Positions 1 to 64,000 of a stretch of 64,000 nucleotides of DNA are shown in pieces. Under the pieces are notes generated by a model. It worked only from the letters and a program-made list of their open reading frames with translations. It was not told the DNA's origin and did not search any database. Every line of letters begins with the position of its first letter. The first letter of the stretch is position 1. Source of the DNA: Bartonella sp. HY038 (lineage in GTDB: Bacteria; Pseudomonadota; Alphaproteobacteria; Rhizobiales; Rhizobiaceae); the NCBI RefSeq assembly GCF_014117425.1, contig NZ_CP059725.1, positions 496,001-560,000 on the forward strand, read 5' to 3'. The position numbers and the translations under genes were made by a program.

Positions 1-23
1 ATAAGGAATGAGGCTGCAGGCTT

Positions 24-128
24 TAGAGCGTTTTCCGAAAAGTGTGAAGCGGTTTTTGGACAAAAAACGCTATGTAAAAAAAGGATTAGAGCGCCGGTTT
101 GATCTAATCAGATCGAAATGCGTTCTAA
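24..128 (+). repeat. RIME/Bru-RS-like palindromic repeat, copy 1
   Basis: First of six copies of a ~105-bp intergenic element. It begins TAGAGCG and contains a first hairpin built on AGCGTTTT and AAAACGCT arms. A second palindrome follows, centred on GATCTAATCAGATC, and the copy closes with a GCGTTCTA end. Other copies are at 11859, 22744, 33892, 49141 and 60818. The layout matches the RIME elements of Rhizobium and the Bru-RS repeats of Brucella; the family assignment is from memory. Confidence 0.8.
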
Positions 129-150
129 TTAAAGAATGCTCAATATTTTA

Positions 151-414
151 GGGGCAGGACCTATTGATTTGAACGAAATGGTATGAGGAAATTTTTGTGA
201 GAACAAGGAGAAGAACCGCAGGAAATATAAATATTTTCAAGGGGCTTCGACAAAGTTATCGCGAAAATTTATCATATCCTGAAAGGACACAAAAACAGCT
301 GTAATCTACCGCGTCGTAAAGCTCACTTCAGTATACCACCCACTTTTCGCTTTCCTCCTTGTATATTTTTGCTGTTTATTGTGCTTGTTTCTTTAAATTA
401 ATAGGTCCTGCCCC
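151..414 (+). mobile_element. MITE-like element, copy 1 (264 bp)
   Basis: A 264-bp non-coding segment whose ends are imperfect inverted repeats of about 22 bp, starting GGGGCAGGACCTATT and ending AATAGGTCCTGCCCC. It is flanked by TA on both sides (149-150 and 415-416). An inverted copy of identical length and roughly 90% identity lies at 41536-41799, and a lone decayed end lies at 61917. There is no open frame of useful size inside. A TA target duplication fits IS630/Tc1-type transposition, but no matching transposase is in the window. Confidence 0.75.
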
Positions 415-497
415 TAGATTAAATGTGTTTGAGATGGTTTGCTAAATATAAAGATAAAATCATATAAATTTTATTAAGATCTTTTTAAGTGGTTCCT

Positions 498-1196
498 ATG
501 CTCAATTATGCTTTAGTTTTAATAATATGTATTCTTCTAATATTTTTTTATTTGACCTTTAAAGGATTAAAAGTCGGTACTCTAATCCTATTGTATAATG
601 CTTACAAAGGCGATGCTCTATCGCAATTTCGGTTAGGCGAGGCATATGCCGTGGGCAGGGATGAAAACGGAAATTACCTAGCAGCATTTAAGTGGTTTCA
701 ACTTTCAGCAGATCAGAATTATACCGATGCGCAGTATAGTATGGGGCTTATGTATTTAAGCGGTTTTGGGGTAAGATTAGATAAAAAAGAAGCTTTTAGA
801 TGGTTTGCGCTTGCGGCTAAAAAAGGACATGATGATGCACAATGCCATTTAGGAATGGCTTATCTTAAAGGTGTAGTCGTTAAGAAAGACGTACATGAAT
901 CAATTAAATGGTTTACACTTTCCGCTTGTCAGGGAAATAGGATAGCGCAAGTTATACTCGGTAGAATATACTATATGGGTAATGAAATAGACCAAAATTA
1001 TAGTGAAGCTTTGGAATGGTTTCAAAAAGCGGCTCAATTAGGGGAGGCCGAGGCCCAATTTTTGTTAGGAACAATGTATGAGCGCGGCGAGGGAATAGAA
1101 AAAAATGAGAATGAAGCGCAAAAATGGCTGTTTTTATCAGCACGCCAAGGTAATGAACTTGCAAATAAATCACTTGACAAATATTGCATCAAATAG
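498..1196 (+). CDS. Sel1-like repeat protein, N-terminally membrane anchored
   Basis: A 232-residue protein. Residues ~1-27 form one hydrophobic segment (an uncleaved anchor or signal peptide). The rest is about five Sel1-type TPR-like repeats of 36 residues, recognisable by recurring A..WF..AA..G...AQ..LG..Y..G motifs. Sel1 repeats are helical scaffolds for protein-protein contacts, and in Brucella and relatives such proteins are often periplasmic or envelope associated; the partner here is unknown. The start could also be a GTG nine bases upstream (489); I prefer the ATG at 498, although neither has a strong Shine-Dalgarno sequence. It stands alone, with repeats upstream and a 318-bp gap downstream. 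Confidence 0.8.
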   Translation: MLNYALVLIICILLIFFYLTFKGLKVGTLILLYNAYKGDALSQFRLGEAYAVGRDENGNYLAAFKWFQLSADQNYTDAQYSMGLMYLSGFGVRLDKKEAFRWFALAAKKGHDDAQCHLGMAYLKGVVVKKDVHESIKWFTLSACQGNRIAQVILGRIYYMGNEIDQNYSEALEWFQKAAQLGEAEAQFLLGTMYERGEGIEKNENEAQKWLFLSARQGNELANKSLDKYCIK

Positions 1197-1514
1197 AGAA
1201 ATTTTGATAATTTTAAATTAACGGCAGTTTATGACTTATGGCTGCATGAGGCATTGCCAATATAGTTTTTGCTATCAGTAATATTTGTTGTAAAATTACC
1301 TGTGGCAATTATGCGGCAATATTTTTTGTATGGATAAAATAAAAATGGCAAGCTTTTTGTAGCCGCCATTTAATTTATTTGCATCACATGTTTTTCCTAA
1401 TAAAATGTTAGAGCAATCTCTTTGTTATAGAAAGCTTTTTGCAATTTTCTGTTCTCCATTACAAAAATATGCTCCAAAATGTGGTGTGATTAATCTTATC
1501 AAGCAGGCTATTGC
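1197..1514. other. Intergenic gap, no gene seen
   Basis: AT-rich space between the convergent Sel1-repeat gene and rpoH. I see no tRNA, no convincing ORF and no strong terminator with a U-run. Confidence 0.5.
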
Positions 1515-2432
1515 TTAGCAGCTTGTAAAAATTTCTTCCTCATGCTGCTTTAATAAGGCTGCGCGAAGTTTTTCCAAGGCGCGGCTTTCAATTTGGCGCA
1601 CCCGTTCTTTAGATATGCCAAGATGCTCGCCTAAATATTCAAGGGTTGCAGCTTGTTCTTTTAAGCGGCGCATTTTAATAATAAGCAATTCACGCTCATT
1701 AAGGCTACTCATCGCCTCATTTAGCCATTTGCTGCGTCGATCATTATCAATTTCATCCGCTACAACCATATCTTGCAAGGGCGCTAAATCAACCAATTGG
1801 TCCATTTTGGTTGCCGTACTATCCTCATCATTGCCGATTGTTGCATTTAACGAATTATCTGATGCAGAAAGCCGAATATCCATAGTTGCAACATCACCAA
1901 CTGATACGCCAAAATGGGTTGATAGTTTTTTATAAACTTCATCAGTGGTTAAATGCGCTTCTTCAACGCTAAGCTGGTTGCGCAAACGGCGCAAGTTAAA
2001 AAACAAGGCTTTTTGTGCTGAGCTCGTTCCACCACGCACAATCGACCAATTTTTAAGAATATAGTCTTGAATAGAAGCGCGGATCCACCAACTTGCATAG
2101 GTAGAAAAACGCACCTCACGTTCTGGATCAAAACGTGTTGCCGCTTCCAAAAGGCCAATATAACCTTCTTGTACAAGGTCTGCCATCGGTAAATTAAAAC
2201 GTTTAAATTTGTTGGCAGTCGCAATAACAAGACGCATATGGGCAGAACCAATATCATGTAAGGCTTGCGTATCCTGAGTGGCCTTCCATTTTTCGGCCAA
2301 AGCCTGTTCGTGGCTCCTTTCAAGATAAGGCGCATTGACAGCCCATTGGACAATGTCTCTACTTATGGTTGCGTAACCCTTTCCAGGACGAAATCTTGCT
2401 GTTGGTTTATCCCTAGTAACAATTTGTTGCAT
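1515..2432 (-). CDS. rpoH: RNA polymerase heat-shock sigma factor RpoH (sigma-32)
   Basis: 305 residues, the usual RpoH length. It directs core RNA polymerase to heat-shock promoters. Region 2 (~85-135) carries the conserved DLVQEGYIGLLEA and FSTYASWWIRASIQDYI stretches. The RpoH-specific box QKALFFNLR is at residues 140-148 and separates this from RpoD and RpoS. Region 4.2, with the helix-turn-helix GISKERVRQIESRALEKLR, lies near 270-290. Hyphomicrobiales often have two rpoH genes, and I cannot say which paralogue this is. It is transcribed alone, and an unusually long 741-bp non-coding region lies upstream of its start. Confidence 0.95.
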   Translation of the reverse strand: MQQIVTRDKPTARFRPGKGYATISRDIVQWAVNAPYLERSHEQALAEKWKATQDTQALHDIGSAHMRLVIATANKFKRFNLPMADLVQEGYIGLLEAATRFDPEREVRFSTYASWWIRASIQDYILKNWSIVRGGTSSAQKALFFNLRRLRNQLSVEEAHLTTDEVYKKLSTHFGVSVGDVATMDIRLSASDNSLNATIGNDEDSTATKMDQLVDLAPLQDMVVADEIDNDRRSKWLNEAMSSLNERELLIIKMRRLKEQAATLEYLGEHLGISKERVRQIESRALEKLRAALLKQHEEEIFTSC

Positions 2433-3173
2433 TTTAACCCCTTATAAACTTATCAAACATTAGGGAATTCTGCTGTTTAACCAGCGTTGATAGTACCGAT
2501 ACATATATAACGCTGATTTAATCATTTGGTTGCATACTACTTTAAAGTGTATTTATTACAACTATAAGTTTAACTCAAATTCTATTAGTCGGCAAATATT
2601 AAATTGAAATTTTAAAAAATTTCTTGCTATGGTTGCATTGGATTTTACTTAAATACTTGACTTTTTTAGTATTTTTATAAAATGCATTCCCAATTTAATT
2701 TTGGGTTTATCAAGAATTATTCCAGTGTTTGGTGGGGATAAAGGCAGAAAAAATTCAAATTGAGTGGCCGTTATGTGATTCTTTTTGAAGAATAGCCGAT
2801 TTTTTTTCTTGCATTTTAAGGTTAAAAGGCAAAATTCAAGAATTTTTTGACAATAGTCAAGTATTAAACATTAGGAATAATCAATATATATTTGAAGTAG
2901 GCAAGGGGGCAAAGAAAAAATTGAAAATAAATAAGGTTGCCAGCAGATGGTATGCGCGTCAAATCGCGTCTTTTAGGGGATTGTTTATATTTTTGCCAAT
3001 GGCTATTTTATCGAATAGTAAATCTTTGGCTTTTGCAAAAAAATTAAGACTAGGGCCCTAACCTTGGGCAGGGTTTCATTGGGCAGAATAAATAAAGGCT
3101 GTCTTTAAACCAAAGCAGCCTTTTATCTTTTGTCACTTTTTAGATGCAACGGGAACATTCGCGCAAAAATTGC
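2433..3173. other. 741-bp intergenic region between divergently read rpoH leader and the thiD 3' end
   Basis: AT-rich. It holds the rpoH promoter region, a small perfect palindrome (TTGACAATAGTCAA, ~2848-2861), and near its end the hairpin terminator at 3094-3124. No ORF with a ribosome binding site was found. The plus-strand stretch ~2940-3124, ending in that terminator, could be a small RNA gene, but nothing in it matches an RNA family I recognise. Confidence 0.4.
3094..3124. terminator. Hairpin terminator next to thiD
   Basis: Arms AAAGGCTG and CAGCCTTT with an inner CTTT/AAAG extension, followed by a T-rich run on the plus strand. On the minus strand it lies ~50 bp after the thiD stop and could end that transcript too. 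Confidence 0.65.
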
Positions 3174-3974
3174 CTATTCGCTCCAAATATTATGAAAATG
3201 GTGCACTGGGCCATGGCCTTTACCAACAGCAAGCTTTGATGACATAATAAGCGCTTGGGTTAGATAGTCTTTAGCGCTAAATACCGCATCTTTAAGGGAG
3301 TGGGTTGGTAATAAGGCGGTAATTGCTGCTGATATGGTGCAGCCGGTACCGTGATCGTTTTTGGTTTCAACGCGGTTTTTTTCCAGCCAAATTGTTTCAT
3401 TATTGATGCAAAGTAAGTCGCTTGCTTTAACGCCTTTTAACGCACCGCCTTTAAGTAGCACTGCGCCGGCACCTAGCTCCATCAAGGCAGGGGCAACCTC
3501 TTGCATTTTTTCAACGCTCCAATCTGGCTTTATCGATAAAAGAACACCGCCTTCAAGCAAGTTAGGGGTTATAATGGCGGCTTTTGGCACCATGACGTCA
3601 CGGATAAAATCAACTGCATCACTGTTCATTAACAAATCGCCGCTTTTAGACACCATAACCGGATCTAAAACAATATTTTTAGCCTTGTGATAATTGAGGC
3701 GATCCATAATAGCTTCGCCAATTTTTATATTGGCAATCATCCCAATTTTTACCGCGTCAACATGAATATCTTCAAAAACCGCATCAATTTGGTCGGCAAC
3801 AAATTGCGGCTCTAGCGCAACAAATGATTTAACCCCGCGCGTATTTTGAGCAACGACTGCGGTGACGGCTGCCATGCCATAGCTGCCAAGAGCTGAAAAT
3901 GTTTTCAAATCTGCATGAAGGCCTGCGCCACCGCTTGGGTCAGTGCCTGCAATACTTAAGACATTTGCGATCAT
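3174..3974 (-). CDS. thiD: Hydroxymethylpyrimidine/phosphomethylpyrimidine kinase ThiD
   Basis: 266 residues, full family length. It phosphorylates 4-amino-5-hydroxymethyl-2-methylpyrimidine and then its monophosphate to give HMP-PP for thiamine synthesis (ribokinase fold). The N-terminus has the substrate-site signature AGTDPSGGAGLHADLKTF (residues 9-26), and the C-terminal anion hole/catalytic motif DHGTGCTISAA is present near residue 230. It stands alone rather than in a thi operon, and no THI-box riboswitch is visible in the 269 bp upstream, so here it is probably a salvage-type gene. Confidence 0.93.
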   Translation of the reverse strand: MIANVLSIAGTDPSGGAGLHADLKTFSALGSYGMAAVTAVVAQNTRGVKSFVALEPQFVADQIDAVFEDIHVDAVKIGMIANIKIGEAIMDRLNYHKAKNIVLDPVMVSKSGDLLMNSDAVDFIRDVMVPKAAIITPNLLEGGVLLSIKPDWSVEKMQEVAPALMELGAGAVLLKGGALKGVKASDLLCINNETIWLEKNRVETKNDHGTGCTISAAITALLPTHSLKDAVFSAKDYLTQALIMSSKLAVGKGHGPVHHFHNIWSE

Positions 3975-4243
3975 TTTTTCTAACCAATAGATATTATCAA
4001 AAAATATAATTTTAGCTTATTAAGCTAAATTAATTAAATCAAGATAAATGCAGTTACCCGAAGTGTTTTAATCATTTCATATAAAAATCGTGACAATTAC
4101 AAGTAAAATGATAATTTTGATTATAGGCTTGATGATTGATGTAAATTAAAAATCCATGGATTGAAAATGGTTGTTTAAAAATTAAATTTATAATTTTATT
4201 GTACAAATTTTTAAAAGAAAATTAAATTTATAAGGTTTGAAAA

Positions 4244-4645
4244 ATGCAACTTGTCTTATTACGTGACACAATGAGTGTGAATTGTTTTTATTCCACCTAT
4301 CATGAAAGGAATGGCTCTTATCTCGAAAGAGAGAATGAACCAGAAAAATTTTATTACCTTTCAGATTTGTGTGACGTTTCCTTTAATTTTTTTTCCACTG
4401 AGTTTGATGCGCTAATAAAAGAATTGGAAATTGTTCTTCATGAAGCTTATCTTGCTGATGATTTGGAAATTGCGCTTCATATAATGGAAATTATAGTTTT
4501 AGCTAAATTTTGTATATTTAATGAAAATAAATATGCTTTGGAATTTACGCCTTGGGGTAGCGTAAAAGAGCTGAAAAAAATGCCTAAACATTTGGCTCGC
4601 AACTTATCTGGCTTGGTCAAGTTTTTAACCAAGGAAAAAGAGTAA
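4244..4645 (+). CDS. Hypothetical protein, unknown family
   Basis: 133 residues, mixed alpha/beta, acidic in the middle and basic at the C-terminus, with no signal peptide and no membrane segment. The central stretch (~60-90) looks like two amphipathic helices. The ATG at 4244 follows a weak TAAGG. I do not recognise the family. Its size, solitary position and AT-rich flanks are like those of many orphan or immunity-type genes, but nothing nearby encodes a toxin, so no role is assigned. Confidence 0.6.
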   Translation: MQLVLLRDTMSVNCFYSTYHERNGSYLERENEPEKFYYLSDLCDVSFNFFSTEFDALIKELEIVLHEAYLADDLEIALHIMEIIVLAKFCIFNENKYALEFTPWGSVKELKKMPKHLARNLSGLVKFLTKEKE

Positions 4646-4670
4646 GAATGGGCAAGTTATTTTCAATAAA

Positions 4671-6095
4671 TTAGCCTATTTTTCTAGTAACATGGGCGCC
4701 GGCATCCTTGGCAAGGCGCACGCTGTCCCAAAGGCCAATTAATGATAATAGGGCGATAATGACAAAAGCAATATGAAATTGCATGCTAGGCAAGGCGTTT
4801 TCTGGTGCAAGCATAATGCCAATGCGCCAAGAAATTGCACCAATGGCAACGCCAAGACCAACGCTTAATTGATTGGCTGTTGAAAAAAGCGTATTTGCAT
4901 TGGCCATGTCACTGGTTGGGGTATCGGCAAAGGCCACCGTATTTAAGGCGGTAAATTGAATTGATCTGGTGACACCGCCGGCAAATAAAATAAGCGCGGT
5001 GATGATAAATGGCGTATGCTGATCGATAAAAATACAAAGAAAAAGCGACAGCGCATTTAAAAGACCATTTACAATCAAAACAGGGCGAAAGCCAAAGCGC
5101 TTTAAAATGGGCGTGGTAAGTGGTTTAATAATGAGATTGCCGGCAAAAACAATCATCAGCATCATGCCCGCATAAAAGGAGTCATAGCCAAAGCCAATTT
5201 GAAACATAAGTGGCACCAAAAATGGTACGGCGCTAACCCCAATGCGAAATAGTGATCCGCCATAAATGGCAACGGCAAAAGTTTTATTTTTTAAGGTGGC
5301 AAGATTTATCATTGGGTTTTTAGTGCGCTTCATATGATAAATTGCCATAAAAAGCATTATGCAACCAAATAAGAAAATGCCACCAATCAATGATAAGTTG
5401 GCGTCTTCATATCCGACAAATTCCGTACCATAAAGCAAGCAAAATAAAGCTGTGCCAGAGTAAAAAAAGCCAAGCCAATCAAAACGCGGAATATGGCTGG
5501 TTTTGCCGGCAGGAATAAGCCATAAAGCCATGACAAAAGCCATAAAACCAAGGGGAATATTTATATAAAAAATCCAACGCCAATCGACATGCTCGGCAAT
5601 GAAACCGCCAATAGGCGGCCCTAATACTGGGGCCACCAATGCTGGCCAAGTTAGTATGGCAATGGTTTGAATAAGCTTTTCTTTAGGTGTAAAGCGCAAA
5701 ACAACAAAGCGTCCAACTGGAACCATCATTGCGCCGCCAATACCTTGTAAGATGCGGAATATAACAAATTGCGGCAAGTTTTGTGCAAAGCCACATAAAA
5801 GCGAAGCAAAGGTAAAAAGTGCAATCGCAAAAGCAAAAATGCGTCTTGCACCAAAACGCTCTGCAATCCAGCCGCTTGCCGGAATAAAAATTCCCAAAGT
5901 TAGCATATAGGCGCTAACACCAATATTAAGATTAATCGATCTTGTGCCAAAACTAATGGCCATATCAGGTATGGTTGGTGTGATAATGGTTGCATCAAGG
6001 TTTTCCATAAAAAATGTTCCCGCCACCAATAAAGCAATGGCGGTAAGGCGAGCAGCACTTGGAGGCTCGTTATTTTGCACAGACATTTGATGCAC
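4671..6095 (-). CDS. MFS drug/proton antiporter, DHA2 (EmrB/QacA/MdtD) type
   Basis: 474 residues with multiple hydrophobic segments. After helix 1 comes the ENLDATIITPTIPDMA sequence typical of DHA2 transporters (motif D1, LD.TIVN.ALP-like). Motif A (GWIAERFGARRIF) follows helix 2, and motif C (APVLGPPIGGFI) lies in helix 5. These indicate an inner-membrane proton-driven exporter of the EmrB/MdtD class; the substrate is unknown. No membrane-fusion partner (EmrA) is adjacent, so it would work alone or with a distant partner. The N-terminus could start at either of two Met codons (residues 1 and 4). Confidence 0.85.
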   Translation of the reverse strand: MHQMSVQNNEPPSAARLTAIALLVAGTFFMENLDATIITPTIPDMAISFGTRSINLNIGVSAYMLTLGIFIPASGWIAERFGARRIFAFAIALFTFASLLCGFAQNLPQFVIFRILQGIGGAMMVPVGRFVVLRFTPKEKLIQTIAILTWPALVAPVLGPPIGGFIAEHVDWRWIFYINIPLGFMAFVMALWLIPAGKTSHIPRFDWLGFFYSGTALFCLLYGTEFVGYEDANLSLIGGIFLFGCIMLFMAIYHMKRTKNPMINLATLKNKTFAVAIYGGSLFRIGVSAVPFLVPLMFQIGFGYDSFYAGMMLMIVFAGNLIIKPLTTPILKRFGFRPVLIVNGLLNALSLFLCIFIDQHTPFIITALILFAGGVTRSIQFTALNTVAFADTPTSDMANANTLFSTANQLSVGLGVAIGAISWRIGIMLAPENALPSMQFHIAFVIIALLSLIGLWDSVRLAKDAGAHVTRKIG

Positions 6096-6690
6096 CTAAA
6101 TCTAATACGCTTCAAAGACTAGGGTTAAATCTTTAGCGGTTTATTGAATTATTATGAACCCAATAAAAACGTATATTAAAACAATGCAAGGATAAACCTG
6201 CCTTTTGCCTGTTTTTCTTTTGCATAAGTGCAAATAGTGCGACACGTTTCAAATTGGCGGCAAATATATCACCGCAATGGTTCTCATATCTTACGCATTG
6301 GTATTTCTTTTAAAGGTGAAGTAAAACTGCAAAAAACCTATATACGCCTTCTCTATAGAAGTATGATTTAATACATTGTTTTTACGATGTTTTTTAGACT
6401 TATTTTAATTGTCAATAGGAAGATAATTGGCAGAAAATTCAACTTTTAAAACTTGACAATTATAGAATAGTATTTAGCATGATGATACAATTCAGGCCAA
6501 TTTCAAATGTCGTTTATAGCTTTTAGCTTATTTTTGATCTGTAAATTCCATTTGATGACAATTGGCGGTGAAGAGTAAAATTGTCGCGATTACAATTGAA
6601 TGTCTATGTAAATTACTGCTTTTTCCTATAATCTCATCATCAGTTTGGGTGCTTAATGCGCGCCCGATTAAAACCCATTGGGAGGATTGA
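6096..6690. other. Intergenic region between divergent MFS exporter and gdhA
   Basis: 595 bp, AT-rich, carrying the two divergent promoters. A possible promoter reading towards gdhA is TTGACA at 6453-6458 with TAGCAT at 6475-6480 (16-bp spacer). No gene or repeat was recognised. Confidence 0.4.
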
Positions 6691-8043
<1,353 letters not shown>

Positions 8044-8221
8044 TAACAGCTTTGAAATTTAGCCGGTTGCTAATTTGTTAAATAATCTATCGGCTGATAT
8101 CTAAGTGATACTATTTTTGAATGTGAAACGAGAGCACTTACACTTCATATCGGGGTGCAAATGCTTTCATTTTGTGTTTTGTACATCTGTTATGAACACT
8201 TTTTTCTTTTATCCCAAAAAT

Positions 8222-8249
8222 AAACCCGCTTAATTGCTTAAGCGGGTTT
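8222..8249. terminator. Bidirectional terminator gdhA / hemY
   Basis: A perfect 12-bp stem (AAACCCGCTTAA and TTAAGCGGGTTT, loop TTGC) with a T-run on the plus side and A/T-rich sequence on the other. It separates the convergent gdhA and hemY genes. Confidence 0.9.
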
Positions 8250-8254
8250 TATTT

Positions 8255-10009
8255 TTATTTATCCTTAGGGTCAACACCCGGATCATCAACATTTAGCCGG
8301 TTGAAGCTTGGATGGCTTTTATCTTCAAATTTCTTGTCATCCATTGGCTCGGCATCAATGATTATTGCTGCAGCTGGCGCGGTATCAACTTTCGGCTTTT
8401 CTTCCGCCATTGGTTTTCCAGCATTGGTTGCACTTGTTTTGCCTGTACTTGTATTGGTTGTACTCGGCTTAGCCGTTTTAACCACTATTGTTTCAGTTTT
8501 ACTGGTTTCAGGTTTACTGGTTTCAGGTTTGTTGGCAGGCGGCTGAGCTTGGTCAGCACTAGCAATATCAGCAACCTCTTTGCTTATGTCGTCTTTATCG
8601 GCGTTTAACTTGGTTTCCGTCTTTGGCTCGCTCGTTTGTGCCACCGCTTCAAGTTGTAAAATAGTGCTATCATTTGATAGGTCTATATCAAGTGCATTTT
8701 GATGGGTGTTTTTGGTTGGTTGCGTCCAAACACAAGTGCCGATTTGACCGCTTATCGGTGAAATAGCAACCCATTGCGGCACCATCATGCCATCAACAAT
8801 CCATACTGGATCAGGCTCGGCATGCAGGGCCATTTGCAACCACTCACGCATTTTACCCTCATTGCCGCTTTGCGCTGCTTCAATGTCCGCAAGCAAGAGA
8901 TAGGTGCTTTCTGTTGGTGCTTCCTTGGCAATGATTAAAGCATTTTTACGGGCCAATTCAAACTCGCCGGCTTCTAAAGCCGTGCGTGCCACAATCATTA
9001 ACGAGGCATGATTTTTTGGGTTGAAACGGGCAAGATTTTGCGCCCGTTTAAAGCGATCCAAGGCACTTGCACCCAAGTAAGCATTAACATAAGTCAAGGC
9101 AAGATCTGGATGGGGCGTTGATGACCATAATTTTTCAATCATCTTGCTGCCTTTGCGCACTTCATCTAGTTTAAACAAAATGGTCGTGGCAATATTAACC
9201 GCTGGCACAAAATTAGGCTCAAGTTTAACTGCCTTTAAGGCATTGCGCTTGGCTTCATCAGGATAGGTTTCAAAGCCTTCTTGGGCTTGGCCTGCCATCA
9301 TCACAACCCGCATATGTTGCAAGTCTTGATCATTGGCGGCTGTTTTATTTTTCTTGGCGGCTTTTTCATAAGTGTTAAATAGGCTAAGCGCTTCTTTCCA
9401 GTCGCCTTCAAGGCTCAATTGCTCAACGGTAGCGCGGTTTGCCCATTTTAGCGAGGCATTTAACTGGGCAGCTTCTGCCGCATATTGGTGGGCTGCATCA
9501 AAGGCTTTGCTTTTAAGTGCTTCAGCATAAAGACCTTTAAGACCAAGCAAGCGCATATTGGGATTTTCGCGCATTTTGGCGTAAACTTCGATTGCGCCCT
9601 TATTGTCGCCTTCAAGTTGCTTGGTTTGTGCATCAAGCAAAAGAATAAGCGGCTCTTTATTTTCGTCAATTAGCTTATTGCCTTGCTTTAGCATTTTGCG
9701 TGCATTGGCAACATCACCAGACATAACCGCAATTAAACCTTGTGAAAGGGCTTGGTAGCCACGGTCACGCTTGCGGTTTTTTAAGTGGCGGTTAAAGGCA
9801 AAAGGCGCAGTTATAATTGATTTGATAATCCACCAAATGAACAATAAAATAATAACCGCAGCAATGAATGCGCATGTTGCATGAAATACACTCATTACAA
9901 TGCGTTGGCCAGCAATGACCATCACCACATCACCGTGATAATTGGCAAACCATGCAAGACCTGCGCCGGCCGCTACCAGCACGAGAAAATAGACTATAGC
10001 GCGGATCAT
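8255..10009 (-). CDS. hemY: HemY-type TPR membrane protein of the haem cluster
   Basis: 584 residues. Two N-terminal membrane helices (~1-22 and ~38-66) are followed by the HemY_N signature and a series of TPR-like helical pairs to ~residue 420. A low-complexity Pro/Thr/Lys tail follows (~470-584, repeated KPETSK-type segments). This is the alphaproteobacterial HemY found beside hemC/hemD; it is not the Bacillus protoporphyrinogen oxidase of the same name, and its exact role in tetrapyrrole metabolism is not established. It overlaps the upstream mitofilin-like gene by 4 bp (ATGA), so the two are translationally coupled. Confidence 0.88.
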   Translation of the reverse strand: MIRAIVYFLVLVAAGAGLAWFANYHGDVVMVIAGQRIVMSVFHATCAFIAAVIILLFIWWIIKSIITAPFAFNRHLKNRKRDRGYQALSQGLIAVMSGDVANARKMLKQGNKLIDENKEPLILLLDAQTKQLEGDNKGAIEVYAKMRENPNMRLLGLKGLYAEALKSKAFDAAHQYAAEAAQLNASLKWANRATVEQLSLEGDWKEALSLFNTYEKAAKKNKTAANDQDLQHMRVVMMAGQAQEGFETYPDEAKRNALKAVKLEPNFVPAVNIATTILFKLDEVRKGSKMIEKLWSSTPHPDLALTYVNAYLGASALDRFKRAQNLARFNPKNHASLMIVARTALEAGEFELARKNALIIAKEAPTESTYLLLADIEAAQSGNEGKMREWLQMALHAEPDPVWIVDGMMVPQWVAISPISGQIGTCVWTQPTKNTHQNALDIDLSNDSTILQLEAVAQTSEPKTETKLNADKDDISKEVADIASADQAQPPANKPETSKPETSKTETIVVKTAKPSTTNTSTGKTSATNAGKPMAEEKPKVDTAPAAAIIIDAEPMDDKKFEDKSHPSFNRLNVDDPGVDPKDK

Positions 10010-11604
10010 GGTTGTGTCTCCCCATGGTTAGGGGCAGTTTCATGTGGTAAAGAAGCAGGTATTGGCTGCGAAGGCGCTTGCGGTGTTGTTTTTGCATCAG
10101 GATTAATGGTTAAATTGACCAATTGTGCAAGCAGTTGATCAATATCATTACGCACTTTTAGCTTGCTGATAAAGCTTGCTGAAATATCCTTGGCTGATTG
10201 TGGCAGTTTTTGCCATTCACTTAAAGCGCGATTATAATCAGCTTCCTTAATTGCAACTTCCATTCTTGCGGCAATTGCACCAGCATTATCGCCCTCTACA
10301 TTACCAACAGGGCGAATAGCGACAAATCCTTTGGCATAGCTCCACGCTTTTTGCCCCAAATGTGCGTCACTGCCAACTTGGTTTTCAGTGGCAGCAATGG
10401 CATCGGCAACGCTGCTAAACTCTTCGCTTAACGCGGCATTGCTAGCAATGCCGGTGGTGGAATATTTTTTCAATTCATCAAGGGCAAGACCTTTAGGCGC
10501 AAGGCTTTCAAAGGTTGCCAATTCACTGACAAAAGAACCACCGCGATCCACCGCAGATTTTAGCGCATTGGCGGCAATAAGGGTGGTCATGCTTTTGGCG
10601 CGCTCTGCCAAGGGATCAGGAATTTTCTTAACTTCAACAGCAAGGCTATCGAGGGTTGCGTTGCTTTTGGCAATATTCGCGGTGTTTTGGCTAACTGCGC
10701 TTTCAAGCTGCTTTGCCTTATCAAGGTCACTTTGAATGCCATTAAACCGTTGTTCAGTCGCATTTTTAAAGCTTGCAAGGCTTTCATCCAGCGCATTTAA
10801 TTTGCCTTCAAGCGAGCGGATTTGCGGATCATCAGCGCTGATGGTTGCTTGTGTGTTTTGGGCTAAATTTTCTTTTAATGATACGATTTCAGCTTTTAGT
10901 CCATCAAATTGCGCTGCAAAACTGCTTGTGCTTTGACGAATGTCACTTAAGGATTGTTGGGCTTGATTAGCAGTAGCGCGCGCATCATCTGCAGCTTTTG
11001 TTGCCTTTTCAATAAGGTTTTTATCAACAACGCTGATAGCATCGCTCGCATCGCTAAGTTGTTGTTGGCCTTGTTCTTTCAATTTGGAAAGTTCAGCTTT
11101 TAATGCTGACAATTCTTTTTGCACGCTATCAGAAAGCGCGGTTGCAACAGTGGTGCCCGTTGACACGGCTTGACCATGATTGGAAAGCGGGGGAATAACA
11201 CCGCTAAATTGTAATGCACCGGCCAATGCAATTGCGATAACACCGCCCGCAACGCCGGCTAAAAGCCCACTACCGGTTTTTTTGCCGCTATCTGGTGTTG
11301 AAGTCATATTGGATGTAGAATTTTGTTTTGAAGTCATATCATCTTTATCAGTTGAATTATCTTTGCCACCAATTGCCGCAATTTTTTCATTTGCAGGGGC
11401 AGGTTTATTGCCACTATCTTGCACAGTTTGTTTTTGCGGTGCATCTTGTGTGGGATTATTTTGCGCTTTTGGCGCTGTCAATTGTGCCATGGCGACTGGC
11501 TCGGCATCAGGCACATTTTGTGAGCCTTTGGGCAAAGGCTCATGATCTATTGCGGCGGGTTTACGGGTTGTGCCTGAATGACGTTTTTTATCTGCTCTGG
11601 CCAT
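10006..11604 (-). CDS. Mitofilin/MICOS60-like inner-membrane protein (COG4223)
   Basis: 532 residues. The N-terminal ~110 residues are disordered and rich in Pro, Lys, Asn and Thr. One membrane helix follows (~113-135, GLLAGVAGGVIAIALAGALQ), then a long Ala/Gln/Lys-rich coiled coil (~160-325) and a C-terminal globular mitofilin domain (~330-510). Alphaproteobacterial homologues of Mic60 shape intracytoplasmic membranes and sit in the haem operon, exactly as here. It is coupled to hemY by an ATGA overlap and separated from hemD by a 380-bp gap containing a RIME-like repeat. Confidence 0.85.
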   Translation of the reverse strand: MARADKKRHSGTTRKPAAIDHEPLPKGSQNVPDAEPVAMAQLTAPKAQNNPTQDAPQKQTVQDSGNKPAPANEKIAAIGGKDNSTDKDDMTSKQNSTSNMTSTPDSGKKTGSGLLAGVAGGVIAIALAGALQFSGVIPPLSNHGQAVSTGTTVATALSDSVQKELSALKAELSKLKEQGQQQLSDASDAISVVDKNLIEKATKAADDARATANQAQQSLSDIRQSTSSFAAQFDGLKAEIVSLKENLAQNTQATISADDPQIRSLEGKLNALDESLASFKNATEQRFNGIQSDLDKAKQLESAVSQNTANIAKSNATLDSLAVEVKKIPDPLAERAKSMTTLIAANALKSAVDRGGSFVSELATFESLAPKGLALDELKKYSTTGIASNAALSEEFSSVADAIAATENQVGSDAHLGQKAWSYAKGFVAIRPVGNVEGDNAGAIAARMEVAIKEADYNRALSEWQKLPQSAKDISASFISKLKVRNDIDQLLAQLVNLTINPDAKTTPQAPSQPIPASLPHETAPNHGETQP

Positions 11605-11985
11605 AATTCCTCACATTTTCGCGGCTATAGACTGCTATTGGTTCATGTAACACAAATTAAAATATATCGTAGTCATTTTAAAATATATCTAACTTATTGC
11701 GTTATTTTCACACAAGATCAAGAAAATTACATCAAGTCACATGCTTTCACCAAGCTTTTGCCAAACTATGGTTGATTAAACATTCTTAATTTTTGTACCA
11801 TAACATTTATTCGAGCAAAATGAAAAAAGAGTTTAAATCCTTTGAGCATTTTTTGATGAGAGCGCATTTTGATTTGATTGGATCAGATATGCGCTCTAAT
11901 CCATAGTTTACACCGCGTTTTTTGCCCGAAAACCGCTTCACACTTTTTGGAAAAACGCTCTATTGGGTTAAAATTATAGCGGCTT
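11605..11985. other. Intergenic gap between mitofilin-like gene and hemD
   Basis: Holds the promoter region of the mitofilin-like gene and, at 11859-11962, a RIME-like repeat. No gene was seen. The repeat breaks what is usually a tight hemD-mitofilin-hemY string. Confidence 0.5.
11859..11962 (-). repeat. RIME/Bru-RS-like repeat, copy 2
   Basis: Inverted relative to copy 1. It runs from AGAGCGCATTTTGAT to AAAAACGCTCTA and lies just after the hemD stop codon on the minus strand. Both sub-palindromes are preserved. Confidence 0.8.
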
Positions 11986-12696
11986 TTATAAAAGTTTTAA
12001 TAGGTTTTCCTCGGTTGGCTCACTGGCAATAATTGCTTGTGGTTGATATTTTTGAGGCAGGCTTTGTGCAATGCGCTTTGATAAGCATAAAAATTTTGTT
12101 GCATGATTAAAATGGCCATCAAGGACTTCAAGGCCATTTAATCCAAGGGTTGAATAAAGCAAAACCGCATCAAATTGCATTGATTTTGCGATTTTTTCTT
12201 TATTTGGTGTCATTGCAAAGGCTTCATAGGTTTCAATCGTGGTAACAAGCCGGCCTTGCGCGGTTAAGCCATCTTCCAAAACAGGGCGGCGTTGTTTGCC
12301 GGCAAGATATAAAAAATGCTGATAATTGCTGGATTTTAGCAATGAAACAAGCTGATCTGCATCTTGGGCAATAGCAGCTACATGGCGAAAACCAGCATTT
12401 TGCGCAGCTTTTGCTGTTTTGCTACCAACGCAAAAAAGGGGTAATTCTTTTATAATTTCAAGTTTTGGATCATTTTGATGGCTTGTAGCTAAAAATGCCG
12501 CTGCGCTTGATGCGCATAGGCCATCAAATTGTGATAAATCCTCGGGCAGTATAAAATTACAAGGCTCAAGCCGAGATAAAGGCGCAATAATCGTGTTAAA
12601 GCCTTTTGCTAAAATATATTCTTGCGTTTTTTGGCTGTTTTCGATGGGGCGCGTTACTAGAATAGTTTTGCTAGCCTTATCACCACCTTGCACCAT
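11986..12696 (-). CDS. hemD: Uroporphyrinogen-III synthase
   Basis: 236 residues, the expected size for HemD. It cyclises hydroxymethylbilane with D-ring inversion to uroporphyrinogen III. Sequence conservation in this family is low. The call rests on the N-terminal ILVTRP motif (~12-17), on the two-domain pattern with an SSAAAFLA segment (~63-70) and an LYSTLGLNGL-type motif (~180-190), and on its place 17 bp after hemC. It is co-transcribed with hemC from one promoter in the hemC/tsaD divergent region. Confidence 0.88.
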   Translation of the reverse strand: MVQGGDKASKTILVTRPIENSQKTQEYILAKGFNTIIAPLSRLEPCNFILPEDLSQFDGLCASSAAAFLATSHQNDPKLEIIKELPLFCVGSKTAKAAQNAGFRHVAAIAQDADQLVSLLKSSNYQHFLYLAGKQRRPVLEDGLTAQGRLVTTIETYEAFAMTPNKEKIAKSMQFDAVLLYSTLGLNGLEVLDGHFNHATKFLCLSKRIAQSLPQKYQPQAIIASEPTEENLLKLL

Positions 12697-12713
12697 ATTT
12701 TACTATCCCATTC

Positions 12714-13640
12714 CTACCAGCTACTAAAAAACTTTTCGCCAGCATTTTTTTTAAGTTCCATTGCGGCTTCTTCACCAATTAATCCGCCATCTTGGGGATT
12801 GCCGGCAATTTTAACTTCAAAAAACTCTTTGCCATCGGGCGTTGCCACCATGCCATGAAAGTGCAAAACGCCATCTTTAACCCGCGCAAGGCCACCAAGT
12901 GGCGTGCGGCATGAACCATCAAGACTTTTTAAAAATTGCCGTTCTGCTGCAAGTTCTAAATGGGTGGTTTCATCACGTAGCGGCGCAACAAGTTGATCGG
13001 TTTTTATGTCACCCTTGCGGCTTTCAATAACAATGGCACCTTGGCCGGGCGCAGGCACAAAATAACGCTCATCAACAATTTCACTAATCACATGGGAAAG
13101 CCCCAAACGGTTAAGGCCAGCAACCGCTAAAAAGGTAGCGTCGGCAACGCCATCTTGTAATTTTTTAAGCCTTGTTTGCACATTGCCGCGAAACATCACC
13201 ACTTCAAGATCTGGGCGCAAGCGACGAATCATTGCTTGGCGGCGCAGCGAAGATGAGCCAACAATTGCCCCTTGCGCTAGATCCATAAAGTTTTTAACCT
13301 TATGGCTGATAAAGGCATCGCGCGGATCTTCACGCTTTAAATAAGCGGAAAGATAAAGACCATCAGGCAAAATGGTTGGCATGTCCTTGGTGGAATGCAC
13401 CGCAAGGTCAATCTCTTTATTGGTTAGGGCGGTTTCAATTTCCTCAGTAAAAAGCCCTTTGCCACCAATTTCCGATAAAGCGCGGTTTTGCACGCGGTCG
13501 CCCTTGGTGGACATGGGCACTATTTCAATTGCTTGTTGGTTAAGATTATGGGCAAGCACCAAACGATCGCGCACCTCATGGGCTTGAGCCAATGCTAATT
13601 CGCTTGCTCTTGTGCCTATTTTTAGAAGAGGTGTTTGCAT
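12714..13640 (-). CDS. hemC: Porphobilinogen deaminase (hydroxymethylbilane synthase)
   Basis: 308 residues, family-typical. It polymerises four porphobilinogens into hydroxymethylbilane. Visible signatures are the N-terminal [12 protein letters not shown] (8-19), the catalytic aspartate region VHSTKDMP (81-88), the arginine cluster GSSSLRRQA (128-136), and the cofactor-attachment cysteine in [11 protein letters not shown] (C244), which carries the dipyrromethane. It heads the hemC-hemD unit and is divergent from tsaD across 222 bp. Confidence 0.96.
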
Positions 13641-13862
13641 CTTATTTTATCCGTGTTATAGCATATGTTAGCAGAACTAATAATTAGTTTTACATAAAAA
13701 TGCATAAAATTAAACAGTTAGCGCATTTTATCAAGCGGTCAAATATTGATAAATTATTTATTTAGCAAATATTGTTAATCGCTCATTGGCTATTTTAAAC
13801 TTATTGCATAAATAACAAGAAATCTGTAGCCATTTTTTTATTTTTGAAAGGTTAATCCTTAA

Positions 13863-14942
13863 ATGCGAGTGCTTGGTATTGAAACCAGTTGTGATGAAAC
13901 TGCTGCTGCGGTTGTGTTAAGAAATGAAGATGGCAGTGGTGAAATTCTTTCAAACATCGTTTTCAGCCAGATTGAGGAACATGCCCCCTATGGTGGTGTG
14001 GTGCCTGAAATAGCAGCGCGCGCCCATGTCGACGTTTTGGATGGTTTAGTCAAAAAGGCGCTTGATGAAGCAGGCCTTCGATTAGATGATATTGACGCGG
14101 TGGCAGCAACATCTGGGCCGGGTTTGATTGGTGGTTTGATTGTCGGGTTAATGACTGCAAAAGCCATTGCCCTTGCTGCTAATAAACCATTTATCGCGGT
14201 TAACCACCTTGAAGGGCATGCCTTGACCGCGCGCCTTACCAATAATTTAAGCTTTCCTTACTTATTGCTGCTTGTTTCTGGTGGCCATACCCAAATGATT
14301 TTGGTTAAAGGCCTTGGTGATTATGAGCGCCTTGGCACCACGATTGATGATGCGCTTGGTGAAGCTTTTGATAAAACCGCAAAATTATTGGGTCTTGATT
14401 ACCCTGGTGGGCCAGCGGTTGAAAAAGCCGCTTTTAGCGGCGATAGCGCGCGTTTAAACCTGCCGCGCCCGTTAAAAGGTGAAAAGCGGCTTGATTTTTC
14501 TTTTTCCGGCTTAAAAACGGCGGTGCGAAAAGCGGCAACGCAAATGGCGCCGTTAAGTGATAAGGATGTTGCTGATATTTGTGCAGCATTTCAGCTTGCA
14601 GTTACTGATACTTTAGCAGACCGTGTTGGCCGCGCCCTTGAACGTTTTTTGGAAACCTATCCAGAGTTAGACAACCCAGAATTAGTAGTTGCCGGCGGTG
14701 TTGCAGCCAATAAGGCTATCCGCACCATGCTAGAAAAAACTTGCGCTGCCAAGGGCTTTGAATTTATTGCGCCGCCAATTAGTCTTTGCACTGATAATGC
14801 AGCAATGATAGCATGGGCGGGGGCAGAGCGTGCCGCAGAAAAGCTGTTTGATCCGTTAGAGATTGCGCCGCGTTCACGTTGGCCGCTTGACCAAAAGGCA
14901 GAGCCATTAATTGGTGCTGGGAGGCGTGGCGCAAAAGCATAA
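13863..14942 (+). CDS. tsaD: tRNA N6-adenosine threonylcarbamoyltransferase TsaD
   Basis: 359 residues. It transfers threonylcarbamoyl from TC-AMP to A37 of ANN-decoding tRNAs, working with TsaB and TsaE. The ASKHA-fold N-terminus [14 protein letters not shown] (5-18), the metal-binding histidines in NHLEGHA (H115, H119), the SGGHTQ motif near 140 and the C-terminal [12 protein letters not shown] are all present. Its stop codon lies inside a short tandem-duplicated tract (14928-14992), so its last residues AKA are encoded by the repeat. gpsA follows 61 bp downstream, likely in the same operon. Confidence 0.96.
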
Positions 14943-14992
14943 AGCATAAAGCGCAAAAGCATAAGCCGCAAAACTATAAGGCGCAAAAATAA
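14928..14992 (+). repeat. Stop-codon-spanning short tandem repeat after tsaD
   Basis: About four degenerate units of ~15 bp related to GCGCAAAAGCATAA, each ending in TAA. The first unit contains the tsaD stop; the later ones are non-coding. It looks like replication-slippage duplication of the gene end. Confidence 0.75.
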
Positions 14993-15003
14993 GGGGCATT
15001 AAT

Positions 15004-16032
15004 ATGGATGTTAAATCGCAAGCAAAAAGTGATTTAAGCAATAAGGTGGCGCATAAAAAAATTACTGTTTTGGGTGGTGGTGCATGGGGCACAGCCTTAG
15101 CCACTATGGCGGCAAATCAAGGCCATGATGTGCGCCTTTATGCGCGCTCCACAGCAATGGTTGATGATATTAATCTTAAACAACAAAATAGTGAATATTT
15201 GCCCGATATAAAATTACCTAAGACAATTATTGCCACCACTGATGTTAAAGCAGCAGTTGCCCATGGCGAAATTTTGTTAGGGGTTATACCAGCGCAAGCC
15301 TTTGGTGCATTTTTAAGCGATATTGCGAGCGATATTAAAGAAAATATACCCATGGTTTTATGCGCCAAGGGTATTGAGCGGGCAACAGGGCGCTTCATGT
15401 CTGATGTTGCAAGTGATATTTTAGGCAAAGATCATCCAATTGCCGCCTTATCTGGCCCAAGTTTTGCCGCCGATGTTGCCAAAGGCCTACCAACCGCCGT
15501 TACCATTGCCGCCACCAATGCCGACCTTGCTAAAAATTTAGTGCATGTTTTTTCTGGGGCGCGTTTTCGCTGTTACGCATCGCATGATTTAATCGGCGTT
15601 GAAATTGGTGGCGCGTTAAAAAATGTGCTTGCCTTGGGGGCAGGGGTTACCACTGGGCGCGGTCTTGGTGCAAGTGCGCAAGCTGCATTGGTAACGCGTG
15701 GCTTTGCCGAAATGCGGCGCATTGCAACAAAATTGGGCGGTAAGGCTGAAACCATGATGGGTCTATCGGTACTTGGTGATTTAATGCTAACCGCATCAAG
15801 CCCCCAATCGCGCAATTATTCTTATGGGCTTGCGATGGGGCAGGGGTTAAGCCTTGATCATTTACCTTTAGCCGAAGGGGTTGCCACCGCGCCAATTGCT
15901 GCTAAGCTATGCAAGGACAATGATATTGACGCGCCAATTATTGATGCAATAGCCGCCTTAATTGATAAGCGTATTAGTATTGATGAAGCAATGGATGGTT
16001 TAATTTCACGGCCACTTAAATTTGAGGATTAA
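15004..16032 (+). CDS. gpsA: Glycerol-3-phosphate dehydrogenase [NAD(P)+]
   Basis: 342 residues. It reduces dihydroxyacetone phosphate to sn-glycerol-3-phosphate for phospholipid synthesis. The dinucleotide-binding loop [12 protein letters not shown] is at ~22-33. The substrate-region motifs [22 protein letters not shown] and the catalytic-lysine segment [15 protein letters not shown] (~200-214) are intact. The N-terminus has ~18 extra polar residues before the Rossmann strand. It lies between tsaD and the YciI gene, an order conserved in Brucella and Bartonella. Confidence 0.95.
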
Positions 16033-16036
16033 TAAA

Positions 16037-16327
16037 ATGCTTTATGCAATTATTGCGAATGATAAGCCTGACCATGTTGAAAAGCGTCAAGAGGTTCGCC
16101 CAAAACATCTTGAATATTTGACGAGCCTTGGTGACACGCTAAAATTTGCAGGACCTTTTTTAGATCATGAAGGCAATGGCGTTGGAAGCCTTGTGGTGGT
16201 GGAAGCTGCTGATATAGCTGAGGCTGAAAAAATCATGAAAAATGATCCTTATGCATTAGCCAATCTTTTTGCCGATGCACAGGTTCGTCCTTGGCGCTGG
16301 GCAATTAACAATCCTGAAAATAGTTAA
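16037..16327 (+). CDS. YciI-like protein
   Basis: 96 residues, a YCII/ferredoxin-like small domain. The start is the ATG at 16037: GAGGATT lies 7 bp upstream, and an upstream in-frame TTG would run into the gpsA stop region. Conserved family features are the N-terminal MLYAIIANDKPD strand, the RPKHLEYL helix and the FAGPFLDHEGNGVGSLVVVEA segment, followed by DPYALANLF and WRW. Family members have an active-site His/Asp pair but no generally known substrate. It is 4 bp after gpsA and therefore co-transcribed with it. Confidence 0.9.
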   Translation: MLYAIIANDKPDHVEKRQEVRPKHLEYLTSLGDTLKFAGPFLDHEGNGVGSLVVVEAADIAEAEKIMKNDPYALANLFADAQVRPWRWAINNPENS

Positions 16328-16357
16328 GGCAGAACCCTAAACTTATTTTGTTAAAAT

Positions 16358-16397
16358 AAGCCGGCAATTATTGGCAACAAAGACTGCCGGCTTTTAT
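16358..16397 (+). terminator. Terminator after the tsaD-gpsA-YciI unit
   Basis: Arms AAGCCGGCA and TGCCGGCTT followed by TTATTTT. Confidence 0.85.
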
Positions 16398-16424
16398 TTT
16401 CCACTATTGATTTTCCACTATTTA
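16397..16424 (+). repeat. Two-copy 14-bp tandem duplication
   Basis: TTTTCCACTATTGA directly followed by TTTTCCACTATTTA, just downstream of the terminator and before the EVE gene. Confidence 0.7.
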
Positions 16425-16443
16425 TTTTTCTAAAGGCAGGCAT

Positions 16444-16872
16444 ATGGCATATTGGCTTTTTAAATCAGAACCATTCAAATGGTCATGGGAGATGCAAAAG
16501 GCAAAAGGCGAAGAAGGCGAGCAATGGGACGGCGTGCGCAATTATCTTGCCCGCAATAATATGCGCGCCATGCAACTTGGCGATAAGGCGTTTTTCTACC
16601 ATTCTAATGAGGGGTTAGAAGTTGTTGGTATTGTTGAAATATGCGCGCTCGCCCATCATGATACAACAAGCGATGATCCGCGTTGGGAATGTGTTGATAT
16701 TAAAGCTGTTTGCGATATGCCAAAGCCGGTGACGCTAAAAGCGGTTAAGGCTAATCCTAAGCTTGAAAATATGGCACTGGTTACGTCTATGCGCCTATCG
16801 GTGCAACCGGTGCGTGAAGATGAGTGGCTTGAGGTTTGCCGCATGGGCGGCCTTGAACCTGCCCCACAATAA
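16444..16872 (+). CDS. EVE domain protein (PUA-like, modified-base binding)
   Basis: 142 residues comprising one EVE domain. It starts MAYWLFKSEPFKWSWE and contains the hallmarks WDGVRNYLARNNMRAMQLGDKAFFYHSN (positions ~29-57, split here by words) and a C-terminal region ending EVCRMGGL. EVE domains belong to the PUA superfamily and bind modified nucleobases in DNA or RNA. The ATG at 16444 is preceded by AAAGGCAGG. This gene follows gpsA/YciI in Brucella-like genomes. It is convergent with an MFS gene across a shared terminator. Confidence 0.9.
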   Translation: MAYWLFKSEPFKWSWEMQKAKGEEGEQWDGVRNYLARNNMRAMQLGDKAFFYHSNEGLEVVGIVEICALAHHDTTSDDPRWECVDIKAVCDMPKPVTLKAVKANPKLENMALVTSMRLSVQPVREDEWLEVCRMGGLEPAPQ

Positions 16873-16905
16873 GCGATAAGCACCCTATATATTCGCTCTT
16901 TGATT

Positions 16906-16937
16906 TGACGGTTAGTTTATCAACTAGCCGTCATTTT
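16906..16937. terminator. Bidirectional terminator EVE gene / MFS gene
   Basis: A 12-bp stem, TGACGGTTAGTT with AACTAGCCGTCA (one G-T pair), loop TATC. Confidence 0.85.
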
Positions 16938-16959
16938 GTGTGGTTTTGCGTTTTAAAGC

Positions 16960-18285
16960 TTACAATTTTCCGGCATCATCAAGGTCAAGCCCCTTAGTTT
17001 CAGGTGCCCAAGCGATAGAAACAATAAGTCCAATTGCTGTAACGGCTGCAGCAACATACATGGTATTGCTAATGCCAATAGTTTCAAGCGATATTGGCAC
17101 CAAAAATGTACCAATAGCAGCGCCAATGCGCGTTGCTGAAACACCCCAACCCATGGCATAGGGGCGAAGTTCGGTTGGGAATATTTCATTTGGATAGACA
17201 AGCTCTAATACTTGGGCGCCGCCAATAAACAAAGCATAAGCCCCAAATAAGATCAAAACAATAAGTTGCGAAGAATTAGAAAATGCACCCAATAATAGCA
17301 ATGCCAAACCCGACCATAAAAAACTATGAATGAGCATTTTGCGCCGGCCAAGGACATCAATCAATTTGGTTGCAACAATACAGCCAACCACAAATAATAG
17401 CGTGATAACAACCGAGCCATAGGCTGCCCAATCGCCTTTTAAATTTAATGCATCCAATACTTTTGGCGCAAAAGCATAAACGGCAAAAACAGGAATAATC
17501 GCACAAGTCCAAAAAATAATCACAAATAGCAAGCGCTTGCCATAACCCATGCGCAGCATATCACCTAAGGATAGTTTTTTCATCGCCGTATCTTTTGACA
17601 AATTGGCAAGCGAAAAATTTTCCCCATAGATTTTTTTGATAATGGCAAGGGCTTCGCTGCTGCGGTTTTTGGTAATTAACCAGCGCGCCGATTCAACAGT
17701 GCCTAATCGCGAGATTAACAAAATAATGCCAATGATAACCGAGCTTGCTAACGCCCAGCGCCAACCATTTTCACCCGTAAAGCGCATGATAATGTCACCA
17801 AAAATATAGGCAAGGGCAGCGCCGGTAAACCATAAAATTGTGAAGCCGGCTAAACGACCGCCGCGATTTCTTTTGGGGACAAATTCAACAAAGAGACTGG
17901 TGGCAGCCGAATAATCAATGGCAATGGCTATGCCAATCAAAAAACGTAAAAGAAAAATAATGGTTGGTGAATCTGTCCAAAATTGCAATATTGAGCATAG
18001 CAAAAAGATAATTGGCGCAACAAAAATTATTTTTTGCCGGCCAAATCTGTCGGTTAGCCAACCACTAAATAGGCCGCCTGCAAAGATCCCAAGCAATGCT
18101 GATGTTGCAATCATTCCCTGCCAAAAATTGCTTAAATGTAAATTAGCGGTCATTTGCACCAAAGCGACACCAATAATGCTTAAAATATAACCATCCATCA
18201 GCGATGCACCGCCCACCGAAATGGTTAAACGTTGGTGAAACGCGTTTAACGGCACGCCCTCAATTGATATAGTCGATTGTTCCAT
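16960..18285 (-). CDS. MFS transporter, sugar-porter/metabolite-H+ symporter type
   Basis: 441 residues with 12 predicted membrane helices. Motif A (GWLTDRFGRQKI) follows helix 2 and its repeat (KLIDVLGRRKML) follows helix 8. The ending PETKGLDLDD is the sugar-porter family signature. It is probably a proton symporter importing the substrate used by the neighbouring catabolic genes. The start is placed at the ATG 18285 because GGAGGAGG lies 5-6 bp upstream; an upstream ATG would add 19 residues with no ribosome site. A perfect TATACA-TAT-TGTATA palindrome lies ~50 bp upstream (18336-18350), a likely GntR operator. Confidence 0.85.
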   Translation of the reverse strand: MEQSTISIEGVPLNAFHQRLTISVGGASLMDGYILSIIGVALVQMTANLHLSNFWQGMIATSALLGIFAGGLFSGWLTDRFGRQKIIFVAPIIFLLCSILQFWTDSPTIIFLLRFLIGIAIAIDYSAATSLFVEFVPKRNRGGRLAGFTILWFTGAALAYIFGDIIMRFTGENGWRWALASSVIIGIILLISRLGTVESARWLITKNRSSEALAIIKKIYGENFSLANLSKDTAMKKLSLGDMLRMGYGKRLLFVIIFWTCAIIPVFAVYAFAPKVLDALNLKGDWAAYGSVVITLLFVVGCIVATKLIDVLGRRKMLIHSFLWSGLALLLLGAFSNSSQLIVLILFGAYALFIGGAQVLELVYPNEIFPTELRPYAMGWGVSATRIGAAIGTFLVPISLETIGISNTMYVAAAVTAIGLIVSIAWAPETKGLDLDDAGKL

Positions 18286-18335
18286 TTTATCCTCCTCCGT
18301 TAGTTTTAAAAATTTTTTTCGATTGGAATCCTTTG

Positions 18336-18350
18336 TATACATATTGTATA
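18336..18350. promoter_or_regulatory. Putative GntR operator in the MFS promoter
   Basis: Perfect inverted repeat TATACA, TAT, TGTATA. Related sites ATACA-AAA-TGTAT (19449-19461) and ATACA-AAA-TGCTT (19471-19483) precede the GntR gene. Confidence 0.5.
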
Positions 18351-18424
18351 ATGTAAATTTTAAATGATAAGTTACTGATAGTTATGACCTATCAATTTTT
18401 GAAATTTAGGTTTTTAAGCTTTAG

Positions 18425-19333
18425 TTATTTATTGCTTTCACGTTTTCGCTTTTTAAAAATTATATCCTTGGAAGCAAGAACCGCGCCGCAGGTAATAAGA
18501 ATACAGGCGGCCAAAATTTTCCAATTTGGCTCGGTAATGCCAAACAGTACTAAAAGCAGTGTCGATAAAAGCGGGGTTGCATAGCTTGTGGTGCCAAGTA
18601 CTTGGATATTGCCATTTTTAATACCATAATCCCAACAATAAAAGGCAAGACCAACAGGAAAGAGGCCAAGGGCAATCATTGCGCTCCACTGGGTTAAACC
18701 CCGTGGTAAAATATTGGCTTCACCAAAGATAAAATGGCAAATGAGCGATAAAATCGCTGATATAAAGCAAAATCCACCAACAAGCAGAGTTGGAATGCGG
18801 TTGAAACGGCGTGCCAATAGGGAATAGCTTGCCCAAATAGTTGCACTGCAAATTGCGGCCAAATAGCCTAAACCATAGCGGCTATCAAAGCCTAAGCCAC
18901 CGCTTTTGCTAACCACAAGGATTGTGCCACAAAAGCCAAGGATAACCCCGCCTATATGGAACCAGCGCAATTTTTCATTGGGCATAAAGGCAGTGCCAAG
19001 CACAATTAATAATGGCCAAAGATAGTTGATAAGACCCGCCTCGGCAGGTGGTGCATTGCGCAGGGCAGTAAAATAAAAGAAATGATGGCCAAATAAGCCG
19101 CCAATGCCAATAAGCCAAATGATAAGTGGCTGTTTTAGCAATTTAAGATTTTGCGGGTGGAGTATAAGTTTCAAAATTGCCGGAAGAGAGCCAATAAACA
19201 GTGCAATAGCGGTTAATAAAAATGGCGGCACCGCACCGGTATAGGCAGTTAATGTGACCATGATAGCCCACATTAAAATGGCAAGAAGACCAATGATCGT
19301 CGCCTTTGATGACATATGTGATGGGGTGTGCAT
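18425..19333 (-). CDS. EamA/DMT-family exporter (YddG-like)
   Basis: 302 residues with ten hydrophobic helices in two EamA repeats of five. The second repeat carries the LGTTSYATPLLSTLLLV segment characteristic of DMT transporters of the YddG group. These are inner-membrane exporters of amino acids or related metabolites; the substrate is unknown. The C-terminus is strongly basic (KKRKRESNK), fitting the positive-inside rule. The gene is transcribed towards the MFS gene (~140 bp between them), and its promoter region faces the GntR gene, where operator-like palindromes lie. Confidence 0.85.
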   Translation of the reverse strand: MHTPSHMSSKATIIGLLAILMWAIMVTLTAYTGAVPPFLLTAIALFIGSLPAILKLILHPQNLKLLKQPLIIWLIGIGGLFGHHFFYFTALRNAPPAEAGLINYLWPLLIVLGTAFMPNEKLRWFHIGGVILGFCGTILVVSKSGGLGFDSRYGLGYLAAICSATIWASYSLLARRFNRIPTLLVGGFCFISAILSLICHFIFGEANILPRGLTQWSAMIALGLFPVGLAFYCWDYGIKNGNIQVLGTTSYATPLLSTLLLVLFGITEPNWKILAACILITCGAVLASKDIIFKKRKRESNK

Positions 19334-19448
19334 CGTCTCTTCCTAACATGCAGCAGATTTTTAAACGGTGAAAATGGAATCAAGTTTGTGCTTTGCTTTT
19401 ATATGCCCCTATCCAAACTTGAAATATCCTCCGTTAAATATCTATATT

Positions 19449-19483
19449 ATACAAAATGTATTATGAAAATATACAAAATGCTT
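19449..19483. promoter_or_regulatory. Putative GntR operators in the EamA/gntR divergent region
   Basis: ATACA-AAA-TGTAT (19449-19461, perfect) and ATACA-AAA-TGCTT (19471-19483, half degenerate), 22 bp apart, i.e. about two helical turns. They resemble the palindrome at 18336-18350 and probably mediate autoregulation. Confidence 0.5.
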
Positions 19484-19558
19484 GACGATGAAAAAAAAAG
19501 TCGTAATGTAGGCTATAGTTTGCTAAACCTTTGATAGTTTATAAAATGGTTGAGCAGC

Positions 19559-20242
19559 ATGAAAAACGGAAAAACTATTTTCTATGAAGACCTTAAGCGC
19601 CAGATTTTAACAATGGAGCTTGATCCTGATGAAGACCTTGAGGAAATTCGGTTGGGGCAGGAATATGGTCTTTCAAGAACGCCAGTTAGGGAGGTGCTGC
19701 AAAGGCTAGCAGGAGAGGGCTATGTCGAGTTGCGAGAAAATCGCGGTGCGCGTGTTTCGCCAATGAATCATTCAACAATACGCCATTTTTTTCTGGTGGC
19801 GCCAATGATTTATGCGGCAATTGGTCGTCTTGCTGTTCAAAATTATAAACAAAAGCAACTTGCTGAATTGGTAAAAACACAGGAAGACTTTACCAAAGCG
19901 AGCAAGGATCATGATGCATTAAATATGGTACTTTCTAATAATCGCTTTCATGAGATTATTGGTGAAATGTCGGGAAATGTTTATTTGCAAGCAAGCCTTG
20001 GCCGTTTGTTGATTGATCATAGCCGCATTGGTTGTGTTTTTTATCGGCAAAATAGCAGTCAAGACATGACATCACGGGTGCAAGATGCAATTGCCCATCA
20101 TGATGGTTTTATCGCCGCAATTATTGCCCGCGATGAAGATGCTTTTGTGGCGCTGGTTTTCCAGCATTGGGAATTGTCGCGTGAAAGAATGGAAATGTTT
20201 GTCATGCCCCATAGCATGAAAGCTGACATTAACCAGCTATAA
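19559..20242 (+). CDS. GntR-family transcriptional regulator (FadR/FCD subfamily)
   Basis: 227 residues. The N-terminal winged helix-turn-helix (~8-68) includes DEDLEEIRLGQEYGLSRTPVREVLQRL, a textbook GntR recognition motif that spans residues ~24-50. The remainder is an all-helical FCD-type effector domain with NNRFHEIIGEMSGN (~122-135) and HHDGFIAAI (~180-188), whose His/Asp residues usually bind a metal and a carboxylate ligand. The start could also be a TTG three codons upstream (19550). It probably represses the adjacent transport and catabolic genes until the substrate appears. Confidence 0.88.
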   Translation: MKNGKTIFYEDLKRQILTMELDPDEDLEEIRLGQEYGLSRTPVREVLQRLAGEGYVELRENRGARVSPMNHSTIRHFFLVAPMIYAAIGRLAVQNYKQKQLAELVKTQEDFTKASKDHDALNMVLSNNRFHEIIGEMSGNVYLQASLGRLLIDHSRIGCVFYRQNSSQDMTSRVQDAIAHHDGFIAAIIARDEDAFVALVFQHWELSRERMEMFVMPHSMKADINQL

Positions 20243-20345
20243 TTTAGCTCACGCGCTTTAAACCTTAAAAAATCTATCAATCATTAAACGCTCTTACCCT
20301 TGTGGGAGCGAATAGAAAGCTTTTATACTTTTTTTGGAGGAAAAA

Positions 20346-21248
20346 ATGGACTTTAAAGGTATTTTCACCCCGGCAATCACGCCTTATGATGAAAATGGTG
20401 AGATTAATTGGCAAGCTTTTGCAAGCGTTATTGAAAGCCTTATTGAAGCGCAAGTGCATGGCATTATTATTGGTGGGTCAACCGGTGAATATTATGCGCA
20501 AACCCAAGAGGAGCGCATTAAACTTGCCAAAACCGCCAAGGACATCATCGGCAATCGCTTACCACTGATTATTGGCACTGGTGCTATTCGCACTGAAGAC
20601 GCAGTTATTTATGCAAGCCATGCCAAACAAATCAAGGCTGATGCCATTCTTGTCACATCACCGCCTTATGCGCTACCAACCGAGGCTGAAAACGCCCACC
20701 ATGCTTTAACCATTGATAAAGCGGCTGATTTACCCATCATGCTTTATAATTATCCAGGCCGCATGTCGGTATCAATGGGCGATGATTATTTCAAATTGGT
20801 AAGCGCTTCTAAAAACGTCAAAGCGATTAAAGAAAGTTCAGGCGATGTTAATCAAATGCACCTTCTTGCTTGCCAATATCCCAATATTGCCATGTCATGT
20901 GGGTGGGACGATCAGGCGCTTGAATTTTTTGCTTGGGGCGCGCAAAGCTGGGTTTGCGCCGGTTCTAATTTTTTGCCAAAAGAACATATTGCACTTTATA
21001 AGGCTTGCGTCATTGACGGTAATTTCACCAAGGGGCGTAAAATCATGGCGGCAATGATGCCATTCATGAATTTTCTTGATGGCGGCAAATTTGTGCAGTC
21101 GATTAAATATGGCTGCGAATTGGCAGGGTTTAATGCCGGTAAAGTGCGTGCGCCATTATTGGGGCTTGATGACAATGCCAAGCAACGCCTTAGCGATATT
21201 ATTGCCGCATTAAAAGCCGATATTCGCGCCATTGAAGCAGGGGCATAA
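20346..21248 (+). CDS. DapA/NAL-superfamily lyase (dihydrodipicolinate synthase family)
   Basis: 300 residues, a class I aldolase-type TIM barrel. The Schiff-base lysine is K162 in KAIKESSGD, the assisting tyrosine is Y134 in LYNYPGR, and the carboxylate-binding GGSTGEYY loop is at 43-50. It is not the biosynthetic DapA by context, since it sits with an aldehyde dehydrogenase and an amine oxidase. Candidates include a 1-pyrroline-4-hydroxy-2-carboxylate deaminase or another keto-acid aldolase/hydratase. The start ATG at 20346 follows TTGGAGGAA, a strong ribosome site. The next gene begins 1 bp after its stop. Confidence 0.9.
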   Translation: MDFKGIFTPAITPYDENGEINWQAFASVIESLIEAQVHGIIIGGSTGEYYAQTQEERIKLAKTAKDIIGNRLPLIIGTGAIRTEDAVIYASHAKQIKADAILVTSPPYALPTEAENAHHALTIDKAADLPIMLYNYPGRMSVSMGDDYFKLVSASKNVKAIKESSGDVNQMHLLACQYPNIAMSCGWDDQALEFFAWGAQSWVCAGSNFLPKEHIALYKACVIDGNFTKGRKIMAAMMPFMNFLDGGKFVQSIKYGCELAGFNAGKVRAPLLGLDDNAKQRLSDIIAALKADIRAIEAGA

Positions 21249-21249
21249 G

Positions 21250-22746
21250 ATGACGGAGCTGTTAACTCGCGATCAATATTATAGCCTTGCGCGTTCTATA
21301 AAATACCCAACCAATGCTTTTATTAATGGGCAATTTCAACCCTCCTTATCGGGCGATAGGTTTTTGAGTGTAAATCCTGCCACCGGCGAAAAAATCACTG
21401 ATATTGCCGATTGTGCAAATAGCGATGTTGATTTGGCAGTAAAGGCTGCCCGCCATGCTTTTAATGCTGGAACATGGAGCAAGCTTAGCCCGTTAGAGCG
21501 CAAAACAACTATCTTGCATTTTGCCGATATTATTGAAGAGCATTTGCAAGAATTGGCAGTTTTGGAAAGTTTGGATAGCGGTAAGCCAGTCAGCGAATGT
21601 GTTGGTGTTGATGTGCCAGATACTATTCATACTTTGCGTTGGCATGGCGAACTGATTGATAAAATTTACGACAACACCGCACCGGTGGGGGATGAAAAAA
21701 TCGCCATGGTTATTCGCGAGCCAATTGGTGTGGTTGGTCTTGTTTTGCCATGGAATTTTCCCTTACTTATGCTTGCATGGAAAATTGGCCCTGCTTTAGC
21801 AGCAGGATGCAGTTTAGTTATTAAGCCAGCTAAAGAAACCACTTTAACCGCGCTAAAACTGGCAGAACTTGCGCAAAAAGCTGGTATTCCTGCCGGCGTT
21901 ATCAATGTTGTGCCAGGTGGTGGGCGAGCAGTGGGTGAGCCGATTGGCCGCCATATGGATATTGATATGGTAAGCTTTACCGGCTCGACAGAGACGGGGC
22001 GGCTATTTCTCCATTATGCCGCTGACTCCAATTTAAAGCGCATTGTGCTTGAATGTGGTGGCAAAAATCCTGCTGTGGTTATGGATGATGTCAGCGATAT
22101 TGATGCGGTGGCTGAACAAATTGTAAGCGGTGCTTTTTGGAATATGGGTGAAAACTGCTCGGCAACCTTACGCCTTATTGTCCATGAAGCAATTAAAGAT
22201 AATTTGTTGACGCGCATTTTGCATCATATGAAAGCTTGGAAAATGGGCGATCCCTTAGATCCTCAAAATCGGCTTGGGGCTTTGGTAAGTTCTGCCCATT
22301 ATGACAAGGTTTTATCTTTCATTAAAACTATTGAGGAAGAAAATCTTGATCTTATCGCCGGAGGAGAGGCGAAAGACGATATTTATATATATCCAACGGT
22401 GGTTGATAATGTTGGGGTGCAAAGCAAGCTTTTTAACGAAGAAATCTTTGGGCCAATTCTTACCATTACCAGTTTTAGCACCATAGACCAAGCGATTACC
22501 CTTGCTAATGATACACCTTACGGGCTAGCGGCTAGCGTTTATACTGCAAATCTTCGTCATGCATTTACCCTATCAAAGGCAATTCGTGCCGGCATTGTGA
22601 CGGTGAATTGCTTTGGCGAGGGCGATGCCACCACACCCTTTGGCGGATATAAGGAATCTGGTTTTGGTGGGCGTGATAAATCGCAATGGGCTCATGATCA
22701 ATATACCGAATTAAAAACCATTTGGATCGATATTTCAGCGTCTTAG
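21250..22746 (+). CDS. NAD(P)-dependent aldehyde dehydrogenase (PuuC/GabD-like)
   Basis: 498 residues, full length. The cofactor motif PWNFPLLMLAWKIGPAL begins near 168, and the catalytic residues are E268 (in LECGGKNP) and C303 (in GENCSA). The FTGSTETGR Rossmann-type segment lies at 243-251. It oxidises an aldehyde to the acid. Its closest feel is PuuC-like omega-amino or keto-semialdehyde dehydrogenases. It follows the lyase by 1 bp, so they are cotranscribed. Its TAG stop is formed by the first bases of a RIME-like repeat (22744-22849), implying the original 3' end was replaced. Confidence 0.9.
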   Translation: MTELLTRDQYYSLARSIKYPTNAFINGQFQPSLSGDRFLSVNPATGEKITDIADCANSDVDLAVKAARHAFNAGTWSKLSPLERKTTILHFADIIEEHLQELAVLESLDSGKPVSECVGVDVPDTIHTLRWHGELIDKIYDNTAPVGDEKIAMVIREPIGVVGLVLPWNFPLLMLAWKIGPALAAGCSLVIKPAKETTLTALKLAELAQKAGIPAGVINVVPGGGRAVGEPIGRHMDIDMVSFTGSTETGRLFLHYAADSNLKRIVLECGGKNPAVVMDDVSDIDAVAEQIVSGAFWNMGENCSATLRLIVHEAIKDNLLTRILHHMKAWKMGDPLDPQNRLGALVSSAHYDKVLSFIKTIEEENLDLIAGGEAKDDIYIYPTVVDNVGVQSKLFNEEIFGPILTITSFSTIDQAITLANDTPYGLAASVYTANLRHAFTLSKAIRAGIVTVNCFGEGDATTPFGGYKESGFGGRDKSQWAHDQYTELKTIWIDISAS

Positions 22747-22849
22747 AGCGTTTTTTAAGAAAAGTGTGAAGCGGCTTTCGGGCAAAAAACGAAGGTAAAC
22801 AATGGATTAGAGCGCCGATCTAATCCAATTAGATCGAAATGCGCTCTAG
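22744..22849 (+). repeat. RIME/Bru-RS-like repeat, copy 3, overlapping a stop codon
   Basis: Starts TAGAGCG; its first three bases are the aldehyde dehydrogenase stop. It ends GCGCTCTAG 19 bp before the oxidase start, so it fills the whole intergenic space of this operon. Confidence 0.8.
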
Positions 22850-22868
22850 GGCGCGATGGGGAGGAATA

Positions 22869-24194
22869 ATGCAAGAGATAGAGCGTTTTCCAGCCAAGGC
22901 GGGAGATCTTGGCTGGTTTGAATTGTCACGTTTTAAAAACCATTCATTTACCAATCATGATTTTATGGAAAAGGATTATGATTTTGTCATTATTGGCGGT
23001 GGGTTTGCGGGGGTTAACGCAGCGCATCGCTTAGCCGAGCACCGACCACAAGCAAAAATTGCCCTTTTTGAAGCCTTGCAAATTGGTATGGGTGATAGTG
23101 GGCGCAATGCTGGGTTTTTAATTGATGTTCCCCATTCTTTTGGTGAGCCGGGGATTACGATTGCCGATCATAAATATCGCTTTCATTTAAATAACCTCAT
23201 CATCAAACGCTTGCGCAAGCTTAAAAATGACCATCAGCTTGCAATTGATTGGCTGGATTGTGGCAAATATCTTGCCGGCCACGAGCAAAAATATTTAAAA
23301 AATCTTGATGCAATGGCAACAATCCTTGATCAAATTGGTGCGTCAAGCCAATTTGTCGAGCATGACGAATTAGTCACGCGCATGGGCACGCATTATTATA
23401 AGCGCGCTTTATATACGGCTGGCACTTGCCTTATTAATCCATCTGAAACGGTGCGGGCTTTTGCCAGTGTTTTGCCTAAAAATGTCGATGTTTTTGAACA
23501 GTGTCCTGTCTTAAAATTTGACGATGGCAAAGTGGTAACCATTACTCTCACCAATGGCAAAACCGTAAAAGCTGGGCAATTATTGCTATTGGCGGGGGTT
23601 TTTATAGATCGTTTTGATATTGAGAAAAAAGGGCGGATGACGCCTGCAGGTAGTTTTGCAGCTTTTAGCCGTGAATTAAATAAGGATGAACTCGCATCGA
23701 TTAAAAATATTGCGCCATGGGGTTGCACTTCCGCCCATGCAGCAGGTACTACGGTGCGCTTTACATCAACCAACCGCATTTTTGTGCGCAATGGCTTAAC
23801 CTTTCCCACTCATTTAACCCTGTCACCAGAACGGGTTTTTAAAGCACGTAAACAATTGCGCAAAGCCTTTGAAAATCGCTTTCCAAGTTTAAAACATGTT
23901 AATTTTGAATATGTCTATGGTGGTATGATACCGCTTACGATGAATGGCGATTCCTTCTTTTTTCAAAAAAGCCCCCATATTTATGCCGCGGCAGTGGGGG
24001 ATGGCTGCGGGCTAACACGAAGTTCGATGCTTGGCACTTATCTTGCGGATCTTGCTTGCAATGTTGATAGTGAAGAAATGCGCTATTTGCTAAAAACCAG
24101 TAATCCCAAATGGTGCCCACCAGAGCCGATTAAAACCATTGGTGCAACCATTCGTATGAGCATTGAAGAGTGGCAAGCCACAGGAGAAATATAA
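22869..24194 (+). CDS. FAD-dependent oxidoreductase, DAO/PuuB (OrdL) family
   Basis: 441 residues. The FAD-binding beta-alpha-beta motif IIGGGFAGVNAAHRLAE is at ~41-57, with the acidic end in ALFEA and the flavin-contact motif GDSGRNAGFL nearby. These are typical of gamma-glutamylputrescine oxidase-like DAO enzymes that oxidise secondary or primary amines. About 35 residues precede the Rossmann fold. I chose ATG 22869 because GGGGAGGA lies 5-6 bp upstream; the earlier in-frame ATG at 22839 lies within the RIME repeat. With the aldehyde dehydrogenase it could carry an amine through aldehyde to acid. Its stop lies in a 16-bp tandem repeat. Confidence 0.87.
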   Translation: MQEIERFPAKAGDLGWFELSRFKNHSFTNHDFMEKDYDFVIIGGGFAGVNAAHRLAEHRPQAKIALFEALQIGMGDSGRNAGFLIDVPHSFGEPGITIADHKYRFHLNNLIIKRLRKLKNDHQLAIDWLDCGKYLAGHEQKYLKNLDAMATILDQIGASSQFVEHDELVTRMGTHYYKRALYTAGTCLINPSETVRAFASVLPKNVDVFEQCPVLKFDDGKVVTITLTNGKTVKAGQLLLLAGVFIDRFDIEKKGRMTPAGSFAAFSRELNKDELASIKNIAPWGCTSAHAAGTTVRFTSTNRIFVRNGLTFPTHLTLSPERVFKARKQLRKAFENRFPSLKHVNFEYVYGGMIPLTMNGDSFFFQKSPHIYAAAVGDGCGLTRSSMLGTYLADLACNVDSEEMRYLLKTSNPKWCPPEPIKTIGATIRMSIEEWQATGEI

Positions 24195-24229
24195 AGCGGA
24201 AGAAATATAAAGCGGGAGAAATATAAAGA
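24184..24229 (+). repeat. Stop-codon-spanning 16-bp tandem repeat (3 units)
   Basis: Units GAGAAATATAAAGCGG, AAGAAATATAAAGCGG and GAGAAATATAAAG. The first contains the stop codon of the FAD oxidoreductase. Confidence 0.85.
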
Positions 24230-24342
24230 ATTTCCCGCATTTTCGCGCCATAACTTGGTCAATGAAGCCAAAACAGTTAAGCGGCATTTGGTTATATTGC
24301 CGATTGCCAACCTTTGCTATCACATTTCATAATGCTTAGTTT

Positions 24343-25023
24343 TTACAATTCGCCTGCAACAGCAATAAAATGCACGGAAACCACTTGGGCATGAGGAAAC
24401 CGCAATTCCTTTGGCGGATTAAATTGTGATAGCACCAATTCTTGCGCATTGTGGCGCACAAAACGTTTGACAAAAGCATGAGGGGTTGAAAATTCATCCA
24501 TTTGGATTTGCGCCACCACATAATCGCCTTGCTTTACACGCCTTTGCGGGTTGAGAAAAACCACCTCACCATCTTCATAGCGCGGCGACATAGAGTCTCC
24601 ACTCACCACAACGCCATAAGCATCTTTTACATCACATAATTGTGGTGGGCATATAACATCATAAAGCACGTTGCCATTGAGCAAAAACTCTCCATCAACC
24701 CCTGCAACCGCTTGGCCATAAATAGGAATTTTGCGGCTTGTATCAAAATGGATGGGACCCACTATTTTAGCATTGGGCGCGTCAAGGCTAAGCCTCGCGG
24801 CTTGCTCTGGTGTGCTTGCCTCTAAAAGCTCTGCCATATCTAACTCAAGCGCTTGGGCTAATTGCGCAAATTTATCGTTCCTAAAGGATTTTTTACGCCC
24901 CGATAGGAAATCTCGAATATAGCCTTTTTCAAGCCCAACCTTGGTGGCAGCTTCAACTGCACCGATATTGAGCGCTTGCAAGCGTGCTGCAATAATTTTA
25001 CGTAATTGTTCCATATTTGTCAT
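24343..25023 (-). CDS. Phage CI-like repressor, XRE helix-turn-helix plus S24 peptidase domain
   Basis: 226 residues. The helix-turn-helix at ~12-60 is followed by a linker and a LexA/UmuD-type S24 domain. The catalytic serine is in VVVSGDSMSPRYEDGE (S144) and the catalytic lysine in HAFVKRFVR (K186). This is a prophage master repressor that would be inactivated by RecA-stimulated self-cleavage. The usual Ala-Gly or Cys-Gly cleavage site may be AVAG at ~105-108. It is divergent from the phage-like genes and faces an operator cluster at 25034-25100. The start is ATG 25023 or 25014. Confidence 0.9.
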   Translation of the reverse strand: MTNMEQLRKIIAARLQALNIGAVEAATKVGLEKGYIRDFLSGRKKSFRNDKFAQLAQALELDMAELLEASTPEQAARLSLDAPNAKIVGPIHFDTSRKIPIYGQAVAGVDGEFLLNGNVLYDVICPPQLCDVKDAYGVVVSGDSMSPRYEDGEVVFLNPQRRVKQGDYVVAQIQMDEFSTPHAFVKRFVRHNAQELVLSQFNPPKELRFPHAQVVSVHFIAVAGEL

Positions 25024-25033
25024 TATAGGATAT

Positions 25034-25100
25034 TTCCAACTTTTTTGAAAGAGGGAAAATTACACTTGCAAAGTTGGATAAATACAACTATTATCCAACT
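25034..25100. promoter_or_regulatory. Operator cluster between repressor and divergent phage genes
   Basis: A perfect 10-bp inverted repeat, AGTTGGATAA (25072-25081) and TTATCCAACT (25091-25100), with a 9-bp spacer. A further half-site TTCCAACT is at 25034-25041. A fourth AGTTGGATAT occurs at ~25325-25334, just before the gene at 25357. This is the expected arrangement for a CI-type repressor controlling both directions. Confidence 0.65.
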
Positions 25101-25364
25101 ATGAAAAAACGAGTCGTACAATATTTTCTAGCTCATTACCTCAGATTTTCTGAAATAGATAAACTCAAACTTTTTACTAAAAATAACTTTAAAAACAATA
25201 TGAAAGCGAGCATTGGCACGCTGATCCCTCAATTCTTAACCCATTATCAAAGCCTAAAAAATTACAAAGCCAAAATTATAAGTGGTTTTTATACCGCTTT
25301 ATCCCTTTATTTGCTGCTACCAATAAGTTGGATATTAATAAAGTTGAGGTGGCGCAATGAGTGA
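25101..25364 (+). CDS. Small basic protein with C-terminal hydrophobic segment, doubtful
   Basis: 87 residues, very basic N-terminal two-thirds and one hydrophobic stretch near residues 67-82. The ATG directly abuts the operator half-site and has no Shine-Dalgarno sequence, so it would need leaderless translation. It overlaps the next gene by 8 bp. It occupies the place of a cro-like gene but shows no helix-turn-helix. It may be non-coding leader sequence instead. Confidence 0.35.
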   Translation: MKKRVVQYFLAHYLRFSEIDKLKLFTKNNFKNNMKASIGTLIPQFLTHYQSLKNYKAKIISGFYTALSLYLLLPISWILIKLRWRNE

Positions 25365-25587
25365 AACATTTTCACAAGCGGCAAAGCGGCTATTAGCGGG
25401 GCTTGATGCCAAGGCCAAGCTTGTGCATTTGCCAGTAACACCGGCAGGGCGCGCATTATTACGCCACGTCCTACAGCAAAATAAAATGAATGGAGCTACA
25501 TTTTCTAACCGCAATTTTGACCATGAGGCCGCCACTCATTTTTCGCAAAAAATGGGTCGTTTTAACCTTAAAAAAAGTGAGCATTAG
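25357..25587 (+). CDS. Hypothetical small phage-type protein
   Basis: 76 residues, soluble, basic, with no recognised domain. The ATG follows GAGGTGG at good spacing. The gene ends 3 bp before the helicase gene, so it is part of an early operon under the operator at 25034-25100. Its position, between repressor and replication genes, suits a small regulatory or replication accessory protein; the function is unknown. Confidence 0.6.
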   Translation: MSETFSQAAKRLLAGLDAKAKLVHLPVTPAGRALLRHVLQQNKMNGATFSNRNFDHEAATHFSQKMGRFNLKKSEH

Positions 25588-25590
25588 TTT

Positions 25591-27039
25591 ATGGCCGAAT
25601 TTTCAAATGCATCGGTTAATCAAAACGCTTTTATACCCGAAATCGAGCAAGATTTGCTTGGTGGTTGCCTGTTGGAAACAGAATGTTTCATCAAGGCATC
25701 GGCTATTTTATCGGCTGATAATTTTATTGAGCCACTGCATCAAAGTGTTTTTAATGCCATGCAGCGCGGCTTTGATACCTATCAATCAACCACCTTGCCA
25801 ATTATTGTAAAAGGCTGCCCGCAAGGGGTTGAAGAACAATTAAAAGCGCGTGGCTTTGTTAATTGGGCAGAATATTTGGTGCGCCTTACCATGAGCACCA
25901 TTACCCGTCCTGGGAGTGTTGAAGAACGGGCAATGCGCGTGCTTGAACAATGGGGCAGGGTGCAATTATCCGATCACGCGCAAAATATCGCTATTGCTGC
26001 ACAAGACCCGTTAGCATCGCTTCAAGGGCTTGTTTCTTCAACTGTTGCAGCCTTTGATGATATTTTGGTAAAATGCCGTAAATCCACCAGCAGCAATGCT
26101 AGAACATCCCTTTCACGCGCCATGCAAAGTGCTTTTATTGCTGCAAGAAAAGCAGCAAGCTCTAACCATGGTTTAACGGGTTTAAATTGGGGGCTTGTTG
26201 ATTTAAATGCGATTACCGGTGGTATTCAAAAACGTGATTTAATTTTAATTGGTGCGCGCCCATCGATGGGTAAAACCACTTTTGCCACCGCTATTGCCCG
26301 TGCGGTTGCTAAATCTGGCAAGCATGGCGTTGGTATTATTTCGCTTGAAATGGATAAGGATAAGCTAGCGGCGCGTATGGCAAGCGATATTGCTTTTGAT
26401 AAGCGCATGGATATTCCCTACACCCATATTATCAATGGCAAAATTGCCCTTAATGATTTGGAGCAAATGGAAGAAATTTGCCAAGCTATTGGTAATTTGC
26501 CGATTTTGATTGATGATCAATCAGGCATTACCATTGCACAAATCCGCGCCAAGGTTGAAGCGATGAAAGCTGAATTTATCAAAGGCGGCGCTGAATTATC
26601 GGTGTTGATTATTGACCATTTGGGGCTTATTCGCGCGAGCAACCGCTATAGCGGCAACCGCAATAATGAAATTGCCGAAATGACCGCAACCTTAAAAGCC
26701 ATTGCCCGCGATTTTGATATTGCTGTGGTGGTGCTATCGCAGCTTAACCGCGAGGTGGAAAAGCGCGGTGATAAACGCCCTCAACTATCCGATTTGCGCG
26801 ATTCTGGTGCCATTGAGCAAGATGCTGATACGATTATGTTTTTGCATCGTGAAGCCTATTATCTTGACCGCGAAAAATATGCCGATTTTGACAAGGAAAG
26901 TGCGCGTGTCGAGCGCTTAATTGACACGCAAAATACAATGGAAATTATTGTGGCCAAACAGCGCAATGGCCCGTTGAAAACCATTGGGGTTTTTGCCGAT
27001 ATGGCATGTGCAGCAATTAGAAATGGAGCAAGACCATGA
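25591..27039 (+). CDS. Phage-type replicative DNA helicase (DnaB family)
   Basis: 482 residues. The N-terminal DnaB helical domain (~15-125) begins with the typical IEQDLLGGCLLE pattern. It is followed by a RecA-like helicase core with Walker A GARPSMGKTT (221-230) and Walker B VLIIDHLGLI (~328-337). The motif VLSQLNREVEKRGDKRPQLS and the arginine-finger region follow. It unwinds DNA at a replication fork. It is not the housekeeping dnaB by context (repressor upstream, initiator-like gene downstream with ATGA overlap). It is intact, with no frameshift. Confidence 0.92.
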   Translation: MAEFSNASVNQNAFIPEIEQDLLGGCLLETECFIKASAILSADNFIEPLHQSVFNAMQRGFDTYQSTTLPIIVKGCPQGVEEQLKARGFVNWAEYLVRLTMSTITRPGSVEERAMRVLEQWGRVQLSDHAQNIAIAAQDPLASLQGLVSSTVAAFDDILVKCRKSTSSNARTSLSRAMQSAFIAARKAASSNHGLTGLNWGLVDLNAITGGIQKRDLILIGARPSMGKTTFATAIARAVAKSGKHGVGIISLEMDKDKLAARMASDIAFDKRMDIPYTHIINGKIALNDLEQMEEICQAIGNLPILIDDQSGITIAQIRAKVEAMKAEFIKGGAELSVLIIDHLGLIRASNRYSGNRNNEIAEMTATLKAIARDFDIAVVVLSQLNREVEKRGDKRPQLSDLRDSGAIEQDADTIMFLHREAYYLDREKYADFDKESARVERLIDTQNTMEIIVAKQRNGPLKTIGVFADMACAAIRNGARP

Positions 27040-27992
27040 GTATAAAAGCTGTTGCTTGGGTTTTAGATCAAACAATAAAAGACCCAACCGCCAAACTGGT
27101 GCTTATATCATTAGCCAATTGCTTAAACAGCAAAACAGGCAAATGCTTCCCAACTTTTGAGCGCATCAGCCAAGAAAGTAGCTGCGCGCGCAGCACGGTT
27201 ATTCGCAAATTGCAATGGCTTGAGCAAAATGGCTGGATTAGCATTAACCGTGAATTTGGTGATGATGGCCGCCAATTAGCAAATAGCTATATTTTGCATT
27301 TTGAGGGTGGCAATTTGCTATCCGTGGATAGCAATTGCAAAGGCGAGGGTGGCAAGCTGCAACGGGCGGGTGTTTTGGCACATACGGGGGAGGGTTGCAT
27401 TGTTGATACTCCTTATAAGAAACTGGAAGAAATACCAGAAGATTATTCTTTGTCGGAAAAGCATTCCGACCCACAGGAAAACTTAGGCGAAAACCAAAAA
27501 GAAAAATCACAAGAAGAATTATTCGCGTCAAAAGCTAAAAACAAAAAGCCAAACTATCCACAAACATTTGAAAATGCTTGGAAATTATACCCAACTGACT
27601 GCAATATGTCAAAAAAACAAGGTTTTAGCGAGTGGCAGCGTTTAGATGCGAGCGACCGCGCTTTGCTACTTGCTGCTATCCCCAATTTTAAGGCGCATTG
27701 CCAGAAAAACCCAGATTATCGCCCAGTGCATTTTTGCCGTTTTATCAGCCAAAGGCGCTTTGATGGCTTTCAACCCCAAGAGGTAAAACCTTTGGCGCAC
27801 GATTGTAATATTAGCGGCTTTGATGATCAACGCTGGCAAAAAATATTAGATTTTGGCCGCAGCCGTAAAGAGTGGCAGGTAAGCCTTTGGGGCCCAATGC
27901 CCAATCGTCAAGGCTCACTTGTGCCAGCTAAGCTTGTTTTGCCAAATGATGGCATAGGCTGGGCTGAAACATATTTAGCCGCCGCGCAATAA
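27036..27992 (+). CDS. Helix-turn-helix replication protein (phage initiator or helicase-loader like)
   Basis: 318 residues. The N-terminal winged helix (HTH_36 type, ~15-75) has the recognition helix SCARSTVIRKLQWLEQNGWI. The middle ~100-180 is low complexity and hydrophilic. The C-terminal part (~185-250) with WKLYPTD, KKQGFSEWQRL and RFISQRRFDGF is common to phage replication O-like proteins. It overlaps the helicase by 4 bp. The coding sequence contains direct repeats and a perfect palindrome (27303-27360) that could be the replication origin, as in lambda O. The stop lies in a short duplication (CAATAACG twice). Confidence 0.78.
   Translation: MSIKAVAWVLDQTIKDPTAKLVLISLANCLNSKTGKCFPTFERISQESSCARSTVIRKLQWLEQNGWISINREFGDDGRQLANSYILHFEGGNLLSVDSNCKGEGGKLQRAGVLAHTGEGCIVDTPYKKLEEIPEDYSLSEKHSDPQENLGENQKEKSQEELFASKAKNKKPNYPQTFENAWKLYPTDCNMSKKQGFSEWQRLDASDRALLLAAIPNFKAHCQKNPDYRPVHFCRFISQRRFDGFQPQEVKPLAHDCNISGFDDQRWQKILDFGRSRKEWQVSLWGPMPNRQGSLVPAKLVLPNDGIGWAETYLAAAQ
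27303..27360. promoter_or_regulatory. Origin-like repeat cluster inside the replication gene
   Basis: Two direct repeats, GAGGGTGGCAATTTGC (27303-27318) and GAGGGTGGCAAGCTGC (27345-27360), 42 bp apart. They bracket a perfect 9-bp-arm palindrome TTGCTATCC/GGATAGCAA (27315-27334). The position within an initiator-like gene matches lambdoid origins; function is inferred. Confidence 0.4.
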
Positions 27993-28005
27993 CGCCACAA
28001 TAACG
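27984..28005 (+). repeat. Stop-codon-spanning short duplication after the replication gene
   Basis: GCGCAATAACG followed by CCACAATAACG, an ~11-bp degenerate duplication. The first unit contains the TAA stop. Confidence 0.5.
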
Positions 28006-28037
28006 CAATTTATCAATTTAAAAATAGGAGAATGATC

Positions 28038-28640
28038 ATGGCACAACAAAAAGCAAAAACAAAAGCTCAACATGTTAAAAAAAGAGGCGGTCGTCCACGC
28101 ATACATGGCAAATTGCGCGAGCCTAATGGGCGTGTTTCAAGGGCTAAAGGGCCACAAGAACCAATTGATAAATTAGCAATTGAAGTGCGGGCGCGCCGCT
28201 TTGGTTTAAATGTTCATGAGGCGAGAAACCCGATGGCCGCGACTTTTATTGGCCGTTTAGCGATGAAAGGCGCTGCCAACGGTTTAAGCCAAGATCAATA
28301 TGATGCCGCCCTGCAATTTTTAAAAATCCGCAATGATTATCGCTGTTCGCTACTGTCGCCTGGTGCATTTTATGAAAAAACAGGGCAGTCCATGAATGTC
28401 GATAATATGCAAGAATACACCGATTGGGTGTTGAGGGCGCGCCAGCGTTATCAAAATGCGATGAAAGCCATACAAGAAGCGCAATTTGATAATGGCCATG
28501 AAAATCTTTATGCAGCACTGCAATATGTGATTATTAATGATGTTGAACTTGAAAATTTAATTGGCGCCGCCCGCATGGTTTTAAATGCATTAGTGCGCCA
28601 TTTTTGCGCCAAAACTAACGCTCCTCGCCGTTTTTCATAA
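28038..28640 (+). CDS. Hypothetical basic phage-type protein
   Basis: 200 residues. The N-terminal ~45 residues are very basic (KKRGGRPRIHGK), suited to nucleic-acid binding. The rest is helical. It lies between replication genes and capsid-like genes, where a small terminase subunit or late regulator is often found, but I see no diagnostic motif. The ATG at 28038 is preferred over 28032 because AGGAG is 8 bp upstream of the former and only 2 bp from the latter. Confidence 0.7.
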   Translation: MAQQKAKTKAQHVKKRGGRPRIHGKLREPNGRVSRAKGPQEPIDKLAIEVRARRFGLNVHEARNPMAATFIGRLAMKGAANGLSQDQYDAALQFLKIRNDYRCSLLSPGAFYEKTGQSMNVDNMQEYTDWVLRARQRYQNAMKAIQEAQFDNGHENLYAALQYVIINDVELENLIGAARMVLNALVRHFCAKTNAPRRFS

Positions 28641-28660
28641 AAAATATTTTTGTCAATTTT

Positions 28661-28738
28661 TTTGTTGACGAAGCATATGTCATAAACCTCTTATATAAAT
28701 TGTGGCTAAAGAACAAAACATGAACTAAGCCGCAATTG
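28661..28738 (+). promoter_or_regulatory. Conserved promoter-like box and leader hairpin, copy 1
   Basis: TTGACGAAGCATATGTCA, then CTTATATAAATTG running into a hairpin at 28698-28737 (arms AATTGTGGCT / AGCCGCAATT, one G-U). The loop contains GAACAAAACATGAA. The same block recurs before the next two genes. Confidence 0.65.
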
Positions 28739-28833
28739 CTAAGACGCCTTCAAAACTTAGCAGTTATGAAATTTATACTACAAAGGCTTTTTCTTAAAAA
28801 GCTAGCGTGTGATTTAAATGAAAGGAATTTAAA

Positions 28834-29292
28834 ATGGCAAATATTATTCAAACCAACAGTGAAGGACGTTATTTGGTTAAAGGCGGGGTGGCACTCAATG
28901 TCATGTCCCATACTGCCTTCACCAAGAATGGTTTGATCGTACCTTTGGGGCATCCTGATGGTATTGTTTATGCTGGACGCATAGTAAGTCAAGATGATCC
29001 AGATAATACCAATGGCCAAGATGGTGATGTTGCAGTAAACGTTCAAAATTATAGTAGTTTGCAATTTTTTGCGTCAGATTTAGCCAAAGAATTTGATGTA
29101 AAAATTGAAAATCTCAATCAGCAAGTTTACTTGTCTTTTCCTGAAACTCTTCATACTACATCAGGTACGGGGCGTGTGCCTATTGGCACTTTAACAAGTG
29201 TGAAAAAAAATAATAATACGGACCCAACTCGTGATCCTAATGAAATTGTTTATGAAATCAATACAAGCAAAACTGCGCCGATTTTTCGCTAA
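28834..29292 (+). CDS. Capsid-cement/DUF2190-like paralogue 1
   Basis: 152 residues, all-beta in appearance. It shares with the two genes downstream the motifs L.VP.GHPD..VYAG, DNTNGQDGD and G.GR.PIG. This layout (gain of a G-x-L-x beta roll, a central charged loop, then GRFPIG) resembles DUF2190-type phage head-decoration proteins, but the match is by eye. A clear ribosome site (GAAAGGAATTTAAA) precedes the ATG, identical in the other two copies. It has its own promoter-like leader and would be a separate transcript. Confidence 0.75.
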   Translation: MANIIQTNSEGRYLVKGGVALNVMSHTAFTKNGLIVPLGHPDGIVYAGRIVSQDDPDNTNGQDGDVAVNVQNYSSLQFFASDLAKEFDVKIENLNQQVYLSFPETLHTTSGTGRVPIGTLTSVKKNNNTDPTRDPNEIVYEINTSKTAPIFR

Positions 29293-29382
29293 TTTTGGGT
29301 TGGCGCTATGCTGATAAAGCGTTGCTGTAATAGCGATGCTTAAAGCCAAATTCTCAACAAAATATAAAAAATTTGCTTAGTT

Positions 29383-29458
29383 TTGTTAACGAAGCGTAAG
29401 TCAAAAAATTCTTATATAAATTGCGGCTATGGAACAAAACGTGAATATAGCCGCAATT
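29383..29458 (+). promoter_or_regulatory. Conserved promoter-like box and leader hairpin, copy 2
   Basis: TTGTTAACGAAGCGTAAGTCA, CTTATATAAATTG, then the perfect 12-bp stem AATTGCGGCTAT / ATAGCCGCAATT (29419-29458) with loop GGAACAAAACGTGA. It lies 87 bp upstream of the second paralogue. Confidence 0.7.
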
Positions 29459-29544
29459 GCTGAATAAATTTAAACTATCAAATTAAAAACTGCCGCTGCT
29501 AAAACGAGGCGGGCAAAACGAAATTTACTTGAAAGGAATTTAAA

Positions 29545-30063
29545 ATGACAACTACAAATTTATCAATTGGTTATACTTACCCAGAATTAAATCGTGGTTT
29601 AAAAGGTGGTATCAAGCTCGATTTTGATATGTTGGTCGCCTATACAGAAGAACGCTATTTGGTGCCTATCGAGCATCCAGATGCAGCCAGTTTTGCTGGC
29701 ATTACGCTAGAAAAATATGTTGGTGATCCTGAACTTGAGGTAATGTATAACTCTACGCACATGGAACAATTTTTAGATAATAGTAATGGTCAAGATGGCG
29801 ATAAAATGGGTAATTTTTATAGACCTATCTGCGGTTTTCCTATTAGTGATTTTGCGTCTTTGGAGTTTAGCCAGCAGGATTATGGTCAAATTGTTTATGC
29901 ATCCGCTAATCGCACATTCCATAAAACACCAGGTAAAGGTCGTTTTCCCATCGGTATTTATCTCATGACTGGCCCTGCAAAACACAATATATCTGGTGAA
30001 CTTTCCATCGAACTTTTCCACTGGATTGATACAAGTGTAAATTTGCCACGCTATAAAGCGTAA
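29545..30063 (+). CDS. Capsid-cement/DUF2190-like paralogue 2
   Basis: 172 residues, the longest of the three. It has LVPIEHPDAASFAG, DNSNGQDGD and GKGRFPIGIY, aligned with the neighbours. An insertion of ~20 residues sits before the DNSNGQDGD loop (DPELEVMYNSTHMEQFL region). There is no signal peptide. Likely a structural beta protein derived from a phage head. It is preceded by the conserved leader and followed by its own terminator at 30084-30110. Confidence 0.75.
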   Translation: MTTTNLSIGYTYPELNRGLKGGIKLDFDMLVAYTEERYLVPIEHPDAASFAGITLEKYVGDPELEVMYNSTHMEQFLDNSNGQDGDKMGNFYRPICGFPISDFASLEFSQQDYGQIVYASANRTFHKTPGKGRFPIGIYLMTGPAKHNISGELSIELFHWIDTSVNLPRYKA

Positions 30064-30083
30064 GCCCATATTTTAAAATATAT

Positions 30084-30110
30084 AAAGGCAGCCACATTGG
30101 TTGCCTTTTT
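30084..30110 (+). terminator. Terminator after paralogue 2
   Basis: Arms AAAGGCAGCC and GGTTGCCTTT (one G-U), loop ACATT, then TT. Confidence 0.8.
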
Positions 30111-30124
30111 CCAAACAGCCTATT

Positions 30125-30200
30125 GGCTTGGCAAAGCATAAGTCAGAAACTTCTTATATAAATTGCGGTTATAGAACAAAACGTGAATATAGTCACAATT
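30125..30200 (+). promoter_or_regulatory. Conserved promoter-like box and leader hairpin, copy 3
   Basis: GGCTTGGCAAAGCATAAGTCA, written here as GGCTTGGCAAAGC + ATAAGTCA, then CTTATATAAATTG and a hairpin at 30161-30200. The arms AATTGCGGTTAT / ATAGTCACAATT keep pairing mostly through G-U changes. The loop is again GAACAAAACGTGAA. Confidence 0.6.
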
Positions 30201-30285
30201 ACTGTATAGATACAGAATAAAAAATTAAAAATGCCGCTGCAAAATCAGGACAGGCGAAATGAAATTTACTTAGAAGGAATTTAAT

Positions 30286-30765
30286 ATGATTATTAAAGGT
30301 GTAATTGAGGCTCATATAGATAATTACTATCCAGTAAAAGCGGGTGTTAATTTGAGAGGAGGTAATTTATTGGCATTAACAAAGAATAGATTGCTTGTTC
30401 CAATTAATCATCCTGATGCTGTTGTATTTATTGGTTACGTGTCAACACAATACGAAGAGGGCATGTATGACAATACAAATGGAGAAGACGGCGATATTAA
30501 AGTTCGACCAATGCAGGGGGGAGAAGTAATGTTTATGCCTGATGCTTTGGTAAAGCCATTAGACGTAACAATTGTTAATATTGGCCAAACTATTTTTGCA
30601 TCAAATCATGATGCGTTACATTTATCACCGGGTGAGGGACGTTTTCCAATAGGCATTTTAAAAGACATTGGCCCAGCTGCGCAATGGTCTATTCCTGTTG
30701 GGGGAGATGCCAATGCAATTTATTATCAGCTCTCCCTAAACACTTTGCCTGTATTCTATTCATAA
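30286..30765 (+). CDS. Capsid-cement/DUF2190-like paralogue 3
   Basis: 159 residues with LLVPINHPDAVVFIG, DNTNGEDGD and GEGRFPIGIL. It is closest in layout to paralogue 1. Near the N-terminus VKAGVNLRGGNLLAL matches the common G-rich start of capsid-cement proteins. The ribosome site is AGAAGGAATTTAAT. It ends in a hairpin-rich non-coding region (30766-30862). The three genes have diverged well beyond recent duplication while their leaders and ribosome sites stayed alike. Confidence 0.75.
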   Translation: MIIKGVIEAHIDNYYPVKAGVNLRGGNLLALTKNRLLVPINHPDAVVFIGYVSTQYEEGMYDNTNGEDGDIKVRPMQGGEVMFMPDALVKPLDVTIVNIGQTIFASNHDALHLSPGEGRFPIGILKDIGPAAQWSIPVGGDANAIYYQLSLNTLPVFYS

Positions 30766-30818
30766 ATAAGATTTAAGGTTTAGCCCTAAATCTTATAGTT
30801 CGGGCACTATTTACGAAA

Positions 30819-30862
30819 AAAATGTTGGGCAGTAACTAAAAAAAATCTGCTCAACATTTTTT
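30819..30862. terminator. Terminator between paralogue 3 and the 47-aa gene
   Basis: Arms AAATGTTGGGCAG and CTGCTCAACATTT with a T-run. Its right arm abuts the stop codon of the small minus-strand gene, so it serves convergent transcripts. Confidence 0.75.
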
Positions 30863-31004
30863 AATGCTGATCGACCGAAACACCATTTTCGTTAAGTTTT
30901 AGTTCAATGCCTGATGGTTGTTTTTCTTGCTTATAGGTGTAGTAACCAAAACCAATAACAACGACAATAAGCGCACCAATAATGAGATAAAGAAATCGGT
31001 TCAT
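30861..31004 (-). CDS. 47-residue single-pass membrane protein
   Basis: A short gene easily missed: it starts MNRFLYLIIGALIVVV, has one membrane helix (~4-22), then a YYTYKQEKQ basic segment and a short tail ending SVDQH. The ATG at 31004 has AGGATC upstream at proper spacing. Similar ~45-50-residue proteins are, as I recall, widespread in Rhizobium/Brucella relatives, of unknown function. It marks the edge of chromosomal-type sequence after the phage-like segment. Confidence 0.75.
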   Translation of the reverse strand: MNRFLYLIIGALIVVVIGFGYYTYKQEKQPSGIELKLNENGVSVDQH

Positions 31005-31171
31005 AATTTAGATCCTAAAAATATTGTAACTTTAGATCTATATGGAGCGAAAATAAGCGATTCAAGGTGCGGCTAAACATCATTATTAATATTGGCAAGC
31101 TGTAAGTTGAGGTAAATGACTGGTTTTGCTCTCTTTATTGTGACTTGCGGTTAAGCTAAATATGGATATTG

Positions 31172-31732
31172 ATGGGTTATATTTCATCTGCGAGTAGTTA
31201 TATTATGACATCATTATTTGTTAGAACGAACCCTAAAGATCGGCTATTTGGCGTTGCTGTAATTGTCGGTTTAGCCGGTGGCATTATATCCGGTTTTGTT
31301 AAATCTGGAGTTGAAGGTGTTCTGCCTCCGCGCACCCCCGATAGATTGATCCCACCTGCGGAAGTGTTGCAAAGCTTTGGTATTGATTCCAGCAATATGA
31401 TTTATCATTATTCAGATCATATAGTTAATTGGGGCGTATCGGGCGTTCATTATTTATTTTCGATTGTTTTTGCTGTTGCTTACTGTATCGCCGCTGAAAT
31501 TTTTCCAAAAGTTAAACTTTGGCAAGGTCTTTTATTTGGGGTTGTCGTGACAATCGGTTTTCATGGCTTGGTGTTACCAGTCGGTGGCTGGGCGCCGCCA
31601 ATTTGGAAATTGCCTTTTGACGAATTATTTTCAGAAAGTTTCGGGCACCTAGTTTGGGCATGGACGATTGAAATTTTTAGACATGATTTAAGATATAGAA
31701 TAAGTGGTAAAACGGATGTAATGGCAGCTTAA
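31172..31732 (+). CDS. YagU-family inner-membrane protein (DUF1440)
   Basis: 186 residues with four hydrophobic segments. The stretch FGVAVIVGLAGGIISGFVKSGVEGVLPPRTP near the N-terminus (split: residues ~27-57) and the HXXXWAWTIEIFRHDLR end match E. coli YagU, an inner-membrane protein linked to acid resistance. Homology suggests the true start may be the Met at 31205 (MTSLFVRTNP). The function in this organism is unknown. Confidence 0.82.
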   Translation: MGYISSASSYIMTSLFVRTNPKDRLFGVAVIVGLAGGIISGFVKSGVEGVLPPRTPDRLIPPAEVLQSFGIDSSNMIYHYSDHIVNWGVSGVHYLFSIVFAVAYCIAAEIFPKVKLWQGLLFGVVVTIGFHGLVLPVGGWAPPIWKLPFDELFSESFGHLVWAWTIEIFRHDLRYRISGKTDVMAA

Positions 31733-31747
31733 TAATGAGTTGTAAGC

Positions 31748-31803
31748 ATTGGCAGACAAGCAAAGATATAAGATTAGGCTAAACTATATGCTTGCCTGCC
31801 AAT
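31748..31803. repeat. Long inverted repeat after yagU-like gene
   Basis: Arms ATTGGCAGACAAGCA and TGCTTGCCTGCCAAT, 15 bp with a single A/C mismatch, 26-base loop, no U-run. It could be an mRNA 3' stabiliser or a small transposon remnant. Confidence 0.6.
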
Positions 31804-31842
31804 AGCTTAAATTGCTAACCATATTACTTTTACATTAAACAT

Positions 31843-31866
31843 AACCGCCTTTATGAGGCGGTTTTT
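31843..31866 (+). terminator. Terminator after yagU-like gene
   Basis: AACCGCC TTTATGA GGCGGTT followed by TTTT. Confidence 0.85.
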
Positions 31867-32145
31867 TGCGTAAAATAACCTTGATGACATCTAAAATAAC
31901 CGCTAATGCCAGTTAAAAAGTGGCTAAAATGATGCTAAGGTGTATGGCAATTATGTTCTTTGTCTTTGTATCTATATTGTCATTGGTAAACTGTGAAATA
32001 AGTTCCAAATATTCTATCAACTGGGCTCGTGCATAAAGACTAATCGCTGCGCATTGGTAGCAGAAGACCAAAAGCGCTTAAAACAATTAAACAATCAAAA
32101 AATTGACATTGAAAATACGGTATAAGGCTTAGGCCAAATTTATTG

Positions 32146-32466
32146 CTACCACCACCCTCTTGGAGTAACGACAGGTCTAAAGAAAATATGGGCATTTTTG
32201 TCTAATGTAAAACCCAAATTTTGCATGCATAAACTTGTTTTTACATTTACGTTATTCTTAGCTGCATCGTTCAAGGTGTAATTGATAATGTTATTTTTAC
32301 TCTTTTGGAAGCAATCACCAAGCGCTTTTTGGGTATCTTCAAGGCTTACCCCTGGTTTATGAAAAGAGGCGGCAGTTGGTAAAGGAGGTTGAATAACTTG
32401 CGGCTGACAACCAATTAAAAGGCATAATAAAGGAAAATAAACTAAGGAGAATAATATTTTTTTCAT
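32146..32466 (-). CDS. Small putative lipoprotein
   Basis: 106 residues. Residues 1-19 form a signal peptide ending in the lipobox LLIGC (Cys20), so it is probably lipidated by Lgt/LspA. Asp is not at +2, so it may be sorted to the outer membrane. The mature part is polar, has two further cysteines (near residues 52 and 80) that could form a disulphide, and ends FFRPVVTPRGWW. Family not recognised. It stands alone. Confidence 0.75.
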   Translation of the reverse strand: MKKILFSLVYFPLLCLLIGCQPQVIQPPLPTAASFHKPGVSLEDTQKALGDCFQKSKNNIINYTLNDAAKNNVNVKTSLCMQNLGFTLDKNAHIFFRPVVTPRGWW

Positions 32467-32856
32467 GTTTAATCCTTTGTATAAATAAACTTAAATAGAT
32501 ATATATAGTACTCAATTATACTAATTGCTGCAATCATTTATAAAATAAATCTATACTTTAGCTTATCGGAATTTATTAATATTGAGCCATGTAGAAGTGT
32601 CAATATGTCACAAATTGCAAAATAAAAGCGGTTCACTGCCAAATAAACTATCAACTTTAATGCAATTTAAGCCGCCTATGCGCAGGCTACAGCCATAAAA
32701 CAGCCAATGGGCAATCTTTGTTTAAGTAATGCAAAGAAAACTAAATATTAAAACCTTTTATTGCCATTTGTTGTCATGATATTAGCTAAAAAGATAATAA
32801 AGCCATTGTGGATAGATGTTTTCAATCTTTAAAGCATTTTGATATTTTTGAAAAAT
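32467..32856. other. Intergenic gap between lipoprotein gene and tRNA-Gln
   Basis: AT-rich and holding the lipoprotein promoter; no ORF or repeat recognised. No duplicated tRNA-Gln end was found here or near 24.2 kb, so no att site can be assigned. Confidence 0.45.
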
Positions 32857-32930
32857 TGGCTGGGGAACCTGGATTCGAACCAAGACTAGCGGAGTCAGAG
32901 TCCGCTGTTCTACCCTTAAACTATTCCCCA
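32857..32930 (-). tRNA. tRNA-Gln (anticodon CUG)
   Basis: 74 nt including encoded CCA. The acceptor stem pairs TGGGGAA with TTCCCCA. The anticodon arm is GCGGA-CTCTGAC-TCCGC, so the anticodon is CTG, reading CAG. The T-arm is CTTGG-TTCGAAT-CCAGG-like. It lies at the boundary between the accessory segment (24-32 kb) and core genes. Confidence 0.93.
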
Positions 32931-33329
32931 AGACAGATTAGCGGCAAATATATTGAAGCCGAATCTTCTAGTGCGGTGACTTCTATCATATTTTTCAAGC
33001 CAATCAAGATAAAAAGCATCAATTGCATATTCTTTTTGCTCTGTTTTTAAATTCTATTGCGCAAATATGTCAGCGACAAAATATCGTCTTTTTGACTAAC
33101 TTTTATAATCATTGGTAAAATAAATTGATGATCGCCGTTTAAACGCCGTAATTTTTGGCGATGAAAACTGCAAGCCTTGATGATGTTTTTTGCTTTTTTG
33201 CAGAAAAATACGTCAAAAAGTGATAAAAATTTCAAGTTTATCGTTTGTTAACCATAGTTATTGAATTGCCTTTAATGAACTTAGGCTAAAGACAAATTAT
33301 CAACAGACCAACTAAGGGAGTGCCGGCAC
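32931..33329. other. Intergenic gap upstream of pal
   Basis: Contains the divergent promoters of tRNA-Gln and pal. An AT-rich minus-strand reading frame (33047-33235) has no ribosome site and is not believed. Confidence 0.4.
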
Positions 33330-33869
33330 ATGCGCCGTTTCCAGACAATTATACGCCATCCCGTTACGGTAGCACTTTTTCTTTCGCTTACCCTTGCTGG
33401 TTGCGCTAAGAAAAACACCGGTTTAGATGCCAATGGCCAATTTGGTGCCAATGGTCAATATGGTGCCAATGGCCAATATGGCTCAGGTAGTGCAAGACCT
33501 GGAACAGCACAAGATTTCACCGTAAATGTTGGTGATCGCGTGTTCTTCGAGCTTGATTCATCCTCTATTCGTGGCGATGGTCAGCAAACTTTGATGCGCC
33601 AAGCCCAATGGTTGAAGCGTTATCCTAACTATACCATCACCGTTGAAGGCCATGCCGATGAACGCGGTACCCGTGAATATAATATCGCCCTTGGACAGCG
33701 CCGTGCAGTTGCTGCCCGCGATTTCTTAATTTCACAAGGTATTTCACCTAATCGTATGCGCACCATTTCTTATGGTAAAGAGCGTCCGGTTGCTGTTTGT
33801 GACGATATTTCTTGTTGGTCACAAAACCGCCGCGCTGTTACAGTGGTTAATAATGCGCCAAATAGCTAA
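33330..33869 (+). CDS. pal: Peptidoglycan-associated lipoprotein Pal (Omp16-like)
   Basis: 179 residues. The signal peptide ends at lipobox LTLAGC (Cys25), which is lipidated in the outer membrane. A Gly/Asn/Gln-rich linker with three 6-residue repeats (GANGQY, residues ~33-50) follows. Then comes an OmpA-C domain (~65-175) with the peptidoglycan-binding motif EGHADERGTREYNIALGQRR. Pal ties the outer membrane to the wall within the Tol-Pal system. Unusually, tolQRAB genes are not adjacent: tRNA-Gln is upstream and xerC downstream. Confidence 0.93.
   Translation: MRRFQTIIRHPVTVALFLSLTLAGCAKKNTGLDANGQFGANGQYGANGQYGSGSARPGTAQDFTVNVGDRVFFELDSSSIRGDGQQTLMRQAQWLKRYPNYTITVEGHADERGTREYNIALGQRRAVAARDFLISQGISPNRMRTISYGKERPVAVCDDISCWSQNRRAVTVVNNAPNS
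33426..33479 (+). repeat. 18-bp coding minisatellite in pal
   Basis: Three units of GATGCCAATGGCCAATTT-type sequence (33426, 33444, 33462), each encoding six linker residues. The copy number could vary among strains. Confidence 0.8.
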
Positions 33870-33891
33870 ATCTTGGCTTTATTGCGGGCTT

Positions 33892-33996
33892 TAGAGCGCA
33901 TTTCGATCTGATTGGATCAGATCAGCGCTTTAATCCCTTGTTTACACCGCGTTTTTTGTCCGAAAACCGCTTCACACTTTTCTAAAAAACGCTCTA
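33892..33996 (-). repeat. RIME/Bru-RS-like repeat, copy 4
   Basis: Inverted copy, TAGAGCGCATTTCGATC to AAAAAACGCTCTA, between the pal stop and its terminator. Confidence 0.8.
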
Positions 33997-34017
33997 AGAT
34001 TTAAGTATTTATAAAAA

Positions 34018-34056
34018 TGAAAGGCTTATCCGTTATCATATGGGTAAGCCTTTTTG
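34018..34056 (+). terminator. Terminator of pal, upstream of xerC
   Basis: Arms AAAGGCTTATCC and GGGTAAGCCTTT followed by TTG. It shows that the in-frame ATG at 34017 is not the xerC start. Confidence 0.75.
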
Positions 34057-34085
34057 TTATTCGCAACTTAGATGGAAAGACCATA

Positions 34086-35045
34086 ATGCGTGAAGAATCA
34101 AATGATATAGAGCTATTACCTGCCAAGCCTGATGTATTATTGGCCCGCAAAAATTGGCTTGAAAATCTTTTGCATACACGGCGCTTATCAAACTTGACCA
34201 TTGAAGCTTATGAGCGTGATACACGGCAATTTTTGCATTTTCTTGCCCAATATAATGGTGATGCGGTATCTTTTGGCGATATAAGTGCTTTAAAAGTGAG
34301 CGATTTACGCAGCTTTCTAGCAGCAAGGCGGCGCGATGATATTAGTGCGCGCAGTTTAGGGCGTGGTCTTGCCGGTATTCGTTCATTTTTTGATTATCTT
34401 GGCCGCCAAGACCTTGCCCATGTTCCCGCCGCTAAAGTTATTCGTAGCCCCAAACCAGATAAGCGTTTACCAAAACCGCTTGCGCCGCAAAGCGCGCGCG
34501 ACGTGGTTTCCATCGCCGCGCAAGATAGCGACGAGCCGTGGGTTTGCGCCCGTAATGCTGCCGTTTTAACACTGCTTTATGGTTGCGGCTTGCGTATTTC
34601 GGAAGCCTTGTCGCTGCAAGCGAAAGAGCTTGAAAATGCCGCGCAAACCAGCCTTTATATCACCGGTAAGGGCGGCAAAACTCGTCTTGTGCCAATATTA
34701 CCAGCAGTTTTTACCGCTGTTAATCATTATCGCAAGCTTTGCCCTTTTGCCTTGGAGCGTGAAAAACCGCTATTTCGCGGGGTAAGGGGCGGTGCTTTGC
34801 AGCCAGCTATTATTCAGCGTGCTGTGCAGCATATGCGTGGCAGCCTTGGGCTTCCAGATAGTGCAACACCCCATGCATTGCGCCATTCTTTTGCAACCCA
34901 TTTATTAACCGCCGGTGGCGATTTGCGTTCTATCCAAGAATTGCTTGGCCATGCCAGTCTTTCAACAACGCAAATCTATACCCAAGTGGATACAGAGCGT
35001 TTATTGGCGGTTTATCAAAATGCCCATCCGCGCGCTGATCGATAA
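34086..35045 (+). CDS. xerC: Tyrosine recombinase XerC
   Basis: 319 residues, typical of XerC. It resolves chromosome dimers at dif together with XerD. The N-terminal SAM-like core-binding domain (~15-110) precedes the catalytic domain, with R170 (CGLRISEAL), K198 (GKGGKTR), H263 and R266 (HALRHSFATHLL), H289 (LLGHASLSTTQIYTQ) and nucleophile Y298. I use ATG 34086 because the longer frame begins inside the pal terminator. It is a housekeeping recombinase and should not be taken for the integrase of the phage-like segment 8 kb away. Confidence 0.9.
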   Translation: MREESNDIELLPAKPDVLLARKNWLENLLHTRRLSNLTIEAYERDTRQFLHFLAQYNGDAVSFGDISALKVSDLRSFLAARRRDDISARSLGRGLAGIRSFFDYLGRQDLAHVPAAKVIRSPKPDKRLPKPLAPQSARDVVSIAAQDSDEPWVCARNAAVLTLLYGCGLRISEALSLQAKELENAAQTSLYITGKGGKTRLVPILPAVFTAVNHYRKLCPFALEREKPLFRGVRGGALQPAIIQRAVQHMRGSLGLPDSATPHALRHSFATHLLTAGGDLRSIQELLGHASLSTTQIYTQVDTERLLAVYQNAHPRADR

Positions 35046-35061
35046 TCATATGCACAAAAAA

Positions 35062-35095
35062 GCCTGCTGCAATGTTTGAAGGACTGCAGCAGGCT
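35062..35095. terminator. Bidirectional terminator xerC / binding-protein gene
   Basis: 10-bp perfect stem GCCTGCTGCA / TGCAGCAGGC between convergent genes. Confidence 0.85.
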
Positions 35096-35118
35096 TATTG
35101 TTGGTTATGTCTTAAAGA

Positions 35119-35904
35119 TTAATCTTTCTTTTTGAAAGATACATCATAGCCAAAATATTGATTGGATAATTTGCTCACCGTGCCATCAGCAGTTAATTCG
35201 CTAATTGCTTTATCAACGCGAGCCTTTAATTCGCTATTGCCTTTTTTCATCGCAACGCCAATGCCTTGGCCAAATTCAGGATAATCAGCACCAGTAAGGA
35301 TTGGGCCAAAGCGTTCAATCTTATGATCGTCCTTCAATAAGCCTTCCCAAACAGTAATTTCAAGAAGAGCAGTATCAAGACGGCCAGCTAAAATGTCGTC
35401 CACGATTTGTTCATTGCGCTCATAAATACGCACATCGGCATCTTTAAAATGGGCTTTTACCACAAATTCATGGGTGGTGCCACTTTGTACGCCAATAACC
35501 TTATTTTCTAAAGCTTTTTCAAGCTCGGCAGTGGTTTTAACGCTTTTAAGCGGGCTATCAGCTAGGGCTGCAAATTGATAAGGTGATTCACCATAAGGAA
35601 TGGAGAAGTCGACATTCTTTGCCCGTTCTTCAGTGATGGAAATGCCAGAAAGCAACATGTCAAATTTACCAATTTGCAAGCTTGGCAATAAGCCATCATA
35701 GGCTTGGTTGGTCCATGTGCAGGTGGCATCAATCTTTTGGCAAATTGCATCGCCCAAATCGCGCTCAAAACCGGTAATTTCGCCACTTGGTGTGGTGAAA
35801 CCCCATGGTGGGAAATCGGCGCTTATACCAAGGCGCAGATTTTCAGCATTGGCATTACTGATAAAAAGCGCTGCTGCCATCGTGGCAATTGCAAATAATT
35901 TCAT
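35119..35904 (-). CDS. Polar amino-acid ABC transporter substrate-binding protein
   Basis: 261 residues. The signal peptide is 1-20 (MKLFAIATMAAALFISNANA). The mature part is a family-3 solute-binding protein: SADFPPWGFTTPSGEITGFE, GFERDLGDAICQK, and the ligand-site segments MLLSGISITEERAKNVDFS and GVQSGTTHEF are visible in order. The arginine in ITEERAK normally binds the ligand carboxylate. No permease or ATPase is adjacent, so it is an orphan binding protein serving a distant transporter. The start at 35904 follows AAGGAACG; a longer frame from 35931 lacks a ribosome site. Confidence 0.88.
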   Translation of the reverse strand: MKLFAIATMAAALFISNANAENLRLGISADFPPWGFTTPSGEITGFERDLGDAICQKIDATCTWTNQAYDGLLPSLQIGKFDMLLSGISITEERAKNVDFSIPYGESPYQFAALADSPLKSVKTTAELEKALENKVIGVQSGTTHEFVVKAHFKDADVRIYERNEQIVDDILAGRLDTALLEITVWEGLLKDDHKIERFGPILTGADYPEFGQGIGVAMKKGNSELKARVDKAISELTADGTVSKLSNQYFGYDVSFKKKD

Positions 35905-36250
35905 ACTCGTTCCTTTTAACCCAATATTCAACCCTTAGCCTAACATATGCCATAAACCGCGTTTGTTAAACCTGTTTTTTGTAAATTTTATTGGGGCTTT
36001 ATTGGAGTGGCTTTATTTTGTTAAATTTGAAAAATCGTCAAAAACAGCTACAAAATCCCGTCATGGGCGCTAACAGCTGTAAGATATTGCTAATAACCTA
36101 AATTTTAAAGCAAATGCTTTCAATCAATACTTGTTTGATTTGCCTTTTCAATGTTAAAGGCAATAGATATAAATTTATCAATTAACTCATGTATATACAT
36201 GTATATATGGGTTTTAAAGACAGTAAACGAAAAGACAAAGGCGAAAGCAA
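35905..36250. other. Intergenic region upstream of hisS
   Basis: Divergent promoter region. It holds a small hairpin (TTGCCTTT / AAAGGCAA, ~36139-36164) and an AT palindrome ATGTATATACAT (~36188-36200) close to the hisS start. No gene and no recognisable attenuator peptide. Confidence 0.45.
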
Positions 36251-37762
36251 ATGGCTAAAGACAAAGAAAAAACCAAGGCAAGACTACCGCGTGGATTTGT
36301 TGACCGCCATCCTGCCGAATTGCGTGCCGCCGAAGAAATGATGTCAACCATTCGTAGTGTTTATGAGCTTTATGGTTTTGAACCCGTTGAAACTCCGATT
36401 TTTGAATATACTGATGCTTTGGGCAAGTTTTTGCCTGATCAAGATCGCCCTAATGAAGGGGTATTTTCGCTACAAGATGATGATGAACAATGGTTATCGC
36501 TGCGTTATGATTTAACTGCGCCATTGGCGCGTTTTGTTGCTGAAAATTTTGAAACCTTGCCAAAGCCCTATCGCAGCTATCGCGCTGGTTGGGTGTTCCG
36601 CAATGAAAAGGCAGGCCCTGGTCGTTTCCGCCAATTTATGCAATTTGATGCCGACACGGTTGGCGCTGAAAATGTAACAGCAGACGCTGAAATTTGCATG
36701 ATGGCTGCCGACACATTGGAAAAGCTTGGCATTGCGCGCGGTGATTATGCAATCCGCGTTAATAACCGCAAAGTGCTTGATGGCGTTTTGGAATTGATTG
36801 GCCTTGGTGAGGCGCAAAATAGCGCTAAGCGCCTGACGGTTTTACGCTCAATTGATAAGCTTGATAAATTTGGCGAAGAGGGCGTACGCGCTTTGCTTGG
36901 TAAAGGACGCGCGGACGAAAGCGGCGATTTTACCAAAGGCGCAGAGCTTAGCGAAGACGCCATTGAAAAGGTCATTGCTTTTACGGCTGCTGGCGGAACA
37001 ACTGGCAGTGAAACAATTGCCAATTTGACAAAAGTGGTTGAAGGCAGTGAGCGCGGTCTTGAAGGCGTGCGCGAATTGCAAGACATGAACGTGCTATTTG
37101 ATGCAGCAGGCTATGAAGGGCGGGTTAAGATTGACCCTTCCGTGGTGCGCGGCCTTGAATATTATACTGGTCCAGTTTTTGAAGCCGAATTATTATTTGA
37201 TGTGGTTAATGAAGATGGCCAAAAGGTTGTTTTTGGCTCGGTAGGCGGCGGCGGTCGTTATGATGGTTTGGTGTCGCGCTTTCGTGGTCAGCCAGTGCCA
37301 GCCACCGGCTTTTCCATTGGTGTATCACGCCTTATGACTGCGCTTAAAAATCTAGGCAAGCTTGATCTTTCAACCAGCGTTGGTCCTGTTGTAGTATTGG
37401 TTATGGACCGCGACAGTGAAGCGCTGGTGCGTTATCAAAAAATGGTGGCTGATTTGCGCCTTGCCGGTATTCGCTCCGAGCTTTATGTCGGTGATACGGG
37501 CATGCGCTCGCAAATGAAATATGCGGATCGCCGTAACGCGCCTTGCGTTGTCATTCAAGGTTCTAACGAGCGCGAGGCAGGCACAGTTGAAATTAAGGAT
37601 CTATTGGAGGGGCTACGCCTATCGGCTGAGATTGCTGACAATGAAACATGGCGTCAAAGCCGCCCTGCGCAAGTAACCGTTGGTGAAGCCGATCTTGTGC
37701 AAGAGGTGCAAAAAATCCTTGCCGCCCAAGAAGAAGATAGAAAAGCGGCAAAGCCGCAATAA
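36251..37762 (+). CDS. hisS: Histidyl-tRNA synthetase
   Basis: 503 residues. It charges tRNA-His. Class II motifs are visible: motif 2 ([20 protein letters not shown], ~115-134), the HisRS signature [13 protein letters not shown] (~334-346) and motif 3 ([12 protein letters not shown]). The C-terminal anticodon-binding domain starts near 375. The RGLEYYTG histidine loop is intact. It is the first gene of hisS-hisZ-hisG, an alphaproteobacterial arrangement linking histidyl-tRNA charging with histidine synthesis. Confidence 0.95.
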
Positions 37763-37795
37763 AAGCGTAATAAGAATAGATCAATATTATTCTTT

Positions 37796-37830
37796 AACCT
37801 ATGAAGGCGGATTATTGGCTTTCATAGGTT
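37796..37830 (+). other. Hairpin in the hisS-hisZ intergenic region
   Basis: 13-bp stem AACCTATGAAGGC / GCTTTCATAGGTT (one G-U), no U-run. Could be an RNA processing or stability element between hisS and hisZ. Confidence 0.55.
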
Positions 37831-37860
37831 ACGTTACTAAGTATAAAGACAGGCAACATC

Positions 37861-38967
37861 ATGACAGCAGAAAGACCAACAAACGCGGCACGCGTCACCG
37901 CAGTTTTTAGCCAAATGGGGTTAGAACCTGTAAATGTGCCGATTTTACAACCTGCCGATCCTTTCCTTGATATTGTTGGTGAAGACTTGCGCCGCCGCAT
38001 TTTCATGACTGAAAATGAAAATGGTGACAGTCTTTGTTTGCGCCCTGAATTTACCATTCCTGTTTGTTTAAACCACATTGCTGAAAATCATGATACGCCG
38101 CGCCGCTATGCCTATATTGGCGAGGTGTTCCGCCAAAGACGGGTTGGCACCGGTAGCTTTGTGCAAGCAGGCATTGAAGATTTGGGCGAAACCAATGAAG
38201 CCGAGGCTGATGCGCGCTCTCTTCATGATGCATTTACACTGGTTGGTGACGTTTCATCGCTAACGATTGATAAGATTTTAATTGGCGATCAGGCACTTTT
38301 TGCCGCTGTTTTAAATGCGCTGGGCCTACCTCATGGTTGGCAAAAAAAGCTCATGCGTTGTTTTGGTAATGATCAGCTTTTGCAAGCACTGCTTGCGGAT
38401 TTTGCAAAACCCCGCGAGCCGCTAGAATTGCCCGCTCATATCGCACAAAAAATTGCAAATCATGATAAGGATGGTTTGCAAGACTTGCTTGAAGCGGAAA
38501 TGATTAGTGCTAATATTTCGCCGGCATTTTCGCGCAGCCCTAAAGAAATTGCCCAGCGATTAATTGAAAAGGCAGAGCTTGCAGAAGTGCAATTAGATCC
38601 AAAATCTATGGCGGCTTTGCAAGAATTTTTGAAGTTTGATGTCGCGCTTGATAAAGCGGTTGATATTTTAAATTGCTTTGCCAAAACAAACCATTTGCAG
38701 CTTGATGATGTAATTGAGCGTTTTTCTGCCCGCAGCAAAGCGATTGTAAAAGCAGGGTTTGATCTTGATAAATTACATTATGATGCCGCTTTTGGCCGTC
38801 CGCTTGATTATTATACCAGCCTTGTTTATGAAATCCGCTCGCAAAATGGCGAGGTGATGATTGGCGGTGGGCGCTATGATAGTCTTTTAACCATGCTTGG
38901 TGCAAAAAAGCCTATACCTGCCGTTGGTTTTTCCATGTGGCTTGATCGGGTAGGGGGAGATTTATAA
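37861..38967 (+). CDS. hisZ: ATP phosphoribosyltransferase regulatory subunit HisZ
   Basis: 368 residues, a catalytically dead class II synthetase paralogue. [35 protein letters not shown] and GGGRYDSLL are the HisRS-like motifs retained without an anticodon-binding domain. HisZ binds short-form HisG to make the active, histidine-inhibited hetero-octamer. It ends 1 bp before hisG. The start follows ACAGGCAACATC, with no strong Shine-Dalgarno. Confidence 0.93.
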
Positions 38968-38968
38968 A

Positions 38969-39658
38969 ATGGCAATTACTTTAGCACTTCCCTCCAAGGG
39001 CAGATTAAAAGAAAAGTCGTTGGAATTATTAAAAAAGGCAGGGTACGAGGTGGTCTTGCCTGAAGATGACCGCAGCTACCGCGCCCATATTGCCAATGCA
39101 CCAAAAATAGATTTGCAATTCTTGTCAGCCTCTGAAATTGCCCGCGAGCTTGGCTATGGCCGGGTTGATCTTGGTGTTACTGGTGAAGATTTAATCCGTG
39201 AAACCCTTGCCCATGCTGACGAGCGGGTTAAGGTGGAATTGCCCTTGGGCTTTGGCCATGCGGATGTGGTGGTGGCTGTGCCGCAGGTTTGGCATGATGT
39301 ATCAACTATGGCTGATCTTGATGATGTGGCGGCAGATTTTCGTCAGCGTCATGGCCGCCGTTTGCGCATTGCCACAAAATATTGGCGTTTGACGCAAAAA
39401 TTCTTTTCGCAAATGCATGGCATTCAAGTCTATCGCATTGTTGAAAGCTTGGGGGCAACAGAGGGCGCGCCTGCCGCTGGCTCTGCCGATATGATTGTTG
39501 ACATCACCTCAACCGGGGCAACTTTAACCGCCAATCAGTTAAAAGTGCTTGATGATGGGGTGATTTTGAAATCAGAGGCTTGCCTTATTGCATCAAAGCA
39601 AACCAAAGAAAAAGCTCTAAGTGATGAGGTTATAAGCCGCATGAAGGCTATTATTTAA
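38969..39658 (+). CDS. hisG: ATP phosphoribosyltransferase HisG (short form)
   Basis: 229 residues, lacking the C-terminal regulatory domain, so it depends on HisZ. It catalyses the first step of histidine synthesis, PRPP plus ATP. It starts [15 protein letters not shown] and has the PRPP-loop region [20 protein letters not shown] near 168-187. Ribosome site GGGGGAG lies in the hisZ end. The transcript ends at the 39698-39733 hairpin. Confidence 0.95.
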
Positions 39659-39697
39659 TTTAACTATGGCAAGATTATCGCGTGTTTTTATAAAATA

Positions 39698-39733
39698 TTA
39701 AGGGCTTTATTTCACTTTGAATAAAGCCCTTAA
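39698..39733. terminator. Bidirectional terminator hisG / LprI-like gene
   Basis: 13-bp stem TAAGGGCTTTATT / AATAAAGCCCTTA between convergent genes. Confidence 0.88.
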
Positions 39734-39762
39734 TAGTTGGCTATTGAATAGTTGGCTATTGT
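39733..39762. repeat. Stop-codon-spanning 15-bp tandem duplication
   Basis: ATAGTTGGCTATTGA then ATAGTTGGCTATTGT. The second unit contains the stop (39756-39758) of the minus-strand LprI-like gene. Confidence 0.8.
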
Positions 39763-41468
39763 TTTACCAAATTGCTATTATAAAGTTGTGGCCAATCCTC
39801 TTGCTGAACGAGCGCGCAAAAAGGCATGGCACGAGCAGTGCTTAACTGCCAAACCTTGCCATTATAGACAAAACCAAAATCGCGGCCGCAATCATTATTG
39901 GAACTAAAACGAATGGTTGAACGCAATTCAAGTCCAGCATTATTTGCGGCTAAATTATATAGCCAATTTTCTTGAGATAAATTCGCTTTGCCATCAAATT
40001 GAGCCGCTATCATACCTTGTGGGTTTTGTTTTTGTAAGCGATAATTATCTGTATATCTATTTGTATAATCATCACAAACTGCAATGAAGTGTTCACCATT
40101 GTTTAGCTTAATATTTAAGTCTATTGGTTTATCACTTTGGCAATTCGAACTATCTTCACCATGTAGCGCAATTGGCGTATTAAGGGTAAAAGCGAGAGCC
40201 GAAATTTTCGGCAAAGGCGAAATTTTATTGCCAAAAAGCGCATTAGCATTATCTTTTTGAGTGTTATAAAAATTTGCAAATTCTTTAAGGGAAATATTAG
40301 CGCGAGGTAGGTCTTCAACATCAACACCAAAGGTTAATTCTTTTTCGGTTAAAAGTGCCTTCATAAAATTTGCGCTGTCTTTATCGCCAATATGAGCCGC
40401 AAAAATGACGGGTTGAGGGGCGCTATCATTAATAAGCCCAAATTTAAGATTTTTCTTGGAAAAATGATAGATAAATTCACCGCTTGTAATATGTTGATCA
40501 TTGCTTGCCACAATGAAGCGTATAAGAGGTGGTTTCGTGCTGTTATATTGCCAATGGATTGCGATATATTGGCCTTTATCATATATAGTATCAATATTAG
40601 GGTAGCCAATTGCGGTGCAGCTAAAACCTTGGTCGCAACCAAAAAGCCAATCACCCTTGTGCGATATTTTACCAATATTGGCAAAATCTGATAATGCGCT
40701 GGTTGTGGCTGTATCATTCCCAAAGGCTAGTTGTTGAATGCGGTGGTCAATAATTGCACTTTGGCAGCTTTGATATTGGAAATTATTATTGGCATTTTCA
40801 TCAAGATATTGGGTAAAGAGGCAAGCCTTATCCAAAAAACTTTTAAAATTATTTTTATCACGTAATGCATCTTTTTCAAAATTGATGCCATAATCCTTTT
40901 CAAGCTCAGCAATTTCTTGAGCGCTGTTTTCTTGATCCGGATCACTTTGATTGAAACTTTTTTGATTTGGCGTCTCAAAATAATCAAGAATAGATTTTTC
41001 CGTTTTAATATCGATAAAATCACGTTCAACCTGTTGATCAAAGCCACATTTTTCTTGATAACAATAATGGTTGCGCAGTTCGTCAATACGGTTAGCAAGT
41101 AAGCTATTATTACAGTTGGGAGCACTGAGCACTTGTCCATCGCGGCCCCAATAACCGCTTTCATAAACTGCACAAACATTTTGGCGATAGTTTAACCATG
41201 CCCGTTGCTCTGCAATTAAGCTTTTGCGAATGCCTTCAGCTTTGGGGTGGCCGTCATAACTTGCTAAAACAATTTTCCAAACCGCATTTAATTGGTTATC
41301 AAGCCGTTTCCAGTTTTCACTACCGCATGCAGTCCAATCTGAATTAGTACCAAATGGATTTTCTGCCATACATTGATCATAAAGTGGATCAGCTTTAAGT
41401 GTTGGGATTATTGTGAAGTAAAATAGTACTATAAAAATAAAGGAAAAAAATAACCGCATATTATTCAT
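39756..41468 (-). CDS. Secreted protein with N-terminal LprI/DUF1311 domain and long unknown C-terminus
   Basis: 570 residues. The signal peptide is ~1-26 (ending TLKADP). A DUF1311/LprI domain (~27-135) follows, with the characteristic WTACGSENWKRLDNQLNAVW and LIAEQRAWLNYRQNVCAVY segments. LprI-type domains inhibit lysozyme in Mycobacterium and related proteins. The remaining ~430 residues, rich in Asn, Asp and Phe with several cysteines, match nothing I know. It is much longer than ordinary LprI proteins (~100-200). Its stop codon lies in a 15-bp tandem duplication, and a MITE copy sits 67 bp upstream of its start. Confidence 0.8.
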   Translation of the reverse strand: MNNMRLFFSFIFIVLFYFTIIPTLKADPLYDQCMAENPFGTNSDWTACGSENWKRLDNQLNAVWKIVLASYDGHPKAEGIRKSLIAEQRAWLNYRQNVCAVYESGYWGRDGQVLSAPNCNNSLLANRIDELRNHYCYQEKCGFDQQVERDFIDIKTEKSILDYFETPNQKSFNQSDPDQENSAQEIAELEKDYGINFEKDALRDKNNFKSFLDKACLFTQYLDENANNNFQYQSCQSAIIDHRIQQLAFGNDTATTSALSDFANIGKISHKGDWLFGCDQGFSCTAIGYPNIDTIYDKGQYIAIHWQYNSTKPPLIRFIVASNDQHITSGEFIYHFSKKNLKFGLINDSAPQPVIFAAHIGDKDSANFMKALLTEKELTFGVDVEDLPRANISLKEFANFYNTQKDNANALFGNKISPLPKISALAFTLNTPIALHGEDSSNCQSDKPIDLNIKLNNGEHFIAVCDDYTNRYTDNYRLQKQNPQGMIAAQFDGKANLSQENWLYNLAANNAGLELRSTIRFSSNNDCGRDFGFVYNGKVWQLSTARAMPFCALVQQEDWPQLYNSNLVKQ

Positions 41469-42076
41469 GGCCCCACACCTTGCCGAAAATTTATTAGTGA
41501 CTATAATATTTTTAAAACATTATTTAAAGTACTTAGGGTCAGGACCTATTAATTTAAATGAAATGGCACAATAAACAGCAAAAATATACAAGGAGGAAAG
41601 CGAAAAGTGGGTGGTATACCCAGTTAAGCTTTACGACGCAGTAGATTGCAGCTGTTTTTGTGTCCTTTCAGGATATGGGAAATTTTTGCGATAACTTTGT
41701 CGAAGCCCCTTGAAAATATTTATATTTCCTGCGTTTCTTCTCCTTGTTCTCACAAAAATTCCCTCATACCATTTTGTTCAAATTAATAGGTCCTGACCCT
41801 AACTATCTAAAAGTAATTTATTTATGGGTTGTTATAAATATAATTGCTTAAACATCTTAGCCGGTGATTTAAAGGAATGTTTCGTGCGTCATTTGCAAGT
41901 TTGATAATGGTTACCTATATAGCAAATATTTAAAGCAATGAAAAACCGCAATGGTTCTTAAAAAAGCTGTTTTTTGTTTGGCTTATGCTCTAAAACAGGA
42001 TAAGGTTGACCAAATCTTATCCTTGTTGTGTAAGAATAGTTCATTTAGATTTTAAGGCAGGAGACTGACGAAAACA
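41469..42076. other. Intergenic region containing MITE copy 2
   Basis: 608 bp between two divergent genes. 41536-41799 is the MITE-like element. The rest is AT-rich promoter DNA without genes. Confidence 0.6.
41536..41799 (-). mobile_element. MITE-like element, copy 2 (264 bp)
   Basis: Inverted relative to copy 1 and exactly the same length. Ends GGGTCAGGACCTATT and AATAGGTCCTGACCC, flanked by TA (41534-41535 and 41800-41801). The fourth base of the terminal repeat is T at both ends here and G at both ends in copy 1. Most of the interior is conserved between copies. Confidence 0.75.
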
Positions 42077-42766
42077 ATGGAATTTGATGTTGTACTCGTA
42101 GTATTTTTCGTATTGGCAGTTGTCATATTTTTGCAATTGCGCAGTGCGCTTGGTAAGCGTACCGGTAATGAAAGACCTCCCTTTGATCCGATGAAACGTA
42201 CACCAGCAAGCAGCCCAGCGCGCGGTGATGATAATGTCGTACCAATGGCGAAAAAACAAAATCGCCGGAGCGATGATTTTTCTGATATTGATGCAGTTGC
42301 CCCGCAATCAAGCCGTTTAAATGAAGGATTGCGCGCTATTCGTGCCGCCGATGGCTCATTTTCACCGCAAAGCTTTAGCGATGGTTCGCGCATGGCCTAT
42401 GAAATGGTGATGACTGCCTTTGCTAATGGCGATACCAACACTTTGAAGACGCTTTTAGCAAAAGATGTTTTTGATGGTTTTAATACCGCAATTAGCGAGC
42501 GTGAAGCAAATGGCGAAAAGGTTAAATTTTCGTTTGTTGGTATTGATAAGGCGGATATTGTTGCTGCCGATTTGAATAACGGCGTTGCAGAAATTACGGT
42601 GCGTATTGCAAGTGAAGTGATCTCTGCTACCTATGATAAAATTGAAAATTTGGTTGAAGGTGATCCGCAAGAAGTAACTCAATTGCATGATTTGTGGACC
42701 TTTGCCCGTGATCCACGCTCGCGTGATCCCAACTGGCAAGTGATTGCCACCGATGAGGATGCGTAA
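42077..42766 (+). CDS. Tim44/TimA-family membrane-anchored protein
   Basis: 229 residues. One N-terminal membrane helix (~4-21), a disordered charged linker (~25-75) and a C-terminal Tim44-like domain (~85-225; FSDGSRMAYEMVMTAFANGDTNTLKTLLAKD region, and the closing LWTFARDPRSRDPNWQVI). Tim44-like proteins in alphaproteobacteria are inner-membrane proteins related to the mitochondrial import factor; the bacterial role is unsettled. The start follows AAGGCAGGAGAC. In relatives mltA usually follows; here a terminator and then smr follow. Confidence 0.9.
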   Translation: MEFDVVLVVFFVLAVVIFLQLRSALGKRTGNERPPFDPMKRTPASSPARGDDNVVPMAKKQNRRSDDFSDIDAVAPQSSRLNEGLRAIRAADGSFSPQSFSDGSRMAYEMVMTAFANGDTNTLKTLLAKDVFDGFNTAISEREANGEKVKFSFVGIDKADIVAADLNNGVAEITVRIASEVISATYDKIENLVEGDPQEVTQLHDLWTFARDPRSRDPNWQVIATDEDA

Positions 42767-42785
42767 GGATTATTCCTTGGATTTT

Positions 42786-42810
42786 AAAAGCCGCTTTTAG
42801 CGGCTTTTTT
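42786..42810 (+). terminator. Terminator after the Tim44-like gene
   Basis: AAAGCCGCT TTT AGCGGCTTT followed by TTT. Confidence 0.88.
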
Positions 42811-42937
42811 ATTGAAAAATAAAATCTGTTTTTTTAAATGACAAAATTAATCAAAAAAATGAAATTTTAAAAATTGGTCTATTCGCTCGATAGGTGAATA
42901 TGCTATATAGCACAAAATTAGAAATATTGGTTTTAAA

Positions 42938-43552
42938 ATGCAAAGCGATTTCGGCAAGAAACAACAAAAAAATACAAGTGGCAAAAGCCGCTTTAATGTT
43001 TTGCGCCCTGAAGACAAAGCTTTGTGGGATGCGGTGGCAAAATCCATTCGTCCCTTGCGCATGAGTACCGCTATTGCTCAAGCTGATAGCGATCCGGCTG
43101 AATTTAAAACCATGCTGGCTAGCGGTGATATTGCACCTTTGGATAAAAACAAAGCCAAACGGGCGCAAGCAGATAATTATTCGCCAAAATCTAGCCGAAG
43201 AAATAATGATGGTGGATTAATCAACCCGATTGACCGCAAAACCCACCGTAAAATCGCTAAAGGCAGGCTAGATATTGATGGCCGCATTGATTTGCATGGT
43301 CTTACGCAAAGTGAAGCTCACACGCTGCTCTTGCGGTTTTTACAATCGGCACAATTTCGTGGCTTTCGTCACGTTTTAATCATCACCGGCAAGGGTAAGT
43401 CGTTGCAAAGTGATGGCATTTTGCGCCAACTTGTTCCCCATTGGTTGTCAACCCCAGCTTTTCGCATCTATATTAGCGCTATTAATGATGCGGCGCGTCA
43501 TCATGGTGGCGATGGTGCAATCTATCTAAAATTGCGCAAATTATCAGCATAA
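42938..43552 (+). CDS. Smr/MutS2-domain protein
   Basis: 204 residues. A basic, disordered N-terminal ~105 residues precedes a C-terminal Smr domain (~112-200) with the two signatures IDLHGLTQSEAHTLLLRFL and VLIITGKGK. Smr domains have nuclease activity on branched DNA or structured RNA. Conserved next to the XRE gene in Hyphomicrobiales; 17 bp separate them, so they are one operon. Confidence 0.9.
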   Translation: MQSDFGKKQQKNTSGKSRFNVLRPEDKALWDAVAKSIRPLRMSTAIAQADSDPAEFKTMLASGDIAPLDKNKAKRAQADNYSPKSSRRNNDGGLINPIDRKTHRKIAKGRLDIDGRIDLHGLTQSEAHTLLLRFLQSAQFRGFRHVLIITGKGKSLQSDGILRQLVPHWLSTPAFRIYISAINDAARHHGGDGAIYLKLRKLSA

Positions 43553-43569
43553 TCAACAGGCAGTAATCA

Positions 43570-43941
43570 ATGACCCCTTTTGGTTTGAAAATGCAAAGCT
43601 TGCGGCGCAAAAAGGGCGTAAGCCAAAAGGAAATGGCTAAGGCGCTTGATGTTTCAGCCGCCTATCTGTCCGCCCTTGAACATGGGCGCAAAGGTGCGCC
43701 GCCTTTTGCTTTTGTGCAGCGGATTATCGCTTATTTTAATATTATTTGGGATGAGGCGGATGAAGTATTAAAATTAGCCGATTTTTCCCATCCGCGTATT
43801 ATTATTGATACTAAGGGATTATCGGCAGAAGCTACCCATTTTGCTAATCGCCTTGCTAAGGATTTGGCAAAAATTGATAATGCTGACAAATTATTATTAA
43901 TGCAAAAATGTCTTGATGATTTACTTGCCGATTTATCTTAA
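43570..43941 (+). CDS. XRE-family helix-turn-helix protein
   Basis: 123 residues. The HTH at ~8-62 (KKGVSQKEMAKALDVSAAYLSALE) is followed by a short helical C-terminal part. A conserved chromosomal companion of the Smr gene, not a phage repressor: it lacks an S24 domain. Its targets are unknown. It is convergent with trpA, with a shared terminator between them. Confidence 0.88.
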   Translation: MTPFGLKMQSLRRKKGVSQKEMAKALDVSAAYLSALEHGRKGAPPFAFVQRIIAYFNIIWDEADEVLKLADFSHPRIIIDTKGLSAEATHFANRLAKDLAKIDNADKLLLMQKCLDDLLADLS

Positions 43942-43962
43942 AATTAGCCGATATATCGTTAG

Positions 43963-43997
43963 ATTGTGAGGCATTAATTAAACACCTCACAATTTTA
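43963..43997. terminator. Bidirectional terminator XRE gene / trpA
   Basis: ATTGTGAGG / CCTCACAAT stem, 13-base loop, TTTTAAG on the plus side. Confidence 0.75.
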
Positions 43998-44002
43998 AGT
44001 TT

Positions 44003-44812
44003 TTAAAGACCGCTTGCTAACTCTTTGACCAAACGGCTTGTCGCTGCAACAATATCGGCTTTAACCGCGCCATTGTCATCAAGGCTTTGTGCGACCGCAT
44101 TAACAATCGCTGAGCCCACCACAACGCCATCGGCAAGCTTCGCAATATTGGCAGCTTGTTCTGCGGTTTTAATCCCAAAGCCAACCACGACTGGTAAATC
44201 TGTATGCTGCTTAATGCGCGCAACAGCATCGCCAATTTGCTCAATTTGCGGCAAGGCTTGGCCGGTAATACCCGTCATTGACACATAATAAACAAAGCCA
44301 GAGGTATTTTGTAAAACCTTTGGTAAGCGCTTGTCATCGGTTGTTGGGGTTGCAAGACGAATGAAATTAATGCCAGCTTTTAAGGCAGGCAAACAAAGCT
44401 CATTATCCATTTCAGGGGGGAGATCGACCACCAATAAGCCATCAAGTCCTGCTTCTTTGGCATCTTTCAAAAAGCGATCGACACCATAAATATAGATTGG
44501 ATTATAATAGCCCATCATTAAAATTGGCGTAACATTATCATGGATGCGAAAATCCCTAATCAATTGCAAGGTTTTTGCAAGAGTTTGGCCATTTTTTAGT
44601 GCCCTTTGGCCGGCAAGCTGAATGGTTGGGCCATCGGCCATTGGGTCTGAAAAAGGCATGCCAAGTTCAATAATATCAGCACCAGATTTTGGCAAATCCA
44701 ACATAATCTTTAAGGATTCATCATAATTAGGATCGCCAGCCATAATATAAGTGGCAAGAGCACTGCGACCTTCAGCTTTTAAGGCCGCAAATTTATCATC
44801 AATACGCGTCAT
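44003..44812 (-). CDS. trpA: Tryptophan synthase alpha subunit
   Basis: 269 residues. It cleaves indole-3-glycerol phosphate to indole and glyceraldehyde-3-phosphate and channels indole to TrpB. The catalytic E49 ([11 protein letters not shown]) and D60 (MADGP) are present, as is the phosphate-binding [12 protein letters not shown] region near 213-224. It is 21 bp after trpB; accD, which usually follows in relatives, is not here. Confidence 0.96.
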
Positions 44813-44833
44813 AGTTAAAATCCTTAAAAAGCG

Positions 44834-46108
44834 TTACATTGCCATGCCGAGCAAATTGCCGACCGTATGCACATCCTTATCACCACGCCCCGAAAGATTG
44901 ACGATGATAATTTGATCTTTGCCCATTTTAGGTGCGCGTTTTACTGCCTCTGCCAAGGCATGTGAAGATTCAAGCGCTGGAATAATACCTTCAGTACGGG
45001 TTAATAGTTGAAATGCGTCCAAAGCTTCATTGTCAAGAATAGGCACATAACTAACCCGCTTCGTGTCTTTAAGCCATGAATGTTCAGGGCCAACACCTGG
45101 ATAATCAAGACCTGCAGAAACTGAATGGCCTTCAAGAATTTGCCCATCACTGTTCTGCAAAAGATAGGTGCGGTTGCCGTGAAGAACGCCGGGGCTTCCA
45201 GCACTCATTGATGCGCAATGCTCATCGCTATCAAGGCCGTGACCACCTGCTTCAACGCCAATAATTTCAACACTTTTATCATCAAGGAAGGAATGGAAAA
45301 GCCCAATAGCGTTAGAGCCACCACCAACGGCGGCAATAATCATATCAGGCAGGCGGCCTTCACGTTCTAAAATTTGTGCGCGCGCTTCATCACCGATAGT
45401 GGTTTGGAAATCGCGCACCATTTCAGGGTAGGGGTGCGGGCCGGCGGCAGTACCAATGAGATAATAAGTATCATCAACATTGCTAACCCAATCGCGCAAG
45501 GCTTCATTCATCGCGTCTTTTAAAGTGCCATTACCAGCCGATACTGGCTTTACTTCAGCGCCAAGAAGGTTCATGCGAAACACATTGGGCTTTTGCCGCT
45601 CAACATCGGTTGCACCCATATAAACAACACAAGGAAAGCCAAAGCGCGCGGCAACGGTTGCAGTAGCAACCCCGTGTTGACCGGCACCCGTTTCAGCAAT
45701 AATGCGTTTTTTGCCCATGCGCTTTGCTAAAAGCACTTGGCCCAAACAATTATTGATTTTATGGCTGCCGGTGTGATTAAGGTCTTCACGTTTTAAATAG
45801 ATTTTTGCGCCGCCAAGATGTTCTGAAAGACGATCGGCATAATAGAGCTTTGATGGACGGCCGGCATAATGGGTTAAAAGATTGGACAGCTCGGCTTTAA
45901 AGGCAGGATCATTTTTTGCTTCATCATAAGCATCTTGAAGCTCCAATATAAGTGGCATCAAAGTTTCAGCAACAAATCGACCGCCAAAAATACCAAACAT
46001 GCCATCTTCATCAGGACCTGTCCGATACGAATTTAAGTCAATTGCGCGATCATCTTGCGCCCCATCAACCAGCTTTGTCACATCATTCTCCATTATTGCC
46101 ATCTTCAT
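44834..46108 (-). CDS. trpB: Tryptophan synthase beta subunit
   Basis: 424 residues. PLP enzyme joining indole and serine. The PLP lysine is K117 in HTGSHKINN, the phosphate-binding glycine loop GGGSNAIG lies near 249-256, and the [12 protein letters not shown] stretch is intact. The start may be at 46108 or two codons in (46102). The N-terminal ~30 residues are variable. It is the middle gene of trpF-trpB-trpA. Confidence 0.96.
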
Positions 46109-46205
46109 TCAACTGTCGAATTTTATTAAATACTGCTTATAGTCATAAAAAACCAATTTAGGCAAAACATTTTAAATTGGTGGTGCCGTGCAAAGCATTG
46201 CATCG

Positions 46206-46865
46206 TTATTTTTGCTGGGCGATTAAAGCATTTTGTACCGCGTTAAAAAAACCGTTCATAAGGGCAAGATCTTTAACGCCTGGTTCACTCTCAACGCCTG
46301 ATGAGACATCAATGCCACTTGGGCTAATCGTTGTTAATGCATCATGGATATTTTCAATGCGCAAACCACCAGAAAGCATGTAATCCATGTCGCTATCAAA
46401 ATTATTTAATAATTGCCAATCAAAAGACACGCCATTCCCCCCGGGAAGATTAGAACCTTGTGGGGCTTTGGCATCAAATAAAATGCGGTCGCTAACTTCC
46501 CTGTAGGGAATAGCGTTTTGTAAATCTGGCGCGGTATGGACTGAAATTGCTTTCATCACGGGTAGATTATAGCGCTTTTTAATTTCAGCAACGCGGCGCG
46601 GCGTTTCATGGCCATGTAATTGCAGCATATCGGGCTTTACAATATGGACAAGGTCATCAAGAAAAAGATTATCAGCATCAACCGTTACGGCAACGGTTTT
46701 GGCGCGCTTTGCGACTGTTTCACAAAGCGCGGCTGCTTGCAAAAATGAAATATTGCGTGGACTTTTGGGAAAAAAGATAAAGCCAATATGGCTTGCACCA
46801 TTGGCAATGGCCGCTTCTACCGCCTCATTTGTCTTTAATCCACAAATCTTTATATCAAGTGCCAT
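46206..46865 (-). CDS. trpF: Phosphoribosylanthranilate isomerase
   Basis: 219 residues from the ATG at 46865 (an upstream TTG would add nine residues without support). Amadori isomerase of tryptophan synthesis; the general base is C8 (IKICGL) and the general acid D131 (ILFDAKAP). Phosphate-binding GGLRIENI is near 177-184. 97 bp before trpB. The cell therefore has the late tryptophan steps here, while trpE/G/D/C must be elsewhere. Confidence 0.95.
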   Translation of the reverse strand: MALDIKICGLKTNEAVEAAIANGASHIGFIFFPKSPRNISFLQAAALCETVAKRAKTVAVTVDADNLFLDDLVHIVKPDMLQLHGHETPRRVAEIKKRYNLPVMKAISVHTAPDLQNAIPYREVSDRILFDAKAPQGSNLPGGNGVSFDWQLLNNFDSDMDYMLSGGLRIENIHDALTTISPSGIDVSSGVESEPGVKDLALMNGFFNAVQNALIAQQK

Positions 46866-46928
46866 TTTGGTTTTCCCATTTTGGTGATCCAAGTGAATTC
46901 TTTATTTTTTAAAAAGCCGATCATAACT

Positions 46929-47669
46929 TCATATCGGCCTAGAATCGTATTGATCTTTCTGTTTTGGTTCTCTTTTACTGCCAGAAAGTGATTTGTGCAA
47001 ATAGGTCATCATGGCTGCTGCAAATAGCGGTGTCAATAAATTGAGTATCGGAATGGATAAAAACAAGGCAATCACCAAACCTGCACAAAAAACGTTCCAT
47101 CGGTTTTGTAAGTAAAATTCATGACCACCTTTTTCAGCACGTAAGCGGCTTGCGGCAAATTCAAAATATTCTCGCCCTAAAAGATAGCCGTTAATGACAA
47201 AAAAGCCTATGAGATTAACCCCCGGTACCAATAATAATAAAAGCGCAATAATATTGCCGATGATGGAAAGGCAAAGAAAGCGCGCCGCGATAATCATCGA
47301 GCGACCAAGCGGCATTGCAGTTCCGACTTTATCTTGTGGGTAATCTTGCTTTTCAATAATTTCAGCCACATCATCAATAAAAAGCCCACCGATAAGTGCG
47401 GTAATTGGCCCCACCAATAAGGCAAGAATAGCTGCAAGCCCAAAGCTAAAAGTAATAATCCACACAATGCCAAGCCAGCCAAGCCAATCAGGCATGCCAG
47501 AAAAATAGGGTGCAAGCCAAGGAAAAACCGATTGAATAAATATTTGGCGTAAGAAAAACCATAGAAAAATCAAAAGACCAATTGTATAGCCAAGGGACTT
47601 CCAGAAAATTGTTCTAAATTGCGGCGACCATAAACGTTGTAGAGCCCAAAAGGCAGCGTTGAAAATCAT
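46929..47669 (-). CDS. CysZ/EI24-domain inner-membrane protein
   Basis: 246 residues with four to six hydrophobic segments, the EI24 (PF07264) layout: FLWFF near 35, VGPITALIGGLFIDDVAE at ~85-102, VPGVNLIGFFVINGYLLGREYFE at ~148-170. The family includes E. coli CysZ, a sulfate channel, but alphaproteobacterial members lack proof of that role. It neighbours trpF in Brucella-like genomes. Confidence 0.82.
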   Translation of the reverse strand: MIFNAAFWALQRLWSPQFRTIFWKSLGYTIGLLIFLWFFLRQIFIQSVFPWLAPYFSGMPDWLGWLGIVWIITFSFGLAAILALLVGPITALIGGLFIDDVAEIIEKQDYPQDKVGTAMPLGRSMIIAARFLCLSIIGNIIALLLLLVPGVNLIGFFVINGYLLGREYFEFAASRLRAEKGGHEFYLQNRWNVFCAGLVIALFLSIPILNLLTPLFAAAMMTYLHKSLSGSKREPKQKDQYDSRPI

Positions 47670-47981
47670 TTTTTTCCTGACTTAAAACTGAAAAAGGCGA
47701 AACGAGGTTTTATTTTTATACTGGCATTTATTTTTTTAAAGCATTAATAATCATATATCGTAAAGCCTTGCCAATTTTAAAAGTGGATTGTCCGATATTT
47801 TTGGTTCTGATATGCTTTTTTAAAATTTTTTGTGCATTGGCGTTCAATGTCCGTTTTAACCAAATCCTATGGGTAAATCTATTTATCCTTTATATAAATC
47901 TAACTGTTCAAGAGTTTAAGTCTTTTATCCATTTAAATGTATAATTGTGTTCTTGTTTTGAACTTATGGAGCTTTTAATCC
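47670..47981. other. Intergenic gap, divergent promoters
   Basis: AT-rich 312 bp between the CysZ-like gene and the PfkB kinase gene. No gene or repeat seen. Confidence 0.4.
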
Positions 47982-48986
47982 ATGCCGAAATTCGATGTTT
48001 TAACTATTGGCAATGCCATTGTTGATGTTATTGCCCGTTGTTCTGATGATTTTCTTATTCAAAACGGCATTGTAAAAAATGCGATGAATTTGATTGATAG
48101 CGGCCGTGCTGAGCTTTTATATAGCCGTATGGGGCAAGCCATAGAGTCTTCAGGCGGTAGTGCTGCCAATACGGCGGCAAGTGTTGCCAGCCTTGGTGGT
48201 AAAGCTGCCTTTATGGGCAAGGTTGCAAGCGATCATTTAGGGCAAGTCTTTGCCCATGATATGCGCGGCCAAGGTGTTTCTTATGATACGCGCCCCTTAG
48301 AAAATGGTGCGCCAACCGCAAGATGTATGATTTTTAATACGCCCGATGGCGAGCGGTCGATGAATACTTATCTTGGCGCATGTATTGAGTTTGGCCCAGA
48401 AGATATTGAAATTTCCAAGGTTGCTGAAGCCAAAGTTACTTATTTTGAGGGGTATTTGTGGGATCCTCCACGCGCCAAGGAAGCAATGCGCCTTGCTGCA
48501 CGTATTGCTCATGAAAATATGAATGAAGTTGCTATTACTCTGTCAGATTCATTTTGTGTTGAGCGCTATCGTGATGAATTTTTAGAAATGATCCGCTCTG
48601 GCATGGTTGATATTGTTTTTGCTAATGAAGCAGAAATTCTGGCGCTTTATGATACAACCTCATTTGATACAGCTATTCGCGCTATCCGCACCGATTGCAA
48701 GCACATTGCTTGTGTAACGCGCGGTGATAAGGGTTCGGTTATTGTTCAACGTGATGAAACCTTTACGATTTCGCCGATAGCGGTTGAAAAGGTTGTTGAT
48801 ACAACTGGCGCTGGTGATCTTTATGCGGCAGGCTTCCTTTATGGTTATACCAATGGGTTAAGCCTAGAAGATGCAGCGCGTCTTGGTTCGCTTGCTGCCG
48901 GTCTTGTTATTCAGCAAGTTGGTGCGCGCGTACAATATTCTTTGTGTGATGCAGCTATTCAAGAAGGCTTGATTGAAAAACGCTAA
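47982..48986 (+). CDS. PfkB-family carbohydrate/adenosine kinase
   Basis: 334 residues, ribokinase fold. N-terminal GNAIVDVIARC, the substrate motif SGGSAANTAASVASLGGKAAF (split: ~56-76), and the catalytic anion hole DTTGAGD (273-279, base D279). Orthologues in Brucella/Rhizobium are annotated adenosine kinase-like; the true substrate is untested. ATG 47982 after ATGGAGC. Single gene with a terminator at 49022. Confidence 0.9.
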   Translation: MPKFDVLTIGNAIVDVIARCSDDFLIQNGIVKNAMNLIDSGRAELLYSRMGQAIESSGGSAANTAASVASLGGKAAFMGKVASDHLGQVFAHDMRGQGVSYDTRPLENGAPTARCMIFNTPDGERSMNTYLGACIEFGPEDIEISKVAEAKVTYFEGYLWDPPRAKEAMRLAARIAHENMNEVAITLSDSFCVERYRDEFLEMIRSGMVDIVFANEAEILALYDTTSFDTAIRAIRTDCKHIACVTRGDKGSVIVQRDETFTISPIAVEKVVDTTGAGDLYAAGFLYGYTNGLSLEDAARLGSLAAGLVIQQVGARVQYSLCDAAIQEGLIEKR

Positions 48987-49021
48987 AGCAATTTTGAAAA
49001 ATTGATCATACTATATAATCA

Positions 49022-49050
49022 GGGCACCTCTTCATTTTTGGGGTGCCTTT
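49022..49050 (+). terminator. Terminator after the PfkB kinase gene
   Basis: GGCACC arm with GGTGCC, loop rich in T, followed by TTTATC. Confidence 0.75.
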
Positions 49051-49140
49051 ATCATTTTTGATAAATTAACAGCAAAATTCATCACGATTATTTCCATAGA
49101 TTTGTTGTTGTCTTTTTGCTAGAAATTTTATCAATGTGAT

Positions 49141-49245
49141 TAGAGCGTTTTTTAGAAAAGTGTGAAGCGGTTTTCGGACAAAAAACGCGGTGTAAACAAT
49201 GCATTAGAGCGCCAATCTGAACCAAACAGATCGAAATACGCTCCA
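49141..49245 (+). repeat. RIME/Bru-RS-like repeat, copy 5
   Basis: TAGAGCGTTTTTTAGAAAAG through CAGATCGAAATACGCTCCA, immediately upstream of the LysE-family gene, so part of its leader RNA if the promoter lies upstream. Confidence 0.8.
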
Positions 49246-49261
49246 AAAAGGTGTAGCAAAC

Positions 49262-49906
49262 ATGATGACATTTTTGCCAGAATGGTCAATTTTTTTAAAA
49301 TTTGCGCTTTATTCGATTATCTTGACACTTGTTCCCGGCCCTGATCTTACATTGCTTATTTCACGCTCTATCCTTGATGGGGCAAAAGCTGGCTTTGCTT
49401 GCTTGCTTGGCGCTTATAGTGGCATTTTTATCCACGTTATTGCCGTGTCTATTGGGCTTTCTGCGCTCATTATTGCCTCGCCAACTGCGTTTTTTATCTT
49501 AAAATGGCTTGGTGCTGCTTATCTTGTTTGGTTGGCTATTCAATTATTTCGCAACCGGTCAACTTTTAAGCTTGATATGGAAAAGACCAAAACATTTTCT
49601 TTCAAAAAGAATTATTTGGCTGGCTTGATGTCCAATTTGTTAAATCCTAAGGTTATTTTATTTAATATGACCTTTTTGCCGCAATTTGTGTCGGTGACAG
49701 ATCCTCATGCTGCGGGTAAATTGGTTTTTTTGGGGCTATCTTTCATTCCCGTTTCCATGCCTTTTGTTGCCGCAATCATTATTGCAGCTGACCGCGTTGC
49801 TAAGCTATTAAAGGAAAACCCGCAATTTATTCGCGGTTTGAATTGGGTGATGGGAGCAATGTTCATGGGTTTTGCAGTAAAACTATTGGCCATTCAAGCA
49901 AAATAA
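49262..49906 (+). CDS. LysE/RhtB-family amino-acid exporter
   Basis: 214 residues, six membrane helices. The LysE signature LVPGPDLTLLISRSILDGAKAG is at ~20-41, followed by LGAYSGIFIHV and NPKVILFNMTFLPQF. Exports an amino acid or derivative; the substrate is unknown. ATG at 49262 or 49265. The ribosome site is poor and overlaps the RIME repeat end. Confidence 0.88.
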   Translation: MMTFLPEWSIFLKFALYSIILTLVPGPDLTLLISRSILDGAKAGFACLLGAYSGIFIHVIAVSIGLSALIIASPTAFFILKWLGAAYLVWLAIQLFRNRSTFKLDMEKTKTFSFKKNYLAGLMSNLLNPKVILFNMTFLPQFVSVTDPHAAGKLVFLGLSFIPVSMPFVAAIIIAADRVAKLLKENPQFIRGLNWVMGAMFMGFAVKLLAIQAK

Positions 49907-49936
49907 AGCATGTCGATAAAATAAATGGGAGGATTT

Positions 49937-50881
49937 ATGAACAAGGTTATTGCATTTGTTTCTCGTTATAATGGTGAGGAAACACAAAATTGGTTGGACG
50001 CATTAAATAAGGCATTTAATGGTCAAAAAATTATGGCAATATCAGCAATGAGCGATATGCAAAAGCATGATTGCTCGGTGGCAATTGTTGCTAATCCCGA
50101 CCCTAGCGAGCTTGCTTTGCTGCCTAATTTACAACTTATCCATAGTTTATGGGCCGGGGTTGAAAGATTGGTTAGTGAGCTTCCACTAAATTGCGCGCCA
50201 ATTATCCGCCTTATTGATCCTGAATTAACCCGCACCATGGCGGAAGCTGTGCTTGCTTGGAGCTATTATATTCAACGTGATATGCCGGCCTATCGGATCA
50301 GCCAAATTGCAAAACAATGGCAACCGCGTGAATATCGCCCACCTCATAATATGACTGTTGGCATTGTTGGCTTGGGGCTGCTTGGGCAAGCGTCAGCAAA
50401 ATTTTTACAGCATGCCGGTTTTAATGTCATTGGTTGGAGCCGTAGCCCAAAAGCTATTGATAATCTTGAAAGCTTAACAGGTGATGACGGTTTAACGACA
50501 TTGTTGCAGACAAGTGATATTGTTGTTTTACTCGTCCCCCTAACCAATGAAACCACTGGCTTGATGAATGACAAGCGGTTTTCTCAAATGAAAAAAGGTG
50601 CAGCTTTAATTAACTTTGCCCGTGGGCCAGTTGTTGAAGCGCAAGCCATGCTAAAATCTATTGAGCAAGGGCAACTCGGACATGCTATTCTTGATGTCTT
50701 TAATGTTGAGCCATTGCCGCCAACATGCCCCTATTGGCATAATCCAGCGATTACCATATTGCCCCATATTGCCGCGCAAACGCCTAAGGAAACTGCGGCA
50801 AAAATTGTTGCACACAATATTGCCACTTGGCAAAAAACCGGTGATTTACCGCCATTTGTCAATCGCAAATTGGGCTATTAA
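49937..50881 (+). CDS. D-isomer 2-hydroxyacid dehydrogenase (GhrA-like glyoxylate/hydroxypyruvate reductase)
   Basis: 314 residues. The NAD(P)-binding loop VGIVGLGLLGQASAKFL starts at ~141. The catalytic triad is seen as Arg in NFARGPVV (~231), Glu in FNVEPLP (~260) and His in LPHIAAQTP (~278). Overall spacing matches GhrA. Start ATG 49937 follows GGGAGGA; the earlier in-frame ATG at 49925 is part of that ribosome site. Possibly cotranscribed with the LysE exporter 30 bp upstream. Confidence 0.88.
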   Translation: MNKVIAFVSRYNGEETQNWLDALNKAFNGQKIMAISAMSDMQKHDCSVAIVANPDPSELALLPNLQLIHSLWAGVERLVSELPLNCAPIIRLIDPELTRTMAEAVLAWSYYIQRDMPAYRISQIAKQWQPREYRPPHNMTVGIVGLGLLGQASAKFLQHAGFNVIGWSRSPKAIDNLESLTGDDGLTTLLQTSDIVVLLVPLTNETTGLMNDKRFSQMKKGAALINFARGPVVEAQAMLKSIEQGQLGHAILDVFNVEPLPPTCPYWHNPAITILPHIAAQTPKETAAKIVAHNIATWQKTGDLPPFVNRKLGY

Positions 50882-51108
50882 TGCTGATTACAAAATTTAT
50901 CTAAACTTTAGATAGAGCATTATCCAAGCAAAAACTATTATTTATAGGAAATTTATTAGTCGGCTAATTATTTAGTTGTGTTAAAAGAGTCACTAAAATA
51001 AGCAAATATGAATTTACATATATAAATTGAAGCTTATCAATTGAATTGCTAACAAGTCAATGTTATTTAAGGGAAAATTTTTTAGCAAGTTTAGCGGGAT
51101 TCCCTATA

Positions 51109-54096
51109 ATGTATAGACATAAACTTTTTTCATGGAAAAAAATTATTTTTTGCAGCACTTTTTTATGTTGTTTAAACACAAGTTTTTCTTATTCACAAAT
51201 GGTCAATGACACCATTATTAGTTCGCCAGATACAGCATTAACACTTGATAATAATTATAACGGTTTAACCTTTGAAAATACAATAACCGGTCAGGTTTTG
51301 GGGGTAAACCGCGGAATACTTGTTAATGTAAACAATACAGTTAGCATTACCAATGCTGGTATGATTTCTGCCATACAAAATGCAGATCGTTTTTGGGAAG
51401 ATGCAGGTATTCAAAACAGGGGTGTTATTACGAGTTTTGTCAATTCAGGCACGCTAAAATCGTCTTTGGGCTTGGGGCTGTTTAATCAAGGCACGATTGG
51501 TTCAATATATAACACGCAAAGCGGCGTTATTTCATCAGATAACACGACAGCTATTTTGTCTACTGGTGCTATTGATAGTATAACCAATGATGGCGTTATA
51601 TCAGGTGTTGACGCGGCTATTATTACCACGGCTAAAATCAATACTTTGACTAATTCTGGCGTTATTTCTGGCTATAATGCAGGTATTCAGTTGGATGGTC
51701 CAGCAGCGATTGATAAGATAATAAATAATAATATTATCGAAGCGCGCGGCGATCATACAACTTGGTACAATGCCGCTATTTTTACCAATGGTGGTACGGG
51801 ATATATCGGGTCTATTGATAATCATGGCCAGCTTAAATCTAGTCAATATGGTGTATTGACTTATAATGATATTGGCCAAATTAATAATTATGGCACCATT
51901 GAAACAGGCCAAAGCGCCATTATTCAAAATAGGGGTACGATTGGAGTCATTAATAATTATGGGACTATTGGTAGCAAGGATGTAGAAAACTCCCAAGCCA
52001 TTATTCTTAATAATATTAATCCCATTGCACAAAGCAATGTCATCAATAATTATGGTACTATATATGCGCGTCAATCATTGGGTATTATGGTCAATAATAC
52101 AAATGGCAATCAAAATACTGTAAGTATCAATAATTATAAAGACATAAGCGGTGTTGTTGGTATAGAGCTTACTGGCAGTACGGGTAGTGTTGTTATCGAA
52201 AATAGTGGCAATATTAATGGTGTTAATGTGGGGGTCGAATCCTCTTTCCAAAATGCTATTATTAAGAATTTTGAAGGTGGCGTTATCCAAGGTGGCGGCG
52301 CGTCTATTTCTGTTTCGGCAAATGGTCAAGTCTTAAATTATGGTTCTCTTTTAGGTGAAGTGAATTTACGCTCTGCATCTCTTTACGCTCTTGGTGATAA
52401 AAGCATTATCAAGGGTAATGTGATTGGTGATGAAGATGCATTATTTTCTGTTGGTAAGGGTACACAAACCGCAAATTATGACGCGCAGGATTTAACTGTA
52501 GTTAGTGTTGGAAAAATTGCCGTTGAAGCCAATTCATCTTTAAAACTGTATGACACGACAAGTTGGGAAACATTGTCTAGCGAACAAGATGCGTTTAAAA
52601 ATCTAGGCACTTTATACATTAATGGTAATGTCAGCTTAAAGTCTAATGTTACGAATGATGGCATAATTTCATTCTCTTATGATAATACTTATAAGACTCT
52701 AAAAATTGATGGTAATTATGCTGCCAATAATGGTCAAATTTTTATTAATACCGTATTGGGTGATAGCAATTCTTCAACCGATCAATTGCATATTTTAGGC
52801 GATGCAACGGGTAGTACTTGGGTTAATATCCTTAATCGCAATGGTATTGGCGCACTAACAACTGGAAATGGTATAAATATCATTAAAGTTGATGGTACAT
52901 CTTCTGCCGATGCATTTACTTTAAAATCTGATTATTCGTTTGAGGGACGCTCAGCAATTATTGCAGGTGCTTATGCCTATTCACTTTATGCAAGCGATGC
53001 TGCGGGTAATTTTGATGGCAATTGGTATTTGCGTTCGCTTAGTACAAAAGATGATGATGATACTGAAGACAAACCAGTAAAGCCAGTAAAGCCAGTTTAT
53101 TCAGCCACTGCGCCCTTATATGAAGCCTATCCGCAAATACTTCAGCAGTTGAATAAGGTTGGAACGCTGGAACAGCGCGTTGGTAACCGCACTTGGCTCA
53201 ACACGTCAAAAGATTCACAAGCCAATACAATTGATCAAGCGGATGGTCGTGGCTTTTGGATGAAGATTGATGGTGGTACAGGCCACATTAAATCTGATAT
53301 TAGTAAAACCAATTCTTCATATGATATCGATTTGGTAAAAACATTATTAGGATTGGATTTTATTGCCCAAGAAACTGCTCATGGTAAATTTATTGGCGGT
53401 GTTTATTTCCAATATGGTCATGCAAAAGCTGACATTGATTCACGCTATGGTGATGGTGAAATAACTACAGATGGTTATGGCTTTGGTGGAACTTTAACTT
53501 GGTATGGCGCCAATGGGCTATATGTTGATGGTGTAGCTCAAGTGATGTTCTATGATAGTGATATCCGTTCCAATTGGCTAGAAAATGGATTTGGTAAGCG
53601 CGTTGTTGATGGCAATCGCGGTCGTGGTTATGCTCTTAGCATTGAGGCAGGTAAGAAAATTGCTCTTAATCAAGAATGGGCAATGACCCCACAAGTTCAG
53701 TTAAGTTATAATGATGTCGATTTTAATAGTTTCAATGATAATTATGGCGGCCATGTCAATGCAAAAGATGGTAATGCATTAACGGGTCGTTTGGGCATGC
53801 AATTTGATCGTGAAGTAAGCTGGAAAACATCAGAAGGTGATTTACGCCGTTTAAAGGCTTATGGTATTGGCAATCTTTATTATGATTTCTTAAATGGTAC
53901 CAATATTAATTTGACCGGTGTTAATTTCCGTAATCGTTCAGATCGTTTCTGGGGTGGTCTTGGCACAGGTATTTCTTATAATTGGAAAGATGATGCCTTT
54001 ACCATCTATAGTGAAATTGATGCGCGTACCAGTTTTACAAATTTTAGCGATAGTTATAGTTTTAATGGTACAGTTGGTTTTAAAGCCCGCTTTTAA
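51109..54096 (+). CDS. Type Va autotransporter adhesin-like protein
   Basis: 995 residues. The signal peptide is ~1-30 (basic KLFSWKK, hydrophobic, ending SYSQ). A passenger (~31-650) is built of short beta-helix repeats with recurring I-N-N-Y-G-T-I and L-T-N-S-G-V-I-S-G motifs. A DDDDTEDKPVKPVKPVY linker begins near residue 645. Then an autotransporter barrel (~710-995) ends in F (VGFKARF), as BAM substrates do. PLYEAYPQILQQLN and GTLEQRVGNRTW are classical barrel-entry motifs. Probably a surface adhesin, like the inducible autotransporters of Bartonella. Start at 51109; a longer TTG start is unlikely. Confidence 0.92.
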   Translation: MYRHKLFSWKKIIFCSTFLCCLNTSFSYSQMVNDTIISSPDTALTLDNNYNGLTFENTITGQVLGVNRGILVNVNNTVSITNAGMISAIQNADRFWEDAGIQNRGVITSFVNSGTLKSSLGLGLFNQGTIGSIYNTQSGVISSDNTTAILSTGAIDSITNDGVISGVDAAIITTAKINTLTNSGVISGYNAGIQLDGPAAIDKIINNNIIEARGDHTTWYNAAIFTNGGTGYIGSIDNHGQLKSSQYGVLTYNDIGQINNYGTIETGQSAIIQNRGTIGVINNYGTIGSKDVENSQAIILNNINPIAQSNVINNYGTIYARQSLGIMVNNTNGNQNTVSINNYKDISGVVGIELTGSTGSVVIENSGNINGVNVGVESSFQNAIIKNFEGGVIQGGGASISVSANGQVLNYGSLLGEVNLRSASLYALGDKSIIKGNVIGDEDALFSVGKGTQTANYDAQDLTVVSVGKIAVEANSSLKLYDTTSWETLSSEQDAFKNLGTLYINGNVSLKSNVTNDGIISFSYDNTYKTLKIDGNYAANNGQIFINTVLGDSNSSTDQLHILGDATGSTWVNILNRNGIGALTTGNGINIIKVDGTSSADAFTLKSDYSFEGRSAIIAGAYAYSLYASDAAGNFDGNWYLRSLSTKDDDDTEDKPVKPVKPVYSATAPLYEAYPQILQQLNKVGTLEQRVGNRTWLNTSKDSQANTIDQADGRGFWMKIDGGTGHIKSDISKTNSSYDIDLVKTLLGLDFIAQETAHGKFIGGVYFQYGHAKADIDSRYGDGEITTDGYGFGGTLTWYGANGLYVDGVAQVMFYDSDIRSNWLENGFGKRVVDGNRGRGYALSIEAGKKIALNQEWAMTPQVQLSYNDVDFNSFNDNYGGHVNAKDGNALTGRLGMQFDREVSWKTSEGDLRRLKAYGIGNLYYDFLNGTNINLTGVNFRNRSDRFWGGLGTGISYNWKDDAFTIYSEIDARTSFTNFSDSYSFNGTVGFKARF

Positions 54097-54114
54097 GTGT
54101 CGTTTCTTTCATCA

Positions 54115-54146
54115 AAAAAAAGGCAGCCAATTGGCTGCCTTTTTAT
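54115..54146 (+). terminator. Terminator after the autotransporter gene
   Basis: AAAGGCAGCCAA / TTGGCTGCCTTT perfect palindrome followed by a T-run. Confidence 0.9.
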
Positions 54147-54216
54147 TTTTAAACACTATTCATGCTTTGTATATGAGGTCATGACCCTAGATCATTTGTG
54201 CAATCGTGAAACAAGG

Positions 54217-55503
54217 TTATTGGTGAAGCGTTTTGAAGCGGGCAATTTCCTTATAGCCAATATCTTGGCGGCAAAAACCTTGTGGCCAATTGATCTTATC
54301 AATGGCGGCATAGGCTTTTTGTTGGGCTTCTAACACGGTTGCGCCCTTAGCGGTAACATTTAAAACCCGTCCACCATTCGCAATTAATTTCCCTTCCTTT
54401 AACGCGGTTCCAGCGTGGAAGATGACAACATCTTTTTCTTTGGCTGCTTCTTCAACGCCTTCAATAATCGTGCCTTTAAGTGGATGATCGGGATAGCCTT
54501 CGGCAGCTAAAACAACGGTGAGTGCCGCCTCATTTGCCCATTTTGGTGTAACGCCTGCTAGATTGCCGGTTGCCGCCTTCTCAAGCAGTGGGATAAGATC
54601 ATCTTGCAACAGCATCATTAATACCTGACATTCAGGATCACCAAAGCGCACATTATACTCAATCAGTTTTGGACCATGGTCGGTTAGCATTAAGCCTGCA
54701 TATAAAATACCGGTAAATGGCGCATCAATGGCAATCATGCCGCGCATGGTTGGTTCAATAATTTCGCGCATGGTTTGGGCAATAAGTTCATCACTCATGA
54801 TTGATGCCGGTGAATAGGCACCCATGCCGCCCGTATTAGGCCCAGTATCACCATTACCTACGCGCTTATGGTCTTGGGCCGTGCCAAAGGGAATAGCGTT
54901 TTTGCCATCGCAAAGGCAAAAAAAGCTTGCTTCTTCGCCTTGTAAAAATTCTTCTACCACAACTTCAGCGCCCGCTTCGCCAAAAGCACCATCAAAGCAA
55001 GCATCAATGGCATTTAATGCGTCTTCCAAGGTCATAGCAACAAATACGCCTTTGCCGGCGGCCAAGCCATCGGCTTTAACCACGATTGGTGCACCTTGTT
55101 GGCGAATATAGGCTTTGGCGCTATCTGCATCACTAAAGCGGCCATAGCTAGCGGTTGGGATATCAAAGCGGCTACAAATATCCTTGGTGAAGCCTTTTGA
55201 GCCCTCAAGCTGTGCGGCTTGCTTGGTTGGGCCAACAACTTTAATATTAGCGGCGATCAAATCATCGCAAATGCCAACAACAAGCGGTGCTTCAGGGCCA
55301 ACCATAACAAGGTCAACACCATTATCTTTACAAAAAGCAATAACCGCTTGGTGATCGCTAATATCAAGACTGATATTTTCAGCAATGTTTGCAGTTCCAG
55401 GATTGCCGGGGGCGCACCATAATTTTTCTAATAGGGGGGAACGTGTCATTTTCCATGCCAAAGCATGCTCGCGCCCACCAGAACCAATAAGAAGAATTTT
55501 CAT
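54217..55503 (-). CDS. purD: Phosphoribosylamine-glycine ligase
   Basis: 428 residues. GAR synthetase of purine synthesis: N-domain [20 protein letters not shown]-grasp core with [14 protein letters not shown] (~136-149), and the signature [14 protein letters not shown] (~284-297). ATG 55503 is preceded by GGGGCTGTGGC; the longer frame from 55536 is rejected because PurD proteins begin at this MK(I/V)L motif. Solitary gene. Confidence 0.95.
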
Positions 55504-55752
55504 GCCACAGCCCCATTCCCTGTTAAAAGTCATCATTGAACTTTAATCTTTAAATCATCTAACATGGATGCGGCAAGCAAATAACATCAAAAAATTATGT
55601 TAAACACATAAAGCATGCTTCTTGCAAAAGCAGGCTAGCCTTTTGGGGGAGGGGGCAATTTTTATATGCCCTATATCAGATAATTTTTGTAAGTTAGAAT
55701 AACAAAGCTTGGCAAAAGGCCTCTCGCGGATAACCTATCATATAATAACCAA

Positions 55753-56874
55753 TTACCGAACAATCACCAATTCTTCGGCGGCACGGGTTATTGCGGTATA
55801 AAGCCAACGCTCTCTTGTTTCACGAAAGGCATAGCTTTCGTCAAACAATACCACCTTATCCCATTGTGAGCCTTGCGCTTTATGGGTGGTTAAGGCGTAG
55901 CCATAGTCAAAATCATCATAGCGTTTTTTCAAGTTCCAAGCAATTTCCGCATCGGGATCTTCAAATTGCGCTTTTAATAATTTGATTTTTGCCATGCCGC
56001 GATCATCATCTTCTGGGTTTATCAAAAGATTAATACCCGGCTTTACTGTTTCTTTAGAGGATTGAAACACTTTCCAAAGCGAGCCATTAAGCAAGCCTTT
56101 TACAGGGTCATTGCGCAAGCATACGAGTTTATCGCCAGCTTGCGGATAAACAGCGTCAAAGCCTTTTAACTCTCGCAAACGTTGATTATAGCGCTTTCTT
56201 GTCCGATTGGTGCCAACCAATACTTGATCTGCCGCCAAAACCAGTTCTTGATTAACATCGTTACGGGTGATGATCCGTGCTTTGCCATAATCACCATAAG
56301 CAATATCGCGCCCCTCGCGCACATCAAGTGCAAGGCGAATAATTGGATTGTCTTTGGCTTGACGGTGAATTTCAGTTAATAAAAAATCAGGCTCTGCCTC
56401 GGTAAAAAAGCCGCCACCGGAAATAGGTGGCAATTGCCCGGGGTCACCTAGCACCAAAATCGGTGTGCCAAAACTCATCAAATCGCGGCCCAATTGCTCG
56501 TCTACCATTGAACATTCATCGACAACGATTAAAGCGGCTTGGCTAACGGGACTTTGGCGGTTAACCGAAAACATCGGCGCAATTGAGGTTTTACCAGTAA
56601 TTTCGTCTTCAACCGCTTCTTCGCCGCGTGGCCGATAGATAAGCGAATGCAGCGTGCGAGCATTGCTTGCGCCTTTGGAGCGCAAAACTTGCGCGGCTTT
56701 GCCGGTAAAAGCGGCAAATTGCACCGTGCCATCAATTGTTTCAGCAAAATAGCGAGCAAGGGTGGTTTTACCCGTACCGGCATAGCCAAAAAGCCTAAAA
56801 ATAGGAGACCGCCCCGCTTTTAACCAGCGAGCCACTTCGTCCAATGCTTTTTCTTGTTCAGGTGAAAACTTCAT
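55753..56874 (-). CDS. RecD/Dda-like SF1B DNA helicase
   Basis: 373 residues. Walker A GYAGTGKTT (30-38), motif II VVDECSMVD, motif III LVLGDPGQLPP, and the C-terminal UvrD_C_2 motifs ALTTHKAQGSQWDKVVL and LYTAITRAAEELVIV are present. It resembles phage T4 Dda and the short RecD2-like helicases often annotated exodeoxyribonuclease V subunit alpha; there is no RecBC neighbour. Start at MKFSPEQEKA (56874), since this is the usual N-terminus; an upstream ATG adds 19 residues. Confidence 0.88.
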   Translation of the reverse strand: MKFSPEQEKALDEVARWLKAGRSPIFRLFGYAGTGKTTLARYFAETIDGTVQFAAFTGKAAQVLRSKGASNARTLHSLIYRPRGEEAVEDEITGKTSIAPMFSVNRQSPVSQAALIVVDECSMVDEQLGRDLMSFGTPILVLGDPGQLPPISGGGFFTEAEPDFLLTEIHRQAKDNPIIRLALDVREGRDIAYGDYGKARIITRNDVNQELVLAADQVLVGTNRTRKRYNQRLRELKGFDAVYPQAGDKLVCLRNDPVKGLLNGSLWKVFQSSKETVKPGINLLINPEDDDRGMAKIKLLKAQFEDPDAEIAWNLKKRYDDFDYGYALTTHKAQGSQWDKVVLFDESYAFRETRERWLYTAITRAAEELVIVR

Positions 56875-57050
56875 GAAAAGAACAAAACAGGATTCGAGTA
56901 AAAAGCGCAAGCTTGAACTATCTTTGTACACGCGATTTTTATTCAGTAAAGAATAACATATTTAAAACACAAGAGGATCATTATAGTAAAACATCTATAA
57001 TGCTTGTTAGGAATAGTTATTGGTTAATCTAAGGTGGAAAAGGGCGCGCT

Positions 57051-57596
57051 ATGGAAAAATTATTCACAACGATTTGGGAGGCTCGTGATAGCTATCTTAT
57101 TATTCTAAACGATAATGGCATGATCTATCACACCCAAACCGGCGGTGAATTACACGATGAAGAAGAGGCGCAAGGGTTTTTGCTACCTTTTCCAATTTAT
57201 AAAAACAAAGAATTTTGCCATGCTATAATTTCTTTATTTCAAGACCACTATTATCAATATAGTGACCAATGCTATTTACATCACAATCCGCAATTGCGTC
57301 AAAACTTGAGTAACCTTTTTGAAGAATTTCAACTTGCGGAGCTAATTGAATTAGATGAGGGTGAGCTCGATAAATCTTATAATCAATGGATTTATGTTAA
57401 TATTAAAGCCGGATTTCAAGATATGTTCACCGTACCACAGCAGCAATTACCGCTCAAAGCTGTTTTAACATGGTCTTTCAATGATCCATTTGTTGAGCGG
57501 CCAGATTATCATATCTATGCGGAAATGGTAAAAAAATCACAAGAAATTATACTTAAGGCAAAGAGGCGAAAAGAGGAAATGGGGCGCAATGGATAA
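57051..57596 (+). CDS. Hypothetical protein, possibly DUF6210-like
   Basis: 181 residues, soluble and acidic with a basic tail (KAKRRKEEMGRNG). The stretch NDNGMIYHTQTGGELH recalls DUF6210-type proteins, but I am unsure. No signal peptide. Overlaps the next gene by 8 bp, so the two are coupled. A cytoplasmic protein paired with a membrane protein suggests a two-part system of unknown role. Confidence 0.7.
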   Translation: MEKLFTTIWEARDSYLIILNDNGMIYHTQTGGELHDEEEAQGFLLPFPIYKNKEFCHAIISLFQDHYYQYSDQCYLHHNPQLRQNLSNLFEEFQLAELIELDEGELDKSYNQWIYVNIKAGFQDMFTVPQQQLPLKAVLTWSFNDPFVERPDYHIYAEMVKKSQEIILKAKRRKEEMGRNG

Positions 57597-58086
57597 GGCA
57601 AATAATCCACCTAACAAGGCGTTTAAGCTGATACTGCATATCATTTGCTTTATTCTTGCCTGCATTGTGGTTATAAATGCCGAGCTATCGCTAATTGCTG
57701 ATACATGCAATCAATCAATGTCGGATAGTTTTCAAGGCATTGTCTTTTCGGTGATTATTTGGGCGGTTCTCATTGCACTGAATCTTAAAAGCAAAAGCTA
57801 TTTAAACTTTTGGATAAGTTTGCTGTTACCAAGTTGCTATTTTATTGCCGTTTTACCGCGCAGCATTGCGGTATTTAACCATGTTGTTATGAACAATCAA
57901 AATATTTGCACGATAAATATGATGATGGTTGAAGGTCGTATTGATACGGCGGACTTGGTTGGTGGGTTTTGTTGGCTTTTCCTAAGCCTTACAGCAATTT
58001 ATATTTTTGCCCTTGGCTTACGGCGGCTTTTAGCTTGGGGCAAAAACAATATAGCAAACATAAAAAAGCGCTTTAGCAAATGTTAG
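57589..58086 (+). CDS. Hypothetical four-helix membrane protein
   Basis: 165 residues, four membrane helices (~13-33, 47-65, 71-90 and 122-145) and a basic C-terminus. Three cysteines lie in the loops outside the helices. No recognised family. Its last codons form the left arm of the terminator at 58063-58104, so the gene end is constrained by RNA structure. Confidence 0.7.
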   Translation: MDKANNPPNKAFKLILHIICFILACIVVINAELSLIADTCNQSMSDSFQGIVFSVIIWAVLIALNLKSKSYLNFWISLLLPSCYFIAVLPRSIAVFNHVVMNNQNICTINMMMVEGRIDTADLVGGFCWLFLSLTAIYIFALGLRRLLAWGKNNIANIKKRFSKC

Positions 58087-58104
58087 GCAGCTAAAGCGCT
58101 TTTT
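58063..58104. terminator. Bidirectional terminator overlapping a gene end, facing hpt
   Basis: 15-bp perfect stem AAAAAGCGCTTTAGC / GCTAAAGCGCTTTTT. The left arm is coding for the membrane protein's KKRFSK end. Confidence 0.88.
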
Positions 58105-58130
58105 AATTTCTATTTTTTACCAATCAATAT

Positions 58131-58667
58131 TTATTCTTTTACAACGCCAACAAATGGCAATTGGCGGTATGAATGGGCAACGTCCATGCCGTAGCCAACC
58201 ACAAATTCATCAGGGCATTCAAAACCAACATAATCGGCAGAAATATCTGCTTGGCGGCGTGTATGCTTGTCAAGAAGAACGGCAATGCGGCTTGATTTGG
58301 CACCGCGTTCACTCACCAAATTTTGCACAAATTGCAAAGTGTTACCTGATTCAAGAATATCATCAATCAGCAAAACATCGCGGCCAGCAATATCACTATC
58401 AATATCATGGACAAGGCGGATATTACCGGGGATCTTGCTTTCGCCATAGCTTGATACAGTGATAAATTCAACCGATGAAACGATGCCAGTCTTATGCAAA
58501 GCACGGATCAAATCGGCAGCAAAAACAAAAGAACCTTTTAAAATGGGCAAAACCAAAAGACGGCTAGGATTTGAAGCTGCAATTTCGGCGGCAATAAGAT
58601 TATTGCGCTCTGCGATTTGTTCTTCTGAAAAAAGAACATCAATTTGTCGACCGTCTATATGGGGCAT
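58131..58667 (-). CDS. hpt: Hypoxanthine phosphoribosyltransferase
   Basis: 178 residues. Converts hypoxanthine or guanine plus PRPP to IMP or GMP (purine salvage). The PRPP-binding motif VLLIDDILESGNTL is at 98-111 and the flexible-loop SSYGESK at ~72-78. The VGYGMDVAHSYRQLPFVG closing motif is typical. Divergent from ftsE across 449 bp. Confidence 0.94.
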   Translation of the reverse strand: MPHIDGRQIDVLFSEEQIAERNNLIAAEIAASNPSRLLVLPILKGSFVFAADLIRALHKTGIVSSVEFITVSSYGESKIPGNIRLVHDIDSDIAGRDVLLIDDILESGNTLQFVQNLVSERGAKSSRIAVLLDKHTRRQADISADYVGFECPDEFVVGYGMDVAHSYRQLPFVGVVKE

Positions 58668-59116
58668 TAACTTTTTCTTTTTGCTAGGAATTAAGAATCA
58701 ATGGGGAATGGGCTCTATTTATAAGCTATTGAGGATTGGCGCAAAGGAATTCGTTAAAAAAAACTTTTTCCAAAGCTTGCAACCATTTTTTTGTAGTTTT
58801 AGCTAGGCTTGAAAACTAAGTAGATGATAAAAGTTGTTTTTAGCGCTGGCCTTAATGCAAAAGATTGTAAATGCCGACTAATCACCTCAAAATTGCCTTA
58901 TAGAAATATTTAATTAGAGTTAAGCTAAAAATTATCAGCCATAGTTTCATATGTCTTAGGTTAAAACTGATTAATAATATTTGCGACAAGGTTAGGGGGG
59001 TAATCCTAAATTGGTTGTTTGAGTTCATGAATATCAATCTTATTGAAATAATTAATTTTACTCATGGGTAAAAGGCTTTTAAAAGCTGCAAGCAGAAAAA
59101 ACAGGGTAAGTATTAC
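58668..59116. other. Intergenic region between divergent hpt and ftsE
   Basis: 449 bp, AT-rich; promoters only. A reading frame overlapping hpt's start (58459-58806 plus strand) is a shadow. Confidence 0.4.
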
Positions 59117-59776
59117 GTGATTCGCTTTGATAATGTAGGTTTGCGCTATGGTATGGGGGCTGAAATCTTAAAAGATGTCAGCTTCAATATACCATCAGGC
59201 TCATTTCAATTTTTAACTGGTGCATCAGGTGCTGGCAAAACCACGCTTTTGCGTTTGATGTTTTTGGCATTAAAGCCAACGCGTGGGCTTATCACCGTTT
59301 TTGATAAGGATACATCCTTGCTCGCGCGTAATGAAATGCCGCAATTGCGCAAGCGCATTGGCATTGTTTTTCAAGATTTTAGGCTTCTTGATCATTTAAC
59401 CACTTATGAAAATGTGTCGCTGCCCTTGCGCGTGCGTGGCCGTGAAGAACACACCTACCGCGCTGAGGTAGAAGAATTATTGCATTGGGTTGGCCTTGGC
59501 GAGCGCATGAATGTTTTGCCCCCTGTATTGTCTGGCGGTGAAAAACAGCGTGCAGCAATTGCCCGTGCCTTGATTGATCAGCCTGAAGTGCTTTTAGCCG
59601 ATGAGCCAACCGGTAATGTTGATCCGCCAATGGCACGACGTTTACTGCGCTTATTTATTGAGTTGAATAGGCTTGGCACTGCGGTTGTGATTGCCACCCA
59701 TGATTTACCACTAATGGACCAAGTTGATGCACGCCGGATGATTTTGGAAGAGGGAAAGTTGAAAATTTATGACTGA
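59117..59776 (+). CDS. ftsE: Cell division ATP-binding protein FtsE
   Basis: 219 residues, starting with GTG (59117) after CAGGGTAAG. Walker A GASGAGKTT (35-43), signature LSGGEKQR, Walker B VLLADEPTGNVD, H-loop IATHD. With FtsX it forms the ABC-type complex that activates murein hydrolases at the septum. Overlaps ftsX by 8 bp. Confidence 0.95.
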   Translation: MIRFDNVGLRYGMGAEILKDVSFNIPSGSFQFLTGASGAGKTTLLRLMFLALKPTRGLITVFDKDTSLLARNEMPQLRKRIGIVFQDFRLLDHLTTYENVSLPLRVRGREEHTYRAEVEELLHWVGLGERMNVLPPVLSGGEKQRAAIARALIDQPEVLLADEPTGNVDPPMARRLLRLFIELNRLGTAVVIATHDLPLMDQVDARRMILEEGKLKIYD

Positions 59777-60764
59777 TGCTGTGCAGCAAAAATCACCCAA
59801 GCGTCCAATTGGCCGGTTTTTGGGAAAAAAATCCAATGGTCTTACCCCGATTGTTCCTGAAGGTGACATTCGTGGTTTTGCTTTGGCTGTAGTGCTCACC
59901 ATTATGACATTTTTAGCAAGCCTTTCCCTTGGCGGTGTTAATCTTATCAACTCTTATGCAAAAAGCTGGCAATCGGATATATCGCGTGAAGCAACAATTC
60001 AAATTATGCCGGGCGATAATGTCAACATGGAAGACGCGCTTAAAAATGCTGTGCGGCTTGTTACTGACTTTCCGGGGGTTAAAGAAGCGCGCGTTCTTGA
60101 CCGGGAGGAAACGCAAAGCCTGCTTGAACCCTGGCTTGGTAGTGGTATTAATGTCAATGAGTTGCCAATTCCGCGCTTGATTATTGTGACTTTTGATCAA
60201 GGTACGGCTCCCGATACTTTTAGTTTGCGTGAGCTGGTTAAGCAAAATGTGCCTAATGCCTATTTTGATGATCATCGCATGTGGGTCGATCAATTATCTA
60301 GCGTTGCCAATAGCTTTGTGGCAGTTGGGCTTGGTGTCTTTATACTGGTGCTTGTTGCATTGATTTTAACCATTGTTTTTGCAACACGTAGTACACTTTC
60401 TAACAATAACCATATTATTGAAGTCTTGCACTTTATTGGAGCCGAAGCTGGATTTGTGGCGAGACAATTTGGCTGGTATTTTTTCAAAACCGGTTTAAAA
60501 GGGGCGACTATCGGTGCTTTGGCGGCTTTGTCGCTATTTTTTGCTTTTTCTTTTTGGTCATCTTATAATAGTCAATCGCCGCAAGCTATGGAACTTACCA
60601 TGTTGCTTGGTACCTATTCTATCGGCTGGTTAAGCATTGTTGAGACGTTTTTACTTATTTTCTTTGTGGCATTTTTGACCATGTTTACTAGCCGTATTAC
60701 GGTCATTCGCCAATTGCGTGAAATTGACAGCAAGGAAACAGGCTTTTTTGCTATAAATGCGTAA
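59769..60764 (+). CDS. ftsX: Cell division protein FtsX
   Basis: 331 residues. Four membrane helices (~38-60, ~180-203, ~235-262, ~285-308) and a periplasmic extracellular loop (~62-178) expected to engage a hydrolase activator. The cytoplasmic N-terminus is basic. Lacks any fused domain. Ends 17 bp before a strong terminator. Confidence 0.93.
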   Translation: MTDAVQQKSPKRPIGRFLGKKSNGLTPIVPEGDIRGFALAVVLTIMTFLASLSLGGVNLINSYAKSWQSDISREATIQIMPGDNVNMEDALKNAVRLVTDFPGVKEARVLDREETQSLLEPWLGSGINVNELPIPRLIIVTFDQGTAPDTFSLRELVKQNVPNAYFDDHRMWVDQLSSVANSFVAVGLGVFILVLVALILTIVFATRSTLSNNNHIIEVLHFIGAEAGFVARQFGWYFFKTGLKGATIGALAALSLFFAFSFWSSYNSQSPQAMELTMLLGTYSIGWLSIVETFLLIFFVAFLTMFTSRITVIRQLREIDSKETGFFAINA

Positions 60765-60781
60765 CAATTCATTCTAAAGTA

Positions 60782-60816
60782 TAAGTCCTTATCATTTGCT
60801 GACTGATAAGGACTTT
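60782..60816 (+). terminator. Terminator after ftsEX
   Basis: AAGTCCTTATCA / TGATAAGGACTT perfect 12-bp stem followed by TTT, touching a RIME copy. Confidence 0.9.
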
Positions 60817-60817
60817 T

Positions 60818-60921
60818 TAGAGCGTTTTTTGAAAAGTGTGAAGCGGTTTTCGGACAAAAAACGCGATGTAAACAATGCATTAGAGCGCCGATCTGATCCA
60901 ATCAGATCGAAATGCACTCTA
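60818..60921 (+). repeat. RIME/Bru-RS-like repeat, copy 6
   Basis: TAGAGCGTTTTTTGAAAAGT to GATCGAAATGCACTCTA, between the convergent ftsX and hydrolase genes. Confidence 0.8.
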
Positions 60922-60931
60922 ATGTTGAGAC

Positions 60932-61693
60932 TTAAATCAGCGACTTTACAATACGTTCTAATAAAGCAAGATCTTGTGGGCGGGATAAGCGATGGTCGCC
61001 ATCATGCACCAGGGTTAAAGTCACATCATTGAGCGGCAAATGTTCCATCAGCTTCATAGTTGATTGATAAGGAACCACATCATCTTTCATGCCTTGGACA
61101 ATATGCACTGGACAGCCAGTGTCAATAATGCCCTTTAAAACAAGATTATTGGCGCCATCATCAAGCAGTTTTTTTGTATAGGGGGTGGAGCCATATTCTG
61201 TTTCAATTGTAAAATAGCCTTGTCGAGCCAAATCTTCGCGGTTTTGGTCGGTAAGACTTGGTTCAACAAGGGTTTTGGTAAAATCAGGCGCTGGTGCCAA
61301 TAAAATAATTGCTGCCGGTGTAATGTTTTTCTTCTTTAATTCTTCAACCATTCGCAAAGTAATCCAACCGCCCATGGATGAGCCGATCAAAATTTGTGGG
61401 CCGTTACTAAAATGCTCAAAAATAGCAAGGCTTTGGGCAAGCCAAAGAGAAATTGAGCCGTCAAAGAAATCGCCTTTTGATTCACCATGGCCTGAATAGT
61501 CAAAGCGTAAAAAACTATGGTTTTCTTTAACCGCCAATTCTTCTAAAAATACTGCCTTTGTTCCAAGCATATCTGAACGATAGCCGCCAATCCAGACAAG
61601 CCCAGGAGCTTTGTCGCCTGTTTTTTGGCGTAAAGCAATGTCAATACCTTCAACATTATAAAATTGCGCGGGGTTTATATCAACATTGGTCAT
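60932..61693 (-). CDS. Alpha/beta hydrolase (ABHD10/BD-FAE-like)
   Basis: 253 residues. Nucleophile S106 in LIGSSMGGW, catalytic Asp in GMKDDVVPY (~207) and His in HDGDHRLS (~235). The FDYSGHGES motif at ~64-72 is typical. Orthologues are often annotated as alpha/beta hydrolases related to ABHD10 depalmitoylases; the substrate is unknown. Start ATG 61693 follows AAGGATATGGTGAG; the longer frame is not supported. Confidence 0.88.
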   Translation of the reverse strand: MTNVDINPAQFYNVEGIDIALRQKTGDKAPGLVWIGGYRSDMLGTKAVFLEELAVKENHSFLRFDYSGHGESKGDFFDGSISLWLAQSLAIFEHFSNGPQILIGSSMGGWITLRMVEELKKKNITPAAIILLAPAPDFTKTLVEPSLTDQNREDLARQGYFTIETEYGSTPYTKKLLDDGANNLVLKGIIDTGCPVHIVQGMKDDVVPYQSTMKLMEHLPLNDVTLTLVHDGDHRLSRPQDLALLERIVKSLI

Positions 61694-61916
61694 CTCACCA
61701 TATCCTTTATTTGCAATATCTATTTCGCAAGCCATGCTATCATATTTGTTAAGGGGCAGATCAACTTAATTTTGATAAAATATGAAAAGAAAATTGCGGG
61801 CATCATTTTGACGGCGGCAAAGCTATTGTGAAAATTTAAACCTATTTTAAAACGCCTCCCACAAAGCTGCAATCAATAATGACATAAAACTCATTCACAT
61901 ATTTTGATAGATTAGC

Positions 61917-61930
61917 AGGTCCTGACCCTA
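61917..61930 (+). mobile_element. Solo end of the MITE-like element
   Basis: AGGTCCTGACCC followed by TA, matching the right end of copy 2; the preceding bases GATTAGC are degraded. The rest of the element is missing. Confidence 0.5.
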
Positions 61931-62383
61931 AACAAGATTAATATAATTAACTATTTTTATAATGCCATTATTTCTAATCTAAGACTAATTGCTGATTACT
62001 TGTTGCTAGGGGTAATTATTTGTAAATCAGGTAATATTGTTATTTATAAAATTGTACTTATTATGGTTATTTGATAGCAATTTAAAAAATCTACGTTGGA
62101 TTTTACTGGCTTAGCGTTAAAGCATAATAGAATCACTGTGTTTAGTCTATTTGAGTTCTTGTTTGATAAAAGCTTATTTTTGGGGGGGGGTGCTTTATAT
62201 CAAATTTCAAAAAATAGGGTCAATTGGTTATTGAAAAGCTTGATAATAACTAAAAATAGTCATCTTTAGTGCAGCTTGGTTAATTGTCAGCAGTTTAATA
62301 AACTGATAAACTACAATTTATTGGCTATTCAATTGTAAAGTTCTTGCATTTATAGTCAAAAATGTGCAATTTGCTCAAACTTG

Positions 62384-62404
62384 AAATGTGGGGTTCCCAC
62401 ATTT
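62384..62404 (+). promoter_or_regulatory. Hairpin in the infC leader
   Basis: AAATGTGGG GTT CCCACATTT, perfect 9-bp stem, 88 bp before the infC start and without a T-run. Confidence 0.5.
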
Positions 62405-62492
62405 ATATATATAGGCGGTTAAGCCCTTTAAATTAGAGAGATTTAGAGCCTAACTGTTCTGGTAATGTTAATAATTTTAGGAGAATAAGACC

Positions 62493-63029
62493 ATTCGCCG
62501 ACCGTTTAAAGCAACCCCCGTTCAAAAAGACGGGCCACGTTCTAATCAAGATATCCGTGTTCCACGCATCCAATTGATTGATGCGGAAGGGCAAAATCAT
62601 GGAAATATTGCAACAAGTGACGCACTTGCTATGGCACAAGAGGCAGGGCTTGATCTTGTAGAAATCGTGCCTAATGCTGAACCGCCTGTCTGTAAAATCA
62701 TTGATTTGGGTAAATTAAAATATCAAAATCAGAAAAAAGCAGCAGAAGCGCGCAAAAAGCAAAAGACGGTTGAGATTAAAGAAATCAAGATGCGTCCCAA
62801 CATTGATACCCATGATTATGAGGTAAAAATGAAAGCTGTTGCACGTTTCCTTGATGAAGGCGATAAGGTTAAAGTAACATTGCGTTTCCGTGGTCGCGAA
62901 ATGGCGCACCAAGAATTAGGCATGAGATTGCTTGAGCGCATGAAAGAGGATACTGCTGAAATTGCAAAGGTTGAAGCAGAGCCTAAACTTGAAGGCCGTC
63001 AAATGATGATGGTTATTGCGCCGCGCTAA
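62493..63029 (+). CDS. infC: Translation initiation factor IF-3, ATT start codon
   Basis: 178 residues. IF-3 keeps ribosomal subunits apart and discriminates against wrong start codons. The IF3-N domain (~10-80; [20 protein letters not shown] region), the Lys/Arg-rich linker and the IF3-C domain (~90-175; [18 protein letters not shown]) are complete. No ATG exists in frame: an in-frame stop lies at 62478, and the first codon after AGGAG (62479-62483) at proper spacing is ATT (62493), giving an N-terminus that reads [20 protein letters not shown] rare ATT start is the known basis of infC autoregulation in E. coli. Ends at the hairpin at 63091. Confidence 0.93.
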
Positions 63030-63090
63030 ACCTAAGTTAAAAATCAAGATCACGCAGTTATTTGCATGGTTTGATAATTATAATTTGAAG

Positions 63091-63127
63091 CCTTGGAGGA
63101 ATAGATTTCCTCCAAGGTTTTTTTTAT
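63091..63127 (+). terminator. Terminator after infC
   Basis: CCTTGGAGGAA / TTCCTCCAAGG 11-bp stem followed by eight or nine T. Confidence 0.92.
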
Positions 63128-63226
63128 GATTACTATTCACATTTTGGTTGAATATTGCAGTGTGGTTTTACTTTATCGCTAAATTGTTTTAATCTGTTGA
63201 CCTAGCCATCTGGAATAAAGTTTAAA

Positions 63227-64000
63227 ATGCTAAAAAAACTCAATAAGATTATTATGTTTATCGCTTATGCGGCCATGCTTGCCTTGTGCATTATTTTGCT
63301 GGTTGTATCGTTTAGTAAGGCGCAGGATAAAGAAAATAATGATAGACTTGCCGTTTTGGGTACACCTGTCACCATGCAGCCACCGCAAGGATTTAAACCA
63401 TCAGCTGAGTTTACGGGCTTTTTAAACCAAGATACCAATGCTAGCATTGTGGTTGCGGTGTTTCCTGATGATGTTGCCCCCCAAATAGGTAGCCTATTTA
63501 CCAATAGAGAAAATTTTACCAAGCAAATGGCAGCGCTTGGCTTTGAAGTGCAAGGCGTAAGTGAATTGCAGCGCATTAATTCCGATGTGCCGCTTATGGT
63601 TTATAAAGGCATTCAAACAGATCAAGGTAAAAAATATGATAAATGGGCAACGCTGATTGCCCATGGCGGTCTTTATATGGTGACAATTCAAGCCCCTCAA
63701 GATAATCCGTTAAGTGAAGAAGAAGTTGACGCCGCATTTCAATCCATAGATTTTACCGCCAATTTTACACTTGCGGATCAAATTCTTCATCTACCATTTT
63801 CTTTTGTGAGTGAAGCACCTTTTGAGCCGAAAGCAACCATTCTTGGTAATGGTGTCAGTCTTGAAATGAAAGATGCAACTGGCAAGACTGGCGATGCAAC
63901 AATTTTTATTTTACGCGATAGCCAAGCGCTTGATATAAATAACGCGATTTTGGCGCAAAATCTTTATCTAGCTTCAATTATCAAGGTTTTTAAGCTACAA
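63227..64000 (+). CDS. Membrane-anchored hypothetical protein, truncated by window end
   Basis: 258 codons remain open to the last base. The N-terminus (MLKKLNKIIMFIAYAAMLA) is a basic signal anchor with a hydrophobic segment to ~residue 30. The rest is predicted extracytoplasmic, beta-rich, with a segment like KGIQTDQGKKYDKWATLIAH where it resembles secreted DcrB/PsbP-like folds only loosely. No confident family. ATG 63227 follows GGAATAAAG. Separate from infC by its terminator. Confidence 0.75.
   Translation, partial: MLKKLNKIIMFIAYAAMLALCIILLVVSFSKAQDKENNDRLAVLGTPVTMQPPQGFKPSAEFTGFLNQDTNASIVVAVFPDDVAPQIGSLFTNRENFTKQMAALGFEVQGVSELQRINSDVPLMVYKGIQTDQGKKYDKWATLIAHGGLYMVTIQAPQDNPLSEEEVDAAFQSIDFTANFTLADQILHLPFSFVSEAPFEPKATILGNGVSLEMKDATGKTGDATIFILRDSQALDINNAILAQNLYLASIIKVFKLQ

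Follow-up and report, generated by a model that had tools for sequence, protein, structure and literature searches.

A retained phage-derived block with replication and decoration-type genes in a Bartonella relative

Positions 24343-31732 of the window (the whole stretch of 64,000 nucleotides that was analysed) constitute a single phage-derived block of ~7.4 kb, which comprises, in this order, genes for a CI/S24 repressor, a 76-aa ORF, a DnaB helicase, an initiator, p202, three paralogues (cem1, cem2 and cem3), a 47-aa ORF and a DUF1440 protein. The best reading of this block, with a probability of about 45%, is that of a retained, satellite-like module decorating capsids that are encoded elsewhere. 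All of its reading frames are open. Integrase, terminase, portal and capsid genes, whose absence had been pointed out in the earlier note, were not found among the nine block proteins scanned (24343-31732; ORFs of at least 60 aa only). The structural and packaging cluster of a gene transfer agent (GTA) is absent from the block and present elsewhere in the genome. The block persists intact and encodes no capsid itself; its products therefore probably act on particles of another maker, e.g. the resident GTA or an incoming phage. The earlier note had described the gene content correctly for 24343..30862, while p202 (28032-28640) was overlooked and the extent reaches the DUF1440 stop at 31732. The host is an insect-type relative of Bartonella.

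Conservation in a second species and the block edges

The comparison within the genus was made with one genome (G001). It carries the block in identical gene order at a different chromosomal place, so the arrangement is not a matter of chance; in the genome of the window (G000) and in G001 the block occupies variable segments that both adjoin a tRNA gene and are not the same. Between the two genomes, dN/dS was 0.07-0.34 in the eight genes for which it was computed (cem1-cem3 included, the 76-aa and 47-aa ORFs left out). Because G001 keeps the gene order and dN/dS lies in this range, the block is a maintained unit and not the product of fresh decay, which agrees with the earlier view that it is unlike random prophage decay and answers the proposed check for synteny and purifying selection.

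The dS values fall into two classes, 0.77-1.16 for CI, cem1, cem2 and DUF1440 versus 0.09-0.24 for the other four genes. Such a split resembles recombining phage mosaics and would suit a truncated prophage remnant, in which recombination replaced the late genes by the decoration array and which is kept for a few useful genes (repressor immunity, DUF1440). The order of helicase and then initiator, as found in complete prophages (phiLM21, L201), points in the same direction. However, the intact frames, dN/dS well below 1 (also for cem1-cem3) and the same architecture in the second species argue against a remnant, and we regard this explanation as unlikely.

At the right end, a 47-aa ORF (30861-31004, minus strand) with one hydrophobic stretch recognised by eye, for which a counterpart was translated in G001, is followed by the DUF1440 gene (31169-31732, plus strand; PF07274, 3.2e-49; phrog_25162, 5.3e-48). 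The latter is syntenic in G001 and is the last gene of the conserved block. Homology to G001 resumes at the 3' end of a tRNA-Gln(ctg) gene (32857-32930, minus strand), the sole Rfam match in 24000-33000, and no long copy of this tRNA end was found within the window. For positions 16871-24343 no G001 match was seen among the best 40 of 187 and the best 40 of 202 candidates. Exact repeats of 11-14 nt across the tight block edges were found in neither species, a wider edge test gave one 13-mer repeat in G001, and there was no convincing att repeat.

Early region and p202

The CI-type repressor (24343-25023, minus strand) consists of an HTH and an S24/LexA-like domain (Peptidase_S24, 1.4e-12; phrog_4, 6.7e-24) and shares 85.7% aa identity with its G001 counterpart (dN/dS of 0.085). 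An operator-like inverted repeat with 16-nt arms around 9 nt (25066-25106), present in both species, may be bound by CI. The first gene of the rightward operon is the 76-aa ORF (25357-25587, plus strand; no family match), and it is followed by a DnaB-type replicative helicase (25591-27039, plus strand; DnaB_C, 3.5e-79) and a primosomal/O-type replication initiator (27036-27992, plus strand; HTH_36, 1.3e-12; phrog_270, replication initiation, 1.2e-23). These matches bear out the repressor with its operator, the DnaB-type helicase and the initiator-like gene that had been recognised from the sequence before. A local GC minimum of 0.30 lies inside the initiator gene, with a DnaA-box-like site (by eye) at the dip. 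The gene also contains two-copy repeats, e.g. a 16-nt direct repeat (27303-27318 with 27345-27360) that is partly kept in G001; an iteron array was looked for in the gene and none was found.

This part of the block is similar to Sinorhizobium phage phiLM21 (NC_029046), whose DnaB helicase matches that of the block at 44.9% over 99% of the protein and is followed by a primosomal protein (3.2e-11 to the window initiator), a regulator in late position and the terminase. Unlike the block, phiLM21 is a complete phage, and the p202 profile misses its annotated antiterminator.

The gene in the corresponding position, p202 (28032-28640, plus strand), encodes a protein that is predicted to be mostly helical and matches phrog_15385 (2e-53). 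A search of viral contigs with the single protein gave nothing, and an alignment search gave 81 loci, of which 80 were kept. Relatives of p202 often stand directly upstream of a terminase: 72 of the viral loci extend 5 kb or more beyond the p202 relative, and in 31 of these a same-strand terminase follows. The panel for this count comprised two terminases, so that the remaining 41 loci are not negatives. Since p202 had no match among solved folds at E 0.001, its putative role rests on position; its family (23 members) gave scattered weak matches in Pfam only, the best at 0.012. One contig (L082) combines a close CI, an initiator and p202 with GTA-like terminase, portal and capsid genes. In the p202 tree, which also includes metagenomic relatives, p202 clades with four of the five solitary CI-p202 pairs from related genomes.

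A helicase and an initiator of phage origin, no complete phage and a GTA-bearing Bartonella relative as host are features shared with the run-off-replication (ROR) region serving BaGTA, as far as the consulted parts of the published accounts go (PMC3610622, PMC6899734), and the earlier note had suggested kinship with that region. A run-off-replication origin of the Bartonella type, serving the GTA and gained independently of the mammal-associated lineage, would explain why a GTA-bearing genome has phage replication genes and lacks late phage genes. It would also be in line with the GC dip, the DnaA-box-like site, the partly kept 16-nt repeat and the p202 clade. In the part of the ROR description considered here, however, an O-like initiator gene lies upstream of the helicase, together with a phage exonuclease and at a median of 32 kb from the GTA cluster (PMC3610622), whereas in the block the helicase precedes the initiator, a gene in late-regulator position and decoration genes are added, and the GTA is ~1 Mb away. 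Because of this distance, the downstream initiator and the exonuclease, which was not found among the scanned block proteins, membership in the ROR class fails and the suggested kinship is not sustained. With the iteron array not found either, a run-off origin appears quite improbable.

Decoration-type paralogues and their leaders

The three paralogues, cem1 (28834-29292, plus strand; phrog_1731, 4.4e-10), cem2 (29545-30063, plus strand; 1.7e-5) and cem3 (30286-30765, plus strand; 4.3e-9), match a family annotated as 'virion structural protein'. The first two diverge fast (58.6% and 63.3% identity in G001) and the third is conserved (93.1%). Relatives were found by profile search in 22 further genomes of the 397 in the order, and six loci, all of distant relatives, were read. 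In each of them the homologue has a Mu-like protease gene, a gpT capsid gene or both as neighbours, an identification that Pfam confirmed in five loci and that was made by eye in the sixth. In these Mu-like head modules PHROG 1731 proteins occur as one copy by the protease and major capsid genes; the block, in contrast, has three copies, each with its own leader, and no adjoining protease, major capsid or other head gene.

The Pfam cement model PF09956 had no match among the window proteins or in G000. Of 21 relatives one was hit, at 0.02, and a Mu-like homologue reached 0.0028, its 18.5 bits lying below the curated cut-off of 24. The phiLM21 head decoration protein gave only 0.014 against the cement profile in a search among eight proteins. 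No relatives of the paralogues were confirmed by back-translated patterns in the genome and viral contigs, and none were found in phage records by tblastn. For the model of cem3 (m07a68b0506d8), the top of both fold searches, 11 rows with Foldseek and 16 with VIA, consists of entries from phages or viruses that are nearly all heads, with VIA Z below 8; two of the 16 are phi29 gp12, an appendage. The assignment of cem1-cem3 to the capsid-decoration type is thus supported by the profile match and by the genes next to the relatives; the predicted fold points the same way with less certainty. To this extent the resemblance to head decoration proteins stated in the earlier note is borne out, though not by the PF09956 model.

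Each paralogue is preceded by its own near-identical hairpin leader (28664-28745, 29385-29466 and 30127-30208, all on the plus strand), the first of which consists of a TATATA stretch and a hairpin with 13-nt arms and a conserved 14-nt loop. With up to 3 mismatches, the leader motif occurs three times in each of G000 and G001, always 5' of the paralogues, and never in the backwards control; at the same tolerance it was not found at the GTA cluster of either genome. The leaders and cem3 are conserved between the species, while cem1 and cem2 diverge strongly. Scans of 24200-32000 gave 21 promoters (shuffle mean 22.7; the leaders were not among them) and 7 terminators (shuffle mean 9.6), and because there is no excess over shuffles the leaders rest on conservation. 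Covariation in the hairpin is modest (six sequences), with a double-change count equalled in 279 of 500 shuffles. Downstream of p202 in other loci no convincing occurrence of the loop motif was found; several viral contigs have AT-rich palindromes there, differing in sequence.

In other S24 repressors the operator is held until the repressor is inactivated. For a module that decorates foreign capsids we infer a corresponding induction, an origin, an action of p202 and a capsid partner. CI would occupy the operator until its inactivation, after which the rightward operon would yield helicase and initiator, and with these, DNA replication would start at an origin within the initiator gene or close to it. 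p202, in the position of the late-gene regulator of phages, would then turn on three units with a common promoter/leader design, and the decoration proteins would attach to the outside of a capsid encoded elsewhere.

Capsid partner and comparison with known systems

The whole-genome searches for packaging and capsid genes covered the families phrog_2, PF05065 and PF10124. The single phrog_2 terminase in each of G000 and G001 is that of the Bartonella GTA cluster, and neither genome gave an HK97-type (PF05065) or Mu-type (PF10124) capsid. The cluster lies 0.97 Mb from the block in G001 and 1.03 Mb in G000 if contig C1 is circular (2.33 Mb the other way). The GTA capsid belongs to phrog_334, another type than the Mu gpT capsids adjoining the relatives of the paralogues. 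The capsid partner would most likely be a BaGTA-type particle, made by the resident GTA or by BaGTA-like helper phages, with an incoming phage as the main alternative.

Like the phage satellites P4, PICI and PLE, within the partial accounts of them used here, the block has its own regulator and replication genes, an incomplete structural set and probable capsid-acting genes; unlike them, it has three decoration paralogues and no integrase or attachment repeats were found. The idea of a satellite modifying a helper capsid, put forward in the earlier note, thus stands as far as regulator, replication genes and incomplete structural set are concerned, while a classical satellite is unsupported because integrase and flanking repeat were not found. 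A phage satellite or capsid-interference island, whose decoration proteins alter or poison the heads of a helper or invading phage (e.g. with a Mu gpT-type capsid) and which may itself be packaged by that phage, is conceivable, though on the unlikely side. It is consistent with a decoration family that accompanies Mu-like heads in relatives (with no such capsid found in G000 or G001), with the different variable segments occupied in the two species and with three paralogues, two of them strongly diverging, which suit several or changing partners. Against it speak the integrase and flanking direct repeat that were not found, the lack of a packaging gene and of a known helper. If true for incoming phages, this would be a capsid-directed satellite or defence without integrase.

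A more specific form of the reading as a module decorating capsids made elsewhere, which we hold to be doubtful, is what may be called a domesticated 'coat wardrobe', a module that is inducible, replicates itself and has three decoration proteins as its sole late product, re-dressing GTA or phage particles made elsewhere. Two cem cassettes would be swapped between strains under constant leaders, altering particle stability or the cells reached. If cem proteins do sit on GTA particles, they would give a gene transfer agent an outer layer that is regulated separately and can be exchanged, and offer a way to probe the role of the coat in transfer. RogA is a part of the control of the Caulobacter GTA. 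In layout, the block resembles the control of that GTA by GafY/GafZ, with a repressor and a late activator/antiterminator (p202 as its putative counterpart) outside the structural cluster, in the portion of the account consulted (PMC11150451). Kinship of p202 to GafZ/DUF6456 was considered and set aside as unsupported. Early genes and late-regulator genes akin to those of the block occur in some BaGTA-like helper phages. None of the categories prophage remnant, satellite, GTA and ROR is a good fit for a block in which phage early genes and decoration genes survive together in the absence of a capsid.

Composition and chromosomal place of the block

The phage-derived block at 24343-31732 is a maintained phage early region joined to a set of decoration genes without a capsid. 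Its leftmost gene, on the minus strand, encodes a CI/S24 repressor, and an operator-like repeat at 25066-25106 has a counterpart in the sister species (genome G001). The rightward genes, on the plus strand, are, in order: a 76-aa ORF, a DnaB helicase, an initiator, p202 (a phrog_15385 protein, 28032-28640), three decoration-type paralogues, cem1 (28834-29292), cem2 (29545-30063) and cem3 (30286-30765), and DUF1440. The genes listed in the earlier note (repressor, helicase, initiator and three paralogues) were all recovered, but the list was incomplete, as p202 had been overlooked and DUF1440 lies beyond its end. In profile searches all three paralogues matched PHROG 1731, but none matched the Pfam cement model. 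Within the initiator gene, a DnaA-box-like site (27554-27562, by eye) lies in a GC dip, and the antisense (minus) strand at 27584-27612 carries a 12/12 sigma-70 consensus, unchanged in G001.

Among 61 genomes searched, cem1 was matched in two, the window's own genome (G000; 3.60 Mb, four contigs) and same-genus G001; protein matches in the database came from Bartonella sp. HY329, HY406 and HY761. G001 carries the block with its gene order unchanged, with identities of 80.6% (over 24350-25155) and 89.1% (over 25559-31732). Judging from flank homology, which breaks at tRNA-Gln in the window and at tRNA-Lys in G001, the block is within tRNA-adjacent variable segments in both genomes. The window's right flank, from the tRNA-Gln 3' end (32856), matches G001 C1:985190 onward, and the G001 block is situated away from there, at C1:1442703-1450046, where the flank common to both genomes stops just beyond the tRNA-Lys 3' end (L008:3524); at tRNA-Gln, G001 carries a different segment with urease and urea-transport-like genes (names by eye). 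This different position may result from chromosomal rearrangement. No integrase was found among the block's scanned proteins, and no flanking repeat at its tight edges in either genome. Since much of the window's variable segment (16871-32856, ending at the tRNA-Gln 3' end) consists, by eye, of metabolic genes, the block need not be a separate insertion. Between tRNA-Lys and the G001 block (L008:4023-5621) lies a gene for a 532-aa protein of the phage-associated family phrog_1847 (2.1e-138); the window's block lacks such a neighbour. A ~106-bp repeat, matching on both strands, occurs in the window at about 22-129, 11859-11962, 22743-22848 and 33891-33997, and in >30 places in G001; a second (~275 bp, window about 142-422) occurs in about a dozen places in G001.

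Selection and leaders of the decoration genes

Purifying selection, proposed in the earlier note as a point to check, was evident in the G000-G001 comparison, with dN/dS of 0.071-0.343 for eight block genes (CI 0.085, helicase 0.082, initiator 0.192, p202 0.087, cem1 0.245, cem2 0.239, cem3 0.343 and DUF1440 0.071); values for other genes were 0.050 (pal) and 0.095 (xerD; both named by eye), and for gene transfer agent (GTA) genes 0.025 (terminase) and 0.027 (capsid). The dS values form a low group (0.09-0.24: helicase, initiator, p202, cem3) and a high group (0.77-1.16: CI, cem1, cem2, DUF1440).

Directly upstream of every paralogue lies an 82-nt unit in which a TATATA stretch comes before a hairpin with 13-nt arms and a 14-nt loop. 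At ≤3 mismatches the motif was found in three copies in each of G000 and G001, and neither elsewhere in these genomes, nor in two other genomes searched, nor in a backwards control. Across the six sequences 93.6% of cells pair, compared with 22-50% when slid; among 500 shuffles, 22 reached the covariation score, 29 the percentage paired and 279 the count of doubly changed pairs. The leader is likely an RNA hairpin, and may alternatively be a DNA site. Measured in 100-column steps, most of cem1 and cem2 drops to 46-82% identity between G000 and G001, while the steps with the three hairpins keep 88-93%. The database gives a protein equal (by eye) to the window's cem2 as a single sequence shared by two contigs, the longer being putatively that of HY761; the HY761 relative of cem1 is 84% identical. 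The pattern would fit a swapping of alleles of cem1 and cem2, with the leaders around them constant.

Capsid genes in the genome and a possible partner

A phrog_2 search revealed one large terminase each in G000 and G001; in G000 its cluster also comprises portal, major head protein (phrog_334), tail and endolysin genes. Fifteen cluster genes were compared with two genomes taken as Bartonella proper: 13 have a match in G191 (the fibre gene by 79 residues only, these overlapping another gene) and 12 have one in G383, with gene order otherwise retained. Because gene order and sizes fit, by eye, the published BaGTA (Bartonella GTA) table (PMC3610622), the cluster is taken as the BaGTA cluster. 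Its distance from the block is 0.97 Mb in G001 and, if the contig is circular, 1.03 Mb in G000. The capsid profiles PF05065 and PF10124 had no match in either genome.

On the features tested, the block belongs neither with the Bartonella run-off-replication region nor with satellites, both of which the earlier note brought up. We tentatively read it as a capsid-accessory module, at a probability of about 45%. Clues to its partner diverge, regulatory kinship pointing to BaGTA-type particles and decoration-family kinship to Mu-type heads, with the former slightly favoured. Among the matches listed, titles and abstract openings on Bartonella (BaGTA, run-off, satellites, decoration, hoverfly strains) and on satellites with decoration proteins did not describe the module, and those on DUF2190 with capsid or decoration neither described it nor mentioned DUF2190.

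Relatives of the early region and CI-p202 pairs

Sinorhizobium phage phiLM21 encodes a helicase (44.9% to that of the block), a primosomal protein, a DnaA-like protein and an antiterminator, followed by a terminase, and locus L201 a CI-like protein, helicase and initiator, then terminase and portal. Locus L082, without a helicase match, combines CI, initiator and p202 with GTA-like terminase (72%), portal (61%) and capsid (69%). At 1e-10 the initiator was matched in 11 of 394 family genomes, including G000 and G001, none of them within genus g115.

p202 was matched in 20 of the 394 genomes, and 80 viral loci were kept; in 31 of the 72 with at least 5 kb downstream of p202, a terminase (two-member panel) follows on the same strand, 0.7-6.1 kb off. 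Structure prediction gives p202 a mostly helical model (pLDDT 80.7), with no fold match. A 20-row clade (support 100/97) unites the block's p202 with those of four of the five CI-p202 pairs; at least 10 members are metagenomic proteins, and none comes from a viral contig.

One such pair, a second, divergent CI-type repressor with a p202 relative, is located in G000 at C1:3193579-3195468 (L017:11580-13469); its G001 counterpart (C1:435135-436915; L049:7136-8916) lies 38 kb from the GTA terminase. No other phage genes were recognised beside either, and the neighbours in L049 and L050 are ordinary genes (by eye). Similar pairs occur in L050, L051 and L055, the last ~5 kb from GTA terminase genes, and the CI-p202 pair is a candidate regulator of the Bartonella GTA.
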